Source: Sodaliphilus pleomorphus (lineage in GTDB: Bacteria > Bacteroidota > Bacteroidia > Bacteroidales > Muribaculaceae). Taken from it: DNA of 64,000 nt. The stretch covers positions 248,001 through 312,000 of the forward strand of contig NZ_CP045696.1 in assembly GCF_009676955.1 (NCBI RefSeq). Reading direction: 5' to 3'. The position numbers and the translations under genes are program-made. Position 1 is the first letter of the stretch, and every line of letters begins with the position of its first letter. Under the pieces are notes generated by a model. That model searched no databases, was not told the origin of the DNA, and saw only the letters and a list, made by a program, of their open reading frames with translations. Of the stretch, positions 1-64,000 are shown piece after piece.

Positions 1-510
1 ACAATCGACATAGAATATTTCGGTCCAATGAAGTGGACCACCCAAAACGAGCTCATGATTGATATGTTGCAAGGGGTAATCAACGACGAGCTCAATCAAA
101 AAATCAGAGAAGAGGAGGCAAGCTCCTATGGTGTGAAGGTGATGTGCGATATCAATGAGACGATGCCCGTCTTTGTGATCGCATGCAGTTTTGACACCAA
201 CAATGAGAAAAAAGACGAGCTGCTTGCCATCACAAGAAAATATTTCAAATCACTCACAAGCAAAGGAGTGTCGCAAGAGGAGTACAACAAGGTGTACAAC
301 CAGCAGGTGAATCAATACTACTTCGGGCTGCAATCCAACGATTTCTGGGTCTATACATTATATCTCAGGACGTTGGGCATCAACTATGAGCGCGACTTGA
401 ATGCCTCGCTGGGAACAATGAGCAACTTGAAATTCAATCTGTTTATCAAGTCGCTCAGGCTCAACGACGAGCTCACCACGGTGATGGAAGGCTTGCCCAA
501 AAAACAATAA
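1..510 (+). CDS. M16 family zinc peptidase, C-terminal part (partial)
   Basis: The reading frame is open from base 1, so the gene starts upstream of the window; the 169 visible residues are the carboxyl end. The pattern of a leucine-rich helix, then an IREEEASSYGV motif, an acidic-hydrophobic strand, and a helix with KGVSQEEYNKV matches the non-catalytic C-terminal M16 domain of PqqL-like secreted or periplasmic peptidases. The HxxEH zinc site lies in the N-terminal half and is not visible, so activity cannot be judged. The gene converges on the phosphorylase gene, with a hairpin between them. Family assignment rests on motif resemblance only. Confidence 0.7.
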   Translation, partial: TIDIEYFGPMKWTTQNELMIDMLQGVINDELNQKIREEEASSYGVKVMCDINETMPVFVIACSFDTNNEKKDELLAITRKYFKSLTSKGVSQEEYNKVYNQQVNQYYFGLQSNDFWVYTLYLRTLGINYERDLNASLGTMSNLKFNLFIKSLRLNDELTTVMEGLPKKQ

Positions 511-550
511 AAAAAAACATCTCGGCAGGAAATAATTCTTGTCGAGATGT
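511..550 (-). terminator. Intrinsic terminator of the glycogen operon
   Basis: ACATCTCG (517-524) pairs with CGAGATGT (543-550), and the stem can extend inward through G-U pairs. On the minus strand the hairpin is followed by seven T (complement of 511-517). It lies about 50 bp after the phosphorylase stop codon and may also stop the converging peptidase gene. Confidence 0.75.
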
Positions 551-598
551 CTTGTATTGTGGCGGGGATCGTTTCCCCAACTGTTTAGGCAATGAGCC

Positions 599-3154
599 TT
601 AAATCCACTTCATATAGGCAAAATCCTGACGATGAGGCAGGTTCTTGTTCCATGGATACACGCGGAAGCCATAACGGAACACGCCCGAGTCCTTGATGTG
701 ATTCTTCATGTGATAGGTGACCACATCACCCTCTTGCTTGATTACCTTGAATGGTATGGTCTCGTGGAACTTGGTTTCGCCGTCCTCTTCACGATACACA
801 ACAAGTTCAATTCCAAGGTCCTTTCCAAGCCCGGCAGTGTCGAGTTTTATGGTAGCTTCGACTGCCTCACCATTGTTGGAAGCATTCTTGAGCGAATCGC
901 TGAGCTCAACATCCAAGGCATGCACTGCATCCCAGTGCTCGACCACGTTGTTTTTCCAAGCAACAATGTCCTTGGCAAGCGCATAATTGCTGGCGCGCAA
1001 CTTGGCGCTGCGTGCAGCCTCGGGAGCATAGAAACGCGTGATGTAGTCTTCAAGCATTCTCGACATGGTGAAGTGAGGAGCTATTGTGGCAATGCTGCGC
1101 TTGATGTACTGTATCCACTCGGGAGAGTATCCGCGTGAATTCTTGGCAAAGTACAGCGGAATGATTTCGTGCTCAAGCATTGAGTAAATAGTGGCAGCAT
1201 CGAGCTTGTCTTGCTGAGCTTGGTCGGTATAGGTGCGCTGGGCTGTGAGTGCCCAGCCAGCACCCTCGCGATAGCCCTCATACCACCAGCCATCAAGCAC
1301 CGAGAAGTTGAGAAGGCCATTCATCTCGGCTTTCTCGCCCGATGTGCCCGAAGCCTCGAGTGGACGCGTGGGGGTGTTCAGCCAAATGTCGACACCTGTG
1401 ATGAGGCGCTTAGACACTGTCATGTCATAATTCTCGAGGAAAATAATCTTGCCCAGGAATTGCGGCATCTTGCTTATCTCAACAATTCGCTTGATGAGGT
1501 CTTTGCCTGCGCCGTCGGCCGGGTGAGCCTTTCCTGCATAGATGAATTGAACGGGATATTTCTCGTTGTTGACAATCTTTGAGAGTCGGTCGAGGTCGCT
1601 GAAGAGCAGATAGGCACGCTTGTAGGTTGCAAATCGGCGAGCAAAGCCTATGAGCAGGGCATTGGGATTGATCTTGTCGACAATCGAGAGAATGCGCGAG
1701 GGGTCGCCTTGGTTCTTGAGCCAGTTCTCGCTGAAGTCACGTTTTACAAAATTGATGAATTTGTTTTTAAGACGCATGCGCATGTCCCATATTTCCTGGT
1801 CGGGCACTTTGAGAATTGGAGCCCAGGTCTTCTCGTCCTCCTGGTGCTCGATATAGTCGTCGCCCAGCACGCGGCTGTAGTATTCTTTCCACTCGCTGGC
1901 AGCCCAGGTGGGCATGTGTACGCCATTGGTCACATATCCCACATGCGACTCTTCGGGAGCATAGCCCTTCCAAATGCCGGCAAACATCTTGCGCGACACT
2001 TGACCATGGAGCCAACTCACGCCATTGCTTTCCTGTGTTGTGTTCAAAGCAAACACGCTCATCGAGAAACGCTCGTTGGTGTCGGGATTCTCTCGGCCCA
2101 TGTTCATGAGGTCTTGCCACGAGATACCGAGCTTGGCAGGGAACTCGCCCATGTATTTTCCAAAGAGACCCTCGTCGAAGTAGTCATGACCAGCCGGCAC
2201 AGGTGTGTGGCAGGTATATAGCGATGTGGCCCGCACAATCTCGAGTGCCTCTTGGAAATTCAAACCGTCGTCCTGGACGTAGTCGACAAGACGTTGCAGG
2301 TTGAGCAAGGCAGCATGCCCCTCGTTGCAGTGATACAGCTGGTTCTTGATGCCCAGCTTCTTGAGCATGAGCACACCACCTATGCCAAGCATATACTCTT
2401 GCTTGATGCGGTTTTCCCAATCGCCGCCGTAGAGCTGGTGAGTGATGGGGCGGTCCCACTCGCTGTTGAGGTCGATATCGGTATCCATGAGATAGAGCTT
2501 CATGCGTCCCACGTTCACCCGCCAAATGTTGGCATAAATCACGCGGCCAGGATAGGGCACCTCAAGTATCATCTGCTTTCCGCTCTCGTCGAGCACAGGC
2601 TCTATGGGCAGCTGATTGAAATTCTGAGCCTCATAGTTTGCAATCTGTGTGCCATCCATCGAAAGCGTCTGGGTGAAATAGCCATAGCGATACAGGAAGC
2701 CCACGGCAGTCATTGGATAGCGGCGGTCGGAAGCCTCCTTGATATAGTCGCCTGCAAGAATGCCCAGACCACCTGAATAAATCTTGAGTGCATTGCACAA
2801 TCCGTACTCCATGCTGAAGTAGGACACCGAGGGCACATCGGTGCGCATGGGCTGCTTCACATACTCCTTAAAATGAGCGTAAACAGTATTGATGCGCTCC
2901 ATCATGACATCGTCTTTCAGAATCTCGTTAAGACGGTCGGTAGTTATCTTTTGCAGCATCATCACCGGGTTTTCGCCTGTGGCGCGCCACAGTTCCCGGT
3001 CCAAGTCGTGAAAGAGTGACTTGCCTTCGCTATTCCACACCCACCACAAGTTTTTGGAAAGCTCATCAAGCTTTTTCAACTTTGGGGGAAGATCTGATTT
3101 GATCGTGATGTTTCTCCAAACGGGTTCGTTGGTGTTACTTACTTGTATTTTCAT
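599..3154 (-). CDS. glgP: Alpha-glucan (glycogen) phosphorylase, DUF3417 type
   Basis: This 851-residue cytoplasmic enzyme should release glucose 1-phosphate from glycogen using phosphate and pyridoxal phosphate (PLP). The N-terminus carries the DUF3417 helix (LDELSKNLWWVWN, about residues 28-40) typical of the short, non-allosteric bacterial alpha-glucan phosphorylases. The PLP segment EASGTSGEKAEMNG is present; its lysine is residue 608, corresponding to the PLP lysine of glycogen phosphorylases. Length is normal for this subfamily. It follows the glycogen synthase gene by 48 bp on the same strand, and the only terminator seen lies downstream, so the two are probably co-transcribed. Synthesis and breakdown would then be encoded together, as is usual in Bacteroidales. 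Confidence 0.93.
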   Translation of the reverse strand: MKIQVSNTNEPVWRNITIKSDLPPKLKKLDELSKNLWWVWNSEGKSLFHDLDRELWRATGENPVMMLQKITTDRLNEILKDDVMMERINTVYAHFKEYVKQPMRTDVPSVSYFSMEYGLCNALKIYSGGLGILAGDYIKEASDRRYPMTAVGFLYRYGYFTQTLSMDGTQIANYEAQNFNQLPIEPVLDESGKQMILEVPYPGRVIYANIWRVNVGRMKLYLMDTDIDLNSEWDRPITHQLYGGDWENRIKQEYMLGIGGVLMLKKLGIKNQLYHCNEGHAALLNLQRLVDYVQDDGLNFQEALEIVRATSLYTCHTPVPAGHDYFDEGLFGKYMGEFPAKLGISWQDLMNMGRENPDTNERFSMSVFALNTTQESNGVSWLHGQVSRKMFAGIWKGYAPEESHVGYVTNGVHMPTWAASEWKEYYSRVLGDDYIEHQEDEKTWAPILKVPDQEIWDMRMRLKNKFINFVKRDFSENWLKNQGDPSRILSIVDKINPNALLIGFARRFATYKRAYLLFSDLDRLSKIVNNEKYPVQFIYAGKAHPADGAGKDLIKRIVEISKMPQFLGKIIFLENYDMTVSKRLITGVDIWLNTPTRPLEASGTSGEKAEMNGLLNFSVLDGWWYEGYREGAGWALTAQRTYTDQAQQDKLDAATIYSMLEHEIIPLYFAKNSRGYSPEWIQYIKRSIATIAPHFTMSRMLEDYITRFYAPEAARSAKLRASNYALAKDIVAWKNNVVEHWDAVHALDVELSDSLKNASNNGEAVEATIKLDTAGLGKDLGIELVVYREEDGETKFHETIPFKVIKQEGDVVTYHMKNHIKDSGVFRYGFRVYPWNKNLPHRQDFAYMKWI

Positions 3155-3202
3155 AAACTAAAATTTATGATTGCTAATTAAAACTTAAATCACTATTGTA
3201 TT

Positions 3203-4864
3203 TTATAATCCATCGGCATCGTCAACCATGCGGATTTCCACTTTTTTCAGCGCTTGCGAATAGGCCAGCTCATAGTATTGGATAAAGTTGTCCCATGAAG
3301 CGAGCTTCGAGGTCTTTTTGGCCGCATTCTTTGCCTTGCGCAACTCGGCAGGCATCATCGTGTAAACATTTGACAATCCTTGTGAAACCGCAGCAACGGT
3401 CTCGCTGTAGTTGGAGTCGGTGCGATGCACCACTTTCACGCCGGTGCGTGCAAGATTGTCACCCTCGGTGTCGAGCACCCACTGTCCAAATCCAGCCAAG
3501 TCGGTGGTGATTGTGGGCACGCCAAAGGCAATGCTCTCGAGCGGAGTGTAGCCCCAAGGCTCGTAGTAGGACGGGAAAATCGTGAGGTCGAAACCTATGA
3601 GCAACTGGTAGTAGCTCATGTTGAAAATTCCGTCGTTGCCGTTTAGGTAACTGGGCACATAGATGACTTTCACACTGTCGTCTATCACGTTGTGCAGACC
3701 GAGGAAATTTATTTTTGAATAAATGGGGTCGGTGTCAAAGTTGTGAATGTTGTGGGTGATGACAGGGTCAAAAAGCCTGGCTACTCTATTTTCCCTCATT
3801 GAGGCTTGCAAATCCTTTCTTGGCGATTCGGTCCAAGCCGGCACCATGATGAAGACCACAATCTTGCGGCTCAAGTTGTTGATGCGATTCAACTTGTCGC
3901 GTGTCATGTTGAGTGCATCGATTGTCACATCGAGGCCTTTGTTGCGAAATTCACAACGGCCCGATGTGCCCACGATGAGCGTATCGCTGCTATAGTCCTC
4001 ACCAGTCAAGGCCCGCGCCACTTGCAGCAGCCTGGCGCGTGCATCTTCTCTTGCCTTGCTGAACTTGGAGCCTTTGGGCACATAATTTTGTTCAAAGGCA
4101 TTGGGGGTGACCAGGGGACGGCGTTCGAGCAGCTGCTCACACTCTCGGGCAGTGACATTGCTCACTGTTGTGAAGGCATCGGCCTGCTGAGCCGCTGCTT
4201 TCTCCAGCGAGTGCTTCGATTGCATGTTGAGCTCGGCGGCCATTTGGTCGCCGTTGTAGCCGCTCATGTAGTCATACAGTGGCTTGCCATTGCCACATAT
4301 ACTGCGGCCTATGCTTGTGGCATGGGTAGTAAACACGGTTGCCACACTCTGCAGCCGTGCCTTCACATAGAGCAGCCCCATGCCTGTAGTCCACTCGTCG
4401 AAGTGGGCCACGACATTTCTCACCTTTCCGCGTTGCCACAGCACGATGCTCTCGATGACGAGTGCCGCCCCATAGGCAAACATGCACGACTCGTCGTAGT
4501 CGCCATAGGCGTGCAGCGAGTCGACATGGTATTTCTTCCACATCTCGGCATAGAGATCGTTTTTGTACACATACAGTGAGTTGTAATCGACCAAGATGGC
4601 AACTGGCTTGCCAGGCACATCCCAATACCCTACCCTCACGGTCATGCCTGCGGGGAAAACAGCCTGTTTTTCCCAGTCATCGAGGGGAGTATTTGACTCA
4701 ATGAAAAAAGGTGATTCGTTGTCTTTGGACCACAGATCGGGCCCAATGAAAATCACATGATCATATCTTTTGCGAAGCGTTTTGGCCTTGGTTGAAAGAA
4801 CTGCATAAATTCCTCCTACTTTATTACAAACCTCCCAACTGGTTTCAAATAACAAATCAATCAT
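3203..4864 (-). CDS. Glycogen synthase, GT3 (eukaryote-like) family
   Basis: The 553-residue protein starts MIDLLFETSWEVCNKVGGIYAV, the N-terminal loop of GT3 glycogen synthases; the K/GG motif binds the nucleotide sugar. Other family features are HFDEWTTGMGLLYV (about 155-168), the TTHATSIGRSICG stretch, and FPSYYEPWGYTPLES near residue 430, which holds the catalytic-site glutamate of GT-B retaining transferases. GT3 is known from animals and fungi but is also the form used by Bacteroidetes instead of the GT5 GlgA. The donor (UDP- or ADP-glucose) cannot be told from sequence. It is first in an operon with the phosphorylase. A -7 element lies 27 bp and a palindromic operator-like site about 87 bp upstream of the start. 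Confidence 0.92.
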   Translation of the reverse strand: MIDLLFETSWEVCNKVGGIYAVLSTKAKTLRKRYDHVIFIGPDLWSKDNESPFFIESNTPLDDWEKQAVFPAGMTVRVGYWDVPGKPVAILVDYNSLYVYKNDLYAEMWKKYHVDSLHAYGDYDESCMFAYGAALVIESIVLWQRGKVRNVVAHFDEWTTGMGLLYVKARLQSVATVFTTHATSIGRSICGNGKPLYDYMSGYNGDQMAAELNMQSKHSLEKAAAQQADAFTTVSNVTARECEQLLERRPLVTPNAFEQNYVPKGSKFSKAREDARARLLQVARALTGEDYSSDTLIVGTSGRCEFRNKGLDVTIDALNMTRDKLNRINNLSRKIVVFIMVPAWTESPRKDLQASMRENRVARLFDPVITHNIHNFDTDPIYSKINFLGLHNVIDDSVKVIYVPSYLNGNDGIFNMSYYQLLIGFDLTIFPSYYEPWGYTPLESIAFGVPTITTDLAGFGQWVLDTEGDNLARTGVKVVHRTDSNYSETVAAVSQGLSNVYTMMPAELRKAKNAAKKTSKLASWDNFIQYYELAYSQALKKVEIRMVDDADGL

Positions 4865-4890
4865 GCTGATTATCTTGAATTTTACAGCAG

Positions 4891-4898
4891 CAAAGTTA
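4891..4898 (-). promoter_or_regulatory. -7 promoter element of the glycogen operon
   Basis: On the minus strand this reads TAACTTTG, an exact match to the Bacteroidetes -7 consensus TAnnTTTG, 27 bp before the synthase ATG. No clear -33 TTG sits at the usual 19-22 bp spacing. Confidence 0.5.
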
Positions 4899-4950
4899 CA
4901 AAAAATATCGCAATTTTGAACCTATTTTTCATTCATTCGTGAAAAAGCAA

Positions 4951-4964
4951 TGCAAACGTTTGCA
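4951..4964. promoter_or_regulatory. Perfect 14-bp palindrome, LacI-family-like operator
   Basis: TGCAAACGTTTGCA is a perfect inverted repeat with the central CG and the GCAAAC/GTTTGC half-sites typical of LacI/GalR-family operators (PurR and CcpA sites look alike). It lies about 53 bp upstream of the -7 element of the glycogen operon and just beyond the dnaK terminator. Placement suggests regulation of glycogen genes by a sugar-responsive LacI-family protein; no such regulator gene is in the window. Binding is inferred only. Confidence 0.5.
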
Positions 4965-4982
4965 CTACCTAAAACCACAAGG

Positions 4983-5022
4983 AAAAAAATCCCGGCACAT
5001 GCTGCTTGCATGTGTCGGGATT
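4983..5022 (-). terminator. Intrinsic terminator of dnaK
   Basis: AATCCCGGCACATGC (4988-5002) pairs with GCATGTGTCGGGATT (5008-5022) with one G-U pair and a five-base loop. On the minus strand the stem runs into seven T (complement of 4983-4989). It lies 40 bp after the dnaK stop codon. Confidence 0.85.
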
Positions 5023-5062
5023 ATTAAGATATGTGTGGGATGACAATTAGTTATCTTGTCAT

Positions 5063-6994
5063 TTACACCTCTTCGTAGGGGACATCTTCGGCGCCATTCT
5101 GGTTGTTGTCGCCGTTGCTATTGCCCGTCGTGCCGCCGGCGTTGGAACCTGCTCCAGGATTGCCGCCTTGGAATCCTGCTCCAGGATTGGCTCCAGGCTG
5201 GCCACCAGCCTGCTGATACATCTGGGCAAACTTGTCTTGCAGCTCCTTCATGGCGACATCGATGGCAGCTATATCTTGACTCTTGTGAGCATCTTTCAGC
5301 TTGTTGAGGGCTGCCTCAATCTCGCTCTTCTTGTCGGCCGGGAGCTTGTCGCCTGCCTCCTTGAGCGTCTTTTCGGTTTGGAAGATCATAGCATCGGCCT
5401 CGTTGATCTTGTCGATGCGCTCCTTTTCTTTCTTGTCGGCATCGGCATTGGCAGCGGCCTCGTCTTTCATCCGCTTGATTTCGTCGTCGCTCAGACCGCT
5501 CGAAGCCTCGATGCGGATGCTCTGCTCCTTGTTGGTGGCCTTGTCCACGGCCTTCACATTCATGATGCCGTTGGCATCAACCTCAAAGGTAACTTCGATC
5601 TGTGGCACGCCACGCGGTGCGGGGGCTATGCCGTCGAGATGGAACTTGCCCAGCGTCTTGCAGTCCTTGGCAAGCGGACGCTCACCTTGCAGCACGTGGA
5701 TCTCGACCGAAGGCTGATTGTCGACTGCCGTAGAGAACACTTGGCTCTTGCGGGTAGGAATGGTGGTGTTGGCATCGATAAGCTTTGTCATCACGCCACC
5801 CAGTGTCTCGATACCCACGCTCAGCGGCACCACATCGAGCAGCAACACATCCTTGACCTCGCCAGTCACCACGCCGCCTTGTATTGCAGCACCCACGGCG
5901 ACCACTTCGTCGGGATTCACGCCCTTAGAGGGCTCCTTGCCGAAGAATTTCTTGACAATCTCCTGCACTGCCGGGATACGGGTCGAACCGCCCACGAGGA
6001 TAACCTCGTCGATGTCGCTTGTCGAGAGGTTGGCATCGGCCAGAGCCTTGCGGCAAGGCTCAATCGTTCTTTGAATCAAGTCGTCGCACAATTGCTCAAA
6101 CTTGGCACGTGTCAAAGTCTTGACAAGATGCTTGGGCGTGTTGTCGACCACAGTGATATAAGGCAGGTTGATCTCGGTGCTTGTCGAGCTCGAAAGCTCA
6201 ATCTTGGCCTTCTCGGCAGCCTCCTTGAGTCGCTGCAAAGCCATCGGGTCTTTGCGCAGGTCGGTGCCTTCCTCTTTCTGGAAGTCATCGGCAAGCCAGT
6301 TGATGATGCGCTGGTCAAAGTCGTCACCGCCCAGGTGAGTATCACCGTTGGTGGCCTTCACCTCGACCACGCCGTCGCCCATGTTCAGGATTGAGATATC
6401 AAATGTGCCGCCACCCAGGTCAAACACTGCGATATTCTTGTCGTCGGTACCCTTGTCGAGACCATAGGCAAGAGCAGCAGCCGTAGGCTCGTTGACGATG
6501 CGCTCAACCTTGAGGCCTGCAATTTCACCGGCCTCCTTGGTAGCCTTACGCTGCGAGTCGTCGAAGTAGGCAGGAACTGTGATCACAGCCTTGTCGACCG
6601 TCTGACCAAGATAATCCTCGGCAGTCTTTTTCATCTTTTGCAGAATCATGGCCGAAATCTCTTGCGGAGTGTATTGACGACCGTCGATTTCCACACGAGG
6701 CTGATCGTTGCCATTATCTACCACTTTATAAGGAACTCGCTTAATTTCCTCGCCAACCTTGCTATAAGGCTCGCCCATGAAACGCTTGATCGAGTATACC
6801 GTGCGCGTTGGATTGGTGATAGCCTGGCGCTTTGCGGGATCACCCACCTTGCGCTCGCCACCATCGACAAAGCCCACAATCGAAGGCGTTGTGTTGCGGC
6901 CTTCACTGTTCGGTATCACTACCGGATTTTTTCCTTCAAGCACTGCTACACAGCTGTTAGTAGTACCAAGGTCAATACCAATTATCTTTCCCAT
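5063..6994 (-). CDS. dnaK: Chaperone protein DnaK (Hsp70)
   Basis: The 643-residue protein is a full-length cytosolic Hsp70. The nucleotide-binding domain shows [14 protein letters not shown] (residues 4-17), the phosphate-2 motif [14 protein letters not shown] and the adenosine motif [13 protein letters not shown]. The interdomain linker [11 protein letters not shown] and the substrate-binding domain follow. The tail is rich in Gly and Asn and ends in DVPYEEV, close to the EEVD-like end of many bacterial DnaKs. grpE and dnaJ are not adjacent, so the gene appears monocistronic, with its own terminator. The upstream region carries TTTG-N19-GACCTTTG as a candidate promoter. No CIRCE-type inverted repeat was noticed before the start. 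Confidence 0.97.
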
Positions 6995-7070
6995 AATTCT
7001 TATATTATTTATTTGTTATTAATCAATTTTGTCTTGTCTCGGCCTTTCGGCTTCGACACCCACTGATTGG

Positions 7071-7101
7071 CAAAGGTCGTGCCAAAAGAAGTCCAGGCAA
7101 A
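7071..7101 (-). promoter_or_regulatory. Candidate dnaK promoter
   Basis: Minus strand: TTTG (7101-7098), 19 bp, then GACCTTTG (7078-7071). This matches the -33/-7 Bacteroidetes pattern except for GA in place of TA. It would give a leader of about 70 nt before the dnaK start. Confidence 0.4.
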
Positions 7102-7130
7102 CAGGCAGCCGAGAACTGACATATTGACAT

Positions 7131-7164
7131 CAACAAAATATGCCTGCTGGAGAAGCAGGCATAT
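7131..7164 (-). terminator. Terminator after the outer-membrane barrel gene
   Basis: ATATGCCTGCT (7138-7148) pairs perfectly with AGCAGGCATAT (7154-7164), followed on the minus strand by TTTGTTG. It lies about 30 bp past the stop of the barrel gene and closes the LysM/barrel transcription unit. Confidence 0.7.
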
Positions 7165-7194
7165 CATAGTGTCAGTTTCGGGCTGCGCACTGTC

Positions 7195-7887
7195 TCACTT
7201 GAGGCGATAGAAATAGCCAAGTGTCACCATCACACTCATGCTATTGCTGGCCGAGAATGGATCGGTTTTGTGGTTGCTGAACACGTCGCCCAGCCCGTAG
7301 TAGAACCTTCCCTCGAGCTTGAACGACTGCTTGAGGCTCTGGAACCATTCAAGACCGAGCCCGGCCGAGATGCCATAATCGAGATGATTTTTCACCTTGA
7401 GCGTGTACTGGTCGACGTTCCGGTTGCTCGACGGGAAACCGTCGATCGCCTTCACATTGCTGTAATCAAAGTTTGACTTTTGCGACGAGGTTATCATGTA
7501 TCCTATCTCGGGGCCAGCGTTGAAAAAGCCGTGTATCTTGTTGTTGCCAAAATACACATGCGTGAGCACAGGAAGCTGTATATAGGTAAAACGGCGCTGA
7601 TAGGCGTAGTCATAACCGTCAAACTTTTCCTTCCACCCACGTTGCTCCACATTGAGTTCGGCGATAAGGCCGAAGTGTTTTTCCTCTACATATCGGAAGG
7701 CACCTCCCAGCACCACACCTGACTGTAACGACTGGGGCACACTCGGGCTGAAATTCACACGTGAGAAGGACGCACCCGCCTGGCCGCCTACCGAGATGTT
7801 GCCCTCGTAGTGGTTTTGGGCTATCGCCACCTGTGTCCAACTGTACAAGACAAGCGACAATAGGAATGTGAATGTTCTCATCTTCAT
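7195..7887 (-). CDS. Outer-membrane beta-barrel protein (porin/PorT-like superfamily)
   Basis: The start is set at 7887, not at an earlier in-frame ATG (7941), because MKMRTFTFLLSLVLYSWTQ gives a proper signal peptide ending AIAQ and because this ATG overlaps the upstream stop as ATGA. The mature 210-residue protein alternates hydrophobic and polar residues in short strands and ends in VMVTLGYFYRLK, consistent with an eight- to ten-stranded barrel of the outer membrane beta-barrel superfamily (OMP_b-brl, PorT-like). The overlap with the LysM protein implies translational coupling and perhaps a shared envelope role. The specific function is unknown. Confidence 0.75.
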   Translation of the reverse strand: MKMRTFTFLLSLVLYSWTQVAIAQNHYEGNISVGGQAGASFSRVNFSPSVPQSLQSGVVLGGAFRYVEEKHFGLIAELNVEQRGWKEKFDGYDYAYQRRFTYIQLPVLTHVYFGNNKIHGFFNAGPEIGYMITSSQKSNFDYSNVKAIDGFPSSNRNVDQYTLKVKNHLDYGISAGLGLEWFQSLKQSFKLEGRFYYGLGDVFSNHKTDPFSASNSMSVMVTLGYFYRLK

Positions 7888-9860
7888 TTTATAATACTCT
7901 CGGTCATGCTTGTGCCATAGAGATGCACCAGCTCTACACAACGGTTCACCAGTCCACCCCAGTTGCTCACACGCTTCAGGTCTATGTCCATCTGAATGCC
8001 GTCGTAGGCAGGTGTGTTGCTGTTAAGCTCGTCGCCCTTGCCCAGGCTCGTCAACAAGTAGGCGCCCAGGTCAAATCCCATGAGTCCCATACAGGGAGTG
8101 GTGCTGATCATCTTGGTGCCAAACTTGCGGATGAACTGATTCTCGATGCGGCGGGCCCTGTTTTCGTTAGCAATGAAAAAGCGAGAAAACAGGTAGGTGT
8201 CAATCGTCTGAAACGTCGACTTGTATTCTTTAAGATAATTGAAGTATTGGGGGAAACCCAGCATCGAGACTTCGCAATCGAAGCGTTTCAATTTCACCTG
8301 TTTCACAGCAGGTGCAATTTTGGCCAAGAAGCTCTTGCTGCCCGAGGTGGGAATGAAGAGATAGCTGCTGCCAGGATCAAGATAGTTGCTCAGCGTGGCA
8401 TAGTCGAGCATGTTGACCACCGACACCACTTGGCAGTGCTTGCGACTATCGGTGATGTGCTCCTTGATATTGGTGTAGATATCTTTGTCTTCGGTGTTAG
8501 TGGGGTCGTCAAGAAAAATCACGTTATAGTCCTTAAACTTGGCATCGATCCAGTCGTTTACAGCAGCAGTCATGTAGGTGGTGGGGCTGTTTACCTGGAG
8601 CACGCGAGGATTGTCGGTGTAGTCGTCGTTTTTAGGCGAGAAGCAATTCACGATTGTCACTCCGTGTTTTTTCCCGAACTCGTTGCACCGCTGCAGCTGC
8701 TTGGGCTCGCCGGGAGCGATGAGGATGTCCATATTCTTCATCTTGTCGAGTGCCAGGAGGCTATCGGTGACATTGAGGTTGTGTTGCGTGTCGAGCACGT
8801 CAACATTCACCTTCTTCCCCACCCTGTTGCCCAAGCTGTCGACGGCCAGCAAGAAGCCCTTGTAGAAGTCGACATAGAGGTCGGCCTGACGGGGTCTTTC
8901 GCTCTTCTGCAACTGGAAGGGCAAGACAATGGCAATGTTGATGTCGCCGTCGCTCTTCAATTTGTGCACATTCTTGTAGACTTGCCCCATTTTACTGGCG
9001 TAGGTTTGTTCCAGCTCCTGCACTGTCGCCTTGCTGGAATTGACGCGGGCAATCTCGGTTCCTTTACAGGGTATATAGATCACTTTGCCTTTCTTCAGCC
9101 GTTTCTGGCCAGGGTTGGCTGCCATCAATTCGTCGACTGGCACCTTGTAGGCTGTCGACAGCGACCGATAGGTATCGCCATCCTTGACAGTATGGGTGTA
9201 GAACTGCTTGATGTTCTTTTTGAGTTCAATCTTATGCGAGGAGTTGGGCTTGATTTTTATCACGTCGCCCACGATGAAATTGTTGGGATAAATGCCAGGG
9301 TTGAGTTCAAGCAATGTTTCGATGGTAGTGTTGAATTGTTTCGACACGCTGTACATGGACTCACCTGGCTGAATGGTGTGATAGACAATGCCTGCATCGC
9401 CAGCGCGAGTGCCCGCCTGCGGGATGATGAGCACATCGCCCTCGCCCACACCACTGTTTGAACTGGGGTTGGCAGCCACAAGGTCGTCGACGCTCACATC
9501 GTAGAGCTTGGCTATGCCATAGAGCGTTTCGCTTTTCTTCACAATGTGTTTCACCACTTCGGGAGCGACTGCTACGTTCTGGCTGGCAATGGAAACGTCA
9601 GCCTTATAGGCCTCGACAGGGAAAAAAAGCAGTTGTTTTTTGGTCACTCCCTGTGCGGCCGATGGATTGAACTTGATGATATCTTGAGCCGAGACGCCTA
9701 TTTTTTTTGCAATGCCATCGACCGTCTCATTTCCTCCCACCTTATAGTAATAATAGGATTCTCCTGCTATTTTCTTTACGGGGAGCTTGAGCCCGGCCGC
9801 GGTCGACACGACTGCGGCGAGACAGAGCATGACAAGAAGAAAAAAATGTCGTATATTCAT
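7884..9860 (-). CDS. LysM-repeat protein with periplasmic-binding (PBP1-like) domain
   Basis: This 658-residue exported protein begins with a signal peptide (residues 1-23). Four LysM-like repeats follow, each with a Y/H-V, G-E/D-T-x-x-x-I/L-A and N-P-x-pattern, at about residues 37-85, 107-155, 160-205 and 225-270. LysM modules bind peptidoglycan. From about residue 310 (INIAIVLPFQL, then YKGFLLAVDSL) the sequence resembles type 1 periplasmic-binding or amino-acid-receptor folds. LysM-PBP1 proteins are known in Bacteroidetes but have no settled role; a periplasmic, wall-anchored function is inferred. It overlaps the barrel gene by ATGA. A possible -7 element (TATTTTTG, 9946-9939) lies upstream. 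Confidence 0.8.
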   Translation of the reverse strand: MNIRHFFLLVMLCLAAVVSTAAGLKLPVKKIAGESYYYYKVGGNETVDGIAKKIGVSAQDIIKFNPSAAQGVTKKQLLFFPVEAYKADVSIASQNVAVAPEVVKHIVKKSETLYGIAKLYDVSVDDLVAANPSSNSGVGEGDVLIIPQAGTRAGDAGIVYHTIQPGESMYSVSKQFNTTIETLLELNPGIYPNNFIVGDVIKIKPNSSHKIELKKNIKQFYTHTVKDGDTYRSLSTAYKVPVDELMAANPGQKRLKKGKVIYIPCKGTEIARVNSSKATVQELEQTYASKMGQVYKNVHKLKSDGDINIAIVLPFQLQKSERPRQADLYVDFYKGFLLAVDSLGNRVGKKVNVDVLDTQHNLNVTDSLLALDKMKNMDILIAPGEPKQLQRCNEFGKKHGVTIVNCFSPKNDDYTDNPRVLQVNSPTTYMTAAVNDWIDAKFKDYNVIFLDDPTNTEDKDIYTNIKEHITDSRKHCQVVSVVNMLDYATLSNYLDPGSSYLFIPTSGSKSFLAKIAPAVKQVKLKRFDCEVSMLGFPQYFNYLKEYKSTFQTIDTYLFSRFFIANENRARRIENQFIRKFGTKMISTTPCMGLMGFDLGAYLLTSLGKGDELNSNTPAYDGIQMDIDLKRVSNWGGLVNRCVELVHLYGTSMTESIIK

Positions 9861-9990
9861 AATGGGTTTTGTATATTATTGAGTCCTTATTAATAAAATA
9901 ATTGCATTGCCAAAAACTATCATTGCACTTTAATCATGCAAAAATACAAAGAATAATTTAATATATGAGTGTGTCATGAGCAATAAAGTG

Positions 9991-12144
9991 TCACACAAGA
10001 GGATTCACCACCCGTTCACCCGTCAATTTCGACAGCTCACGACGCATCACGTTCAGTTGTTGTTGCCTTTTAAGCAGTTCCAACTGCTCCTCGGGGCTGG
10101 CCATGCGCAATTTTTCCTGAATCGACGTGAATTCAAGCGACACGATGGCGTTTTTCCAGTTGTAGAGGGCTTCGGGTATCAATGTCAACAGCTTATCGTA
10201 TTCCGACGTGATGGCTGCAAACTGAGTGTGGATTTTGCTCAGCTGGTGTTTCTCGCTCACAAGGTCGAGCGAGACTGCCCTCACGGTCTCATCGGGGTCG
10301 GAGCAAAGACGCTTTTCGAGATACGATTTGCGAAATTGCACGACTTGGGCCTGCAATCGTTGCTCAATCTTTGCTTCGAGTTGGCGTTCCTGGTCTTCGA
10401 TGCTCTCGAGAGTGCCGTCAACCTCGGCCCTAATGTGGCTCACGCCCTCCTCGACAAGGCGCCTGCGCTCTTGTTCGATGTCGGCTTGAAACTGTTGCAG
10501 AGCCGAATAAAATGGCTCAAGGTTGCCAAGCGACGAGGTAAAAATCTTGTCGAAGACGGGATCGGAGAACTTGATATTGTCGACAGTGAGCTCGTTGTTG
10601 ATATACTCCAGCACTGTGGTGGGACGTGAGGTGCCGTCGTCGTAATTGGTTTCACACAAGTAGCACATGCCATACTTGGCAACATACCGTATCACGTCAA
10701 ACTCGTAGCGCCGCAAGTAGGCTGCCGACGTGTTGTCGGACTTCTGGCTTGCATCGCCTGCACTGGGTGAGGGCTGCACTGGCGAGGGCTGCTGCTCACC
10801 GCGCTTGCGCTTTTCGCGCTGCTCCTGCTTCCACTCCTCCTGCCGTCGGCCGAAGATGTCCTTCTGTATTTGACTCAAGATCACATCCTCATCGATGCCC
10901 AGAGTAGTTGAGCACTCCTTGGCATAGACGGCTCTTGTGATTTCGTCGGGAATCACGGCAATCGATTTCACGATGTCGCCTATGGCTGCAGCACGCTTCA
11001 CAGGGTCGTTGTCGCTGTCTTTGAGCAGGACACGGGTTTTAAACCTTATAAAATCGATCTCGTTGTCGGCAATATAGCGCTCGATTTCGCTATGACTGTG
11101 GGCGCGGGCAAAGCTGTCGGGGTCCTCAGGCTCGGGCAGCAGCAGCACCTTGATGTTCAAGCCATTGTGCAACAACATGTCGACACCGCGCAGTGCAGCA
11201 TGCACACCTGCTGCATCGCCGTCGAAGAGCTCGGTCACATTGCGGGTGAAGCGGCGTATCTTGTGGATGTGGCCCTCGGTCAAGGCGGTGCCCGACGATG
11301 CTATCACATTTTTAAAACCGGCCTGGTGCATTTGTATCACGTCGGCATAGCCCTCGACTATGAAACACTTGTCTTGCTTGTTGATGTCGCGCTTGGCCTG
11401 AAAAAGACCGTATAGCTCGTTGCGCTTGTTGTAGATAATCGACTCGGGAGAGTTCACATACTTTGCCGGGTCGTTTTTCAACGTGCGCCCGCCGAAACCT
11501 ATTACCTTGCCGGCGATATTGAAAATGGGGAACATCACTCGCCCGCGAAAGCGGTCGTAGCCTCCACCGCGGTTGTCGTCGATGCACAGGCCGGTATCAA
11601 ACAGCAGTTTCTTGTTATATCCAGCCTTGGTGGCAGCCTTGTACAATGCCGAGCGGTCTTCGGGCGAATATCCCAAGTGAAACTCCCGTATCGACTCGTC
11701 GCTGAAAGCCCGCTCTCTGAAGTAGGACATGCCTATCTCCTGCCCATCGGTCGTGTTGTGAAGCTGGTTTTCAAAAAACTGCATCGCAAACTCGTTGATG
11801 AGCAACATCGACTCCCGCTCGGTTTGTGCTTCCCGCTCCTCGTCGGTGAGCTCTTTTTCGTGAATCTCGATATTGAATTTCCTGGCCAGGTATCTCAAGG
11901 CCTCAGGATAGGTGAGCTGCTCGTGCTCCATGATGAAGTTAACAGCACTACCGCCCTTGCCACAAGCAAAGCACTTGCATATGCCCTTGGCTGGCGACAC
12001 ATAGAACGACGGGTGATTGTCGTTGTGAAACGGGCACAGGCCTATGTAGTTCTGGCCGCGCTTCTTGAGCGTGACAAAATCGGAGACGACATCGACGATG
12101 TCGGCCGCATCAAGTATCTTATCGACTGTTGCTCTATCAATCAT
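9991..12144 (-). CDS. dnaG: DNA primase
   Basis: The 717-residue protein makes RNA primers at the replication fork. The CHC2 zinc-binding domain is intact, with C37, H40, C58 and C61 as ligands. The TOPRIM core is seen in CFIVEGYADVIQ, where E264 is the expected metal ligand, followed by ASSGTALTEGHI. The protein is longer than typical DnaG (about 580-660 residues) because of a charged, proline-rich linker near residues 425-470 and an extended coiled-coil-like C-terminus, the region that normally binds DnaB helicase. It has its own strong promoter and is followed by 130 bp before the LysM gene, so co-transcription with that gene is uncertain. Confidence 0.96.
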   Translation of the reverse strand: MIDRATVDKILDAADIVDVVSDFVTLKKRGQNYIGLCPFHNDNHPSFYVSPAKGICKCFACGKGGSAVNFIMEHEQLTYPEALRYLARKFNIEIHEKELTDEEREAQTERESMLLINEFAMQFFENQLHNTTDGQEIGMSYFRERAFSDESIREFHLGYSPEDRSALYKAATKAGYNKKLLFDTGLCIDDNRGGGYDRFRGRVMFPIFNIAGKVIGFGGRTLKNDPAKYVNSPESIIYNKRNELYGLFQAKRDINKQDKCFIVEGYADVIQMHQAGFKNVIASSGTALTEGHIHKIRRFTRNVTELFDGDAAGVHAALRGVDMLLHNGLNIKVLLLPEPEDPDSFARAHSHSEIERYIADNEIDFIRFKTRVLLKDSDNDPVKRAAAIGDIVKSIAVIPDEITRAVYAKECSTTLGIDEDVILSQIQKDIFGRRQEEWKQEQREKRKRGEQQPSPVQPSPSAGDASQKSDNTSAAYLRRYEFDVIRYVAKYGMCYLCETNYDDGTSRPTTVLEYINNELTVDNIKFSDPVFDKIFTSSLGNLEPFYSALQQFQADIEQERRRLVEEGVSHIRAEVDGTLESIEDQERQLEAKIEQRLQAQVVQFRKSYLEKRLCSDPDETVRAVSLDLVSEKHQLSKIHTQFAAITSEYDKLLTLIPEALYNWKNAIVSLEFTSIQEKLRMASPEEQLELLKRQQQLNVMRRELSKLTGERVVNPLV

Positions 12145-12163
12145 GACTGAATTTTGCCAATAG

Positions 12164-12195
12164 CAAAGTTACTACATTTTATATACACTGGCAAA
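12164..12195 (-). promoter_or_regulatory. dnaG promoter
   Basis: Minus strand: TTTG (12195-12192), 20 bp, TAACTTTG (12171-12164). Both elements and the spacing match the Bacteroidetes sigma-ABfr consensus exactly. The -7 box ends 20 bp before the dnaG ATG, so the leader is very short. Confidence 0.75.
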
Positions 12196-12236
12196 AATTA
12201 ATAATTGCCTCTCTCAATCAATTAAATAGCAATTTG

Positions 12237-12268
12237 TTTGGTCAACTGGGCATTTATTTCTACTTTTA
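12237..12268 (+). promoter_or_regulatory. Candidate promoter of the cysteine desulfidase-like gene
   Basis: TTTG (12237-12240), 20 bp, TACTTTTA (12261-12268). It departs from TAnnTTTG only in the last base and lies 40 bp before the ATG at 12308. Confidence 0.45.
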
Positions 12269-12307
12269 CCTGCTGAAAACAATTTATCTCTAAAACGACT
12301 AACGACT

Positions 12308-13600
12308 ATGTTAAACAAAAGCGAAATGCTTGCATTCTTGCAACGCGACATGGCGCCTGCACTGGGGTGCACCGAGCCTGCTTGTGTAGCCATAGCAGCT
12401 GCAACAGCCATGCAGGCCATAGGCGGCGAGATCAACAAAATCAAGGGTGTGGTCAACTCCAATGTATACAAAAACGGCATGTCGGTCTCGATACCCCACT
12501 TCGAGAGAAAAGGGCTGAACTATGCCTTCGCCATAGGCGCAGTGATAGGCAACCCCGACAAATCGCTTCAAATTCTCGAAGATCTCACTCCCGAGGATGC
12601 ACAAAAAGCAATTGAAATTGTCGCCGATCACAAGGTCGACGTCACAATCGACCGCAGCCAGAGGCGCATCTACGTGCGTTGCGACGTGATTTCGAGCAAC
12701 GGCATAGGCACGGCGGTGATTACCGACGCCCACACCAACGTTGTGCTCGTGCAGCGCAACGGCGAAGACATCATGCGCAACGACACCTCGGTTCCCACCC
12801 AGGAAAACGCCTCGCTCGACAAGCTCACCAAGATGACGATAAAACAAATGCGCGAGCTGGTCGACACCGCTACCGAAGCAGAGCTCGACTTCTTGAGCAC
12901 CGGCATCGACATGAACGAGAAAGTAGCCGACTATGGCATGAACAACGAGGCAGGCATTGGCATTGCTCGCGTGCTCAAGCACGACTGCAGCGCTGTGCTG
13001 GGCGACGGGCTCATGACACGCACCATGCTCAAGGTGTCGAGTGCCATCGAGGCGCGACTCAACGGCTGCCCGCTCTCGGTGATGAGCAGCGCCGGCTCGG
13101 GAAGCAAGGGGGTGGCCATGATTGTACCCATTGTGGAGATGGCCAAAGCCTGCAAGGTGAGTCGCGAGAAGATGCTCAAGGCTGTGGCCCTGGGCGACCT
13201 GCTCAACAGCTACATCAATGCCAAAATAGGCAAACTTGTGGCCATGTGCACCTGCGTGGCAGCTGCCTCGACGGCAGCCAGCGTGTCGATGACATGGCTC
13301 ATGGGCGGTGACGACCAGCAGATGGGCTGGGCCGTGCGCAACATGACAGGCGCCATCTCGGGCATGATATGCGACGGTGGCAAGGTGGGTTGTGCGCTCA
13401 AGCAGGCCTCGGCCACCGCAGCTGCGTTTCTGTGCGCTCGCATGGCCATCAACAACGTGCGGCTGCGCCCCACCGACGGCATATGCGACGTTACCCCCGA
13501 GCAGTGCATCGACAACATTGCCAAGGTGGGCACCCCTGGCATGACACTTGCCGACGATGTGATTCTCGACATCATGCTCGGCAAGAGCGCTGCGTATTGA
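12308..13600 (+). CDS. cyuA: L-cysteine desulfidase / serine dehydratase alpha-like protein (UPF0597)
   Basis: The 430-residue protein belongs to the UPF0597/CyuA (YhaM) family, related to archaeal L-cysteine desulfidase and to the alpha subunit of iron-sulfur L-serine dehydratase. Seen motifs are ALGCTEPAC (C21), SSAGSGSKG, MCTCVAAASTAAS and GMICDGGKVGC, the conserved cysteines expected to hold a [4Fe-4S] cluster. The family breaks down cysteine to pyruvate, ammonia and sulfide in anaerobes; a serine substrate cannot be excluded. It stands alone, divergent from dnaG; the next gene is a small membrane protein 110 bp downstream. Base composition is more GC-rich than its neighbours, and the antisense strand is open over the full length as a result. 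Confidence 0.82.
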   Translation: MLNKSEMLAFLQRDMAPALGCTEPACVAIAAATAMQAIGGEINKIKGVVNSNVYKNGMSVSIPHFERKGLNYAFAIGAVIGNPDKSLQILEDLTPEDAQKAIEIVADHKVDVTIDRSQRRIYVRCDVISSNGIGTAVITDAHTNVVLVQRNGEDIMRNDTSVPTQENASLDKLTKMTIKQMRELVDTATEAELDFLSTGIDMNEKVADYGMNNEAGIGIARVLKHDCSAVLGDGLMTRTMLKVSSAIEARLNGCPLSVMSSAGSGSKGVAMIVPIVEMAKACKVSREKMLKAVALGDLLNSYINAKIGKLVAMCTCVAAASTAASVSMTWLMGGDDQQMGWAVRNMTGAISGMICDGGKVGCALKQASATAAAFLCARMAINNVRLRPTDGICDVTPEQCIDNIAKVGTPGMTLADDVILDIMLGKSAAY

Positions 13601-13710
13601 CAACTGGCTGCTCCCGGCACATCGGCAAAAAAGTGGTCCCCTCCTGGCTTTTAATGAACATGTCTAAAGCGTAGACTACTGGAAGAGAGCAACCCCAAGC
13701 CCCAAACAAA

Positions 13711-14115
13711 ATGAGCATAGCAGACACAGTCTTTGACATCTACCAATATGTGGTGATACCAATAGTCGCTGCCGGCATATTGTATGCAATATATTGTTTT
13801 GGAAAGACGATTTCACATCGCTACAACGTAGCCAAATGGTATTTTTGGACGGTCTACTTACTGGCCGTTCCGGTGATTGCGGCACCAGCTGTGTTTTTTG
13901 GATCCTTATTTATGGATCATGTTAAACACGACAATTATGCCATAATTGCCTGGATCATGATAAACACATGGGCAATATGGTTCATTTGGGGGTTTAAGAA
14001 ATCGATGAAGCTTTACAACAAGATGCCTTGCTATCTGTCAATTTCACCCTCGATCCTGTCATGGGTATTAGCCATACTCGCAATCTATGGAGGACTCTAC
14101 CTGGTGAACTACTGA
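13711..14115 (+). CDS. Small integral membrane protein of unknown function
   Basis: This 134-residue protein is not recognised. Four hydrophobic segments are visible at about residues 12-30, 44-66, 73-92 and 108-130, separated by short charged loops (KTISHRYNVAK; KKSMKLYNK). There is no signal peptide cleavage site or lipobox, so an inner-membrane location is likely. Its AT-richer composition differs from the GC-rich gene before it. It is 110 bp from the desulfidase-like gene on the same strand; a shared transcript is possible but unproven. The convergent hairpin at 14149-14175 follows. Confidence 0.6.
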   Translation: MSIADTVFDIYQYVVIPIVAAGILYAIYCFGKTISHRYNVAKWYFWTVYLLAVPVIAAPAVFFGSLFMDHVKHDNYAIIAWIMINTWAIWFIWGFKKSMKLYNKMPCYLSISPSILSWVLAILAIYGGLYLVNY

Positions 14116-14148
14116 AACAGCTCAGCACACAGACGAAACTAAACAACA

Positions 14149-14175
14149 ACTGCGGCCCCTCATCGAGGCCGCAGT
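14149..14175. terminator. Bidirectional hairpin terminator
   Basis: ACTGCGGCC (14149-14157) pairs perfectly with GGCCGCAGT (14167-14175). It sits between the convergent small-membrane-protein and mutB genes. T-tracts are weak on both sides (TATATTTAG; GTTGTTGTTT on the minus strand). Confidence 0.65.
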
Positions 14176-14205
14176 CGCTATATTTAGATAGATGTGTTGC
14201 TCAAT

Positions 14206-16344
14206 TTACTTGTCGAGCAGGATGTGCATCACTTGCTCGGCACTCTTCATCACGTTGGTGCCAGGACCGAAGATGGCAGCTACGCCAGCCTTGTAGAGGA
14301 AGTCGTAGTCCTGCACAGGAATCACACCGCCGGCGGTGACGACAATGTCGTCGCGACCCAGCTTCTTGAGCTCGGCAATCACGGCAGGAATCAGGGTCTT
14401 GTGACCGGCTGCGAGCGACGAAACGCCCATCACGTCGACATCGTTTTCGACTGCTTCCTTGGCTGCCTCCTCGGGAGTCTGGAACAACGGACCCATATCG
14501 ACATCGAAGCCGCAATCGGCATAACCGGTAGCCACCACTTTGGCACCACGGTCGTGACCGTCCTGGCCCATCTTGGCAATCATGATGCGAGGCTGACGTC
14601 CCTCCTTCTTGGCAAACTCACTTGTGAGCTCACGAGCTTTCTTGAGCTCGTCACTGTCTTTAATTTCTCCTGAATACACGCCTGAGAACATTTGAACTTT
14701 AGCTTTATAACGGCCCACGACTTTCTCGCAAGCATCTGAAATCTCACCCAGCGAAGCACGGTCCTTGGCAGCTTGAACTGCACACTCGAGCAGGTTGCCC
14801 TTGCCCGTCTTCACACACTCGGTGAGCGCATCGAGGTCGCGCTTCACGGCATCGTTGTCGCGAGTCTTGTAGAGCTCTTGCAGACGTGCCACCTGCGAGT
14901 TGCGCACCTCGGTATTGTCGATTTCAAGAATATCGATAGGAGCTTCTTTCTCGAGCTGATACTTGTTGACGCCGATGATGGTCTGGCGACCCGAGTCGAT
15001 GCGGGCCTGCGTGCGGGCAGCGGCCTGCTCGATACGCATCTTGGGCACACCAGTCTCGATAGCCTTGGCCATGCCGCCCAGCTTCTCGATTTCGGTGATG
15101 TGCTCCCATGCCTTGTGCACGAGATCGTCGGTCAATTTTTCAACATAGAAGCTGCCTGCCCAGGGATCGATAACCTTGGTGATATAGGTTTCCTGTTGCA
15201 GGTAGATTTGCGTGTTGCGGGCAATACGAGCCGAGAAGTCGGTGGGAAGTGCAATTGCCTCGTCGAGAGCATTGGTGTGCATCGACTGGGTGTGACCCAG
15301 AGCTGCTGCCATGGCCTCAATACAAGTGCGGCCCACGTTGTTGTAGGGGTCCTGTGCAGTGAGCGACCAGCCCGAAGTCTGGCTGTGGGTGCGCAGCGAC
15401 ATCGATTTGGGATTCTCGGCGCCGAAGCTCTTCACAATCTTAGCCCACAGCAGGCGGCCTGCACGCATCTTGGCAATCTCGGTGAAGAAGTTCATCGAAA
15501 TGCCCCAGAAGAACGACAGGCGGGGAGCAAATGCATCGACATTGAGGCCGGCATTCACGCCCGTGCGAATGTATTCCATACCGTCGGCCAGCGTGTAGGC
15601 CAGCTCGATGTCGGCAGTAGCACCAGCCTCCTGGATGTGATAACCCGATATAGAGATGCTGTTGAACTTGGGCATGTGCTGCGAGGTGAACTCAAAGATG
15701 CTGGCAATGATCTCCATTGAGAACTTGGGAGGATAAATATAGGTGTTGCGCACCATGAACTCCTTCAAGATATCGTTTTGGATTGTACCAGCCATCACAT
15801 CGAGCGATGCGCCCTGCTCCAGACCAGCCACAATGTAGAAAGCCATGATGGGGAGCACAGCGCCGTTCATGGTCATCGACACCGACATCTTGTTCAACGG
15901 AATACCGTCGAAGAGCACCTTCATGTCCTCGACCGAGCAAATCGACACACCTGCCTTGCCCACATCGCCCACCACACGTGGGTTGTCGGCATTGTAGCCG
16001 CGGTGAGTGGGAAGGTCAAAGGCTACCGACAAGCCTTTCTGGCCCGATGCCAGGTTGCGACGGTAGAAGGCATTGGACTCGGCAGCAGTCGAGAAGCCGG
16101 CATACTGGCGCACCGTCCAGGGGCGGAACGGGTACATGAGTGAATAGGGACCGCCCAGGAATGGTGGGATACCTGCCTTGAAATGCAGATGCTCCAGGCC
16201 CTGGAGGTCGTCTTTAGTATATACAGGCTTAATCTTGAGCAACTCGGCGTTGGTCCAAGGTTCGGCCATGTTCAGTGGCTTGTGTTCAACATTAAAGCCA
16301 TCTTTTGTAATATCTATATTTTTAAAATTTGGTCTCATTGTCAA
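14206..16344 (-). CDS. mutB: Methylmalonyl-CoA mutase, large (catalytic) subunit
   Basis: The 712-residue subunit interconverts succinyl-CoA and methylmalonyl-CoA with adenosylcobalamin, the step that leads to propionate in Bacteroidales. The N-terminal TIM barrel shows [16 protein letters not shown] and the [14 protein letters not shown] segment. The C-terminal cobalamin-binding domain carries the DxHxxG motif DGHDRG, with H597 as the lower cobalt ligand, and the SSLAAGH segment. The length is normal. The start is 3 bp after the mutA stop codon, so the two subunits are co-translated from one mRNA. Confidence 0.97.
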
Positions 16345-16347
16345 TGA

Positions 16348-18183
16348 TTATTTTAAAAGTTTAGCGTTGAAAGCCTTTAATGTTTCAAGCACATTGGTGC
16401 GCACGTTGATGAAATTGGTCACACCCATTGCCTTGAACTCGTCGGTCTCGGGACCGGCAAGCACAAACTCGGCACGGCCGTTGAGCGCCTTGAGTGCAGC
16501 GGGGATGAGCTCGGGATACTCGGCATCGCTCGAGCAAAGCACGATGATGTCGGCACCAGCCTTCACGCCAGCCTCGACACCTTCCTCAACAGTCTTGAAA
16601 CCGTTGTTGTTGACGAGCTTGTAGCCTGCGCAACCGAAGAAGTTGTCGCTGAACTGGGCGCGGGCCAACCGCATGGCCAGGTTGCCAATGGTGAGCATGA
16701 ACACAACAGGAGTCTTCTCGCTGGCCTCGGTGTGCTGGCGCAGGGTCTCAAAGCCACTGGCAAGACGCTTGGTGTTGAGCACGGGAGCGTCGGGATTGGC
16801 CTCGCCACAGCCACAGCTGCAAGCAGCATGGATGTCGCGATGGTCGCCACTCTTCTCGGTGAAGTTGGGGAACTGGTTGGTACCCAGCAGCTGCTCTTTG
16901 CGCTTAGCCACCTTGTCGAAACGAGTGTTGGCGCTGGCATTCACAGCCTTGGTCACGTCGAAGCTCTCGGCTGCAGCCTTAAAGCCGCCCTTGTCTTCTA
17001 CCTCGAGGAAGAGCTTCCATCCTGCCTGGGCAATAAACTGAGTGAGCTCCTCAACATAGTAGCTGCCGCCTGCCGGGTCGACCACCTTGTCGAGGTGAGA
17101 CTCCTCCTTGAGCAGCAATTGCTGGTTGCGAGCAATGCGAAGGCTGAAGTCGGTGGGCTCCTCATAAGGCGTGTTGAACGGAGTGACCGTGATCTCGTCG
17201 ACCGAAGCCAGTGCAGCCGACATCGATTGCGTCTGGCTGCGCAGCATGTTCACATAGGGGTCAAACAGCGTCTGGTTGAAGCGCGATGTAGCTGCGCTCA
17301 CAACCATTTTGCACGATTCGTCCTTGGCACCGTACTGCTTCACGATTTGGGCCCAAAGCATGCGTGCTGCACGGAACTTGGCCAGCTCCATGAAGTAGAC
17401 GGTGGAAATGTTCATGTTGAACTTGATGCGGCTTGCCACCTCATCGGCACTGAAGCCGGCGTCGGTGAGCTCGGCCAGGTATTCGTTGCCCCATGCCAAG
17501 GCATAACCAAGCTCTTGATAAATGAAGGCACCTGCATTGGCCAGCATGACCGAGTCGACACCCAGCACGCGCAGGCCGGCAACCGGTGCTGCGATCTTGA
17601 GCAACTGTGCAGCAGTCTCCTGGACACCTGCTTCAAATTTCTTGCCTTTCTTGAACACAGGCTTGAACGGGTTGAAGTCGATGCTGCCCACAAACTTGTC
17701 GGCAGTGCCTTTTTTCTGCAGATAGTCGACAAGAGCTGTGGCAAGCTCCACTGCCTTGCTTGGGCAGATGCTGAAATTGATCTCTACAGCATCGGTGTGA
17801 ATACCGTCGAGAAGCACATTCAGGTCAACAACGTTGTGATGCAGATTGAAACCCAGTGCGGTGACGCCCTTGTTGAGGATGTCGAGCACTTGCTTGTTGG
17901 TCTCGGCCACGTCCTTCACATCAAAGTCTTGACGCACCTGCCAGGTGTTGTTGGTACGGGTGCCACGCACATAGGGGAACTCGCCAGGAAGTGAATCGAT
18001 TGTTTTGAAGTCCTTGATGTCTTCGTCAAAATACAGAGGATTGACATTAAAGCCTTCATTAGTCCGCCAGATCATTTTCTTGTCGAAATCGGCACCCTTG
18101 AGGTCGATTTCAGCTTTGGCTCTCCAAGTCTTGAAGTCTACCGGAGAAAATGCTTCGAACAGTTTTTCTCTTTTTTCTGCCAT
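16348..18183 (-). CDS. mutA: Methylmalonyl-CoA mutase, small subunit
   Basis: The 611-residue partner of MutB has the same barrel-plus-flavodoxin-like layout. The C-terminal domain lacks the DxHxxG cobalamin motif, as expected for the non-catalytic subunit. Barrel motifs such as VVDPAGGSYYVEELT (about 350-365) are kept. It is the first gene of the mutAB operon. A consensus -7 element (TACCTTTG) sits about 85 bp upstream of the ATG. No accessory gene (meaB/argK, epimerase) is adjacent in this window. Confidence 0.95.
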   Translation of the reverse strand: MAEKREKLFEAFSPVDFKTWRAKAEIDLKGADFDKKMIWRTNEGFNVNPLYFDEDIKDFKTIDSLPGEFPYVRGTRTNNTWQVRQDFDVKDVAETNKQVLDILNKGVTALGFNLHHNVVDLNVLLDGIHTDAVEINFSICPSKAVELATALVDYLQKKGTADKFVGSIDFNPFKPVFKKGKKFEAGVQETAAQLLKIAAPVAGLRVLGVDSVMLANAGAFIYQELGYALAWGNEYLAELTDAGFSADEVASRIKFNMNISTVYFMELAKFRAARMLWAQIVKQYGAKDESCKMVVSAATSRFNQTLFDPYVNMLRSQTQSMSAALASVDEITVTPFNTPYEEPTDFSLRIARNQQLLLKEESHLDKVVDPAGGSYYVEELTQFIAQAGWKLFLEVEDKGGFKAAAESFDVTKAVNASANTRFDKVAKRKEQLLGTNQFPNFTEKSGDHRDIHAACSCGCGEANPDAPVLNTKRLASGFETLRQHTEASEKTPVVFMLTIGNLAMRLARAQFSDNFFGCAGYKLVNNNGFKTVEEGVEAGVKAGADIIVLCSSDAEYPELIPAALKALNGRAEFVLAGPETDEFKAMGVTNFINVRTNVLETLKAFNAKLLK

Positions 18184-18268
18184 AACTTTAATTAAAATTA
18201 TATAGTAACTTTATTGTAGTTCGTGTAGTGGTATGAGGCCACAAAATATAGTTGTTTCTTCAATACAG

Positions 18269-18276
18269 CAAAGGTA
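18269..18276 (-). promoter_or_regulatory. -7 element of mutAB
   Basis: Minus strand TACCTTTG, an exact TAnnTTTG match, 86 bp before the mutA ATG. The -33 region is not clear. Confidence 0.5.
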
Positions 18277-18471
18277 CAAACAATTATTGAAATAATTCAG
18301 TAATCATGTCAATATTTAAATTTAAATAATGCTAACTGCACAATCCTGCGCAATCGGGCGGCAAGTGCCAGAAAACGATTCTCTTGAAATCATGCACCAC
18401 ATCCCAACGCGCCCCCCGACCCTAACGATTGTTTTTTGGGGCACTCAGTCATGCCCCATTGCACCAAAATG

Positions 18472-18502
18472 TTGAAATTCAAAAAATAAAACCGTACCTT
18501 TG
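18472..18502 (+). promoter_or_regulatory. Promoter of the secreted-protein gene
   Basis: TTG (18472-18474), 20 bp, TACCTTTG (18495-18502). The position shows that transcription begins near 18508, so the coding start must be the ATG at 18531 and not an in-frame ATG at 18429. Confidence 0.7.
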
Positions 18503-18530
18503 TGTCGCGAAACCAAATCATGCACGTGTG

Positions 18531-19619
18531 ATGAAAGCTAAAGCCATATCGACACTCTTGCTGTACCTTGCTACCCTGTGCTTGGCCTATCCTGCAACAA
18601 TCTACAAAACAAGATACAACCAATACAGCGGGCTGGCCCGAATCGCCGATTTCAACCCTGAGACGGGCGAAGTCGACAACCGGCATGAGGCCTTCGACGT
18701 CATGCTCGACTCGACGGGCATTTTCACACCCGCATATCGCTATTTTGCCCGCATTGCCAACTATCACAACCAAGAGGGGAAATCCTATGAGATTGTCTCG
18801 GGGCATCGCAAGAGACACGTCTCGTCGACCAGGTGTGGTATTATCTTCAACGCCCTCAACGACAGCAATTACAATGCCGTGCTGGTGTCGTGCCACAACT
18901 CGCGCCTGCACGACGATCTTCTCGACAAGCGATACATGGAAGTGGAACTTGTGCAAGTGCGCAACAACAAGGAGCAAGTCATCAAATCGGCACATATCGA
19001 CAAAAACGTCGACATGGCCGACAGATTGAATGCAATAGGTGTCGATGTAGACCATAACACTGTGCATGTGCTTGTTGGCAACGACAAGCTAAACCAATTG
19101 TTCACTGTGGAGTTGCCTGCTATGCACAACGGTTCACACCTGGGGCTTGCCACAGGACCAGGTGCCCGGGTGCAAGTTGAAAGAACCGTGCTCTCCTACA
19201 AGACCAACGACCGGCGCATCGTGAACACACCATGGACCATCGAGAAACTGAACCTGCACTTTGCACGGTCCCAAAACCCGTATGAGGGATATTGGGAATA
19301 TCTTGACCGCGACATGAGCGACGACGTGTTGCGGCTGGGCGGACGCTACACAATTGCGCTGGTGGCGACCGCGACTGGCTACGACATAATATACGTGAGC
19401 GGCGCACAGGTGAAAAAGAGCATGTGGACAACAGGCATGCTAAAAGGCAGGCTTGAGAAAACGATATTCACCGACAACTTCAAGGCCTCATGGATCGATG
19501 CCACGTTGCGCCCCATCGACCTCGACGTGCAAGCAGCATTTGAGAGCGGAGTGATACTCACGATCAAATTTCCCGTGTACAAGTCGCAAGTGAGATTCTC
19601 TAAAATACTCGATCGATAA
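18531..19619 (+). CDS. Secreted protein of unknown function
   Basis: The 362-residue protein has a signal peptide (MKAKAISTLLLYLATLCLAYP) and no lipobox. I do not recognise a family with certainty. The sequence has many short beta-strand-like segments (for example GRYTIALVATATGYDIIYVSGA) and a conserved-looking WEYLDRD, which suggests a beta-sandwich or lipocalin-like fold, repeated perhaps twice. The start is fixed by the promoter at 18472-18502. It is flanked by its own promoter and by the fbp promoter, so it appears monocistronic. A role in the envelope or periplasm is the most that can be inferred. Confidence 0.65.
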   Translation: MKAKAISTLLLYLATLCLAYPATIYKTRYNQYSGLARIADFNPETGEVDNRHEAFDVMLDSTGIFTPAYRYFARIANYHNQEGKSYEIVSGHRKRHVSSTRCGIIFNALNDSNYNAVLVSCHNSRLHDDLLDKRYMEVELVQVRNNKEQVIKSAHIDKNVDMADRLNAIGVDVDHNTVHVLVGNDKLNQLFTVELPAMHNGSHLGLATGPGARVQVERTVLSYKTNDRRIVNTPWTIEKLNLHFARSQNPYEGYWEYLDRDMSDDVLRLGGRYTIALVATATGYDIIYVSGAQVKKSMWTTGMLKGRLEKTIFTDNFKASWIDATLRPIDLDVQAAFESGVILTIKFPVYKSQVRFSKILDR

Positions 19620-19698
19620 AAAGCAGTGCCAGCGGCGTCTTTTTCACTTGAACAAGTCCCGCCGGCACCCACAGTCAAACTCGGGCGCAAAAAAAAAC

Positions 19699-19732
19699 TT
19701 TGGTGACAATTCGATTATTATCACTATCTTTG
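19699..19732 (+). promoter_or_regulatory. fbp promoter
   Basis: TTTG (19699-19702), 22 bp, TATCTTTG (19725-19732). Both boxes match the Bacteroidetes consensus. The leader to the ATG at 19822 would be about 85 nt. Confidence 0.65.
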
Positions 19733-19821
19733 CGCAAGAGATTTATATAGTGAGTTGTAAATGACGCATCTTTTACAAAATCAAATATCAATTATTAACA
19801 CAGAAAATCACCGTTAGTGCT

Positions 19822-21840
19822 ATGAACGAAATGGATTACAAGCAAGTAAACGACGACATGCGCTACTTGACCCTGCTGTCGCGCAGTTTTCCCAACATTG
19901 CGACGGCAAGTACCGAGATCATTAACCTTGAAGCCATCTTAAACCTGCCCAAAGGCACCGAGCACTTCCTGGCCGACCTGCACGGAGAGTACCAAGCCTT
20001 CCAGCACGTGCTGCGCAACGCCTCGGGCACTATCAAGCGCAAGGTGAAGGAGATCTTCAACGAGACCTTGGGCACCAAGGAACAGAAAGAACTGTGCACG
20101 CTCATCTACTACCCTGAGCTGAAACTGGAACTTGTGAAACGCGGCATCACCGACGCTGGCGACCTCAACGACTGGTATTTCATCAACATCAACCGTCTGG
20201 TGAAAGTGTGCCGCAACGTGTCGTCGAAGTACACGCGGTCGAAAGTGCACAAGGCCCTGCCGCCCGACTTCTCCTACATCATCCAGGAATTGCTGCACGA
20301 GAACTCGAGCGACCCCAACAAGCAGGCCTATGTAGACGTAGTGGTGCGCACCATCATCTCGACGCAGCGGGCCGACGACTTCATCATCGCCATGTGCTAT
20401 CTCATACAGCAGCTCACCATCGACGTGCTACACATCCTGGGCGATGTATACGACCGCGGACCGAGTCCCGACAAAATCATGGATATATTGTGCGACTATC
20501 ACAACCTCGACATCCAGTGGGGCAACCACGACATTTTGTGGATGGGCGCTGCAGCAGGCAACGACTGCTGCATTGCCAACGTGATACGCATCGCCATGCG
20601 TTACGGCAACCAGAGCGTGCTTGAAGACGGCTACGGCATCAACCTGCTGCCTCTGGCAACTTTTGCCATGGAGACTTACAAAAAGGATCCCTGCACACAA
20701 TTCATACCCAAGGATCTCGACGAGAAAGATCCTGAGAAAATGAAATCGTCTCGGCTCATGGCCCAAATGCACAAAGCCATATCTATCATTCAATTCAAGC
20801 TGGAGGCTGCCACCATCAAGCGTCGCCCCGAGTTTGAGATGAGCGACAGGCTGCTGCTCGACAAGATCGACTACAAAAAGCACATCATCACTATCGACGG
20901 CAAGCAGTATGAGCTCACCGATGGCAACTTCCCCACCGTAGACCCGCAAGACCCCTACAAGCTTACTGCCGAGGAGGAAATGGTAGTGACCAAATTGCAC
21001 AACTCCTTTGTACAGAGCGACAAGCTCAAGCGTCACATGAACTGCATGTTCCGTAACGGCTGCATCTTTGCGGTAGTAAACGGCAACCTGCTCTACCACG
21101 CCTCCATTCCGCTTAACGAAGACGGCTCGCTCAAGGACGTAATCATTCAAGGCTACCCCTATCACGGCCATGCGCTGCTCAAGAAAGTGGGATCGCTCAT
21201 ACGCGATGCCTATTTTGGTGCCGAGAATCAGGAAGACTACCTGTTTGCCAAAGACTATGTGTGGTATCTGTGGTGCGGCAAGAATTCCCCAGCCTTCGAC
21301 AAAGACAAGATGGCAACCTTTGAGCGATACTTCATTGCCGACAAAGCAACTCACAAGGAGACAAAGGGTTGGTACTACAAGCTGCGTGACCAAGAAAAGA
21401 TATGCGACATGATACTCGATGAGTTTCATGTGCAAGGACAATACCGCCACATCATCAATGGCCATGTGCCTGTAAAGACCATCAAGGGCGAAAGCCCAGT
21501 CAAAGCCAATGGCAAGCTGATGGTGATCGACGGAGGATTTTCCAAAGCCTACCAACCCGAGACGGGCATTGCCGGCTACACCCTGGTGTATCACAGCCGC
21601 GGATTCCAGCTCGTGCAGCACGAACCCTTCACATCAATACAAAAGGCCGTGGAAGAGGGCCAAGACATCAAGTCGACCTACGAGATGGTTGAGCTCACCA
21701 ACCACCGCATGATGGTGAAAGATACCGACAAGGGCAATGAGCTCTCGTCGCAAATACGTGACCTGCAAAAGCTGCTCGTTGCCTATCGCAGCGGCTTGAT
21801 AAAAGAACGCGCCTGGCGCCCTATCACCAACAAGCGATAG
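19822..21840 (+). CDS. fbp: Fructose-1,6-bisphosphatase, class III
   Basis: The 672-residue enzyme hydrolyses fructose 1,6-bisphosphate in gluconeogenesis. It belongs to the large Firmicutes/Bacteroidetes class III (FBPase_2) type, built on a calcineurin-like metallophosphoesterase core. The metal-binding motifs are all visible: FLADLHGEY (about residue 50), LGDVYDRGP (about 208-216) and WGNHDILW (about 232-240). Length fits the family (about 640-670). It is monocistronic, with its own promoter and a strong hairpin terminator. With the glycogen operon in the same window it fits a carbohydrate-storing fermenter. Confidence 0.96.
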   Translation: MNEMDYKQVNDDMRYLTLLSRSFPNIATASTEIINLEAILNLPKGTEHFLADLHGEYQAFQHVLRNASGTIKRKVKEIFNETLGTKEQKELCTLIYYPELKLELVKRGITDAGDLNDWYFININRLVKVCRNVSSKYTRSKVHKALPPDFSYIIQELLHENSSDPNKQAYVDVVVRTIISTQRADDFIIAMCYLIQQLTIDVLHILGDVYDRGPSPDKIMDILCDYHNLDIQWGNHDILWMGAAAGNDCCIANVIRIAMRYGNQSVLEDGYGINLLPLATFAMETYKKDPCTQFIPKDLDEKDPEKMKSSRLMAQMHKAISIIQFKLEAATIKRRPEFEMSDRLLLDKIDYKKHIITIDGKQYELTDGNFPTVDPQDPYKLTAEEEMVVTKLHNSFVQSDKLKRHMNCMFRNGCIFAVVNGNLLYHASIPLNEDGSLKDVIIQGYPYHGHALLKKVGSLIRDAYFGAENQEDYLFAKDYVWYLWCGKNSPAFDKDKMATFERYFIADKATHKETKGWYYKLRDQEKICDMILDEFHVQGQYRHIINGHVPVKTIKGESPVKANGKLMVIDGGFSKAYQPETGIAGYTLVYHSRGFQLVQHEPFTSIQKAVEEGQDIKSTYEMVELTNHRMMVKDTDKGNELSSQIRDLQKLLVAYRSGLIKERAWRPITNKR

Positions 21841-21895
21841 CCCCGTTGACCCAACCCAGCGCAACAAGCAATGGGCGCATCGGTGAGCAAAAGAC

Positions 21896-21927
21896 AATCC
21901 CTGCCAGGGCTGTTCCTGGCAGGGATT
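21896..21927. terminator. Convergent terminator between fbp and the AlbA_2 gene
   Basis: AATCCCTGCCAGG (21896-21908) pairs perfectly with CCTGGCAGGGATT (21915-21927) around a six-base loop. ATTGTTGTTG follows on the plus strand and GTCTTTTG on the minus strand, so it can serve both genes. Confidence 0.8.
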
Positions 21928-21967
21928 ATTGTTGTTGTTGTTGCACGCAGCATCGTGAAGGCAGGTG

Positions 21968-22606
21968 TCAAGTGCGCGTGATGAGGCACTGGCCATCGTG
22001 GTAGGTGAGGTCAACCACCTTCATCTCGCACAAGCTGATGACAGTGGCCTCGGCACTGCGACGACTCACGTGAGCCAGCCTCATGTAGCCGTCGATGGTG
22101 ATTCCGCCATGGGTTGAGAGATAATCGATGAGCTGCTGCTCGATTGGCGACAAACTTAAGAGCGCATCGTTGTCGCGCAACTGAGACTGGTGCTGCATCA
22201 CCTTCACATGCATCGAGGATGCGAGCACATTCTCATCGGCCACCCGGTAGAAGGCCTTCCACAGCCCTTTCTCGTCGGGGGCCTTGACAGGCTTGAGAGA
22301 GGCTTCGGCGATGTCGACCTTGAGCACGGTTTTCCCGTCGACTTTAAACAGTTCAAACTTCACCTGCTGCTCAGGCCTGCAATACATGGAGGCGGCTTGC
22401 TCGATCATGTAGATTTCCTCGTCGCTCTTCACGCCCACGACGTGACCGTTGTCCTTTACACCTATCAAAAGACGACCGCCGCTGTTGTTGGCAAAAGCCG
22501 AGATGCTGCGTGCTATCTTCCGGGCATCACTTATCTGGTACTTGAAGTCTTGATGCTCGTGCTCGCCTTGGGCTATCAAATCGGCTATGTATCCTTTGCC
22601 TTTCAC
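21968..22606 (-). CDS. AlbA_2 (Schlafen-like) domain protein with C-terminal winged helix
   Basis: The 212-residue protein carries an AlbA_2 domain at about 14-110: E-H-Q-D-F-K-Y near the start, then SISAFANNSGGRLLIGVKDNG, the typical ANxxGG-x-hhhGV core of the family often annotated as 'ATP-binding protein'. The last 65 residues (EQQLIDYLSTHGGITIDGYMRLAHVSRRSAEATV) look like a winged helix-turn-helix. A nucleic-acid-binding or regulatory role is inferred. It starts 31 bp after the stop of the SGNH hydrolase gene and is probably co-transcribed with it. It is short compared with many AlbA_2 regulators, which have a central GHKL-like part. Confidence 0.78.
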   Translation of the reverse strand: MKGKGYIADLIAQGEHEHQDFKYQISDARKIARSISAFANNSGGRLLIGVKDNGHVVGVKSDEEIYMIEQAASMYCRPEQQVKFELFKVDGKTVLKVDIAEASLKPVKAPDEKGLWKAFYRVADENVLASSMHVKVMQHQSQLRDNDALLSLSPIEQQLIDYLSTHGGITIDGYMRLAHVSRRSAEATVISLCEMKVVDLTYHDGQCLITRT

Positions 22607-22637
22607 TGCAGCATGGTGAGAACAAAATAGGCCTGAA

Positions 22638-23867
22638 TCAATTGTCCCAGGTGTATTTGCCTGGGTTCTTTATGGGTGGATATGGCTTGTCGACAACTTC
22701 CTGATAGGGCACTTTTGTGCCGTTGAGCACAGCCTTCAAGTAGGGCTCGAGCTTCTGCGCATAGAAGTAGAAGCCTATGTCGGTGTAGTGTGTGCCATCG
22801 ACGGTACCCTCGTTGTCGGGCCCGTAGAGGTTTTTGCTGTCGATATAGTAGAGATTCTTTGGATTCTCCTGCTTCAACTTCAAGTAGTTTTTGTGGAAAG
22901 CATAGTTCTTCTCGGCCAGGTACTTGCTGTAGTAGCTGCTGTACTTGGCATAGGAGTAGATAGTGCCCTCAACCATGAAAATAGGCACATTGGGGCGTGC
23001 CTTGCGCAGGATATTGATGAAATTGTAGGTCAAAGTGTCGCACATGTTGAGCGTGCAATTGGGCACCGGGTCGATAATATAGGCCGTGACATTGGGAATC
23101 TGAGCCAAGGCTCGGGCCATGCAATAGTCCATCTTGCCCTCGCCGCTGATGCCAATGTTGACACACTCGGCATTGAGGTCGCGCTGGATGATGCTGGTGC
23201 CCACCATGCCAGGGCGGCAGGCGCATCCTCCTTGCAGAATACTGGTGCCATAGAACACAAACTTTTTGTCGGCACGCGGGTTGTCAACCTTGGGCATCTC
23301 CATCCTGGCATCGTGCTCAACACCTATTTCAAGCCAGTTCACGCCATCGTACAATGGCAGGTAAAGCATGAACTCATGCATTTGACCGTCCATCTTGTCG
23401 ATATACACCTTGTTTTGAATAGAATCCTTGAGAGGCGATGTGCGGTTCACGTTTTGGAAGTCGCGCACCGGGCGGTTGCAGTTCACAAATCGCCATTGGC
23501 CGTTGTCGAGGATGTAGAGATCGGTGCCCTTGATGCCCGTGGGGGCCATGTGAGCCATATACATGTTGGTGAGCAGGTTGTAGCGCACAGCCACCACCTT
23601 GGAGTTGGTGCGGAACCTGAATGCCTCGCCTGCAGTGCAGCGCTGCCGCTCATAGAGCGTGGGGCGCACGCTGTCTTTGAGATAACCAGGAATGCGGAAA
23701 TAGGGGGTCTCGCTGTTGGCAAAGCCCTTGTTGATCATTCTGAAGTCGAGTGCATTGTAATACTTGAGCGTGTCGGCCTTGGTGAAGTCTTGCGCCATAG
23801 CGCTTCCCTGTGTCAACCATGCCAGCAATAGCAGAAGCAATAGTCTGAATTTGCAGTTCAATGTCAT
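22638..23867 (-). CDS. Secreted SGNH/GDSL-type esterase with GxDLY domain
   Basis: The 409-residue protein has a signal peptide ending AMAQ (residue 26). An N-terminal beta domain contains the GTDLYIL motif (residues 114-120) that names the GxDLY family, which is always paired with a GDSL-type lipase domain. The catalytic domain begins at KKFVFYGTSILQGG: S209 is the nucleophile, the block III asparagine lies downstream, and D357 and H360 in VDGTHYTD complete the triad. Such enzymes commonly remove acyl (acetyl) groups from glycans; the substrate is unknown. It is transcribed from a clear promoter and leads into the AlbA_2 gene. Confidence 0.85.
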   Translation of the reverse strand: MTLNCKFRLLLLLLLAWLTQGSAMAQDFTKADTLKYYNALDFRMINKGFANSETPYFRIPGYLKDSVRPTLYERQRCTAGEAFRFRTNSKVVAVRYNLLTNMYMAHMAPTGIKGTDLYILDNGQWRFVNCNRPVRDFQNVNRTSPLKDSIQNKVYIDKMDGQMHEFMLYLPLYDGVNWLEIGVEHDARMEMPKVDNPRADKKFVFYGTSILQGGCACRPGMVGTSIIQRDLNAECVNIGISGEGKMDYCMARALAQIPNVTAYIIDPVPNCTLNMCDTLTYNFINILRKARPNVPIFMVEGTIYSYAKYSSYYSKYLAEKNYAFHKNYLKLKQENPKNLYYIDSKNLYGPDNEGTVDGTHYTDIGFYFYAQKLEPYLKAVLNGTKVPYQEVVDKPYPPIKNPGKYTWDN

Positions 23868-23907
23868 AATTACGTACTTATTAGAAAATTAATGTTGTTT
23901 TGCCGAA

Positions 23908-23938
23908 CAAAATTAAAAAAAATATGGCAAACTACCAA
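23908..23938 (-). promoter_or_regulatory. Promoter of the SGNH esterase operon
   Basis: Minus strand: TTG (23938-23936), 20 bp, TAATTTTG (23915-23908). It matches both consensus boxes and lies 41 bp before the ATG. Confidence 0.65.
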
Positions 23939-23946
23939 CAACAACA

Positions 23947-23976
23947 GGCGACAACCCTGCATGTAGAGTCGTCGCC
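23947..23976 (-). terminator. Terminator of the OmpA-family lipoprotein gene
   Basis: GGCGACAAC (23947-23955) pairs with GTCGTCGCC (23968-23976), allowing one G-U pair. On the minus strand TGTTGTTGTTGG follows. It sits just upstream of the esterase promoter, 55 bp after the lipoprotein stop. Confidence 0.55.
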
Positions 23977-24031
23977 CGCCTTTAGATTTTGTCGGTAAAA
24001 AAAGAATTTGCTCCGCTCAAGTTATATTTTT

Positions 24032-24721
24032 TTACTTGAGTGTGCCGTCGTTGGCTTCCTTCACCATCTGCTCATTGGCACTGATGTAGATTTCCACACG
24101 ACGGTTTTGTGCGCGGCCTGCTTCGGTGTCGTTGCTGGCAACAGGATTCTCCCAAGCCATGCCCTGGCTGGAGAGACGGCTCGAGTTCACGCCCGAGTTC
24201 ACAAGATAGGTTTTTACCACCGAAGCACGCTCGGTAGAGACCTTGTCGTTGGCAGCACGCGTACCCACATTGTCGGTGTAACCGAAAATCTGCACGTTGG
24301 TCTCAGGATTGTTGCGCAGCGAGGTAGCAAACTGCGACAATGATGTCTTGGCGCTCTCGCTCAAGTTAGTTTTATTGAAGCCAAACAAGATGCCGCTGTC
24401 GAAAGTGACTTTAATTGCCGTCAAGTTGTTTTGGTCGGTAACAGTGTCGACTTGCGCACCAGGAATCTGGGCCAGTTCCTTGGCCTGCTTGTCCATCTTC
24501 TTGCCAATCAACGTGCCGGCAGTACCACCAGCCACAGCACCGATGGCTGCGCCAATGGCTGCGCCCTTGCCGTGCCCTATGAGCGCACCTATGCCAGCAC
24601 CCAGGGCAGCACCGCCGCCACTGCCAATGAGACCACCTTTACCTGCATTGTTCAACGAACCACAACCTGAGAGGCCCAAAACAAGAGCCACACTCAGGAA
24701 CAAACTCATTACTTTCTTCAT
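24032..24721 (-). CDS. OmpA-family outer-membrane lipoprotein with glycine zipper
   Basis: The 229-residue protein has a lipoprotein signal (LSGC, lipidated C20). Residues 28-75 form a glycine-zipper segment (repeated GxxxG with Ala), thought to pack in or on the membrane. The C-terminal OmpA domain (about 105-215) has QIFGYTDNVGT and the NRRVEIYI end with the Asp and Arg that bind diaminopimelate of peptidoglycan. This YiaD/YfiB-like layout ties the outer membrane to the wall. It is monocistronic, with a consensus -7 element (TACATTTG) 56 bp upstream. Confidence 0.9.
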   Translation of the reverse strand: MKKVMSLFLSVALVLGLSGCGSLNNAGKGGLIGSGGGAALGAGIGALIGHGKGAAIGAAIGAVAGGTAGTLIGKKMDKQAKELAQIPGAQVDTVTDQNNLTAIKVTFDSGILFGFNKTNLSESAKTSLSQFATSLRNNPETNVQIFGYTDNVGTRAANDKVSTERASVVKTYLVNSGVNSSRLSSQGMAWENPVASNDTEAGRAQNRRVEIYISANEQMVKEANDGTLK

Positions 24722-24776
24722 TTTAAAATATATTTTTACTAAATTTAAAAATCACAGTTTCTGAAATTCTGAATTA

Positions 24777-24784
24777 CAAATGTA
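24777..24784 (-). promoter_or_regulatory. -7 element of the OmpA-family lipoprotein gene
   Basis: Minus strand TACATTTG, an exact TAnnTTTG match, 56 bp before the ATG. The -33 box is not clear in this AT-rich stretch. Confidence 0.5.
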
Positions 24785-25092
24785 CAATTTTTTCCTTTTT
24801 AATGTAAAAAAAATTACGTTAATTTAATATATCATTCTCTGCCATCGCCAGCCATGTGACAAGCAGAAAAGCGACGACGGGCATGCAACCTACACATCCA
24901 CTCTCGAGATTGCTAAGCATCACCCAGAGAGGAGCGAAAGCACTCTTTTAGACTCAAGAGTGCGTCGAAGGTTTATTCCCACACGGCTTTTACAGTCACG
25001 GCAAAGCCTCAAACGTGCCAACAACAACCCACCATTTCAAAGAAAAAAATCAAAAAAAAAAGCTTTTCTTTTTCAAAGTAAAAAAAATTGTG

Positions 25093-25100
25093 TATATTTG
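25093..25100 (+). promoter_or_regulatory. -7 element of the DUF349 gene
   Basis: TATATTTG matches TAnnTTTG exactly, 58 bp before the ATG at 25159. A TTTC at 25071-25074 may be a weak -33 box. Confidence 0.5.
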
Positions 25101-25158
25101 GATTTAATTTGTTGGCTTCCTTCTTCAACGACAAGAAGGACCTTTAAAAAAGATTATT

Positions 25159-27123
25159 ATGGAATCGCAAGAACAGTCCACTACGAGCAAGGACCTCGAA
25201 AAGGACGTAACCCTGAATTCGGAGCCTGCACAAGAGCAGAATACAGGCTCTGTCAACAATCAACCCGAGGCAAGTTCGGCAGCTGCCGAGCAAGCCCAGG
25301 AAGTCGTCAACCCAGGCGCAAGCCAGGCAGCAGCTGCAAGCACTCCAGCCGAGGAAACAGTCCAGGCCGAGCCCCAAGAGAAGCAGCCGGCCTCGGTCGA
25401 AACCGAGGCACAACCACAGCACAAATACGCTGCCATGAGCAAGACTGAGCTTATCGCCGCGCTTGAGTCGCTGAAAGAGCAGCCCATCGACAGCGTGAAA
25501 GACGACGTTGCTCAAATCAAGTCGGCTTTCTTTGCCATACGTAAGGAGGAAATTGCAAAAGAAAAAGAAGCATTCCTTGCCCAAGGCAACGAAGAGGCAG
25601 CCTTTGCGGCTATCGACGACGCCGACGAAGTGAAAATCAAGGAGCTCCTGAATGAGCTGAAAGAGAAAAAAGCGCAATTCAATGCCGAGCAAGATGCCCT
25701 GCGCGCCGAGAACCTTGAAAAGAAGCGCAAAATCATCGACGAGATCAATGCCATCGTGGCCGATCCCGACAATGTGAACCGTCAATACAACCACATTCAG
25801 CAACTGCAGCAGGAGTTCAAAGCCATAGGCGAAGTGCCTGCAACCAATGTAACAGAGTTGTGGAAGAGCTACCAGCTGGCAGTAGAAAAATTCTACGACT
25901 TGCTCAAGATGAACAAGGAGTTGCGTGACTACGACTTCAAGAAGAATCTCGAAATCAAGCAGCAACTGTGTTCTGAAGCCGAGGCTCTCGACGACCAGAA
26001 CGATGTGGTGGCAGCATTCAAGAAGCTGCAAGAGCTGCACGACACGTGGCGCGAAACCGGCCCCGTAGCCAAAGAAATAAGAGAAGAGCTGTGGCAACGC
26101 TTCAAGAATGCGTCGTCGGTCATCAACAAGAAATATCAGGGTTTCTTTGAAGAGCGCAAGGCCAAAGAGAAAGAAAACGCCGAAGCCAAGACTGCCCTGT
26201 GCGAAAAGATAGAGGCCATCTCGACCGACGGCCTCAAGACCTATGCTGCATGGGACGAAGCCACCAAGGGCATACTGGCCTTGCAAGAGCAGTGGAAGAA
26301 ACTGGGCTTTGCCTCACGCAAGCAGAATGCCGAGCTCTTTGCCCGGTTCAGGAAGTCGTGCGACGACTTCTTTGGCAAGAAGGCCGAGTTTTTCAAGCAG
26401 ATGAAAGAGCAATTTGCCGCCAATCTGGCCAAGAAAACCGAGCTGTGCGAGCGGGCCGAGGCAATGAAGGACTCTACCGACTGGAAAAAGACCACCGACG
26501 CCTTTGTCGCCTTGCAAAAGGAATGGAAAACCGTGGGACCCGTCGTAAAAAAACACAGCGACGCTATATGGAAGCGGTTTATCACAGCCTGCGATGCATT
26601 CTTTGATAACAAGAAGAAACAAAACACCAACATTCACACTATAGAGCACGACAACCTGAAGACCAAGAAAGGCATCATTGCCCAGGTCAACGCTGTGCTC
26701 GAAGCCGACAACAAGGAGGATGGCCCCACCCAGGTGCGCGAGCTCATGAAGCAATGGCAAGAAGTGGGTCACGTGCCCTACAAGGAGAAAGACAAAATCT
26801 ATGCCGAGTACAAGGCTGCCATCGACAAGGCCTTTGAGCAATTTGACATGAAGGGCATGAATGCCCGCATTGCCAACTTTGAGAACTCGCTCAATAAGAT
26901 GGGAGGCGACGACAAGGTGTACCACGAGCGCGAGCGACTGGTGCGTGACTACGAGCGCAAGTGCCAAGAAATGAAGACCTATGAGAACAACATGGGCTTT
27001 TTCAACGCCTCTTCCAAGAATGGCAGTACAATAGTGAAGCAGATGGAAAAGAAAATCGCCAATCTCAAAGATGAAATTGCCATTCTTGAGAAAAAGATAA
27101 AAATGATTGACGACAAAGTGTGA
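25159..27123 (+). CDS. DUF349 repeat protein, five repeats
   Basis: The 654-residue cytoplasmic protein starts with about 90 residues of acidic, Gln/Ala-rich low-complexity sequence. Five DUF349 helical repeats follow, recognisable by W/F-K-x-hG-x-V/A then W/h-x-R/x-F/h-x-x-A: EFKAIGEVP, DTWRETGPV, EQWKKLGFA, KEWKTVGPV and KQWQEVGHV (about residues 205-565). The C-terminal 80 residues form a charged coiled coil (VKQMEKKIANLKDEIAILEKK). DUF349 proteins have no settled biochemical role; scaffold or nucleic-acid contact has been suggested for relatives. It has its own promoter and a hairpin terminator, so it is monocistronic. Confidence 0.85.
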   Translation: MESQEQSTTSKDLEKDVTLNSEPAQEQNTGSVNNQPEASSAAAEQAQEVVNPGASQAAAASTPAEETVQAEPQEKQPASVETEAQPQHKYAAMSKTELIAALESLKEQPIDSVKDDVAQIKSAFFAIRKEEIAKEKEAFLAQGNEEAAFAAIDDADEVKIKELLNELKEKKAQFNAEQDALRAENLEKKRKIIDEINAIVADPDNVNRQYNHIQQLQQEFKAIGEVPATNVTELWKSYQLAVEKFYDLLKMNKELRDYDFKKNLEIKQQLCSEAEALDDQNDVVAAFKKLQELHDTWRETGPVAKEIREELWQRFKNASSVINKKYQGFFEERKAKEKENAEAKTALCEKIEAISTDGLKTYAAWDEATKGILALQEQWKKLGFASRKQNAELFARFRKSCDDFFGKKAEFFKQMKEQFAANLAKKTELCERAEAMKDSTDWKKTTDAFVALQKEWKTVGPVVKKHSDAIWKRFITACDAFFDNKKKQNTNIHTIEHDNLKTKKGIIAQVNAVLEADNKEDGPTQVRELMKQWQEVGHVPYKEKDKIYAEYKAAIDKAFEQFDMKGMNARIANFENSLNKMGGDDKVYHERERLVRDYERKCQEMKTYENNMGFFNASSKNGSTIVKQMEKKIANLKDEIAILEKKIKMIDDKV

Positions 27124-27163
27124 TATGTGTGTCACACGCTCTATCACACCACACCCACACATC

Positions 27164-27199
27164 CTCTCTGCGGTGCAACAGCCGCAGAGAGTTTTAATT
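27164..27199 (+). terminator. Intrinsic terminator of the DUF349 gene
   Basis: CTCTCTGCGG (27164-27173) pairs perfectly with CCGCAGAGAG (27182-27191), followed by TTTTAATT. It lies 27 bp before the next gene's start. Confidence 0.8.
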
Positions 27200-27225
27200 A
27201 CACATGAATGATATAAAACAGCATT

Positions 27226-28605
27226 TTGGAGAGTAGAGGAAAATATGGTCAATATATACGCTGGATTTTTACCGGCGTAGATTTCTTAATTCTCAACCTT
27301 GCCTACCTGGCAGTGTGCACGCTCACGCCAGTCGCCGAGCACTTTTTCTCAAAGACGGTGTGGCTCATGATGAACATCTCGTTTATTGCAGTGAGCTACT
27401 TCTTCTCCGACATTCATTGCCGCCGGGTGGTTTATGCCGACCGAGTCGTGCTGCAGGTCATCAAGGCAGTGATGTTGCACACCGTCATTTTCATGGCGCT
27501 GCTCATGTTTCTCGGCTTCGACAAAGCCTCGTGGAGAACTTATGTAAAATTCTACATCGCGTTTTTTGCAGGGCTGAGCACGTGGTGGCTGCTGTCGAGG
27601 AAACTGCTGAAACGCTACCGTGCGTTTGGCAAAAACTACAAGCGCATCATCATCATAGGTGGCGGGCACGTAGGCATCAGGCTGATGAACGAGCTTGAGA
27701 GTGACGCCGGCTATGGCTATCGCATACTGGGCATGTTTGACAACGACAAGAAAGCCAAGAGTGTGAAATATTACCGCGGCGACCTGAATCAAGTAGAAAA
27801 ATTTGTGCAAGACAACCTTGTCGACGAGATGTATTGCTGCATACCCGACAACGAAAACGACGAGATGGTCAAGCTCATCAAGATTGCCGATAGCAATGCC
27901 GTCGACTTCTACTATGTGCCACAATTTGGCAAGCACATCACACGACGGTTTGAGCTGTATCCCATAGGCAACGTGCCGGTTCTGGCCATACGTCCCTACC
28001 CGCTGAGCAATCCCATCAACGCCCTGCTCAAGCGCAGTTTCGACCTGGTGGTGTCGAGCATAGTTCTTGTGCTCTCCCCCATCGTCATCATCCCTGTGTC
28101 TATCGTCATCAAGCTCACTTCGCCTGGGCCGGTCTTTTTCAAGCAAGAGCGCACGGGCCTGCGTGGAGAGCCCTTCATGTGCTACAAGTTCAGGACAATG
28201 CGGGTCAACCGCGAGAGCGACACCATGCAGGCCACACGCAACGACCCACGCAAGACCAAGTTTGGCAACTTCCTGCGTAAGAGCAACATCGACGAGCTGC
28301 CACAATTTTTCAACGTGTGGAAAGGGGAAATGTCGATCGTGGGTCCTCGACCGCACATGATAAAGCACACCGAAGCCTACAGCGCACTCATCGACAAGTA
28401 CATGCTGCGCCACACCATCAAGCCAGGCATCACCGGATGGGCGCAAGTGAATGGCTATCGCGGCCAGACCGATGAACTGTGGAAGATGGTAAAGCGAGTA
28501 GAATATGACGTGTGGTATGCCGAGAACTGGAACTTCATGCTCGACATGAAAATAATATTTCTCACGGTCGTCAACATGTTCAAAGGCGAGCAAAACGCAT
28601 TTTAA
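27226..28605 (+). CDS. Undecaprenyl-phosphate sugar-1-phosphate transferase (WcaJ/WbaP type)
   Basis: The 459-residue inner-membrane enzyme should transfer a hexose 1-phosphate to undecaprenyl phosphate to start capsule or exopolysaccharide synthesis. Four to five N-terminal membrane segments lie within residues 10-125. A nucleotide-binding-like domain ([14 protein letters not shown], about 140) follows. The C-terminal polyprenyl glycosyl-phosphotransferase (PGT) domain begins [10 protein letters not shown] and shows [20 protein letters not shown] and VGPRPH. The frame has a stop (TAA at 27214) just upstream and no ATG before the conserved N-terminus, so the start is probably the TTG at 27226. 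recQ follows after 24 bp. No glycosyltransferase or Wzx/Wzy gene is nearby. Confidence 0.88.
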
Positions 28606-28629
28606 ACCATTCACACTCATCATCGCACA

Positions 28630-30474
28630 ATGCCACTACAACACTCCACAGGCCGCGACATGAAGGCCCGAGCCCTGGCTTGTCTGAGGAAATTTTGGGG
28701 ATATCCCGGTTTCAGGCCCATGCAGTGGGACATCATCGCCCATGTCATGCAGGGCAACGATGCCGTGGTGCTCATGCCCACTGGCGGAGGCAAGTCGATA
28801 TGCTATCAAGTACCTGCCCTGCTAAGCCCGGGATGCACCATTGTGGTATCGCCGCTGCTGGCGCTCATGAAAGACCAAATCGACAACCTCAAGGGGATGG
28901 GCATTCCGGCCGCGTCGATCAACAGCATGCAGAGCGAGGCCGAAAACCGCGATGTGGCCGAGAATGTGTTTAAGGGGTTTATCAAGTTGCTGTATATCTC
29001 GCCCGAGCGACTTCTCACCGAACTCAACTCATGGTCATCGAGCATCGCGATAAGCTTGATAGCCGTCGACGAGGCCCACTGCATCTCACACTGGGGACAC
29101 GACTTCAGACCCGAATATTCTCAGCTGTCGGTGCTCAAGCAGCGCTACCCCAACGTCCCCGTCATGGCGCTCACAGCTACAGCCGACAAAATCACACGCG
29201 ACGACATCAAAACACAACTCAACATTCCAGGCGCCAAGATGTTTGTCACCTCATTTGACCGCCCCAACATCTCGCTCAACGTGAAAACCGAAGTGTCGGG
29301 TCAAAACAAAATCAAGGCTATCGCACGATTTATCGAGGCTCATCAGGGCCAAAGCGGCATCATATACTGCATGCGGCGCCGCGACACCGAGAGCATGGCC
29401 AAAAAGCTAAACAGCTTGGGCATAAAGGCCAAGCCTTTTCATGCAGGCATGACTGTGCTCGACAAGCAGCACACGCAGCAGGAGTTTATCAACGACGACC
29501 TCCCTGTGATATGCGCCACGATAGCCTTCGGCATGGGTATTGACAAGAGCAATGTGAGGTGGATCATACACAGCAACATGCCCAGCAACATCGAGAGCTA
29601 CTATCAAGAGATAGGCCGAGCCGGGCGCGACGGCCTGCCAGCCGATGCCTTAATGTTTTACAGCTATGGCGACGTCGTGACTCGCATGAAAATGGCGCAA
29701 GAATCGGGGCAACAAGAGGTGAACATGGAAAAATTGCGGCGCATGCAGCAATATGCCGAGTCGACCGTGTGCCGCAGGCGCATCCTGCTCAGCTATTTCA
29801 ACGAGCGCTATGACCATGATTGCGGCAATTGCGACGTGTGCAACAACCCGCCACAACACATCGACGGCACTATCCCTGTGCAGATGGCGCTGAGCGCGAT
29901 ACTGCGCACCGGCGAACGTGTGGGACTCACCACAGCAATCGACATCTTGCGGGGCTCTCGCAAAGCCGAGATTGTGACAGCCGGCTGGGACAGGCTCAAA
30001 ACCTACGGTGTGGGTCACGACCTGTCGTTTGGCACATGGAATGCCTACATGCTGCAGATGCTGCAGATGGGCATCATCGACGTTGCCTACGACGAGAGCA
30101 ACCATCTCAAGGTGACCGATTACGGCCGCGACATCTTGTTTGGGAAAAAGAAGGTGCAACTCTCGGTGACAACATTCCGCAGCAAGAAAGCCACGCAACC
30201 CGCGCCGCAAGACTTGCCGGCCATGCAAGCCAGCGACGAGGCCAGCGACGAGCTGCTGCGCGACCTCAAGGCTACGCGATATGCTCTGGCCAAGGCCTTG
30301 CACGTGCCTCCCTACATGATATTCAGCGACAAAGTGCTGCACGTGATTGCACAAGAGCAGCCCACAACCAAGATACAATTTGGCACCCTGTACGGCATTG
30401 GCGAGAAAAAGTGCGAGTCCTATTGGCGCCAGTTTACCCAGGTAGTGAGCAAATGGCAGGCACGCCACAAGTGA
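28630..30474 (+). CDS. recQ: ATP-dependent DNA helicase RecQ
   Basis: The 614-residue helicase acts in recombination and replication-fork repair. Walker A is PTGGGKS (K55), motif II is [17 protein letters not shown], and the helicase C-terminal domain holds the [10 protein letters not shown] motif VI. The RecQ-Ct zinc site is intact: one Cys in TVCRRR and three in DCGNCDVC. A winged helix follows and an HRDC-like domain closes the protein (about 535-610). An alternative start at 28663 ([12 protein letters not shown]) would lose ten residues before the conserved part and cannot be excluded. It is 24 bp downstream of the sugar transferase and probably shares its transcript. Confidence 0.95.
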
Positions 30475-30553
30475 GCGCACGCCCAACTTGCCAACAGCAA
30501 TAATTTGCACATGCGTGTCACCCAGTTATGGGTGGAATGACGATATATATGTA

Positions 30554-30585
30554 ACGGGGAGACCCTGCCAAGAGGATCTCCCCGT
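30554..30585. terminator. Hairpin between convergent recQ and C1 peptidase genes
   Basis: ACGGGGAGA (30554-30562) pairs perfectly with TCTCCCCGT (30577-30585). T-tracts are poor on both sides (GTCATGTTTC; TTACATATAT), so termination strength is uncertain. Confidence 0.5.
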
Positions 30586-30611
30586 GTCATGTTTCGGCTG
30601 GTAGCGGCGTG

Positions 30612-31817
30612 CTACTTGGCGATGCCCATCTCTTGGGCAATCTTGGTGGGCACGGCAGCCTTGTTGACAAGAATGTCCATGGTCTTAGCCTTGAAATAGG
30701 CCTCGCTCACATAGAAGTATCCGTTATAGAGCTGGTTGGTGTCCCAGCTGTTTTGCACCTTGAAGTATTTGTTGCCGTTTTGGTCAACAGCCTTACCCAC
30801 GATCACCATGCCGTGGTCGTCGGTGGTTTCCTTGTTGTCGAACATGAGTTGGCGGCTTTCCTGGGTCACGACTTGCTCGGGAACCGGGCCCTTGATGTCC
30901 CACTTCTCGCTCTCACGATCCTTGTCGCTCAACTTGGTCCAGCGGTCCATGTCGCTACCCTTCAGGTCGGGCACATCCTTGTCGACAGGCAGCACTGCAT
31001 ATCCCTTGCGCCACTTGAAGCAAGGCTCGCTCACGTCGGCCCCCCAGGCAACGGTGTAACCCTTGTCGATAGCATTGTTCACGATTTCGACAAGCTCATC
31101 GATCTTCACATTCTGGTAGCTTGCCCATTGCCAGTTGTCGGCGACCTCGAGCATGAAAGGCTTGTAGAAGGGATGATGCGTGAACGATGCGATTGCAATA
31201 TAGTCGTCCATTTTGATGGGCAGTGACTCGGCAAAACTCTTGGGGGTGTATTCCTTGCCCTGCCATGTGAATTTTTCGGGCAGAGGACCCATATAGGCAT
31301 CGAGGATGCCCTTGAAGCCAGCCATCCATGATGGTGTGAGTTTTTTCAAGTGCTGCTTTTTGACAACGCCAAGATAACTGCTCAGGATATCGGTGAGCTC
31401 GCTTGTGTTAAATTTCTTGTCGCCGTTGGTCATGCCGGTGTACACGTCGTTGGGCACCATGCCGTATTTGTCCCACACATAGCTCACGTCGTCGGCTGCA
31501 CCGCCCTCGGCAAAATTGATGGTGCCGTCCATGCGCACATATTTCACGGCTTTGTCATAGTAGCAGTGGTATACCACAAACCCCTCGCTCAGGTGGATTT
31601 CCTTGCCAGTCTTGCGCAGAATTTCGTCTTCAAAGAAGGAGTTGGTAGAATAGCACCAGCATGTACCTGATTTGTGTTGGTCCTTCACGCCAGTGTGCTT
31701 TACGACCTTGATGTCGGTAAACTTAAAACCCGTGCTGTCGGGATTCACGACCTTGTCGTCGGCCGAAGCATTCAAGGTTAGGCTCATAGCCAGGAGGCTT
31801 AATAATAAATACTTCAT
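30612..31817 (-). CDS. Secreted C1-family cysteine peptidase (bleomycin hydrolase/PepC-like)
   Basis: The 401-residue protein has a signal peptide (to about residue 19) and the papain-like active site of the aminopeptidase C branch: Q47 and C53 in DQHKSGTCWCYS, a histidine in DDHGMVIVG and an asparagine in VQNSWD. A second cysteine at 55 replaces the serine usual after CW, which is uncommon. Classical PepC is cytoplasmic; secreted relatives are frequent in Bacteroidales. The gene has an almost perfect promoter of its own, 50 bp upstream of the start. Substrate and final location (periplasm or outside) are not known. Confidence 0.88.
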   Translation of the reverse strand: MKYLLLSLLAMSLTLNASADDKVVNPDSTGFKFTDIKVVKHTGVKDQHKSGTCWCYSTNSFFEDEILRKTGKEIHLSEGFVVYHCYYDKAVKYVRMDGTINFAEGGAADDVSYVWDKYGMVPNDVYTGMTNGDKKFNTSELTDILSSYLGVVKKQHLKKLTPSWMAGFKGILDAYMGPLPEKFTWQGKEYTPKSFAESLPIKMDDYIAIASFTHHPFYKPFMLEVADNWQWASYQNVKIDELVEIVNNAIDKGYTVAWGADVSEPCFKWRKGYAVLPVDKDVPDLKGSDMDRWTKLSDKDRESEKWDIKGPVPEQVVTQESRQLMFDNKETTDDHGMVIVGKAVDQNGNKYFKVQNSWDTNQLYNGYFYVSEAYFKAKTMDILVNKAAVPTKIAQEMGIAK

Positions 31818-31866
31818 GTAGATGATATAAAAAATTTAAGTAATAGAAAAATATGATATAATATCG

Positions 31867-31897
31867 CAAAGATACATCACATGGCGTAAAATGGCAA
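31867..31897 (-). promoter_or_regulatory. Promoter of the C1 peptidase gene
   Basis: Minus strand: TTG (31897-31895), 20 bp, TATCTTTG (31874-31867). Both boxes and the spacing match the Bacteroidetes consensus. Confidence 0.7.
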
Positions 31898-31913
31898 TGA
31901 AAAAAAAGGAAAG

Positions 31914-33167
31914 TTATTTTACACTTTCAATCTTTTCGAGATTCTCGGCATCACCCAGTTTGTAATAGATATCGCGCAATATATTGCGTGTGTCGGGATT
32001 TCGAGGGTCGAGCGCATAGGACTTCTGGAGGTGAGCAAGGGCCTTGTTGAAAGTGGGCGTCACCTCTTTCAGTAGCTTTGCAGCGCGCTTCTGGGTGTTG
32101 TTTCTCATGTAGTACAACGCCTCGAGATAGTAACAGCGGCCCAAGTCAAACTGAGCCTGGGCCGAGCTGTCGTTAAGCTCAACAGCCCGCGCATAGAAGG
32201 GGCGTGCATCGAGATAGCCCGTCTGCAGCTCAATGATGTTGCCCTTCAAGTCGAAATAGGCATCATTGGTTGAATCGGTGAGGATGGCGAAATCGAGCAG
32301 CCTTGTGGCCTCGCCAAAATTTTGTTTGGCAATGCAGTCGTTGATAAGGATGCGCATGTATTGTATGTCTTGCTTGCCATATTTGCGGAAAGCCTCACGG
32401 GTCACCTGCACGGCACTGGTTGTGTCGCCCATGCCCATGAGCACGGCAATGTCGTTGTCATAAACCCTCTTCTTGTCGTAGCCCAAGTTGCGCGCAATGG
32501 AGAAAAGACGGTGGGCATCTTGGCCTTTTTTCAACTGAACGGCAGCCAGGCCCTGAAAGAACCGGGTCATGCCGAGCACGGTGTCGGGCTCTATCTTGTG
32601 CCGTTGTCTTGCATAGCTTGAAGTCGCCAGTGTGTTGTAGATTTCCCATGCCTTGTAGGCGCCAGGATAATCTTTCACGCCATAGAGCTCGGCTCCTGCC
32701 ACGCTATAGTCGACGAGATTGTCATATATCTTGTTGCGGATGTCGCGAGAGAACTTTGTCTTGTATCGGGGTGCACCTTTCTTGTCAAGCTTGAGCGAGC
32801 CATCCTTGTTCTTGCTCCACAACGTGTCGAGTTTCATAGCCTGCACGCCGCAATCGTAGCCATCGAGCAAGGCATGCCCCATGGCTTTGACATCGACCTT
32901 GTTGCCCAGCTCCTTATTCACCAGGTATTTGGAGTAAAGGCCATATTGCGCACGCATGGCCACCCACCATGTTTCGGCTTTGTCGCGGGTAGCGTCGTTG
33001 GTGAGTGCAGGCTTAATTTTTTCAACAGCTTTCTCAAAGGCCTTGAGGTCGACCGAAAGCTCGCCAATGCTTTTCTTCACCTCATCTACGGTGCGCTGCT
33101 GGGCCCATAAACCTATGGCCGGGAAAAAAGCCAACGAAAAAATGATGATGTAGGATAATCTTCTCAT
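31914..33167 (-). CDS. Exported tetratricopeptide-repeat protein
   Basis: The 417-residue protein has a signal peptide ending LWAQ (residue 22) and no lipobox. The rest is almost wholly helical, with TPR-like pairs most evident in the second half (for example ARPFYARAVELNDSSAQAQFDLGRCYYLEALY and FNKALAHLQKSYALDPRNPDTRNILRDIYYKLGD). TPR proteins act as scaffolds; the partner is unknown. A -7 element (TAATTTTG, 33216-33209) lies 42 bp upstream. It is probably transcribed on its own. Confidence 0.78.
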   Translation of the reverse strand: MRRLSYIIIFSLAFFPAIGLWAQQRTVDEVKKSIGELSVDLKAFEKAVEKIKPALTNDATRDKAETWWVAMRAQYGLYSKYLVNKELGNKVDVKAMGHALLDGYDCGVQAMKLDTLWSKNKDGSLKLDKKGAPRYKTKFSRDIRNKIYDNLVDYSVAGAELYGVKDYPGAYKAWEIYNTLATSSYARQRHKIEPDTVLGMTRFFQGLAAVQLKKGQDAHRLFSIARNLGYDKKRVYDNDIAVLMGMGDTTSAVQVTREAFRKYGKQDIQYMRILINDCIAKQNFGEATRLLDFAILTDSTNDAYFDLKGNIIELQTGYLDARPFYARAVELNDSSAQAQFDLGRCYYLEALYYMRNNTQKRAAKLLKEVTPTFNKALAHLQKSYALDPRNPDTRNILRDIYYKLGDAENLEKIESVK

Positions 33168-33241
33168 AATCCCATTGTATTCAATAATACACCCTCTATA
33201 ATTGTTGCAAAATTATAAAACAAATGGCACTTGTAAAAATG

Positions 33242-35077
33242 TCACGAAATAAAAATGTGCATCTCACAGGCCTTGCAATCACACTCGACTCGCAGCAGCG
33301 TGTTGCCACTGCGCAAAAACAGTGGGTCGGGCAACTGGCGTGCTTTGACATCGCGCTTGCAAGCTCCCAGCTCGCGCCGCAAGCAGTAGCGGGTGTGCAT
33401 GACCGGCACATCACGGCCGGGCATCGCGAGTTCGATCGCAGGCTCTATCTCTTTCACCCCATGGTCGCGATACAATTGAGCAGCAAGCTTGTTGGCAACA
33501 TTGTCGGCGCAATAGAGTGTGCTGGTATAGCATTGTGCCGCCTTGTCTTCGGGCCTTCTCACAGGCCGCTTCAACGTGAGTCGCTGAGCGCGGTCGAGCA
33601 TGGCAAACGTCTCGCGGCGCAACTGGGCAAGCAACGACGAGGGAATGAAGACACCGCCCATCACCTGAGCTCGACTCAGCTGGTAGATTGTGTTGCCCAA
33701 CTTGGCCAACACGTCGAGCTGGCGAGCCTCTTGCGATGTCTTGGCAGGATCGGCACGTTCCATGACCAAGCTGTGCACTACCCTATTTCCTCTCTCGTCG
33801 GCCAGTGCCAGGCACAGCTTGCCATGCGACCACCACAATCGGGCATCGACATCGATGCGTCGCGTTGCCGACGGCTTGGAGAGCACATCGTCGAGCGACT
33901 TGTCGCTGGTGCGATAGGCCATAGCCATGCGCGGTATATCTCCTGATTCTTTCAAAAACAAGTCCTGACCCTGCACCCGATTGATGCGAAAACCGCAGTA
34001 ATTGCCCTTTTTGTCAAAGAAACTTATGCCATCGCCATTGTGCAGCGGCACACGAGTGTCGATGCGCACGTGCTTGCCGTGCACGCTTGTAATCCTGCCC
34101 AAGGGCTGGCCAAGTGATTTTGGCGTGTCGATCGAGGCCATGGTGTGCCCGTTGGCCGGACGGCGTTGCTGCAGGAAATAGGTGGTGAACGAGCGGTTGA
34201 AACTTCTTGAGACGTCGGGGGTGAAGGCATATTCGGTCTTTCCCTGCGAACTGCGTCGATACAAGTCGGGATGAGCGGCTATTACCTTGTCGAGCTCCTG
34301 CCTGTAGTAGGCAACCACGTTTTTCACATAGGCCATGTCCTTCAGCCTGCCCTCAATCTTAAATGAGGATACACCACTGTCGAGCATGTGGGCCAGCGAC
34401 GGCTGTGCCATGAAGTCTTTCAAAGAGAGCAAATGCTTGTCGACGACAAGTTTGTTGCCGTGAGCATCTTCCAGATCATAGGCAAGCCGACAGATTTGGG
34501 CGCACTCGCCACGGTTGGCACTGCGGCCCTTAAGGCACTGGCTCACTTGGCACCGGCCACTGTAGCTCACGCACAGGGCGCCGTGCACAAAGGCTTCGAG
34601 CGGCACATCGACAGCACTGTGAATGGCCTTGATTTCATGCAAGGTGAGCTCGCGAGCCATGACCAGTTGCGAGAATCCAAGCGACTGCAAGAAACGAGCC
34701 TTCTCAGGGGTGCGCAAGTCGCACTGTGTGCTGGCATGAAGAGCTATGGGAGGCAGGTCGAGACGCAGGATGCCCATGTCCTGCACGATGAGTGCATCCA
34801 CCCCCGCCTTGTAAAGGTCGTGGATGAGCCGCTCTACACGGGCAAGCTCATTGTCGTAGATGATGGTATTGACCGTTGCATAGACGCGAGCCCCATACTG
34901 GTGAGCAAACTCGGCTACACGTGCTATATCGCTGGTCGCATTTCCTGCCGAGGAACGGGCCCCGAAGCAGGACGGCCCCATATAGACGGCATCGGCGCCA
35001 TGAATAATGGCTTCGATCGCTATATCGGCATTGCGAGCAGGCGCCAGCAACTCAATTTCGCGCAATTTTGTTTTCAT
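33242..35077 (-). CDS. U32 family protein, RlhA-like
   Basis: Start placed at 35077 (MKTKLREIELLAPARNADIA) because the U32 barrel begins right there; an earlier in-frame ATG at 35098 adds only seven unconserved residues. The 611-residue protein has the U32 signature with clustered cysteines (GRCQVSQCLKGR, then RGECAQIC, about residues 172-196), which in characterised members bind an iron-sulfur cluster. The length and the C-terminal extension fit the RlhA (YdcP) group, which hydroxylates 23S rRNA cytidine 2501 in E. coli. Many databases still call it a collagenase-like peptidase. A TATTTTTG box lies at 35094-35087, only ten bases from this ATG. Confidence 0.85.
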   Translation of the reverse strand: MKTKLREIELLAPARNADIAIEAIIHGADAVYMGPSCFGARSSAGNATSDIARVAEFAHQYGARVYATVNTIIYDNELARVERLIHDLYKAGVDALIVQDMGILRLDLPPIALHASTQCDLRTPEKARFLQSLGFSQLVMARELTLHEIKAIHSAVDVPLEAFVHGALCVSYSGRCQVSQCLKGRSANRGECAQICRLAYDLEDAHGNKLVVDKHLLSLKDFMAQPSLAHMLDSGVSSFKIEGRLKDMAYVKNVVAYYRQELDKVIAAHPDLYRRSSQGKTEYAFTPDVSRSFNRSFTTYFLQQRRPANGHTMASIDTPKSLGQPLGRITSVHGKHVRIDTRVPLHNGDGISFFDKKGNYCGFRINRVQGQDLFLKESGDIPRMAMAYRTSDKSLDDVLSKPSATRRIDVDARLWWSHGKLCLALADERGNRVVHSLVMERADPAKTSQEARQLDVLAKLGNTIYQLSRAQVMGGVFIPSSLLAQLRRETFAMLDRAQRLTLKRPVRRPEDKAAQCYTSTLYCADNVANKLAAQLYRDHGVKEIEPAIELAMPGRDVPVMHTRYCLRRELGACKRDVKARQLPDPLFLRSGNTLLRVECDCKACEMHIFIS

Positions 35078-35210
35078 AATAGTGCACAAAAATAGCAAAA
35101 AAGCGTGAAAAAATTGCAGTTATTCATTTAAAAACTGTTTTTCGGATAGGGAATTATGAGATTTTTGGGCTGTGTCGCTTGCCTGCTTAGAAATAATGAG
35201 TAACTTTGTG

Positions 35211-35218
35211 GGCTAAAA
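35211..35218 (+). promoter_or_regulatory. -7 element of bamD-rpoZ
   Basis: TAACTTTG matches TAnnTTTG exactly, 61 bp before the bamD ATG. No -33 box is evident at standard spacing. Confidence 0.5.
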
Positions 35219-35279
35219 GCGCCAAGTCGCCAAAGGGGGGCAGAAGGCAAAAGCATGTCGAACTAATAAAAGACGGTCA

Positions 35280-36086
35280 ATGAAAGGTAGATTTTTCACT
35301 ATATTGTGTGTCGCTGCACTGCTCACAAGCTGCGGCGAATACAACAAGGTGTTAAAAAGCACCGATTACAACTACAGGTTTGAATACGCAAAACGGGCCT
35401 TTGAGCAGAAAAAATACACTCAAGCTGCAACATTGCTCGAGAGCGTTTACACGGTGTTTAAAGGCACCGACAAGGCCGAAGAGTCGCTCTACCTGCTGGG
35501 GCTGAGCTACTATGAGAATAAAGATTACCTGAATGCAGGCAGCTATTTCAAGCAGTATTACACGCAGTATCCCAAGGGCCAGTATGCCGAGTTGGCACGC
35601 TTTTATAGCGGATATGGCTATTATCTCGACTCGCCCGAACCCCAGCTCGACCAGAGCGAGACCGTGAAGGCTATCGAGGAGCTGCAGGCCTTTCTCGACT
35701 ACTTCCCCAAAAGCGACAAGGTGTCGATTGCACAGAATGCCATCTTTGAGCTGCAGGACAAGCTTGTGCTCAAGGAGCTTGAAAATGCCCAGCTCTACTA
35801 CAACCTGGGCAACTACATGGGCGACAACTATGAGAGTGCTGTGATCACTGCCAAAAATGCAATCAAGGACTACCCTTACAGCAAATACAAAGAGCAACTG
35901 GAATTCTTGATTCTCAAGGCTCGATACAGCGAGGCCTCTCAAAGTGTAGAAGAGAAAAAGGAGGAGCGCTTCCGCACCGTGATCGACGAGTACTACTCAT
36001 TTATCAATGACTATCCCGACAGCAAGGATCGTAAAGAGGCCGACAACATCTTTAAGATTGCCAGCAAGCATGTGAGTGAGAAATAA
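35280..36086 (+). CDS. bamD: Outer-membrane assembly lipoprotein BamD
   Basis: The 268-residue lipoprotein has a lipobox (LTSC, C18). Five TPR-like helical pairs follow, with the BamD-typical first repeat YAKRAFEQKKYTQAATLLESV and FxxYYTQYPKGQYAE. BamD is the essential lipoprotein of the BAM complex that inserts beta-barrels. The next gene, 45 bp downstream, is the omega subunit, the standard Bacteroidales order, which supports the call. Confidence 0.93.
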   Translation: MKGRFFTILCVAALLTSCGEYNKVLKSTDYNYRFEYAKRAFEQKKYTQAATLLESVYTVFKGTDKAEESLYLLGLSYYENKDYLNAGSYFKQYYTQYPKGQYAELARFYSGYGYYLDSPEPQLDQSETVKAIEELQAFLDYFPKSDKVSIAQNAIFELQDKLVLKELENAQLYYNLGNYMGDNYESAVITAKNAIKDYPYSKYKEQLEFLILKARYSEASQSVEEKKEERFRTVIDEYYSFINDYPDSKDRKEADNIFKIASKHVSEK

Positions 36087-36131
36087 GGCAGAACAAAACA
36101 AAAACACAATCATACAATTCTTTTCTTTACA

Positions 36132-36470
36132 ATGGATTACAAGAAAACAAACGCACCTACTACAACGACAGTACATGACTTGATCGAGATGGCCCAGCCC
36201 ACGGGCAACATCTATGAAACGGTGTGTATCATCAGCAAGCGGGCCAACCAGATTGCAGTTGAGATTAAGAAAGATCTTGAAAAGAAACTGCAGGAATTTG
36301 CATCGATGAACGACAACTTGGAAGAAATCTCAGAGAATCGTGAGCAAATCGAGATTTCCAAGTACTACGAGAAGCTGCCCAAGCCCACGCTGATTGCCAC
36401 TCAGGAGTATATCGACGGCAAACTTGCCTATCGCAATGTTGCCAAAGAGAAAGACGAGTTCAATTTCTAA
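36132..36470 (+). CDS. rpoZ: RNA polymerase omega subunit, Bacteroidetes type
   Basis: This 112-residue protein contains the omega core GNIYETVCIISKRANQIAVEIKKDL (about residues 25-50), where R-A-x-Q-I is the conserved omega motif that clamps the beta-prime tail. A Bacteroidetes-specific extension with an acidic helix and KLPKPTLIATQEYIDG follows. Length is normal for the phylum. It follows bamD by 45 bp and is ended by a clear terminator, so the two form an operon. Confidence 0.88.
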   Translation: MDYKKTNAPTTTTVHDLIEMAQPTGNIYETVCIISKRANQIAVEIKKDLEKKLQEFASMNDNLEEISENREQIEISKYYEKLPKPTLIATQEYIDGKLAYRNVAKEKDEFNF

Positions 36471-36509
36471 ACACAACGTCTCAATCTGTCCACTCAAAAA
36501 AAAATTCAA

Positions 36510-36550
36510 GGTCGCTCGGTCCCAATGCGGATTGAGCGATCTTTTTTATT
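36510..36550 (+). terminator. Intrinsic terminator of bamD-rpoZ
   Basis: GGTCGCTC (36510-36517) pairs with GAGCGATC (36534-36541; one G-U pair), followed directly by TTTTTTATT. It lies 40 bp after the rpoZ stop. Confidence 0.8.
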
Positions 36551-36592
36551 GCGGAGTCATCTCCCCCCCCTGCGTGCTCAAAACAGAGCACA

Positions 36593-37234
36593 CTACTGGA
36601 TGTAGGGATTGAACGCTTTCTCATCGGCGACCGTAGTCGCAGGACCATGACCTGGCGCAAGGGTGACAGCAGCTGGGAGACTGAGCAACTTCGTCTTAAT
36701 GCTTGCAATGAGTGCATTGTGGTCGCCGCCAGGCAAATCGGTGCGCCCCACGCTGCCGCGAAACAGGCTGTCGCCCACAAGTGCCAAGCCCTTGCTTGGG
36801 ATATAAAATGAGAGCCCTCCAGGTGTGTGTCCTGGTGTGGCCAGCACATGAATCTCGTCATCGTCGAGCATTATCACATCGCCATCGTTGAGTGGCGAAT
36901 CGATGAGGAGTGGGCTAACTTCGACTTTAAGATGGAAAAAAGCCGCCTGCTCGGGCAAGTGCTGTGCCAGCGGGGCGTCGAGAGGCGACGCTTCAACACC
37001 CACGCCATACCGGTCGGCCACAAACCGTGCCGAAGCCGAGTGGTCGACATGGCAGTGAGTGAGCAACAAGCGTTTCACCTGAAGCTGGTGGCCGTCGATA
37101 AACGCCACCACCTCGTCGCGTTCTTGCGGGCGCATCATGCCAGGATCAACAACTATGGCATGATGTGTCGCGTCGTTCCACAAGACATAGACATTCTCGC
37201 CAAACAGATTCACTTCGAAACGGGATACATTCAT
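36593..37234 (-). CDS. MBL-fold metallohydrolase (glyoxalase II-like)
   Basis: The 213-residue cytoplasmic protein has the metallo-beta-lactamase metal motif THCHVDH with H60, H62, D64 and H65, a later histidine in TPGHTPGG, and the last in LAPGHGPATT. This is the layout of the small glyoxalase II-like hydrolases that accept thioesters. The exact substrate is unknown. Its ATG overlaps the rsmG stop by four bases, so it is translationally coupled as the third gene of the lipoprotein-rsmG-hydrolase operon. Confidence 0.88.
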   Translation of the reverse strand: MNVSRFEVNLFGENVYVLWNDATHHAIVVDPGMMRPQERDEVVAFIDGHQLQVKRLLLTHCHVDHSASARFVADRYGVGVEASPLDAPLAQHLPEQAAFFHLKVEVSPLLIDSPLNDGDVIMLDDDEIHVLATPGHTPGGLSFYIPSKGLALVGDSLFRGSVGRTDLPGGDHNALIASIKTKLLSLPAAVTLAPGHGPATTVADEKAFNPYIQ

Positions 37235-37851
37235 AACGGCAGGTACACGACTTTCTTGGTTTTGAAATAAGGCTCGTCAAAATAGTTCTTCAGCTCATCG
37301 ATGAGCACCTCGTTGCGAAATGGCCTCACCTCTTGTGTGAGGTCACCACCCTTGAGGCACAATATGCCGTTGGGTATGGCATTGTGCTGCTCCTTGGCAA
37401 TGAGCCTTTTCACCAGGGGAACGATCTGCGACAAGTCCATCACTGCTCGACTTGTCACAAAGTCGTATTGCCCTTTCACCTCCCTCACGTCGCCGTGCTG
37501 GAAAGTCACATTGCTCAATCCAGCCTGCTCGGCAATGTCGCGTGCAACCTTGAGCTTCTTGCCCACCCGGTCGACAAGATGAAAACTGACCTCGGGGAAG
37601 TAAATGGCCAAGGGAATACCTGGGAAACCGCCACCCGTGCCAAGGTCGAGAACCCTGGTGCCAGGAGTAAATTTTACAAATTTCACGAGTCCCAGCGAGT
37701 GTAGCAGGTGATTGACCTCAAGGTTGTCGATATCTTTGCGCGAGATCACATTGATTTTGGCATTCCACTCGGGATAGAGTCGCTCGGCGACGGCCAGCTG
37801 CTGCTGTTGCAGGGCAGTGAGAGATGGGAAATATTTGAGTATGGTAAGCAT
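37231..37851 (-). CDS. rsmG: 16S rRNA (guanine-527-N7)-methyltransferase RsmG
   Basis: The 206-residue protein has the S-adenosylmethionine (SAM) motif VLDLGTGGGFPGIPLA (about residues 69-84), followed by FHLVDRVGKKLKV and FVTSRAVMDLSQ, all typical of RsmG (GidB). It methylates G527 of 16S rRNA. It begins 18 bp after the upstream lipoprotein gene and overlaps the metallohydrolase by four bases, so the three genes form one operon. Confidence 0.94.
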   Translation of the reverse strand: MLTILKYFPSLTALQQQQLAVAERLYPEWNAKINVISRKDIDNLEVNHLLHSLGLVKFVKFTPGTRVLDLGTGGGFPGIPLAIYFPEVSFHLVDRVGKKLKVARDIAEQAGLSNVTFQHGDVREVKGQYDFVTSRAVMDLSQIVPLVKRLIAKEQHNAIPNGILCLKGGDLTQEVRPFRNEVLIDELKNYFDEPYFKTKKVVYLPL

Positions 37852-37869
37852 CGTGAGGGTGGGGAAAAT

Positions 37870-38703
37870 TTAGAACCGTTTCAATACCGACTTGTCGCTT
37901 GCCCAGCGCTTCAGCGTGGCATAGTCGAGCGTGATCTTGGGTTCGAGATTGGCGTCGGCCGCGAGCTCTTGGGGAAGATAGCTCCACGTCACACCATTCT
38001 CGCCGAAACAGAAATTGGTGGTGAGCGTGAGGTTGTCGATATTGAAAAAGCCCAAATCATTGAGCTCGTCGCTGTTCTTAGCCCTGTTTTGTGTCATGAG
38101 TTGCTGCTTGAGCGCCTTACACACGGCCCCGAAAGCATCGCTGCGAAACATGCTCAAGTCGATGGGAGCAATGTTTTTCAAGTCGATATTGTAATACTGG
38201 TGTGTCTTAGACGACACTTCATCTTTCTTCACAGTCTCTTCCTTGCACAGCGTGAGAATGTCGTGCTGGTGGTAAGCGATGGTGATGTTTACGGCAATAA
38301 GTATTCGGTCGGACACGGCTCCCTCGGCTACGGCATACTCGTTGACATCGGTGCTGTCGAGCGAATTGCTGTTGAGCGTGGCGCGCGTATACTCCTTGAG
38401 CGCATCGTCGATGTCGAGGCTGTCGTTGCCCTCAAGCACCATCCGCGTGAAGAGCTTCTGCAACTTGGCGGTCGATGCCTTGTCGATGAAAAACTTGGGA
38501 TAGGTGACCGACACGTCGACAAACTCCATGCAAACCTTGCCATTGCTGCGCTTGAAGCTGGCTGTGTCGCTCATTTTCACACTGGTGAGCGAAATAGGAT
38601 ACTGGCTTGTTGTGCCGTCGGTCACCGTAGCAGCCTTCTTGGTGCAACTGCAAAGGAGCGACAACGCAACTATCATGAAGATTAAAAAAGGTGTTCTTTT
38701 CAT
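37870..38703 (-). CDS. Lipoprotein with RsiV-like (DUF3298) domain
   Basis: The 277-residue protein has a lipoprotein signal (LCSC, C20). The remainder, with FVDVSVTYPKFF, LQKLFTRMVLEG and NIDNLTLTTNFCFGENGVTWSYLPQE, resembles the DUF4163/DUF3298 pair found in RsiV and in many Bacteroidales envelope lipoproteins; in RsiV this fold binds lysozyme. No sigma factor is adjacent, so a ligand role is only a possibility. It is the first gene of the rsmG operon. Confidence 0.72.
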   Translation of the reverse strand: MKRTPFLIFMIVALSLLCSCTKKAATVTDGTTSQYPISLTSVKMSDTASFKRSNGKVCMEFVDVSVTYPKFFIDKASTAKLQKLFTRMVLEGNDSLDIDDALKEYTRATLNSNSLDSTDVNEYAVAEGAVSDRILIAVNITIAYHQHDILTLCKEETVKKDEVSSKTHQYYNIDLKNIAPIDLSMFRSDAFGAVCKALKQQLMTQNRAKNSDELNDLGFFNIDNLTLTTNFCFGENGVTWSYLPQELAADANLEPKITLDYATLKRWASDKSVLKRF

Positions 38704-38829
38704 TTTGTTGAGCCCATGTTAAATTTCATTTGATAAAATTACAAAAAAAAAACGATAACACCGAACACATTTTGCTCATTTTACTAAATAATTCAAATTA
38801 TTTTTTACTGCCGCAAAGCCAAAAAGCAG

Positions 38830-38837
38830 TATCTTTG
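38830..38837 (+). promoter_or_regulatory. -7 element of the polysaccharide-export gene
   Basis: TATCTTTG matches TAnnTTTG, 94 bp before the ATG at 38932. Confidence 0.5.
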
Positions 38838-38931
38838 CGACATGTAAAGTGCAAGACACTCGGCCTATGCTTTGCTTCACTGTGTACAACAGAAAAAAAG
38901 AAAAAAATAATATAACAAATATCACAAGACA

Positions 38932-39738
38932 ATGAAAATCAAATCTTTAATCATGATTACTGCAGCAGCGCTCATGCTGTGCAGCTGCAGCACGCCCAAA
39001 GGCATTACCTATCTGCAAGGCGTCGACTCGCTGCCCGACGAGGTGCTCAAGAGTGCAGCAGCCCACAACGAGCCCGTCGTGCAACCAGGCGACATGTTGC
39101 AAATCAACGTGTCGTCGAGCAACCCCGAAGTAGTAAAGCCGTTTAACAAGACCGAATATATTGCAACCTCGACCGGGGCCAACAACATCTCCAACGGCGA
39201 CAACTCGATCTATTTTTACCTGGTAGACAACAACGGCTATATCGACTTTCCCTTGCTGGGACACATCAAAATAGGCGGAATGACGCAGGCTGCCGCTCAA
39301 AACTACATTGCCCATCTCATTTACCCAAAGTATATCACCGAATGCCCAAATGTTGAAATCCGCTTCCAGAATTTTCATGTCTACACTATGGGAGAGGTAA
39401 ACAATCCGGGAATGGTTAAAGCAAGCAACGGTCGCATCAACGTGCTCGAGGCAATTGCCCAAAGCGGTGACCTCACCATCACCGGCCGTCGCGACAATGT
39501 GATGATCATCCATACCAATGCCGATGGCAGCCGAGAGGTGAGCCGGGTGAACCTTAACGACAAGAACACCATTGTTTCGCCCAACTTCAACTTGCGGCAG
39601 AATGATATTGTCTATGTCGAGCCCAATGCATCTAAGCAACGCAGCAGTTTCTCGATACCGCCACAATGGCAATTCGGAACGAGCATACTGGGCATTGTTG
39701 TCTCGGTGGTGACACTGGTAGTGACCTTGACCAAATAA
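38932..39738 (+). CDS. Polysaccharide export lipoprotein, Wza/OPX type
   Basis: The 268-residue protein has a lipobox (LCSC, C19), the N-terminal poly_export domain (VVQPGDMLQINVSS, about 50-62; YIDFPLLGHIKIGGMT), then a soluble ligand-binding (SLBB) segment (FHVYTMGEVNNPGMV, about 145-160). The C-terminus has a hydrophobic helix (GTSILGIVVSVVTLVVTL) that may cross the outer membrane as in Wza. It should form the outer-membrane export channel for a capsular polysaccharide. A Wzc-type co-polymerase normally follows but is missing here; the gene is bounded by its own promoter and a strong terminator, so it is an orphan. Confidence 0.88.
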   Translation: MKIKSLIMITAAALMLCSCSTPKGITYLQGVDSLPDEVLKSAAAHNEPVVQPGDMLQINVSSSNPEVVKPFNKTEYIATSTGANNISNGDNSIYFYLVDNNGYIDFPLLGHIKIGGMTQAAAQNYIAHLIYPKYITECPNVEIRFQNFHVYTMGEVNNPGMVKASNGRINVLEAIAQSGDLTITGRRDNVMIIHTNADGSREVSRVNLNDKNTIVSPNFNLRQNDIVYVEPNASKQRSSFSIPPQWQFGTSILGIVVSVVTLVVTLTK

Positions 39739-39776
39739 CACACCACATGGCGTTTTAAACGCCGTGCCCCTTGTGA

Positions 39777-39821
39777 GAGCAGGGACTGTGCCGACCATGG
39801 CACAGTCCCTGCTCTATTCTT
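39777..39821 (+). terminator. Intrinsic terminator of the export lipoprotein gene
   Basis: GAGCAGGGACTGTGCC (39777-39792) pairs perfectly over 16 bp with GGCACAGTCCCTGCTC (39799-39814), followed by TATTCTT. Confidence 0.8.
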
Positions 39822-39890
39822 GCCCTGCAACGCTCACAACTGCGGGGCGAGTTTCTGGGCTGCAGCTCGGCCACCCAAGGCTGTCGAGCT

Positions 39891-40343
39891 TCATTTCAAG
39901 TCGTTGCGACGCTTGAATGTCAACGTTGTCTTGGAGTCGCCGTTTTCCCACTTGCGCAAGACCATGGTTGTGGCCGTGAGTTTTTCTACAACATATCGGT
40001 CATCATTCTCCCATGGGTCGACACCGTTGATGTCGCCTTTATAGGTAATGTCGAGATAGACCTGAGTATCGTTGTCGGGATCCGACACATGCCAGTCGTA
40101 GACCTTGTCATTCACGCGGCCGCCCTGAGCGGTGAGATAGTAGGTTGTCAATTGGCCCCACGACCATGTCGACTCGTCTTGTGTCGCAAAGCTGTAGATA
40201 TAGGGTGAAGTCGCATCGCTGCCACTGGTGAGTTCCCACTGGCCTTTAATCAATTTGGTGTCGATTTTCTCGTCATCATCGCCACAACTGCCCGCCGTGA
40301 CCAGCAAGACGGCAAGCAACAACAATAGTGTAATTTTTCTCAT
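39891..40343 (-). CDS. Small surface lipoprotein (lipocalin-like size)
   Basis: Start set at 40343 because MRKITLLLLLAVLLVTAGSC is a complete lipoprotein signal (C20); an in-frame ATG at 40412 precedes the likely promoter (TATTTTTG, 40378-40371). The 150-residue product continues GDDDEK just after the cysteine, an acidic stretch like the lipoprotein export signal that sends Bacteroidetes lipoproteins to the cell surface. The rest (KGQWELTSGSD, then several strands ending TTLTFKRRN) resembles small lipocalin-like domains. It lies at the edge of the PUL but has its own promoter; a link to glycan use is not shown. Confidence 0.65.
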   Translation of the reverse strand: MRKITLLLLLAVLLVTAGSCGDDDEKIDTKLIKGQWELTSGSDATSPYIYSFATQDESTWSWGQLTTYYLTAQGGRVNDKVYDWHVSDPDNDTQVYLDITYKGDINGVDPWENDDRYVVEKLTATTMVLRKWENGDSKTTLTFKRRNDLK

Positions 40344-40370
40344 ATCGGTTTGCTGTGTTTTGTTACGCGG

Positions 40371-40378
40371 CAAAAATA
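40371..40378 (-). promoter_or_regulatory. -7 element of the small lipoprotein gene
   Basis: Minus strand TATTTTTG, a TAnnTTTG match, 27 bp before the ATG at 40343. Confidence 0.4.
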
Positions 40379-40444
40379 CACAAAACGAATCAGAACAATG
40401 CAACATCAGCAATAAAAATTTCCAATTTCAAAACCACAAAACGA

Positions 40445-40487
40445 GCACGCCACACTGGTACAGCATCTTATATCCAGTGTGGCGTGC
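40445..40487 (-). terminator. Terminator at the end of the PUL
   Basis: GCACGCCACACTGG (40445-40458) pairs perfectly with CCAGTGTGGCGTGC (40474-40487); on the minus strand TCGTTTTGTGGTTTTG follows. It lies 78 bp after the stop of the last PUL gene. Confidence 0.75.
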
Positions 40488-40565
40488 AGTTGCAGCACCT
40501 TGCAGGTGCCATCAATCACTAACTATCACGACTAATGTATTTTTTTCTGCATCTTGCCAAGGGCA

Positions 40566-42710
40566 CTACTTGAGAGTCTTGGATACGGTCTTGGTGCCAT
40601 CGGCGCGAGAAGAAACCACAATATTGAACCCATGGAATGGCGTGCTGGCCTGCTGGCCTGCGGCGTTGTAGTAAACAACGCTTGTCACTGCATTTGAAAC
40701 ATTCACATCGGCAACAGCGGTGGGCTCACCTGGCTTCTTGAACGCATAGATATTGCCCACGACGAAGGTCAGCGTGCCGTCACCGTTGGCAAAGCCGTCG
40801 CTTGCATCGGCATCGGCTACATGAGCGATAGTGCTCACATACTTGATTTGATAAAGCGACTTCATGTCGGTGCCGCGAGCAATAATGCTGTCGATGGGCA
40901 GGCTGATGTTGTTCCACTCACCTGCAACCAAGTTGCATTCAAAACCTTTCTCTGGTTGATTTCCACCCGTGGCTGCACTGTTGATGGGCACCACAGTGAG
41001 CCGGGCATTGGCTGCAGCATAAACATCGAAATGCAACGTGTCTTGTGTCGATACATCGACCGTGCCAAATTGAGAACCGTAATAAGTAAAGTTGCGAATC
41101 ACAAAGGCTTCGTCACCATTTATGTCGATTGCTTTGCCCGAGTTGTCCGAGCCTCCCCAGCTGTACCATCCATAGCCCTCAGCTGTGCCGAGTGCAGAGC
41201 CATAGATGGCGACATAAGATGTGGCTGCCGGCGTGGGCACACTGGGCATTGACGGCGTAGTCACGTTGAGTTTCACCGTGTCGGTGACATTCACCCCGTC
41301 GCTTGCCGTGATGCCAAGCGAATAGGCCGTGGCAGGCTCAAGTTGCAGCGTCTGCAACACCACTGCGCCACTGGCACCCGAAGCCGTCACATCGATACCA
41401 TGAGAACCATCAACGACATGATAGGTAATGGTAGAGGCCACATCGTCGGACGCCTTGAGATTGACAATAGCCGATAGCGGCGTCAATGCACCCAGCGTGG
41501 CAGTAAAGTCGGCAGGAGCATTGCTGTCGGCAATGGGCGTCTTGCCCGAGCCATAGACTCTGAACTCGATGATGGAAACGCCATAGTCGGTTGCAGGCGA
41601 CGTGCTGTTGAATTTCACATAGCGAACCTGGCTGTTGGACGCGGGGGCATAATAGTAGTAACGACCACCCTGGAAGCCCGAAAGTCCACTCACCGACTCT
41701 CCCGTTGCCCATACCTTGCCATCCTTGGAGAACTCGATGGTGAAAGCTGCCGGGTTGGCATTTTCAAAGTACAGCTCCATTGCATCGATATCATAGTAGG
41801 CAGCGAGATCGGCAATCACATAGGCAGGAGCCTCGCTCGAAACCGGTGTGCCGCTTGCCCACCGAGTGCCCTCGTTCTCATCAAAGGCCATTGTGGCAGT
41901 CAAGCCGTCGGCCTCTCCGCTTTTAGCACTCAGCTTGCCTTGAGCAAGATTAAGGCCTTCATAGGCATAGATGCGGGCGGTATCGGTTTTGTCGCCGAGT
42001 GTTGCAGCAATCACCGACAACCCCTTGGCCGAAGGGGTGAATGTCTTCCCGTCGGCACTCACGGTGCCTCCAGCCCCCGTGACAGTGAACTTGGCACCAC
42101 TGGTATCATATTCAAGCCCATCCTGGTCAAGAGCAGTCAAGGTCATTGGCACTGCCGAGCCCACGGCTGCAAGCCCGAGAGAGGCGTCATTCTTGCCAGG
42201 GGTTGCAGGGGCATAGGACAGGGTGGTGAGTGTTGACTGTGCCGAAGCTTCAAACACACGAAACTCCCAAAAACTATACCCATAGCCAGTGCCGCGTGCG
42301 GTGCCCACAAACTCAACGTAGCGATACTTCTTGTCGCCATCGAGTCTCAGCGTCTGAGTGTGAGGAAAATCAGAAAGCGACTGATCGGTGACAGTAGCAA
42401 TCGTGACGCCACCCGTAATGTAACCGTCATCACCCACATTGTCGCCTGCCACAATAGTGAATGACTTGCCATAGGCACCTTCCCACACAATCTGAATGGT
42501 GTTGAAAGTGAGGGGCTCGCCTAAGTCAACCTGCCACTTCTGCGGGTCCTTTCCGTGCTCCGATTCCCAACGCGTGCCCAGGTTGCCGTCGTTGCCTTGC
42601 GAGGCTGTGCCCGAACTGGCAATCGACGTCTTCCCTTCGGCCAGATTAGTCTGTGCCAGCATCGACCACGATGTCAATGCCAGGAGTAATAAAAGGAAAA
42701 CTTTTTTCAT
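40566..42710 (-). CDS. Secreted discoidin (F5/8 type C) multi-domain glycan-binding-type protein
   Basis: The 714-residue protein, last gene of the PUL, has a signal peptide ending SMLAQ (no lipobox). Two discoidin/CBM32-like domains are seen (about 20-160, starting NLAEGKTSIASSG; about 255-395, starting NLAQGKLSAKSGE), with a bacterial Ig-like segment between and a fibronectin-III-like segment after. Residues 496-663 are a copy of a module also found twice in the protein at 48523-50010 ('module B': FTYYGSQF, ANGDGTLTFVVGNIY). The end (VVYYNAAGQQAS...GFNIVVSS...DGTKTV) resembles a type IX secretion tail. No catalytic domain is visible, so binding of glucan or cell wall is inferred. Confidence 0.78.
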   Translation of the reverse strand: MKKVFLLLLLALTSWSMLAQTNLAEGKTSIASSGTASQGNDGNLGTRWESEHGKDPQKWQVDLGEPLTFNTIQIVWEGAYGKSFTIVAGDNVGDDGYITGGVTIATVTDQSLSDFPHTQTLRLDGDKKYRYVEFVGTARGTGYGYSFWEFRVFEASAQSTLTTLSYAPATPGKNDASLGLAAVGSAVPMTLTALDQDGLEYDTSGAKFTVTGAGGTVSADGKTFTPSAKGLSVIAATLGDKTDTARIYAYEGLNLAQGKLSAKSGEADGLTATMAFDENEGTRWASGTPVSSEAPAYVIADLAAYYDIDAMELYFENANPAAFTIEFSKDGKVWATGESVSGLSGFQGGRYYYYAPASNSQVRYVKFNSTSPATDYGVSIIEFRVYGSGKTPIADSNAPADFTATLGALTPLSAIVNLKASDDVASTITYHVVDGSHGIDVTASGASGAVVLQTLQLEPATAYSLGITASDGVNVTDTVKLNVTTPSMPSVPTPAATSYVAIYGSALGTAEGYGWYSWGGSDNSGKAIDINGDEAFVIRNFTYYGSQFGTVDVSTQDTLHFDVYAAANARLTVVPINSAATGGNQPEKGFECNLVAGEWNNISLPIDSIIARGTDMKSLYQIKYVSTIAHVADADASDGFANGDGTLTFVVGNIYAFKKPGEPTAVADVNVSNAVTSVVYYNAAGQQASTPFHGFNIVVSSRADGTKTVSKTLK

Positions 42711-42774
42711 TGCTTTTTCAAGATTAAAGTTAACAATATTATGATGGAAAAATTAGTAAAAGGCGTGTTTCACA

Positions 42775-44229
42775 CTACTTGCTCAAGATGATATTGATCA
42801 ACGCCGTCACATCGCTCACGTTGACCAAGCCGTCGTGGTTAAGGTCGCACAGCATGTCGTCGTAGGCTGCCGAGCCCAGTATCTTGTTGATAAGGGCAGT
42901 AACGTCGGTCACATTTACCTGGCCGTCGCCATTGATATCGCCGCCAGCATCGCTGTCGAATCTGAACCAGTTGAACTTGCAATTGGTGCTTTGGCCACTC
43001 ACAATGCGAATGCGCACGTGTCCTGCCGGGAGAGTAGCCTTCATGGTCTGGGTCTTCCATTTGCCCACACTGCCTGTGGCATCGAGCACTTGTTCGGCCA
43101 CCTTTTGTCCGTTGGCAAAAATGCGTATTTTGGGGCTGAACAAGAACTCCTCGCTCGCCAGTCGCAGCGAGAAGGTGTAGCTGCCGGCACGCGGCACGTC
43201 GACAAGATACTCGGCCCAGTTGTTGACATCAAAACTACCCACTTGTATCTTTTGGCTGCTTTGGGTGTCGGTATTCACCTCCAGGGTGGGACCTGTCGAG
43301 TTCACCCAATCCTTGGCAGCAATCACCGCTCCCGCAGGGTGAAAATAAGTAGTGTCGTAGGACGACATGTTGACATATACCTGCCCCAATTGCGAGAGCG
43401 TGCCCCATGCCGGCTGATGTGTGAGCAGGTTTTGATTCACCAGCAAGCGATAGTAAGGAGGAGTCTCGGTACCCTTGGCCTTGAACCACGCATAGCGGTA
43501 CACCATGGTGTCGAGCTCCAAATCCTGAACCTTCAGCACCATGGAATTGAGTTGGGAGACCGAGTCGACCGTACCCTCCCAAGAGCAGAACTCGGTGAGC
43601 CACACCTTCTTGCCGAAGGTGCGGGCAAAGTCGTCGATAAAATTCATCATCGCCGTGTGACTATTCATATAGCTGTGCAGGGCCACATAGTCCATGCGCG
43701 GTTCCTTGCCGTAGAGCTTCTTATAGGCCTCGACAAACTTCGACAGCCACTCTTTGGGTTGATAAGTGACGCCATCGTTGATGGGGCCATCGGGAAAGTT
43801 GAGCGCCGGAGCCACAAGTTGCAGGTTGTAGTCGCGAGCAATAGCCTCAAGGGCTGGCCAGCGCTGTGCTGCCTGCTCGGGGGTCATATTGGCCTGGGCC
43901 TTGAAGTTGGGCTCGTTGAAGCCCAGCAGATACCTGGTGCCTGGATACTTAGAGAGCGAGTCGCGCAACGCCTGCTCGCTGAAGCCGCCGTTCCAGCACA
44001 TGGGCACAAACTCCATAATGCCGCCTGGCCGCAACTGCGAGGCCACATATCGAGCTGGATTGGTGCCCCAGTTGTAGGTCCACGACACGCCTGGAGCCAG
44101 AGCCTCGACCTCGGGCGCATGATTGAGGCCGTTCTCTCCCACTCCGCGCTTGGCACTTTTCTTCATTTGCCCCCACGCAGCCGGAGCAACAGCAAGCAGG
44201 GCTAAAATACATATCAAAATTTTTTTCAT
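42775..44229 (-). CDS. GH128-like endo-beta-1,3-glucanase with CBM6-like and dockerin-like domains
   Basis: The 484-residue protein has a signal peptide ending AWGQ (residue 21). Residues 27-300 match the GH128 (Asl1-like) glycosidase fold: YNWG, LLGFNEPN with the acid/base E106, and VWLTEFCSW with the nucleophile E213. GH128 enzymes cleave beta-1,3-glucan. Residues about 330-430 resemble a CBM6-like beta-sandwich (NWAEYLVDVPRAGSYTFSLR). The last 55 residues hold two dockerin-like calcium loops (DINGDGQVNVTDVTALINKILG and a second DLNHDGLVNVSDV). There is no lipobox. It lies 16 bp after the GH16 gene in the PUL operon and fits its beta-1,3-glucan theme. Confidence 0.83.
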   Translation of the reverse strand: MKKILICILALLAVAPAAWGQMKKSAKRGVGENGLNHAPEVEALAPGVSWTYNWGTNPARYVASQLRPGGIMEFVPMCWNGGFSEQALRDSLSKYPGTRYLLGFNEPNFKAQANMTPEQAAQRWPALEAIARDYNLQLVAPALNFPDGPINDGVTYQPKEWLSKFVEAYKKLYGKEPRMDYVALHSYMNSHTAMMNFIDDFARTFGKKVWLTEFCSWEGTVDSVSQLNSMVLKVQDLELDTMVYRYAWFKAKGTETPPYYRLLVNQNLLTHQPAWGTLSQLGQVYVNMSSYDTTYFHPAGAVIAAKDWVNSTGPTLEVNTDTQSSQKIQVGSFDVNNWAEYLVDVPRAGSYTFSLRLASEEFLFSPKIRIFANGQKVAEQVLDATGSVGKWKTQTMKATLPAGHVRIRIVSGQSTNCKFNWFRFDSDAGGDINGDGQVNVTDVTALINKILGSAAYDDMLCDLNHDGLVNVSDVTALINIILSK

Positions 44230-44245
44230 CGTTGCAGCATTATAA

Positions 44246-45307
44246 TTATCGATTGAATACTTTCTTTACTTCATCTCCCGTTTTCACAATGTAAATACCC
44301 TGATTCATCTCGCTCACGATATTGCCAAGGGTGTCGTATATCACAACAGGCTTGTCGGTGGGTGTAGTTGCCACATTGTCGATGCCGGCTCCCCAACCAT
44401 CGGGGATGGAAGCAGTGGCAGCCAAGTCGTCGCTGTCCTGATACACCCTCACCCAGTCGATATACATCTTGGCCTCGCCTTGTGCCAGGGCGGTAATGCC
44501 GGTCGAGCTCGTAATGCCCGTGAAATTACCCCCTACTGCAAGGTCATAGACAATGAAAAACTCATGTTGAAAGTAGTGTCCAGTTCCCCAGTCATTGCTG
44601 TAGTCGCTCACTCCCATTTTGTAATAGGGCTGCGCATCGGGATACTTGTCCTGGTCGAGATACATGCTCACATAGTCATCGTCCCACTCCAGGGTGAAGG
44701 TGTGAAACTCTCCGTCCTGCAAACTGTAATCACTGGTCGTGCTGCGGGCATAGTTGGGATACTGCCCCTGGCTGTTGTAGTAGCCCCAGTGGCAGGCACC
44801 GTTGAAAAAACTATCCTGAGTATTGTGTTTGATACCCTCGGCGTTTCCCATCTCCACGATATCGATCTCGCCACAACGGGGCCACCCCACCGAGCCAAAA
44901 TCATTGCCGAGCATCCAGAAGGCCGGCCACAGGCCATTGGCCGTGCTTGGCAACTTGATGCGACTCACAATCTTGCCATGCTTGAAGCAAGCCTTGCCGG
45001 CAGTATTCAATCGGCCCGAAGTGAACGCCTTGCCGTTATAGCTTTCCTTTTTAGCTGTGAGCACCAGGCAAACCGCTCCCGAGGCTGAATCGGTCTCAAA
45101 CGATATGTTTTGTCGGCGATAATATTGGAGTTCGTTATTTCCTCCGCCGTCGCCGTTTTCCTCAATGTTCCAAGCCTTTTCATCGAGCGCATTGTTGTTA
45201 AACTCATCGCTCCACACAAGTTTGTAATTGTGCTGTGCAACTGCATTGATCGAAATGCCAGCGATTGCAATCACAGCCAAAACTGACATGCTATAATAGT
45301 TGTTCAT
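44246..45307 (-). CDS. GH16 endo-beta-1,3(4)-glucanase (laminarinase-like)
   Basis: The 353-residue protein has a signal peptide ending NAVAQ (residue 25). The GH16 catalytic domain (about 27-290) shows LVWSDEF, NNELQYY, and GLWPAFWMLGND; the active site is E147-I-D149-I-V-E152, with E147 as nucleophile and E152 as acid/base. The residue spacing ExDxxE without an extra Met is typical of bacterial beta-glucanases of this clan. The last 45 residues (VVIYDTLGNIV...GIYIVKTGDEVKKV) resemble a type A type IX secretion sorting domain. Its ATG touches the stop of the preceding GH16 gene with no gap. Confidence 0.9.
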   Translation of the reverse strand: MNNYYSMSVLAVIAIAGISINAVAQHNYKLVWSDEFNNNALDEKAWNIEENGDGGGNNELQYYRRQNISFETDSASGAVCLVLTAKKESYNGKAFTSGRLNTAGKACFKHGKIVSRIKLPSTANGLWPAFWMLGNDFGSVGWPRCGEIDIVEMGNAEGIKHNTQDSFFNGACHWGYYNSQGQYPNYARSTTSDYSLQDGEFHTFTLEWDDDYVSMYLDQDKYPDAQPYYKMGVSDYSNDWGTGHYFQHEFFIVYDLAVGGNFTGITSSTGITALAQGEAKMYIDWVRVYQDSDDLAATASIPDGWGAGIDNVATTPTDKPVVIYDTLGNIVSEMNQGIYIVKTGDEVKKVFNR

Positions 45308-48300
45308 CTACTTATTATTGTTTAGAATAATGTTGATAATTACATCAATATCAGATACGTTTACTTTTCCATCTCCATTGATGTCGGTGTTGTCGTGAGT
45401 CTCGGTGCCAAGTATCACTCCCACCAGGGCAGTAACGTCGCTCACGTCGACATCGCCATCGGCGTCGACATCGCCCACGAGCGATTGCGAGGCTTTTTTG
45501 TAGAAAAACACCGCATCAAAATTGAGCGGTGTGCCCGAGACCCCGCCACTGAGCAACGACACCACATTGCCCAGGTAGCTGGTCGATCCAGGAAATACTG
45601 GATTGGCCCGAGAAGCAATCTCACTGAAGGGTATATCGAAGTTGTACCACTCGCCATCGCGATAGAAATCGCCAAGCAGGCTATAGACCGTTCCATTGTC
45701 GTTAAATGCCGTAGCACCAAGCGAAAAATGAGCATTGCCCACCCCTACGGCATGGGTGGCGTGGGTTGTGGAGTCGGCTGACTTGAAAGCCAGGTGCAGG
45801 TAGTAGTCGTTGTCAAGCATGCTCAAGTCCTTGCCTGTGCCTTGCGATGCAAAGCCAAGACCCGACCAGCCTGCCGAGCCCACGGTAAAGGCCAGGTAAG
45901 GCTCATCGTTGCCAAAAGAGTTCACTCCCGTTGCAGTTGCTGCATTATAAGTATTTTCCCACACATAGAGGAAGTTGCGCGTGTCGTCAGGACGGTAGTC
46001 GGCCACCGTTGCAGCCTTAATCTGGGTGGCCTCGGCGTCGCCAAGATAAAGCAGCACGTAGTCCTTACCCTTGCTCAAGTCGAATGTGGGCTTGCCATCG
46101 CGATCGAGCGACTTAGAGCCATAGAGTCCCAGCACGTTGTCGGTCGTGTCGACCTTGCCATCGTCGCTGTGCTTCTTGTAGAAAAATATGTTGTCGAATT
46201 GCAGTTGCGCCCCTTGGGCGCCGCCACTCAGGAAAGAAACGACATTGCCCGTATAGGCCTTGACACCGCCATCGGCAGTGAACGGGTCGCCATAGAGACT
46301 TTTGATCACTCGGTAAGGAATATCGAAGTAGTACCATTCACCGTCGCGCTTGTAATCGCCCAAGACAGTGGTGCCCGTAGAACTATTCCCAATCACAAAT
46401 TGTGCTGCACCCACGCCCACAGTGTGGCACGCATGCCGCACGATGTCGTTGCCCTTCATGGCAAAGTGCAGATAATAGCTGTTGTCGAGCATGCTCAAGT
46501 CTTTGCCCTTATGTCCTGTAGAGGCAAAGCCCATGCCCGACCAGCCTACAGTGCCCACGGTGAAGCTCTGATAGGCTTCCTGAAAGCCAAACGAATTGAC
46601 GCCTGTCGAAGTGAGTGCATTGTAGGTTTTTTCCCATATCCACAGGAAATTGTCGGTATCGTCGACATTGTAGTTGGCTTTGATCTTGCCGGTCATGGCA
46701 TCGGTCACGCCAGTACTGGTGCCGATGAGCACATAGTCATAGCCGTCGTCGAAGTCAAACGTCGTGGCCCCATTAGCATCGAGGGCCTTGCTGGCATACT
46801 TACCAATTACAGTAGTGGTGTCGGTCGTAGGCAGCGAGGTATTGACGCTGTCGTTGCGATAGAAAAACACGTTGTCAAATTGCAACTGCGCACCCGCCGA
46901 GCCGCCGCTCAAGAAAGCAAACACATTGCCAAGATAACTTGACGAATCGGTGAACAACTTGCCCGACAAACTCTTGAGCACGCTCACAGGAATATCAAAG
47001 GAGCACCAGCGGCCATCACGCTTGAAGTCGCCCAACACAGGGGCTGCACTGCCGTTGTCGACAAAGGCGGTACTGCCAATCGTAAACTTGGCATTGCCCA
47101 CAATCACCTCGTGGCTGGTGTGCACGAGATTGTCGGTACCACGCATGGCAAAGTGCAGGATGTAGCTGTCGTCGATCATGCTCAAGTCCTTGCCTTTGCC
47201 AGTCGAGGCATATCCGAGTCCCGACCATCCAACATTGGCTACTGTGAATACAGGATAAGACTCTTGATAGCCAAAAGAATTGATGCCGGTACTCGTGCCG
47301 GCATTGTAGGTTTTCTCCCAAATGTAAAGAAAATTGTTAACGTTGTCAACATTGTAGTCAGCCTTGATCTTGCCTTGCATTTGTGCTTTGACACCATCGC
47401 TCACCCCGATGAGCACGTAGTCTTTGGAGTGGGCGAAATCAAAAGTGGGAGTTCCGTCATCGTTGAGCGAAATCGAGCCGTAGGCACCCAGAGAGGTGAC
47501 ATTGTCGGCAGTCGAAGGCTTGTCGCTGCCAGCCTCGCCATCGGGGGTGATGTAGTTTTGTGAGTCCTCACGCTGATACACACGCACATAGTCAACAGCC
47601 ATTTCTTGATTGCCGCTATTGAGGGCAGTGACACCGCTTGCATCGTAGATGCCTGTGGCACTGCCGCCTACAGCCAAGTTAAAGAGCAAGAAGAAACGCT
47701 TGTGGAAATACCTGCCTGCCGAGTTGACTTGCGCTGTGTCGTTGATGTTCATCTTGAAATAAGGTGTCTCGTCGGGGTGCTTGTCGAGGTCGACATACAT
47801 GCTCACTGCATCATCGTCCCACACCATGGTGTAGATGTGGTAATTGCCGTCTTCGATAGTATAGTTGGTAGTCGACTGGCTATACATGGGATGATTGCCA
47901 TTGGTGTAAGGCCCCCAGTGCATAGCTGCATTGAAAAACTTGTCTTGCGTCGCTGTCTCGATGCCCTTGGCACCGCCAGCCTCGAGCACGTCGATCTCGC
48001 CGCAATAGGGCCAGCTCATGCCATCGGCCATGTCGTTGCCCATGAGCCAGAATGCAGGCCACAGGCCGTTGGCCGTCTTGGGCAACTTGATGCGGGCCTC
48101 AACCTTGCCATGCTTGAAAGCCACCTTTCCCATCGAGTTGATGCGGCCCGAGGTGAACGATTTGGAGCCATACGATTCTTTCTTGGCAGTAATCACAAGG
48201 TTGCCGCCAGTCACCTTCACATTGCCTGGCAAGTAATATTGCAGCTCGTTGTTACCCCCGCCATTACCGTTACTCTCCACATTCCACACCTTGGTATTGA

Positions 48301-48421
48301 GCGTAGTTCCGTCAAACTCGTCGCTCCACACCAGCTTGTAGTCGCTTGCTGCAGCACGCGATATTGCCGTTGCCGATGCTGCAAGCAACACAAATGTCGA
48401 TAACTTGAATATCGTCTTCAT
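45308..48421 (-). CDS. Large GH16 enzyme with three copies of an unfamiliar module and a dockerin-like end
   Basis: Start set at 48421 (MKTIFKLSTFVLLAASATA, signal peptide), not at the in-frame ATG at 48490, which gives no signal peptide. The product has 1037 residues. The GH16 domain (about 27-290) has GEIDVLE with E142, D144 and E147. Three tandem repeats of about 210 residues follow (about 308-523, 535-752, 761-978), each with WEKTYNA or WENTYNA, GxNSFG, GWSGxGxAS, KDLSMxD, FDIP and LSGGxxGxxLxFDxxFFY. Residues 983-1034 are two dockerin-like loops (DVDADGDVDVSDV; DINGDGKVNVSDI). The repeat is also the main part of the protein at 50060-50956; a glucan-binding role is inferred. Confidence 0.87.
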   Translation of the reverse strand: MKTIFKLSTFVLLAASATAISRAAASDYKLVWSDEFDGTTLNTKVWNVESNGNGGGNNELQYYLPGNVKVTGGNLVITAKKESYGSKSFTSGRINSMGKVAFKHGKVEARIKLPKTANGLWPAFWLMGNDMADGMSWPYCGEIDVLEAGGAKGIETATQDKFFNAAMHWGPYTNGNHPMYSQSTTNYTIEDGNYHIYTMVWDDDAVSMYVDLDKHPDETPYFKMNINDTAQVNSAGRYFHKRFFLLFNLAVGGSATGIYDASGVTALNSGNQEMAVDYVRVYQREDSQNYITPDGEAGSDKPSTADNVTSLGAYGSISLNDDGTPTFDFAHSKDYVLIGVSDGVKAQMQGKIKADYNVDNVNNFLYIWEKTYNAGTSTGINSFGYQESYPVFTVANVGWSGLGYASTGKGKDLSMIDDSYILHFAMRGTDNLVHTSHEVIVGNAKFTIGSTAFVDNGSAAPVLGDFKRDGRWCSFDIPVSVLKSLSGKLFTDSSSYLGNVFAFLSGGSAGAQLQFDNVFFYRNDSVNTSLPTTDTTTVIGKYASKALDANGATTFDFDDGYDYVLIGTSTGVTDAMTGKIKANYNVDDTDNFLWIWEKTYNALTSTGVNSFGFQEAYQSFTVGTVGWSGMGFASTGHKGKDLSMLDNSYYLHFAMKGNDIVRHACHTVGVGAAQFVIGNSSTGTTVLGDYKRDGEWYYFDIPYRVIKSLYGDPFTADGGVKAYTGNVVSFLSGGAQGAQLQFDNIFFYKKHSDDGKVDTTDNVLGLYGSKSLDRDGKPTFDLSKGKDYVLLYLGDAEATQIKAATVADYRPDDTRNFLYVWENTYNAATATGVNSFGNDEPYLAFTVGSAGWSGLGFASQGTGKDLSMLDNDYYLHLAFKSADSTTHATHAVGVGNAHFSLGATAFNDNGTVYSLLGDFYRDGEWYNFDIPFSEIASRANPVFPGSTSYLGNVVSLLSGGVSGTPLNFDAVFFYKKASQSLVGDVDADGDVDVSDVTALVGVILGTETHDNTDINGDGKVNVSDIDVIINIILNNNK
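45320..45475 (-). repeat. Dockerin-like doublet of the large GH16 protein
   Basis: Codes for residues 983-1034. Two 12-residue loops of the D-x-D/N-x-D-G-x-V-x-V-S-D form are each followed by a hydrophobic helix (TALVGVILG; VIINIILNN), as in type I dockerins. Equivalent doublets end the GH128-like protein and the protein at 50060-50956. Confidence 0.75.
45488..46141 (-). repeat. Module A, third copy in the large GH16 protein
   Basis: Codes for residues about 761-978. It shares WENTYNA, GVNSFG, GWSGLGFAS, KDLSMLD and GEWYNFDIP with the other copies. Confidence 0.8.
46166..46819 (-). repeat. Module A, second copy in the large GH16 protein
   Basis: Codes for residues about 535-752, with WEKTYNA, GVNSFG, GWSGMGFAS, KDLSMLD, GEWYYFDIP and LSGGAQGAQLQFDNIFFY. 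Confidence 0.8.
46853..47500 (-). repeat. Module A, first copy in the large GH16 protein
   Basis: Codes for residues about 308-523, with WEKTYNA, GINSFG, GWSGLGYAS, KDLSMID and LSGGSAGAQLQFDNVFFY. Confidence 0.8.
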
Positions 48422-48522
48422 GAAAAAGTCGATGAAATAGGATAGAATAAAAAAAGGAGAAGCCCCCAAAAGGGACTCCCCCCTTTTCACGCAATAATAA
48501 TTAGTTTTTTAATTTGAGGAAA

Positions 48523-50010
48523 TTATCTGTTGATATATTTCTTGCCGTTTTTAACGACTATGCCCTTGTAGTCGCTCGACACTTGCTGACCAGCGACATT
48601 GAAGGCCGGGCCATCGACAACGGGCTGAGCCACATTGACGCCATTCACGCCTGTCGACACCTCGTTGTAGAAATACACGTTGCCCACTATGAAACTTTGA
48701 GTGCCGTCACCGGTGCCAAAGCCGTCGACATTGCCGTCGCCGCCATCGGCAGCCAGGGTGCCCATATACTTGATTTGATACAGATTGGCCATGTTGCAGC
48801 CCTTCTGCACATAGGTGGCCACAGGCACCTCAAGCGTGTTCCACTCGTTGGCCTTGAGCGAGAATTGTACGCCCTTCTCGATTGTGCCAGTGATGGGAAT
48901 AATAGTGAGGGTCATGTCTTGCAAAGGAAGCACATCGATGTGCAGCTTTTTCCAGCTCGTGACATCGATAGCGGTAAACTCACTGCCAAAATAAGCAAAC
49001 TTGCTGATCATGTAGCCTACTTTGCCATTGATGTTGATGGCAGCACCAGTGCCTCCACCCCAAGGATTGAAGAAATAGCCGTCGGTGTTGCCAGTGTAGG
49101 GCGAGAACACACTCTTGAGCTCGTTGGCCACAGGCTGAGGAATGTCGGGGAGCGACTGGGTGGTGACCTCAAGGGTCTTGGCCTCGCTCACGTTGCCCTT
49201 CTCATCGGCAGCCTTCACGGTGAGCGTGTATTGAGTGCCAGCATTCAGGCCAGTGATATTGAGGCTTGTAGCCTCGCCCGACTTGCCAGTCACCTTGTAG
49301 GTTGTGCCATTCTGGTCGGTCACAGTGTAGTATATGCTTTCGCTCTTGTTGTCGGTAGCCGTGAGCGATAGCGTGGCGCTTGCATAGCTCACACTTGCCA
49401 CCGTTGCACTGGTAATGACAGGAGCCTCGGTATCCTCATAGCTCACAGCCTCCTTGTAGCAATACACATTGCCCACATAGAAAGTCTTGGTGCCATCACC
49501 GTTGCCAAAACCGTCGACATTGCCGTCGCCATTGTCGACAACTGTGCTCGTATACTTGATTTGGTACATGTTGGTCATGTTGCAGCCCTTCTTGGTGAAA
49601 GTTTCAACAGGAATCTTTATCGTGTTCCACTTGCCGCCAGTCACAGCACTCTGCACGCCTTTCTCCACAGTGCCGGTAATCGGCACGATGGCGAGCGTCA
49701 TGTCGGTCTCAGGAAAAACATCGACTACAAGATATTTCATCTTGGTCACATCGAGGGCAGTGAACTGAGAACCATAGTAGGTGAAATTGGGAATTTTAAA
49801 TACCTTGGCATCGCCTACAGCGATTTCTGACCCCACGTTGCCACATTGCCAATCGGCGAAGAAATATCCATCGGTGTTTCCAAGTGCCGAAGAGTAAATA
49901 CCAATAGCATCGTTGCCCGTAGCAAGAGGCGCAGGCACTGTTGTGGGCTGTGCCCACGCAGCAACACCGGCCAATACCAGTGCAACTGCCGAAAACATTA
50001 GTCTTTTCAT
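48523..50010 (-). CDS. Secreted two-module glycan-binding-type protein with a Fn3-like middle
   Basis: The 495-residue protein has a signal peptide ending AWAQ (residue 21) without a lipobox. Two similar modules ('module B') lie at about 26-187 and 291-449, each with GNTDGYFF, F-x-YFGS/YYGSQF-TA-DV, KGCNM-N-YQIKY and GNGDGT-x-x-VGNVY. A fibronectin-III-like domain (about 193-285) separates them. The tail (PAFNVAGQQV...KGIVVKNGKKYI) looks like a type IX secretion sorting signal. No catalytic motif is seen. Its place right after the SGBP-like gene of a beta-glucan PUL suggests a second surface or secreted glucan-binding protein. A third copy of the module is in the protein at 40566-42710. Confidence 0.75.
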   Translation of the reverse strand: MKRLMFSAVALVLAGVAAWAQPTTVPAPLATGNDAIGIYSSALGNTDGYFFADWQCGNVGSEIAVGDAKVFKIPNFTYYGSQFTALDVTKMKYLVVDVFPETDMTLAIVPITGTVEKGVQSAVTGGKWNTIKIPVETFTKKGCNMTNMYQIKYTSTVVDNGDGNVDGFGNGDGTKTFYVGNVYCYKEAVSYEDTEAPVITSATVASVSYASATLSLTATDNKSESIYYTVTDQNGTTYKVTGKSGEATSLNITGLNAGTQYTLTVKAADEKGNVSEAKTLEVTTQSLPDIPQPVANELKSVFSPYTGNTDGYFFNPWGGGTGAAININGKVGYMISKFAYFGSEFTAIDVTSWKKLHIDVLPLQDMTLTIIPITGTIEKGVQFSLKANEWNTLEVPVATYVQKGCNMANLYQIKYMGTLAADGGDGNVDGFGTGDGTQSFIVGNVYFYNEVSTGVNGVNVAQPVVDGPAFNVAGQQVSSDYKGIVVKNGKKYINR

Positions 50011-50059
50011 AATAAATGAAGTTTAGTTTATGTAAAAACAATATGTGTGTGTGTGATAA

Positions 50060-50956
50060 TTAGTTTTTTGACAAAATCATGTTGACCAGAGTGGTCGCAT
50101 CGGTCACATTTACAGTGCCGTTGCCATCAAGGTCAGCCCGTGACACGAAACTTGAATCAGACACTGTGCCCAAGATGATGTTGACCAACACCGTAACATC
50201 GGTAACGTTGACCTGGCCGTCGCCATTCACATCGCCCTTGGCAAAGGATGGGGTGAGCGTACTGCTCTTGTAGATGAAAATATTGTCGAGATGAAGCTCA
50301 ACGCCTTGAGTGCCGCCACTCAGTGCCCAGAAGTAGTTGCTCTTGTAGGCCTTTTGCCCGCCGTTGGCAGTCGTCCAGGGATTCATGATTTTTTTCAAGA
50401 CCGAAATCGGAACATCGACATAATACCACTCACCGTCGTTTTTCCAAGTACCCAGGTTCTTGACTGTTGTGCCATTGTCGACAAAAGCATTGTCGCCAAG
50501 GGCAAACTTAGCGTCGCAAAAACCGATGCACTGAGCATTGGCAGGATTGCCCTTGATGGCGAAGTGCAGCACATAGGTATCGTCGAGGTCGCTGAAGTCG
50601 ACAGGCGTGTCGCTAGTGATGCCCATGCCCGACCAGCCCACATTGGACACAGTGAGAGCCAGGTGGTCCTCGAGCTGGCCAAATGAGTTCATGCCGCTGC
50701 CGTCGCCAGCATTATAGGTCTTCTCCCACACCCACAGGTGCTTCACCTGGTCGTCGACACGCAAATCGGCTTTGATACCCTTGGTTTTCATCGCCTCATA
50801 CTCGGCATCGCCCACCATGATAGGCATGAAATTGGAAGCCTTGCTCCAGTCAAAAGTAGGCTCGCCCTGCTCGTTGAGGGCTTTGGCAACGGTCTGGGCT
50901 TTGGCACCCATTGCTGCCATGGCAAGAATTGCCAAACATAGAGTAAATTTTTTCAT
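50060..50956 (-). CDS. Stand-alone module A protein with dockerin-like end (surface glycan-binding candidate)
   Basis: The 298-residue protein has a signal peptide ending GAKAQ (residue 21), without a lipobox. Residues 22-232 are one copy of module A, with WEKTYNAG, GMNSFG, GWSGMG, GEWYYVDVP and LSGGTQGVELHLDNIFIY. Residues 241-296 carry two dockerin-like loops (DVNGDGQVNVTDV; DLDGNGTVNVTDA). The gene comes directly after susD, the position usually taken by a surface glycan-binding protein. A binding role is therefore likely, but an ordinary SGBP would be a lipoprotein. No homology to a named carbohydrate-binding family is recognised by eye. Confidence 0.75.
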   Translation of the reverse strand: MKKFTLCLAILAMAAMGAKAQTVAKALNEQGEPTFDWSKASNFMPIMVGDAEYEAMKTKGIKADLRVDDQVKHLWVWEKTYNAGDGSGMNSFGQLEDHLALTVSNVGWSGMGITSDTPVDFSDLDDTYVLHFAIKGNPANAQCIGFCDAKFALGDNAFVDNGTTVKNLGTWKNDGEWYYVDVPISVLKKIMNPWTTANGGQKAYKSNYFWALSGGTQGVELHLDNIFIYKSSTLTPSFAKGDVNGDGQVNVTDVTVLVNIILGTVSDSSFVSRADLDGNGTVNVTDATTLVNMILSKN

Positions 50957-51074
50957 GTGTTGAAAATTTTAAGTTGTTATTGAATGTTGTATTTGTTTCT
51001 TTCAGGATGAAGCAGGACTTAGCAAGTCGATATAACACGATGACAAATCCTGCTTCTCGAGGCTATGGCATTTC

Positions 51075-52703
51075 TCAATAATTAGGATTCTGTGTAATCC
51101 CTGTGAGGTCGATTTCCTTGGAAGGTATAGGGAACAACTCGCACTTGCCCTTGGTGAAGCTGCCCCATTGGGCTTTGGCTTCTTCCGACTCGCCAGCGAT
51201 ATAGTTGTCCATCGTCTCCTTGGCAATGCCCCAGCGCACCAAGTCAAACCACCGGTGCCCCTCCATGGCAAGTTCGACGCGGCGTTCGTGGCGAATGGCG
51301 GCGCGCAAGTCGGCCTGGGTGTCGGCATAGGTCACCGTCTTGCCCTGTATGATCGAAGTGTAGGGGAAACTCTTGAGCCCGACCCGGGCACGCACACTGT
51401 TGAGTGCCGACCGGGCCTGGCCCAGGTCGCCGAGCTCGCAACAGGCCTCGGCATACATGAGTAGCACGTCGCTGTAACGTATCTGCTTGTTGTTGAGCGG
51501 GCCACGTGAGTCGTGTGTCAAATGATAGCAGCTGCCGTTGTCCTCGGTATACATGGCATACTTGCGATTGAGCAAGCTGTCGCCCGTGTAAATCTCTTGC
51601 GCAGGAGTCTCCATTTGCCCGTAGGCCGGGCGTAAAATGGTGGAGTCGCGGCGTGGGTCGCCAGGTTCAAACTCGTTGTAAAGATTCTCGGTGGGCTTGT
51701 CGAAGCCCCAACCGGCCTGGCCCCAGAAGCTGGAGCGCGATCGCTGCAAGATGAGTGTGAATGTGCCGCGGGTAAAGCCCTCACCCTCGCCATAGTCGCT
51801 GGTCGGGTCCTCCACATATTGTATTTCAAATACCGACTCGGCATCGTTTTCACCTGCAAGGGTGAAATTGGTGAAGAAATTCTTGTCGAGGCTGTACTGG
51901 CCGCTTGCCATGATAGAGTCGCCCCAGGCTTTGGCAAGCTGAAACTTGGCCTGAGCACCGTTCACATCGTTATTGTTCTCGAGATAGTCGGCATAGTAAA
52001 GGTTGGCTTTAAGCAACATGGCTTGGGCAGCACCCTTGGTGGCACGGCCCAAATCGCTGGGCGAGTACTTGCTCTTGAGCCACAACTGACGGTTGGCCTG
52101 TTGCAGGTCGCGCACGATGAAGTCGAAGGTTTCGGCAACCGAAGCGCGGTGCTGCGCCCATTTCGAACTGCTGTCGATGACCTCCTCGATGAGAGGCATG
52201 CCGCCATAAAGCCGCAGCAGCCTGAAATAATAGAAAGCACGCATGAAGTGGGCCTCGCCTTCAAGTCGGTCGGCCTCAAGCAGGTCGGCAGCCTTGGTGA
52301 GGTCGCCTTTCTTCTTTGCAATCTCGTCGAGAGCCAGGTTGCAACGCGCTATGCCTTGCCATTGTGCACGGTAATACTCGAGCACAATTTCGTTGTTGGT
52401 GTTTACCTTAAAATTGTCGATGTCGTAGGCATCGCCGCCATCGGAGATGCCCTGGCCGCCCTTGAGTGCGTCGTCGCTGGCGATGTCGCCGAAGAACCAC
52501 TCAGAGTAATAAGTATCACCGTATTCCCAAGCCAGGGGCACATAGCAGGCATTGGTCACGTTTTCCAGAGTCGATATCGAGGTGAAATACTCATCACGAT
52601 TGTTGGTGCCTGGAGTGTCGTCGGTGAGCCAGTCATTGCACGACGTCATTCCCACCGCAAGAGCTGCTACCACAGCCATATTGATATATTGTTTAAGTCT
52701 CAT
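51075..52703 (-). CDS. susD: SusD/RagB-family nutrient-binding lipoprotein
   Basis: The 542-residue lipoprotein has a lipobox (MTSC, C22) and the SusD-type N-terminus (DTPGTNNRDEYFTSISTLENVTNACY). Helical TPR-like units (MRAFYYFRLLRLYGGMPLI) are followed by the C-terminal stretch IRYSDVLLMYAEACCELGD, LNSVRARVG and ELAMEGHRWFDLVRWG, all hallmarks of the family. SusD caps the SusC barrel and captures oligosaccharides at the cell surface. It begins 49 bp after susC. It is the only lipidated product of the eight-gene PUL. Confidence 0.96.
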   Translation of the reverse strand: MRLKQYINMAVVAALAVGMTSCNDWLTDDTPGTNNRDEYFTSISTLENVTNACYVPLAWEYGDTYYSEWFFGDIASDDALKGGQGISDGGDAYDIDNFKVNTNNEIVLEYYRAQWQGIARCNLALDEIAKKKGDLTKAADLLEADRLEGEAHFMRAFYYFRLLRLYGGMPLIEEVIDSSSKWAQHRASVAETFDFIVRDLQQANRQLWLKSKYSPSDLGRATKGAAQAMLLKANLYYADYLENNNDVNGAQAKFQLAKAWGDSIMASGQYSLDKNFFTNFTLAGENDAESVFEIQYVEDPTSDYGEGEGFTRGTFTLILQRSRSSFWGQAGWGFDKPTENLYNEFEPGDPRRDSTILRPAYGQMETPAQEIYTGDSLLNRKYAMYTEDNGSCYHLTHDSRGPLNNKQIRYSDVLLMYAEACCELGDLGQARSALNSVRARVGLKSFPYTSIIQGKTVTYADTQADLRAAIRHERRVELAMEGHRWFDLVRWGIAKETMDNYIAGESEEAKAQWGSFTKGKCELFPIPSKEIDLTGITQNPNY

Positions 52704-52752
52704 GATTTCTTGATTGAATGTGTGATTGATTAAATTGCTTGCAGCGGTACTG

Positions 52753-55700
52753 TTAAAAACTCAAATTAAGTCCCATCAAGTAGGTGCGAGCCTGGGGATA
52801 GTTTCCATAGTCGACACCGCCTGCCACCTCGGGGTCATAGCCACTGTAGTCGGTAATGGTGAACAGATTGCTGGCTTGCAGGTACACCCGCAGCGTCTTG
52901 AGCCCAAGCGGCTTTATCAATCGGTCGGGGAAGTTGTAGCCCAGCTGAATGTTCTTGAGCCTCAAGTAGGACCCGCTCTCAATGAAACGATCGCTGTTGT
53001 AGAAGTTGATCGAGTGCTTGGGATTGGGGATGCCGGCCTGGGCATAGTCGGTGACGCGATAGTCGCGCGAGTCGGCATTTTCCCAGCTCCACACCTTGAG
53101 CATGTCGCTACTCAAGTTGCTCTCGGTGCCAGTGCCATAAAGGCGCTCGTTGAGTGCGTTGTATATCTTGTTGCCCGCCACACCCTGGAAGAAAAGCTGG
53201 AGGTCGATATTCTTCCAGCTGGCGCTCAAGTTGAGGCCATAGCTCACTTTGGGGAAATTGTTGCCCAGCTTAGTTTTGTCGTTGTCGTCGATCACGCCAT
53301 CGTGATTGATGTCTTCATATATGGCATCACCGGTGCCATAAGGATTGGCTTGTCCGCTCTTGGCATAACCAGGCAGGGCGGCATCGGCATCGGCCTGAGA
53401 GGCAAAGACACCCTTGTACTTGTAGCCCCAGAAGGTGAACAACGGGAGGCCCTCGTCGCTCATCACGCGGTCGCCATACACAGGTGCACCGCCATTGAGT
53501 GCTGTCAACTCATTTTTGATAAACGACATGTTGCCATCGATGCCATAGGTAAAGTCGCCCAAAGTGTTGTGATGACCGAGAGTGATTTCAACGCCCGAGT
53601 TACGCACGGTGCCCACATTGGCTTGTGCATCATAGCGGTTGCCCACCCATGCCGGACCTTTGACATAAAGCAGCATGTCCTTGGTGTTGCGAATGAATCC
53701 CTCGACCGTGAAGCTCAACTTGCCATTCCACAATGCGGCATCGATGCCGGCATTCCAAGTCTCGGTGCGCTCCCACTTGCCACCCTGGTTCACATAGGTG
53801 AGTATTGTAGCGCCATTGGCAATAGTCCCGTTGAACGGGTATCCCACAAAGGTGGGCCCCGAGGTGAAGATGGTCTGGTTGAAGGCATCGTTGCCAATCT
53901 TGTCATTGCCAATCTGCCCCCAGCCGGCACGTAGCTTCAAGTAGTCGAGTGCAGCCCACTTGCCTTTGAGCCACGGCTCCTCGCTCACACGCCAGGCTGC
54001 TGCCAGCGACGGGAAGTAGCCCCAAGTGTTTTCGGGGAACTTGTTGCTGCCGTCGGCACGGAAGTTGAATGTGAACATGTAGCGGTCGAGCAGCGTGTAG
54101 TGGGCACGCCCCAGGAATGACAGGCGACGGGTGCGGCTCACGCCATCGCCAGCCTTGTTGGTGTTGTCGAGAGTCGTTTGGTTCAGGTACCAATTCTTTT
54201 CATCGGGATTGAGGATGCCACTGCCCGAGTTGCCAATACTGTAGTAGTTGTACTCCTCGGTAGTTTGGCCAACCATGAGGTTGAAGCTGTGTATCTTGTT
54301 GATATCAAACACATAGTTCACAATATTTTCCCAAGTGAACGTGGAATAGTGAGAAAGAGACCGCTCAAGGAAGTTATTTTCCAGGTAATCTTTCACACTC
54401 ACGTCGTGTGCGTCCTTGAAAAGACGGTATTTAAGATTCACCTCGTCGTAGCTGGCATCGGTGCGATAGGAGAAGCCCTTAAACGGGGTGAACTCCAGGT
54501 AAATGTCGCCAATCCAGCGACTGGTGCGGCTCTTGGGGTGCGATGTGTAGACCATGCTGAAGGGATTGGTGGCATTCTTGAAGTTGGAGGGTGCAGCATA
54601 GCGGCCACCCATGTCGGCACCGTTCACGTTCACTGCATTTTCGGGATAGTAAGCCAAGTCCCAGGGGGCCATTGCAATGGCAGCCGAGATGACCGAGGCG
54701 TTGGCCGACGAACTGTTGTTCATTGCGGTGCGCCCCATGCTGTACACGTAGGACAGATTCTCGCCTATCTTCAACCACGGCTTCAACTGGCAGGATGTAT
54801 TGGCACGCAGCGTGAAGCGCTCGTAATTGGAACCTATGATAGTTCCCTCTTGGTTAAAGTAGCTGGCACTCATTGAGTAGCTGGTCTTGTCGCCACCGCC
54901 GTCAAACGACACATGATAGTTCTGAATGGGAGCATTGCTCTTGAACACTTCGTCTTGCCAATCGGTGTTGACGACGCTGTAGTCAAGGCCTTGGATGCCA
55001 TAATCGATGCCCTTGCGGGTGTAGCCGTCGATCTTGGCTATGGCAAAGTGCGGGTCGTTGCCCAGCTTGTAGGTCTGCAGCCAGCGGTTGAAGCCATATT
55101 TGTTATAGAAAGTCTGTTCACTCTTGGCAGCGTTTATGGCCTCATAGGTGTTGAAGAAATCGGAGCTGTTCATGAGCTTGAGCTTCTTCCAGCGGCTTTG
55201 AAAGCCATAGTACATATCGAGCGAGATGGTTGAGACCCCCTTCTCGCCTTTTTTGGTAGTGATCAAAACCACGCCGTTGGCGCCGCGGCTGCCGTAGATG
55301 GCCGTAGCCGAAGCGTCTTTCAGTATCTCGGTCGACTCGATGTCGTTGGGGCTCAAGAACGAGATATTGTCGGTAATCACACCATCAACTACATAAATGG
55401 GGGCAGAGTTGTTGACTGTGCCAATGCCGCGAATGCGCACCTCGGCGGCCTGGCCCGGCTGTCCCGACGAGGCATTGACCGTGACACCAGCCGCGCGTCC
55501 CTGCAGAGCCTGGTCTACACTGGCTGCGGGTGTCTTTTTCAAGTCTTTGGCACTTATAGTAGCAACCGAACCCGTAAGGTCACTTTTTTTCATCGAGCCG
55601 TATCCGATGACGACAACCTCGTCGAGCTGGTTGACATCGTCGCTCATCTCGACATTGAGGGTTGTAGTCGACGAGAACGGCCTCGTCTCATTTTTACAGC

Positions 55701-55917
55701 CTATAAATGAGTACTCCAGTGCACCAGGCTTTTTGGCCGAAATGATATAGTGGCCATCGGCGTCGGTCACTGTTAGAATATTGGTTCCAGCAATTCTAAC
55801 TGTAACGCCAATCATGGGTTGATGATCGGACGACGAGATCACGGTTCCCTGAATCTTGATTTGAGCTGCCGCAACAATGGGTAGCAACAGCAACAATAAT
55901 GATAGCTTAAATTTCAT
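52753..55917 (-). CDS. susC: SusC/RagA-family TonB-dependent transporter
   Basis: The 1054-residue outer-membrane protein imports oligosaccharides with TonB energy. It has a signal peptide ending AAAQ, a carboxypeptidase-regulatory-like beta domain (GTVISSSDHQPMIGVTV, residues about 24-95), a TonB-box-like and plug region (EVVVIGYGSMKKSDLTGSV; QALQGRAAGV; IRGIGTVNNSAPIYVVDGV), and a long barrel ending YLMGLNLSF. Length is usual for SusC. It is the first gene of the PUL and is divergent from the regulator. A promoter-like pair lies 42-73 bp upstream of the ATG. Confidence 0.97.
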   Translation of the reverse strand: MKFKLSLLLLLLPIVAAAQIKIQGTVISSSDHQPMIGVTVRIAGTNILTVTDADGHYIISAKKPGALEYSFIGCKNETRPFSSTTTLNVEMSDDVNQLDEVVVIGYGSMKKSDLTGSVATISAKDLKKTPAASVDQALQGRAAGVTVNASSGQPGQAAEVRIRGIGTVNNSAPIYVVDGVITDNISFLSPNDIESTEILKDASATAIYGSRGANGVVLITTKKGEKGVSTISLDMYYGFQSRWKKLKLMNSSDFFNTYEAINAAKSEQTFYNKYGFNRWLQTYKLGNDPHFAIAKIDGYTRKGIDYGIQGLDYSVVNTDWQDEVFKSNAPIQNYHVSFDGGGDKTSYSMSASYFNQEGTIIGSNYERFTLRANTSCQLKPWLKIGENLSYVYSMGRTAMNNSSSANASVISAAIAMAPWDLAYYPENAVNVNGADMGGRYAAPSNFKNATNPFSMVYTSHPKSRTSRWIGDIYLEFTPFKGFSYRTDASYDEVNLKYRLFKDAHDVSVKDYLENNFLERSLSHYSTFTWENIVNYVFDINKIHSFNLMVGQTTEEYNYYSIGNSGSGILNPDEKNWYLNQTTLDNTNKAGDGVSRTRRLSFLGRAHYTLLDRYMFTFNFRADGSNKFPENTWGYFPSLAAAWRVSEEPWLKGKWAALDYLKLRAGWGQIGNDKIGNDAFNQTIFTSGPTFVGYPFNGTIANGATILTYVNQGGKWERTETWNAGIDAALWNGKLSFTVEGFIRNTKDMLLYVKGPAWVGNRYDAQANVGTVRNSGVEITLGHHNTLGDFTYGIDGNMSFIKNELTALNGGAPVYGDRVMSDEGLPLFTFWGYKYKGVFASQADADAALPGYAKSGQANPYGTGDAIYEDINHDGVIDDNDKTKLGNNFPKVSYGLNLSASWKNIDLQLFFQGVAGNKIYNALNERLYGTGTESNLSSDMLKVWSWENADSRDYRVTDYAQAGIPNPKHSINFYNSDRFIESGSYLRLKNIQLGYNFPDRLIKPLGLKTLRVYLQASNLFTITDYSGYDPEVAGGVDYGNYPQARTYLMGLNLSF

Positions 55918-55958
55918 CGAAGGTTATTCAGTTTTTGTTTCTTTTCAAATAAGTAATG

Positions 55959-55990
55959 CAAATTTAAAATCAAGTCTTAAACTATAACAA
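55959..55990 (-). promoter_or_regulatory. Candidate PUL (susC) promoter
   Basis: Minus strand: TTG (55990-55988), 21 bp, TAAATTTG (55966-55959). It lies 42 bp before the susC ATG. Confidence 0.5.
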
Positions 55991-56143
55991 GAAAACACGG
56001 AACAAAAAATACACCAAAAACTCACTTTTTTCATTTTACGACATGCAACAACTCGTCTTTTTGTATTGACTATAAGGTTATTATACAGCAATTGCAAGAA
56101 TTAAAAAACCACACACAACAGGGAATGTTTAAAATAAATTTTT

Positions 56144-56151
56144 TACCTTTG
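56144..56151 (+). promoter_or_regulatory. -7 element of the PUL regulator gene
   Basis: TACCTTTG matches TAnnTTTG, 24 bp before the ATG at 56176. It shows that an in-frame ATG at 56092 lies upstream of transcription and is not the start. Confidence 0.55.
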
Positions 56152-56175
56152 CAACAGCTCAACAACATTGGCCCG

Positions 56176-59082
56176 ATGCAACGACTTTTCACCACTATAA
56201 TCGCCACTGTGCTGTGCATGACAGCAGCAATTGCGCAGTTGCCCATACTGCGCAACTTCACAACCCTCGACTATAAGGCTGGCACCCAAAACTGGGCCAT
56301 CGACCAAGCCGACAACGGCACCATGTTTTTTGCCAACAACAACGGTATGCTCACCTATGATGGCGACAAGTGGAAAGTGTGGCCCATGCCCAACTTCACC
56401 AATGTGCGATGGGTGCAATACGACAAAGCCACACAAAGGATCTATGTGGCAGCGACCAACGAGTTTGGCTACTTCAAAGGCGACCCCAAGTCACATCAAT
56501 ACCGCTATGTTTCGATTTCCAGCCGCCTACCTGTGCAATACAAAACCTTTGGAGAGATATGGAAAATACTCGTCTTTGGGAAAAACAGGGCCTTTCAAGC
56601 CAAAAACCAGGTGTTCATCGTGGGGCGCAATGGCCGTGTCAAGACCGTAAACGTGCCACATCGCATAGAGAACGCAACGGCAATCGATGGCAAACTCTAT
56701 ATCTCGTGCATTGAGTGCACCTATGAGTACACAAGCGGCCGCCTCGTGCCGCTGCCAGGACTGCAAGAGCTCAAAGGCAAAGCTGTGCGAGCCATGCTGC
56801 CCCACGACGGAAAGACGCTGATAGTGACTGCCAGCGACGGGCTATATCTCTACGACGGGAAATCGTGCTGGCCCTATGTGCTCGACATCAGTAAGGCTCT
56901 CGCCGACAACCAGGTGTTTTGTGCGGCTGCCACTGGGCAATATATCGCCTTTGGCACCGTGCGGGCCGGCCTCATCGTCAAGGAACTCGCAACCGGCAGG
57001 AATTACTTCTTCAACAATATCACCGGCCTGAGCAACAATACTGTGCTTTCGCTCAAGTTTGACAAAATGGGCAACATGTGGCTGGGCCTTGACAACGGCA
57101 TTTCCTATATCATGCCAGCGGCACCCTGCCGCGACCTGCTGGGCGCCAATGCCAGCATAGGCACGGGCTATGCCTCGCTCTTGCAAGGCAATCGATTGTA
57201 CTTAGGCACCAACCAAGGTCTCTATGTCATCCCTTATCCCCTGCCCAACAACATCGACCAAACCAAACCCAACTATGTGAATGGCATTTCGGGCCAAATA
57301 TGGAACATCAGCAATATCGACGGCAGCTTGCTGTGTGGTTGCGACCAGGGCGCCTACACCATCGAGGGCAACAGCGCCACCCACATTGCCAGCACCCAGG
57401 GCACTTGGGGCTTCCTGCCCATCATGGGGCACAAGGGCTATGTGCTGAGTTGCGACTACAACGGCTTTGTGATTTTAAAACAGGAAAACGGCGGCTACAC
57501 GGTGCAAAACCGGGTGAGCGGAATCAACTTCTCTACTGGCGGCTGCATCGCCGACACCGACGGCAGCCTGTGGATGAGCCACTGGCAACGAGGAGTGTAC
57601 CACTTCAGGCTGAGCAGCGATCTCACGCGAATAGAGCAACTACAGTATTTCAACAAGGGCAACCAGCTGCCTGCCGACGACAACAACCTGGTGTGTAAAA
57701 TAGACGGGCAGGTTTATATCTCCTCGGCCGACGGCTTCAGGCGCTACAACCCCACAACCCGGCGGCTTGAAAAAGCCAAGAACATCGACAGCATTTTCAA
57801 TGAGTACGGAGTATCGCTGCGCATCATCGAGACGCAGCAAGGCGACCTTTGGGCCTACAAGCCCGGATACCTGGCCATTGCGCACAGGCTGGCTGGCGGC
57901 CGATACCAGATCGATCGCTTCACGATGGCCAACATTGTCGACCGGCTGCAAATGAGTTTGGGCCACCCGGGATCTCTCGGGCCCAATCTCACGCTCATGA
58001 ACTATGAAAACGGCTTCTACCTGCTCAACAACCACTTTGCCGCCACGCGCCAATCGGCCGACGTGTTTATCAGGAGCATCTACAGCACCAACCGCCAAGA
58101 CACGCTGCTCTACAGCAATTACCCTGGCCCACAAGAAACGAGCATAAAGATTCCCCACAGTCTCAACTCGCTGCGCATCGAGTATGTATTGCCCGAGTAC
58201 CAAGAAGAAAAAGCCGTCGACTACAGCTACTACCTGGAGGGCTACGACGAGCACTGGAGCGCTCCCTCGACGGCCACCTCAAAAGAGTACACCCAGCTTC
58301 CCAAGGGCAGCTACACCTTTCATGTGAAAGCGCACGACCGCATCAACGACGTAACACGAGAGGCGGCCTTCAAGATAAGGGTACTGCCCGCCTGGTACGA
58401 GACCTGGTGGGCCTACCTGCTGTATCTTGCCCTTGTAGCCGTTGCAATAGCGCAATTGCTGAAATACATGAAACGCCGCACCGACCAGAAGGTGGCGCAA
58501 GTGCAGATGGCCAAGGAACAAGAGTTGAGGGCCAAAGAGGCGCAATTCCAAATCGAAGAAGAGAAAAAAGAAAAAGAGCTGATAAAGCTGCGCAACGAGC
58601 ACCTGGAAATCGAGCTCAAGCACAAGTCGAGCGAGCTGGCCGACTCCACGATGAACCTGGTGCGCAAAAACGACATGCTGCAAGAAATCGACATGCAGAT
58701 GGGCCAACTCGCTGCCGAAATCACCAAAGAGAAAAACAAAGCGGCGGCTGCAAAAATAATACGCGATGTGCGCAGGTCGATACAACGCAATATCACCGAC
58801 GATGATAACTGGGAAAAATTTGAGGAAAACTTCAATCTCGTATACAACAACTTCCTCGACAAACTTGTAGCGCAATTCCCGCTTCTCAAGCTCAACGACC
58901 GCAAGCTGTGTGCCTACTTGAAAATGGAATTGAGCAGCAAGGAGATGGCCGCACTGCTCAACACAAGCGTGCGCAGCGTGGAGACAGCACGCTACCGGCT
59001 GCGCAAGAAGCTCAACCTCGAGCAGGGGGAGAACCTCACCAACTTCATCAAGAACTTCGACACCAAGCAGAGCGGCACATGA
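56176..59082 (+). CDS. Membrane-spanning PUL regulator: propeller sensor, Y_Y_Y domain, LuxR-type HTH, no kinase
   Basis: The 968-residue product has a signal peptide (MQRLFTTIIATVLCMTAAIAQ). Periplasmic two-component-regulator propeller repeats fill about 25-650, followed by a Y_Y_Y domain (about 663-735, with DYSYYLEGYDEHWS). One membrane helix is at about 745-766. A cytoplasmic coiled coil (about 770-885) leads to a LuxR/GerE-like HTH at 905-948 (LCAYLKMELSSKEMAALLNTSVRSVETARYRLRKKL). No histidine kinase, receiver or AraC domain is present, unlike a hybrid two-component system. It would sense a glucan fragment in the periplasm and bind DNA directly, in the manner of SusR-like regulators. 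It is divergent from susC by 258 bp. Confidence 0.87.
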   Translation: MQRLFTTIIATVLCMTAAIAQLPILRNFTTLDYKAGTQNWAIDQADNGTMFFANNNGMLTYDGDKWKVWPMPNFTNVRWVQYDKATQRIYVAATNEFGYFKGDPKSHQYRYVSISSRLPVQYKTFGEIWKILVFGKNRAFQAKNQVFIVGRNGRVKTVNVPHRIENATAIDGKLYISCIECTYEYTSGRLVPLPGLQELKGKAVRAMLPHDGKTLIVTASDGLYLYDGKSCWPYVLDISKALADNQVFCAAATGQYIAFGTVRAGLIVKELATGRNYFFNNITGLSNNTVLSLKFDKMGNMWLGLDNGISYIMPAAPCRDLLGANASIGTGYASLLQGNRLYLGTNQGLYVIPYPLPNNIDQTKPNYVNGISGQIWNISNIDGSLLCGCDQGAYTIEGNSATHIASTQGTWGFLPIMGHKGYVLSCDYNGFVILKQENGGYTVQNRVSGINFSTGGCIADTDGSLWMSHWQRGVYHFRLSSDLTRIEQLQYFNKGNQLPADDNNLVCKIDGQVYISSADGFRRYNPTTRRLEKAKNIDSIFNEYGVSLRIIETQQGDLWAYKPGYLAIAHRLAGGRYQIDRFTMANIVDRLQMSLGHPGSLGPNLTLMNYENGFYLLNNHFAATRQSADVFIRSIYSTNRQDTLLYSNYPGPQETSIKIPHSLNSLRIEYVLPEYQEEKAVDYSYYLEGYDEHWSAPSTATSKEYTQLPKGSYTFHVKAHDRINDVTREAAFKIRVLPAWYETWWAYLLYLALVAVAIAQLLKYMKRRTDQKVAQVQMAKEQELRAKEAQFQIEEEKKEKELIKLRNEHLEIELKHKSSELADSTMNLVRKNDMLQEIDMQMGQLAAEITKEKNKAAAAKIIRDVRRSIQRNITDDDNWEKFEENFNLVYNNFLDKLVAQFPLLKLNDRKLCAYLKMELSSKEMAALLNTSVRSVETARYRLRKKLNLEQGENLTNFIKNFDTKQSGT

Positions 59083-59156
59083 CCACTGCCCCACTGCCAG
59101 CAACCGGGCAACATTTTTTTGGGGGGGTAAAAACGTGTTGTATTGTTCAAAACAAT

Positions 59157-59164
59157 TATCTTTG
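59157..59164 (+). promoter_or_regulatory. -7 element of the CBM9-like/kinase operon
   Basis: TATCTTTG matches TAnnTTTG, 21 bp before the ATG at 59186. The -33 spacing is not ideal. Confidence 0.45.
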
Positions 59165-59185
59165 TCCTACAAGACTTCTACAACA

Positions 59186-59821
59186 ATGAAGAGCATTGAG
59201 ATACCCGCAGTCAACATTGGCCAGCTGACGCTCCCGGCCATTGCCCAAGAACTAAAAAGCCAGGGGCGGCCCACGTGCATCGACGTCGTCAATTGGGCCA
59301 AATACGGCTACAAGCCCATGGTGAACCTCTATCTCGGGCACTCGTCGAGCCGCCTGTGGTGCCTGTTCAATGTGTGCGAGCAGCATGTGCTGGCCCGCAA
59401 CACGGTCACCAACTCCAATGTGTGGGAGGACAGCTGCGTCGAGATTTTTATCGCCGACCAGGACGGACGCCACTACTATAATTTCGAAATCAACTGCATC
59501 GGCACGGCGCTTGCGGCACGACGCTGCAGCCAAGACGTGTTCCAGCTGTTGGCCCCCTCTCAAGTGCAAAGCATAGTGAGGCTGGGCAGCCTGCCCCCCA
59601 AGCCCATCGACAAGCATGGGCCAGCGCTGTCGTGGCAATTGGCCGTGGGGGTGCCATTCTCACTACTGGGGCTCGACACAGTGCCGCCAGTGCTGTGGGG
59701 CAACTTCTACAAGTGCGGCGACAACACTGTGCAGCCCCACTACCTGAGCTGGGCTCCCATCGACACGCCCGAGCCCAACTTCCATCAGCCACAATTTTTT
59801 GGAAAAATAATACTATACTAA
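59186..59821 (+). CDS. CBM9-like (carbohydrate-binding family 9-like) protein
   Basis: Start set at 59186 (MKSIEIPAVNIGQL), after a -7 element; an in-frame ATG at 59135 is upstream of it. The 211-residue protein has no signal peptide. It shows NSNVWEDSCVEIFIADQDGRHYYNFEINCIGT (about 83-114), the D-x-S/C-V-E-x-F-h core of the CBM9-like domain, and ends WGNFYKCGD...PHYLSWAPI...PNFHQPQFFG, also typical. Such small cytosolic CBM9-like proteins are common beside sugar genes in Bacteroidales, but their role is unknown. The kinase-like gene starts 2 bp downstream. Confidence 0.75.
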   Translation: MKSIEIPAVNIGQLTLPAIAQELKSQGRPTCIDVVNWAKYGYKPMVNLYLGHSSSRLWCLFNVCEQHVLARNTVTNSNVWEDSCVEIFIADQDGRHYYNFEINCIGTALAARRCSQDVFQLLAPSQVQSIVRLGSLPPKPIDKHGPALSWQLAVGVPFSLLGLDTVPPVLWGNFYKCGDNTVQPHYLSWAPIDTPEPNFHQPQFFGKIILY

Positions 59822-59823
59822 AC

Positions 59824-60936
59824 ATGTACACCGCTCAGCAACTCCTGGCCATCGCATCGCATTTTGCCATAGATGGCGACCTCGTGCAAGTAAAACAATT
59901 GGGCGAGGGCTTTATCAACGACACCTTCACCGTTTACACCAAGGGCAACTCACCCAGCTATGTGCTGCAACGCAAAAACAAGCACATTTTTACCAACGTG
60001 CCTGCTATGATGAACAACATCGTGAGCGTGACCAACCACTTGCGAGAGAAGGTGGTGGCAGCCCACGGCAACCCGCAGCATGAGGTGCTCACGGTGATTG
60101 CTGCCACCAACGGTCACCCCTACTACCGGGACGAAGCGGGAGAATACTGGGTGATGACCTTGTATATCGACGGCGCTGTGACCCACAATCGCGCCGACAG
60201 CACCGAGCTGGCCTACAAGGGAGGGCTGGCAATAGGCCGATTCCAGTCGCAACTGGCCGATTTCGCCCAAGATCTTTATGAGGTGATTCCGGGATTTCAC
60301 AACCTCGGGCACCGGCTGCAGCAATGGGACGAGGCACTTGCACGTGACCGTGCAGGCCGCCGAGATCTCGTGACCCGCGAAATCGACTGGATCGAGTCGC
60401 GACGAGAGGCAATGATGCGCTTTCAGCAGCTTGTCGACAATGGCACCCTGCCCAAGCGAGTGACTCACAACGACACCAAGATAAGCAACATCCTCTTTGA
60501 CCAAGCAGGCAATGTGATGTGCGTGATCGATCTCGACACCGTGATGAGCAGCACCTCGCTCAACGACTATGGCGACGCCATACGCTCCTATGCCAACACC
60601 GGATCGGAAGACGACCGCGACCTCGACAGGGTGTCGTTGAGCCTGCCCATGTGTGAGGCCTACACACGGGGCTACCTGCTGCAACGCCGCTCCACGCTCA
60701 CCGACGCCGAGCTGCAGAACCTGGCCCTGTCGGCCCGCTTCATCACCTATGAGCAAGTGCTGCGCTTCCTCATGGACTACATCGACGGCGACACCTATTA
60801 TAAGACGGCCTACCCCGACCACAACCTCGTGCGCGCCCGGGCACAGTATGCCCTGCTGCAATCGATGGAGTCGCACTACGACGACATGCGGCATTTCGTA
60901 GATTGCTACAGCCGAAATAGCACGCTACCGCTGTAG
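59824..60936 (+). CDS. Aminoglycoside-phosphotransferase-fold sugar kinase (NahK-like)
   Basis: Start at 59824, 2 bp after the CBM9-like gene; the frame is open further upstream but only by chance. The 370-residue protein has a kinase fold: GEGFINDTF loop (near residue 27), VLQRKNKHIF, and the Brenner motif H215-N-D217 (THNDTKISNILFD) followed by IDLDTVM. The best-known relatives are N-acetylhexosamine 1-kinases (NahK/LnpB) that start release of sugars from galacto-N-biose; related proteins phosphorylate other sugars. No LNB-pathway phosphorylase is nearby, so the substrate is open. It is the second gene of a two-gene operon ended by a strong terminator. Confidence 0.78.
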   Translation: MYTAQQLLAIASHFAIDGDLVQVKQLGEGFINDTFTVYTKGNSPSYVLQRKNKHIFTNVPAMMNNIVSVTNHLREKVVAAHGNPQHEVLTVIAATNGHPYYRDEAGEYWVMTLYIDGAVTHNRADSTELAYKGGLAIGRFQSQLADFAQDLYEVIPGFHNLGHRLQQWDEALARDRAGRRDLVTREIDWIESRREAMMRFQQLVDNGTLPKRVTHNDTKISNILFDQAGNVMCVIDLDTVMSSTSLNDYGDAIRSYANTGSEDDRDLDRVSLSLPMCEAYTRGYLLQRRSTLTDAELQNLALSARFITYEQVLRFLMDYIDGDTYYKTAYPDHNLVRARAQYALLQSMESHYDDMRHFVDCYSRNSTLPL

Positions 60937-60961
60937 CGCCAAAACTACAAAGGAAGCAGGA

Positions 60962-61000
60962 GACTGTGCCAAAATGTCACGTTTTGGCACAGTCTTTTTT
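60962..61000 (+). terminator. Intrinsic terminator after the sugar kinase gene
   Basis: GACTGTGCCAAAA (60962-60974) pairs perfectly with TTTTGGCACAGTC (60982-60994), followed by six T. This isolates clpB from the genes before it. Confidence 0.9.
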
Positions 61001-61070
61001 ATGGGCACACATCTTGCATAGGTATCAGGCAGAAAGGAGCCCGCGGAAACACGGGCAAAGATATAAAATT

Positions 61071-63659
61071 ATGACATTCAACAACTACACAATCAAAGCA
61101 CAAGAAATTGTTCAGAAGGCCGTTCAGCTATGCCAAGGCAACAAGAACCAGGCCCTTGAGCCTGTGCACCTTCTGAAGGCCGTGATGACCGAAGGCGATG
61201 CGGTTGTGAAGTTCATTTTCCAGAAGCTCGACATAGCACAAGCCATGATTGAGCGGCCACTTGAAGAGGAACTTGCCCGCCTGCCCAAGATATCCGGCGG
61301 AGAACCCTACTTGAGCAACGACTCAAGCAAGACCCTTGAGAAGGCCACCGACTATGCCACCAAGCAAGGCGACCAGTATGTGACCGTCGAGGCCATACTG
61401 ATGGGTATTTTCCTCACCAGCTCTCCAGCATCGACCATACTGAAGAATGCTGGCGTGACCGAAAAGGACCTGCAGGCTGCCATCGCCGAGCTGCGACAGG
61501 GCAAGAAAGCCACTGCCGAGGGTGCCGAGGAGCAATACAACGCCCTCTCGAAGTATGCCATCAACCTGTGTGAGCGTGCCCGCCAGGGCAAGCTCGACCC
61601 GGTGATAGGTCGTGACGACGAGATACGCCGCGTGCTGCAAATCTTGAGCCGGCGCACCAAGAACAACCCCATCCTCATAGGCGAGCCTGGTACCGGCAAG
61701 ACGGCCATCGTCGAGGGCCTGGCGCAGCGCATCGTGCGCGGCGACGTGCCCGAGAACCTGAAGCAGAAGCAAGTGTTCTCGCTCGACATGGGCGCCCTCA
61801 TAGCTGGTGCAAAATACCAAGGCGAGTTTGAGGAGCGGCTCAAGGCCGTGATCAACGAGGTGACCAAGTCTAATGGCAACATCATCCTCTTCATCGACGA
61901 GATACACACCCTGGTGGGTGCCGGCAAGAGCGGCGGCGCCATGGATGCAGCCAACATTCTCAAGCCAGCCCTGGCCCGTGGCGACCTGCGCAGCATTGGC
62001 GCCACCACCCTCGACGAGTACCAGAAGTACTTTGAAAAGGACAAGGCACTTGAGCGGCGTTTCCAGGTGGTGATGGTCGACGAGCCAAGCGAGGACGACG
62101 CCATCGCCATACTGCGCGGCTTGAAAGAGAAATATGAGAATCACCACAAGGTGCGTATCAAGGACGACGCCATCATCGCTGCCGTGCAGCTCAGCCAGCG
62201 CTACATAAGCGACCGCTTCTTGCCCGACAAGGCCATCGACCTGATGGATGAGGCTGCCGCCAAACTGCGCATCGAGATGGACTCGGTGCCTACGGGTCTC
62301 GACGAGGTGACACGCAAAATCACCCAGCTCGAAATCGAGCGCCAGGCCATCAAGCGCGACGGCGACGCCCAGCGCATTGCCCAGCTCGACAAGGAGATCG
62401 CCGAACTCAAGGAGAAGGAAAGCTCCTACAAGGCCAAGTGGAAGAGCGAGAAAGAGCTCATCAACAAGATCCAGCAGAACAAAATCGACATGGAGCAGCT
62501 CAACTTTGAGGCCGAAAAAGCCGAGCGCAACGGCGACTATGCCCGTGTGGCCGAGATACGCTACTCGCTATTGAAACAGAAACAAGACGAGAACAAAGCC
62601 ATACAGGAGAAGCTCAAGGCCATGCAAGGCGACAAGGCCCTCATCAAGGAGGAAGTCGACGCCGACGATATTGCCGATGTGGTGAGCCGCTGGACGGGGA
62701 TACCCGTGACCAAGATGATGCAGAGCGAAAAAGACAAGCTCCTGCACCTCGAGGAGGAACTCCACAAGCGTGTCGTGGGTCAGGACGAGGCCATCACTGC
62801 CATTGCCGACGCCGTGCGCCGCAGCCGTGCAGGCCTCAACGACCCGCGCCGTCCAATAGGCTCATTCATCTTCCTGGGCACCACTGGTGTGGGTAAGACC
62901 GAGCTGGCCAAGGCACTGGCCGACTACCTGTTTAACGACGAGAACATGATGACCCGTATCGACATGAGCGAGTATCAAGAGAAGTTCAGTGTCACCAGGC
63001 TCATCGGTTCGCCTCCAGGCTATGTGGGCTACGACGAGGGCGGACAGCTCACCGAGGCCGTGCGCCGCAAGCCCTACTCGGTAGTGCTCTTCGACGAGAT
63101 TGAGAAGGCTCACCCCGATGTGTTCAACATCTTGCTGCAAGTGCTCGACGACGGCCGCCTCACCGACAACAAGGGCCGCACCGTGAACTTCAAGAACACC
63201 ATCATCATCATGACCAGCAACCTGGGCAGCGACCTGATACGTGAGCGCTTTGAGCACCTCAACCAGACCAACCGCCACGAGGTGATCGAGAAGACCAAGG
63301 CCGACGTGTTTGCCATGCTCAAGAAGCACATGCGTCCCGAGTTCTTGAACCGTATCGACGACATCATCATGTTCACGCCTCTCGACGAGGAGCAGATACA
63401 GCAAATCGTGAGGATGCAGATGCGCAACGTGGCAAAGATGCTCGCACACAACGGCATCACGCTCAACACCACCGATGCAGCCATCAAGGTGCTGGCACAG
63501 GCTGGCTACGACCCCGAGTTTGGTGCTCGTCCGGTGAAGCGTGCCATTCAAGACCTGGTGCTCAACCGCTTGAGCAAAGACATCATTGGGCAGCGTGTGA
63601 ACCGCGACAAGCCCATCACCATCGATGCCACAGCCGGCGAGCTCACCTTCAACAACTAA
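61071..63659 (+). CDS. clpB: ATP-dependent disaggregase ClpB (Hsp104)
   Basis: Start set at 61071 ([18 protein letters not shown]), where ClpB homology begins; the frame is open upstream across the terminator, but that sequence is not conserved. The 862-residue protein has the N-domain repeats, NBD1 with Walker A GEPGTGKT (204-211), the long M-domain coiled coil that distinguishes ClpB from ClpC/ClpA (about 400-530), and NBD2 with Walker A GTTGVGKT (603-610). It works with DnaK (also in this window) to rescue aggregated proteins after heat shock. It is monocistronic. Confidence 0.96.
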
Positions 63660-64000
63660 CCGCACCGCAAGCATCATTCATTAATACTAAAGTGGATTGC
63701 CCCCACACAGGGCAACCCACTTTTTTTGTATCTGGCCAGCAGGCTCTACACAAATAGGCACTCAAGGTCGACCTGTAGTATATGGTTTTATAGCATATAT
63801 CAGTCGTATTCCACACATGAGCCCTATCTTGCGGCATATTCATCATGCACATGAACCACTCGGCTGAACAAATCTTGAAAAATTTCCTTCTCTCAACTTT
63901 TTGTAGACAGGGGATTACCACACACAGGTCAAAATTGCGGTTGAAAGGCTCTATGGCCTTAAATGAAGTATGCAAAGAAGATTTATGTTAATTATTCATG
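63660..64000. other. Intergenic region after clpB
   Basis: These 341 bases hold the clpB terminator (63689-63727) and then about 270 AT-rich bases. A minus-strand open frame (63975-63649) spans the terminator and lacks any recognised motif, so I do not call it a gene. Nothing else is seen before the window ends. Confidence 0.5.
63689..63727 (+). terminator. Intrinsic terminator of clpB
   Basis: AAAGTGGATTGCCC (63689-63702) pairs with GGGCAACCCACTTT (63710-63723) with one mismatch, then a T run to 63727. Confidence 0.8.

Follow-up and report, generated by a model that had tools for sequence, protein, structure and literature searches.

A structural study of Bacteroides SGBPs was reportedly published in 2021. 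In the available text of one source (PMC7157763), SGBP-B proteins in the SusE position of Bacteroides are described as binding glucan, and those of the 1,3GULs (BuSGBP-B, BfSGBP-B, and BtSGBP-B) are encoded directly after SusD in beta-glucan PULs. The same text records that the paired PF13004 domains of the GH16 enzyme of the B. uniformis beta-1,3-glucan PUL (BuGH16) bound none of its glucans, and that this enzyme also cuts mixed-linkage glucan (PMC7157763). A place behind GH16 is therefore no proof of binding. Mixed-linkage glucan is also taken by GH16, and by some SGBP-B, of beta-1,3-glucan PULs, so any beta-1,3 specificity of the module reported here is tentative. Other described glucan binders include the C-terminal domain of a Vibrio GH17 enzyme, of ~150 residues (PMC9026390), and domains found by phage display (PMC10076258); neither, in the available text of these sources, is a GH16- or SusE-linked module of the kind reported here. 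A search of titles and the beginnings of abstracts, with most subscription papers outside its scope, found no description of that module.

The window analyzed here is a stretch of 64,000 nucleotides (bases 248001-312000) of Sodaliphilus pleomorphus NZ_CP045696.1, a 3.34-Mb genome on a single contig. The ORF list and Pfam place a PUL on the minus strand and a divergent, probable regulator on the plus strand (Table 1). Hybrid two-component systems have a kinase domain, whereas Pfam finds no histidine kinase domain in this regulator at E<=1. For the GH16 domain of the 1060-aa frame, which probably starts at 48421, an ATG at the head of a signal peptide recognized by eye, the best PDB matches are 5nbo, 7kr6, and 4crq, neighbors that suggest a laminarinase-like enzyme. 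The GH128-CBM6 protein has its closest PDB match in 8j3x, in an alignment that spans both domains. Because SusD is best matched by 9sje and 9sjj, with 6gcz, the laminarin-binding SusD of Gramella (PMC11351036), ranking lower, SusD alone does not fix the substrate. A second unnamed module occurs three times in the PUL, twice in the 495-aa neighbor and once in the F5/8 type C protein, and the second copy in the neighbor has a predicted CBM11-like fold. Elsewhere in the window, two adjacent methylmalonyl-CoA mutase genes (14206-18183), one with a B12-binding domain in its product, are consistent with propionate metabolism, and PADLOC returned no match.

Table 1. Features of the PUL and its probable regulator, in window coordinates
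Feature	Position	Strand	Basis
SusC homologue, TonB-dependent transporter	52753..55917	-	Pfam
SusD homologue	51075..52703	-	Pfam; lipobox by eye
298-aa protein directly after SusD	50060-50956	-	ORF; module + dockerin
Module copy A, residues 22-232 of 298-aa protein	50261..50893	-	Alignment, profile, AlphaFold model
Type I dockerin (dockerin_1), C-terminus of 298-aa protein, residues 240-295	50072..50239	-	Pfam
495-aa neighbor, second unnamed module x2 and one Fn3	48523..50010	-	Pfam, motif comparison
GH16-module x3-dockerin frame, 1060 aa	45308..48490	-	ORF
GH16 catalytic domain, laminarinase-like, GEIDVLE active-site motif	47561..48346	-	Pfam, PDB matches
Module copy 1 behind GH16	46853..47488	-	Alignment, profile
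Module copy 2 behind GH16	46172..46798	-	Alignment, profile
Module copy 3 behind GH16	45494..46129	-	Alignment, profile
Type I dockerin, C-terminus of GH16 protein	45323..45475	-	PF00404, E 1.2e-05
Second GH16 enzyme, accessory module not found by Pfam	44246..45307	-	Pfam
GH128-type (Glyco_hydro_cc) domain, CBM6, and dockerin	42775..44229	-	Pfam, PDB match
F5/8 type C domain protein, one second-module copy (residues 489-668)	40566..42710	-	Pfam, motif comparison
Probable PUL regulator, Y_Y_Y domain	56092..59082	+	Pfam; Reg_prop and HTH weak, below cut-off

The original prediction had read four copies of a ~210-residue module in this PUL, and motif scan, identity, and profile all bear it out, with one copy in the 298-aa protein and three in the GH16 frame. 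A single instance of each of WExTYNA, GxNSFG, GWSGxG, DxxYxLHxA, and LSGGxxGxxLxxDxxFxY is found in the former and three in the latter. GEWYxxDxP is present in three copies, and the first GH16 copy has RWCSFDIP in its place, as had been noted. Copy A is 43-46% identical to the GH16 copies, which are 54-62% identical among themselves, and 56 alignment columns are the same in all four. A search with the 298-aa protein matches the GH16 copies far beyond chance (E 2.8e-57, with the dockerin inside the matched stretch, then 4.8e-49 and 6.3e-47), and the four-copy profile found no fifth copy in the whole genome at E<=0.001. Two details needed amending: the single module was thought to form nearly all of the SusD-adjacent protein, which also holds a dockerin, and the span given for the module, 45488-50890, also takes in the separate gene of the 495-aa neighbor, which lacks it.

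The module is a discrete non-catalytic domain on a carbohydrate-active enzyme, in keeping with the general definition of a CBM; a catalytic role was dropped, the module lying outside every glycoside hydrolase profile. Neither Pfam nor NCBIfam matches it in either window protein at E<=1, copy A alone has no match in Pfam at E<=1 or in NCBIfam at E<=0.1, and sequence and profile comparison with PDB sequences found no confident relative across the module. The expectation that it would match no existing family with confidence thus stood for the window copies against all three collections. It is not, however, without kin, as a wider sampling of the family shows. Among the 52 rows of a module-only alignment, weak Pfam matches fall to SGBP_B_XBD (6 rows), ExoP_C (4), CBM30 (2), and CBM11 (1), along with single matches to families that appear unrelated. 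The AlphaFold model of copy A matches CBM30-like domains and CBM11 in fold, and the predicted structure has the jelly roll of CBM30. Since Foldseek matches at E<=0.001 extend to chains that are plainly unrelated (a xylanase, microtubule proteins, and a receptor), fold similarity alone is weak evidence. CBM30-like domains, ExoP_C, and the SGBP-B xyloglucan-binding domain are remote relatives of the module, and CBM11 probably is as well.

Each of these relatives remains distant. Identity to solved CBM30 domains (PF21582; PDB 2c24, 1wmx, and 1wzx) is 16-21%; the two matching rows reach at best 3.1e-4 and 21.2 of 27 bits, below the gathering cut-off, in a comparison set that itself holds weak CBM30 members (best 41.5 bits, with one, L097, below cut-off), and copy A and the whole GH16 protein have no CBM30 match at E<=1. 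ExoP_C (PF18559), the C-terminal domain of the exo-1,3/1,4-beta-glucanase ExoP (3ut0/3f95), leaves the window copies unmatched at 10% identity, while one very divergent three-module relative scores above its cut-off (30.2 vs. 26.1 bits). SGBP_B_XBD (PF18329) gives an hhalign value of 84% over 57 columns; its six weak matches have a best E of 6.7e-4, with scores of 17.6 and 20.2 seen against a 26.4-bit cut-off, copy A is unmatched, and the module profile in turn matches one of 15 XBD loci (E 4.8e-4). The CBM11 match (PF03425; 1v0a, 6r31), at E 0.046, is not significant, and the window copies are unmatched by this family at E<=1. The best PDB profile matches, CBM30 for a 48-row full-length alignment (E 0.074) and CBM11 for the 52-row alignment (E 0.021), are below threshold and were not taken as proof. 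In the full-length alignment, the pairing of "GWSG" with the N-terminal part of CBM30 was judged to be chance, as this stretch lies mid-domain in the module and near the start in CBM30.

With a probability of about 0.72, we propose that the module is a non-catalytic, beta-1,3-glucan-binding CBM, unnamed in Pfam and remotely placed in the jelly-roll superfamily that holds CBM11, CBM30, ExoP_C, and XBD. The computational basis for this is the four copies, the predicted fold, the remote homology, the genomic company kept, and the exchange of triplets described below. On one hand, the remote kin could point to a different ligand, with the module mainly binding mixed-linkage beta-1,3/1,4-glucan or cellulose-like chains: homology and fold lead to CBM30-like domains and to CBM11, a mixed-linked tetrasaccharide is bound in two CBM11 structures (6r31/6r3m) according to their titles, and the B. 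uniformis GH16 cuts mixed-linkage glucan, as mentioned above. On the other hand, one of the other enzymes of the PUL is a GH128 with CBM6, matched across both domains by 8j3x, and the triplet is found on GH128 too. GH128 acts on beta-1,3-glucan, and a curdlan-specific GH128-CBM6 enzyme has reportedly been published. We consider a mainly mixed-linkage or cellulose-like ligand unlikely.

Conserved residues offer a candidate binding site for beta-1,3-glucan. We collapsed 503 module instances, which lean to close kin because they were drawn from the best matches listed, into 56 clusters at 60% identity. In the numbering of the 298-aa protein, W108, H131, and W177 are present in all 56 clusters, W77 and D224 in 55, and a Y or W at position 75 in 54; in the 52-row alignment W77, W108, W177, and D224 do not vary, and 90% or more of the rows keep H131. 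In the secondary structure of the model, W75 and W77, H131, W177 and D181, and W108, G110, and G112 alternate with hydrophobic residues, a pattern that suggests an aromatic face floored by glycines, with outward-facing W77, Y/W75, W108, H131, and W177 as the putative binding site. This orientation is read from strand alternation, not coordinates, and the conserved tryptophans could instead be partly core residues. Near invariance of three tryptophans and a histidine over 56 clusters also bears on whether the module could be a structural spacer between catalytic domain and cell surface that binds no glycan. The non-binding PF13004 domains are a tested precedent that keeps such a role alive; it would leave unexplained a single copy making up most of a SusE-position protein. 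This conservation and the company of GH16 or GH128 in most other genomes (see below) also count against a spacer, which we regard as improbable.

The module is common, with at least 412 proteins at E<=0.001 in a search with the GH16 tail. Among the 120 matches listed of this search, 116 carry PF03935 (GH16-type), two GH128, and two neither. In a set of 255 module proteins, 117 combine GH16 with three modules, eight GH16 with two, and two GH128 with three, and the remaining 128 without such a catalytic domain comprise 126 single-module and two three-module proteins. The active-site motif ExDx(x)E with I, L, or V in second position is present in 113 of 125 GH16-module proteins; 12 miss it, and in the three inspected the second position is M. 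The four-row profile of the window copies detects the module in 19 of 393 order-sample genomes and in two of 394 phylum-sample genomes, both counts including S. pleomorphus, and the other phylum-sample case is a weak partial match; matches better than 1e-20 occur in seven of 24 genomes of the same genus. The four-row alignment also fetched 31 named loci, labeled Prevotella, Prevotellaceae, Muribaculaceae, Porphyromonadaceae, Bacteroidaceae, Paludibacteraceae, Labilibacter, and unplaced Bacteroidales or Bacteroidia. Record titles give rumen, omasum, or rectum as the sample origin of eight of these, and eight more are RUG bins, which we take to be from rumen. Among unusual architectures, a 1170-aa protein from Bacteroidales (L064:9239-12748) has one module, spanning approximately residues 255-452, and is free of Pfam domains at E<=0.001. 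Another protein (P0098, 531 aa) carries the module followed by SusF_N (29.2 vs. 28 bits), SusF_SusE below cut-off, and a dockerin, a possible link of the module to SusE/SusF-type proteins.

In the 18 other order-sample genomes, GH16 or GH128 is either part of the module-bearing frame or no more than 1.5 kb away in 14, the exceptions being G543, G032, G564, and G731, and SusD lies within 1.5 kb in 10. As a control, 15 SGBP-B XBD loci with the same flank resemble these in having SusD adjacent in six but differ in having GH16 or GH128 in none. The named loci contain GH16 or GH128 in 29 of 31 (two are without) and SusC or SusD in 11, a set that leans to GH16 because three of the four query rows come from the GH16 protein.

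Two proteins (P0222 and P0271) have the module triplet fused to GH128. By BLAST, all six of their modules are nearest to the GH16 copy of the same number, and the module tree took in five of them, one having collapsed at 65% identity, each in a set whose GH16 members share one copy number. Because GH128-fused copies pair with same-numbered GH16 copies, the three-copy tail was apparently transferred in one piece between two catalytic families, whichever the direction. Assembly chimeras were discounted as the origin: the two fusions fall into different clusters, one of 18 sequences and one of a single sequence, at 62-76% identity to the nearest GH16 copies. The catalytic folds of GH16 and GH128 are unrelated, and block transfer between them is the behavior expected of a portable substrate-binding tail. 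We do not claim strict position-specific descent, as none of copies 1, 2, and 3 makes a strict clade; a tree whose bootstrap is not settled needs 4, 6, and 6 changes for them, compared with averages of 10.6, 10.5, and 14.1 after shuffling. A stronger version, in which a new beta-1,3-glucan CBM family has a three-copy tail that is one cassette, with position identities largely kept and moved between GH16 and GH128 as a block, is offered tentatively and may well not hold. The module occurs on both the enzyme and the SusD-adjacent protein of one operon, which would also suit a protein-protein docking module joining these two to the SusC/SusD complex. The predicted fold is instead that of a glycan-binding module, and the enzyme triplet and GH128 fusions are easier to explain by glycan binding, which makes docking very improbable.

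The module proteins of the window may be exported, judging from signal peptides seen by eye. That of the 298-aa protein is of the ordinary type, without a lipobox, and this protein carries a dockerin, unlike BuSGBP-B, which has a lipoprotein signal (PMC7157763, available text). Among 40 single-module frames listed, with the own genome and overlapping loci included, nine have a lipobox (counted by pattern, one match taken out by eye) and seven a dockerin; two others (L029 and L031) have a Pfam T9SS sorting domain, and several more have similar tails by eye. The S. pleomorphus genome has 36 dockerin_1 matches, no match to cohesin PF00963, and a homologue of SprA of the type IX secretion system. 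Since dockerins occupy the place of these T9SS-like tails in sister proteins, their function may be something other than docking to a cellulosome. The available text of PMC6071333 likewise lists 11 dockerins and no cohesin for Bin49, a Bacteroidetes bin.

If the module does bind beta-1,3-glucan, the SusE-position protein would most likely capture this glucan at the cell surface, the triplet behind GH16 (or GH128) would hold the endo-glucanase to its substrate, presumably with avidity from three copies, GH16 and GH128 would cut the glucan while held by their modules, and SusC/SusD would take up the resulting pieces. The original prediction had proposed a new beta-1,3-glucan-binding family that matches no named CBM. 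Predicted fold, genomic company, and tail exchange all point to a CBM that travels with beta-1,3-glucanases, and Pfam and NCBIfam assign the module to no family; the part to be revised is its isolation, given the remote kinship to CBM30-like domains, ExoP_C, and the SGBP-B XBD, and probably to CBM11. "New" here is relative to the copies of Pfam-A, NCBIfam, and PDB sequences compared, and the module, although real, common, and unnamed in Pfam, appears to be of a familiar kind, a putative new family of CBMs within an established superfamily. As both databases leave it blank, ~600 residues of each such GH16 protein go unannotated, and a named family would help flag beta-glucan PULs from sequence. 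If the cassette reading is true, the three sites may be matched to one another and adapted to beta-1,3-glucan in long, aggregated, or multi-strand form, with callose and fungal wall glucan among candidate targets. Besides CBM6, the PUL would then bring to bear seven modules of two unnamed kinds, the second CBM11-like and in three copies. The module is also a candidate new glucan-binding reagent, and the natural swap of tails between GH16 and GH128 would give a handle on what tandem CBMs do for an endo-glucanase.
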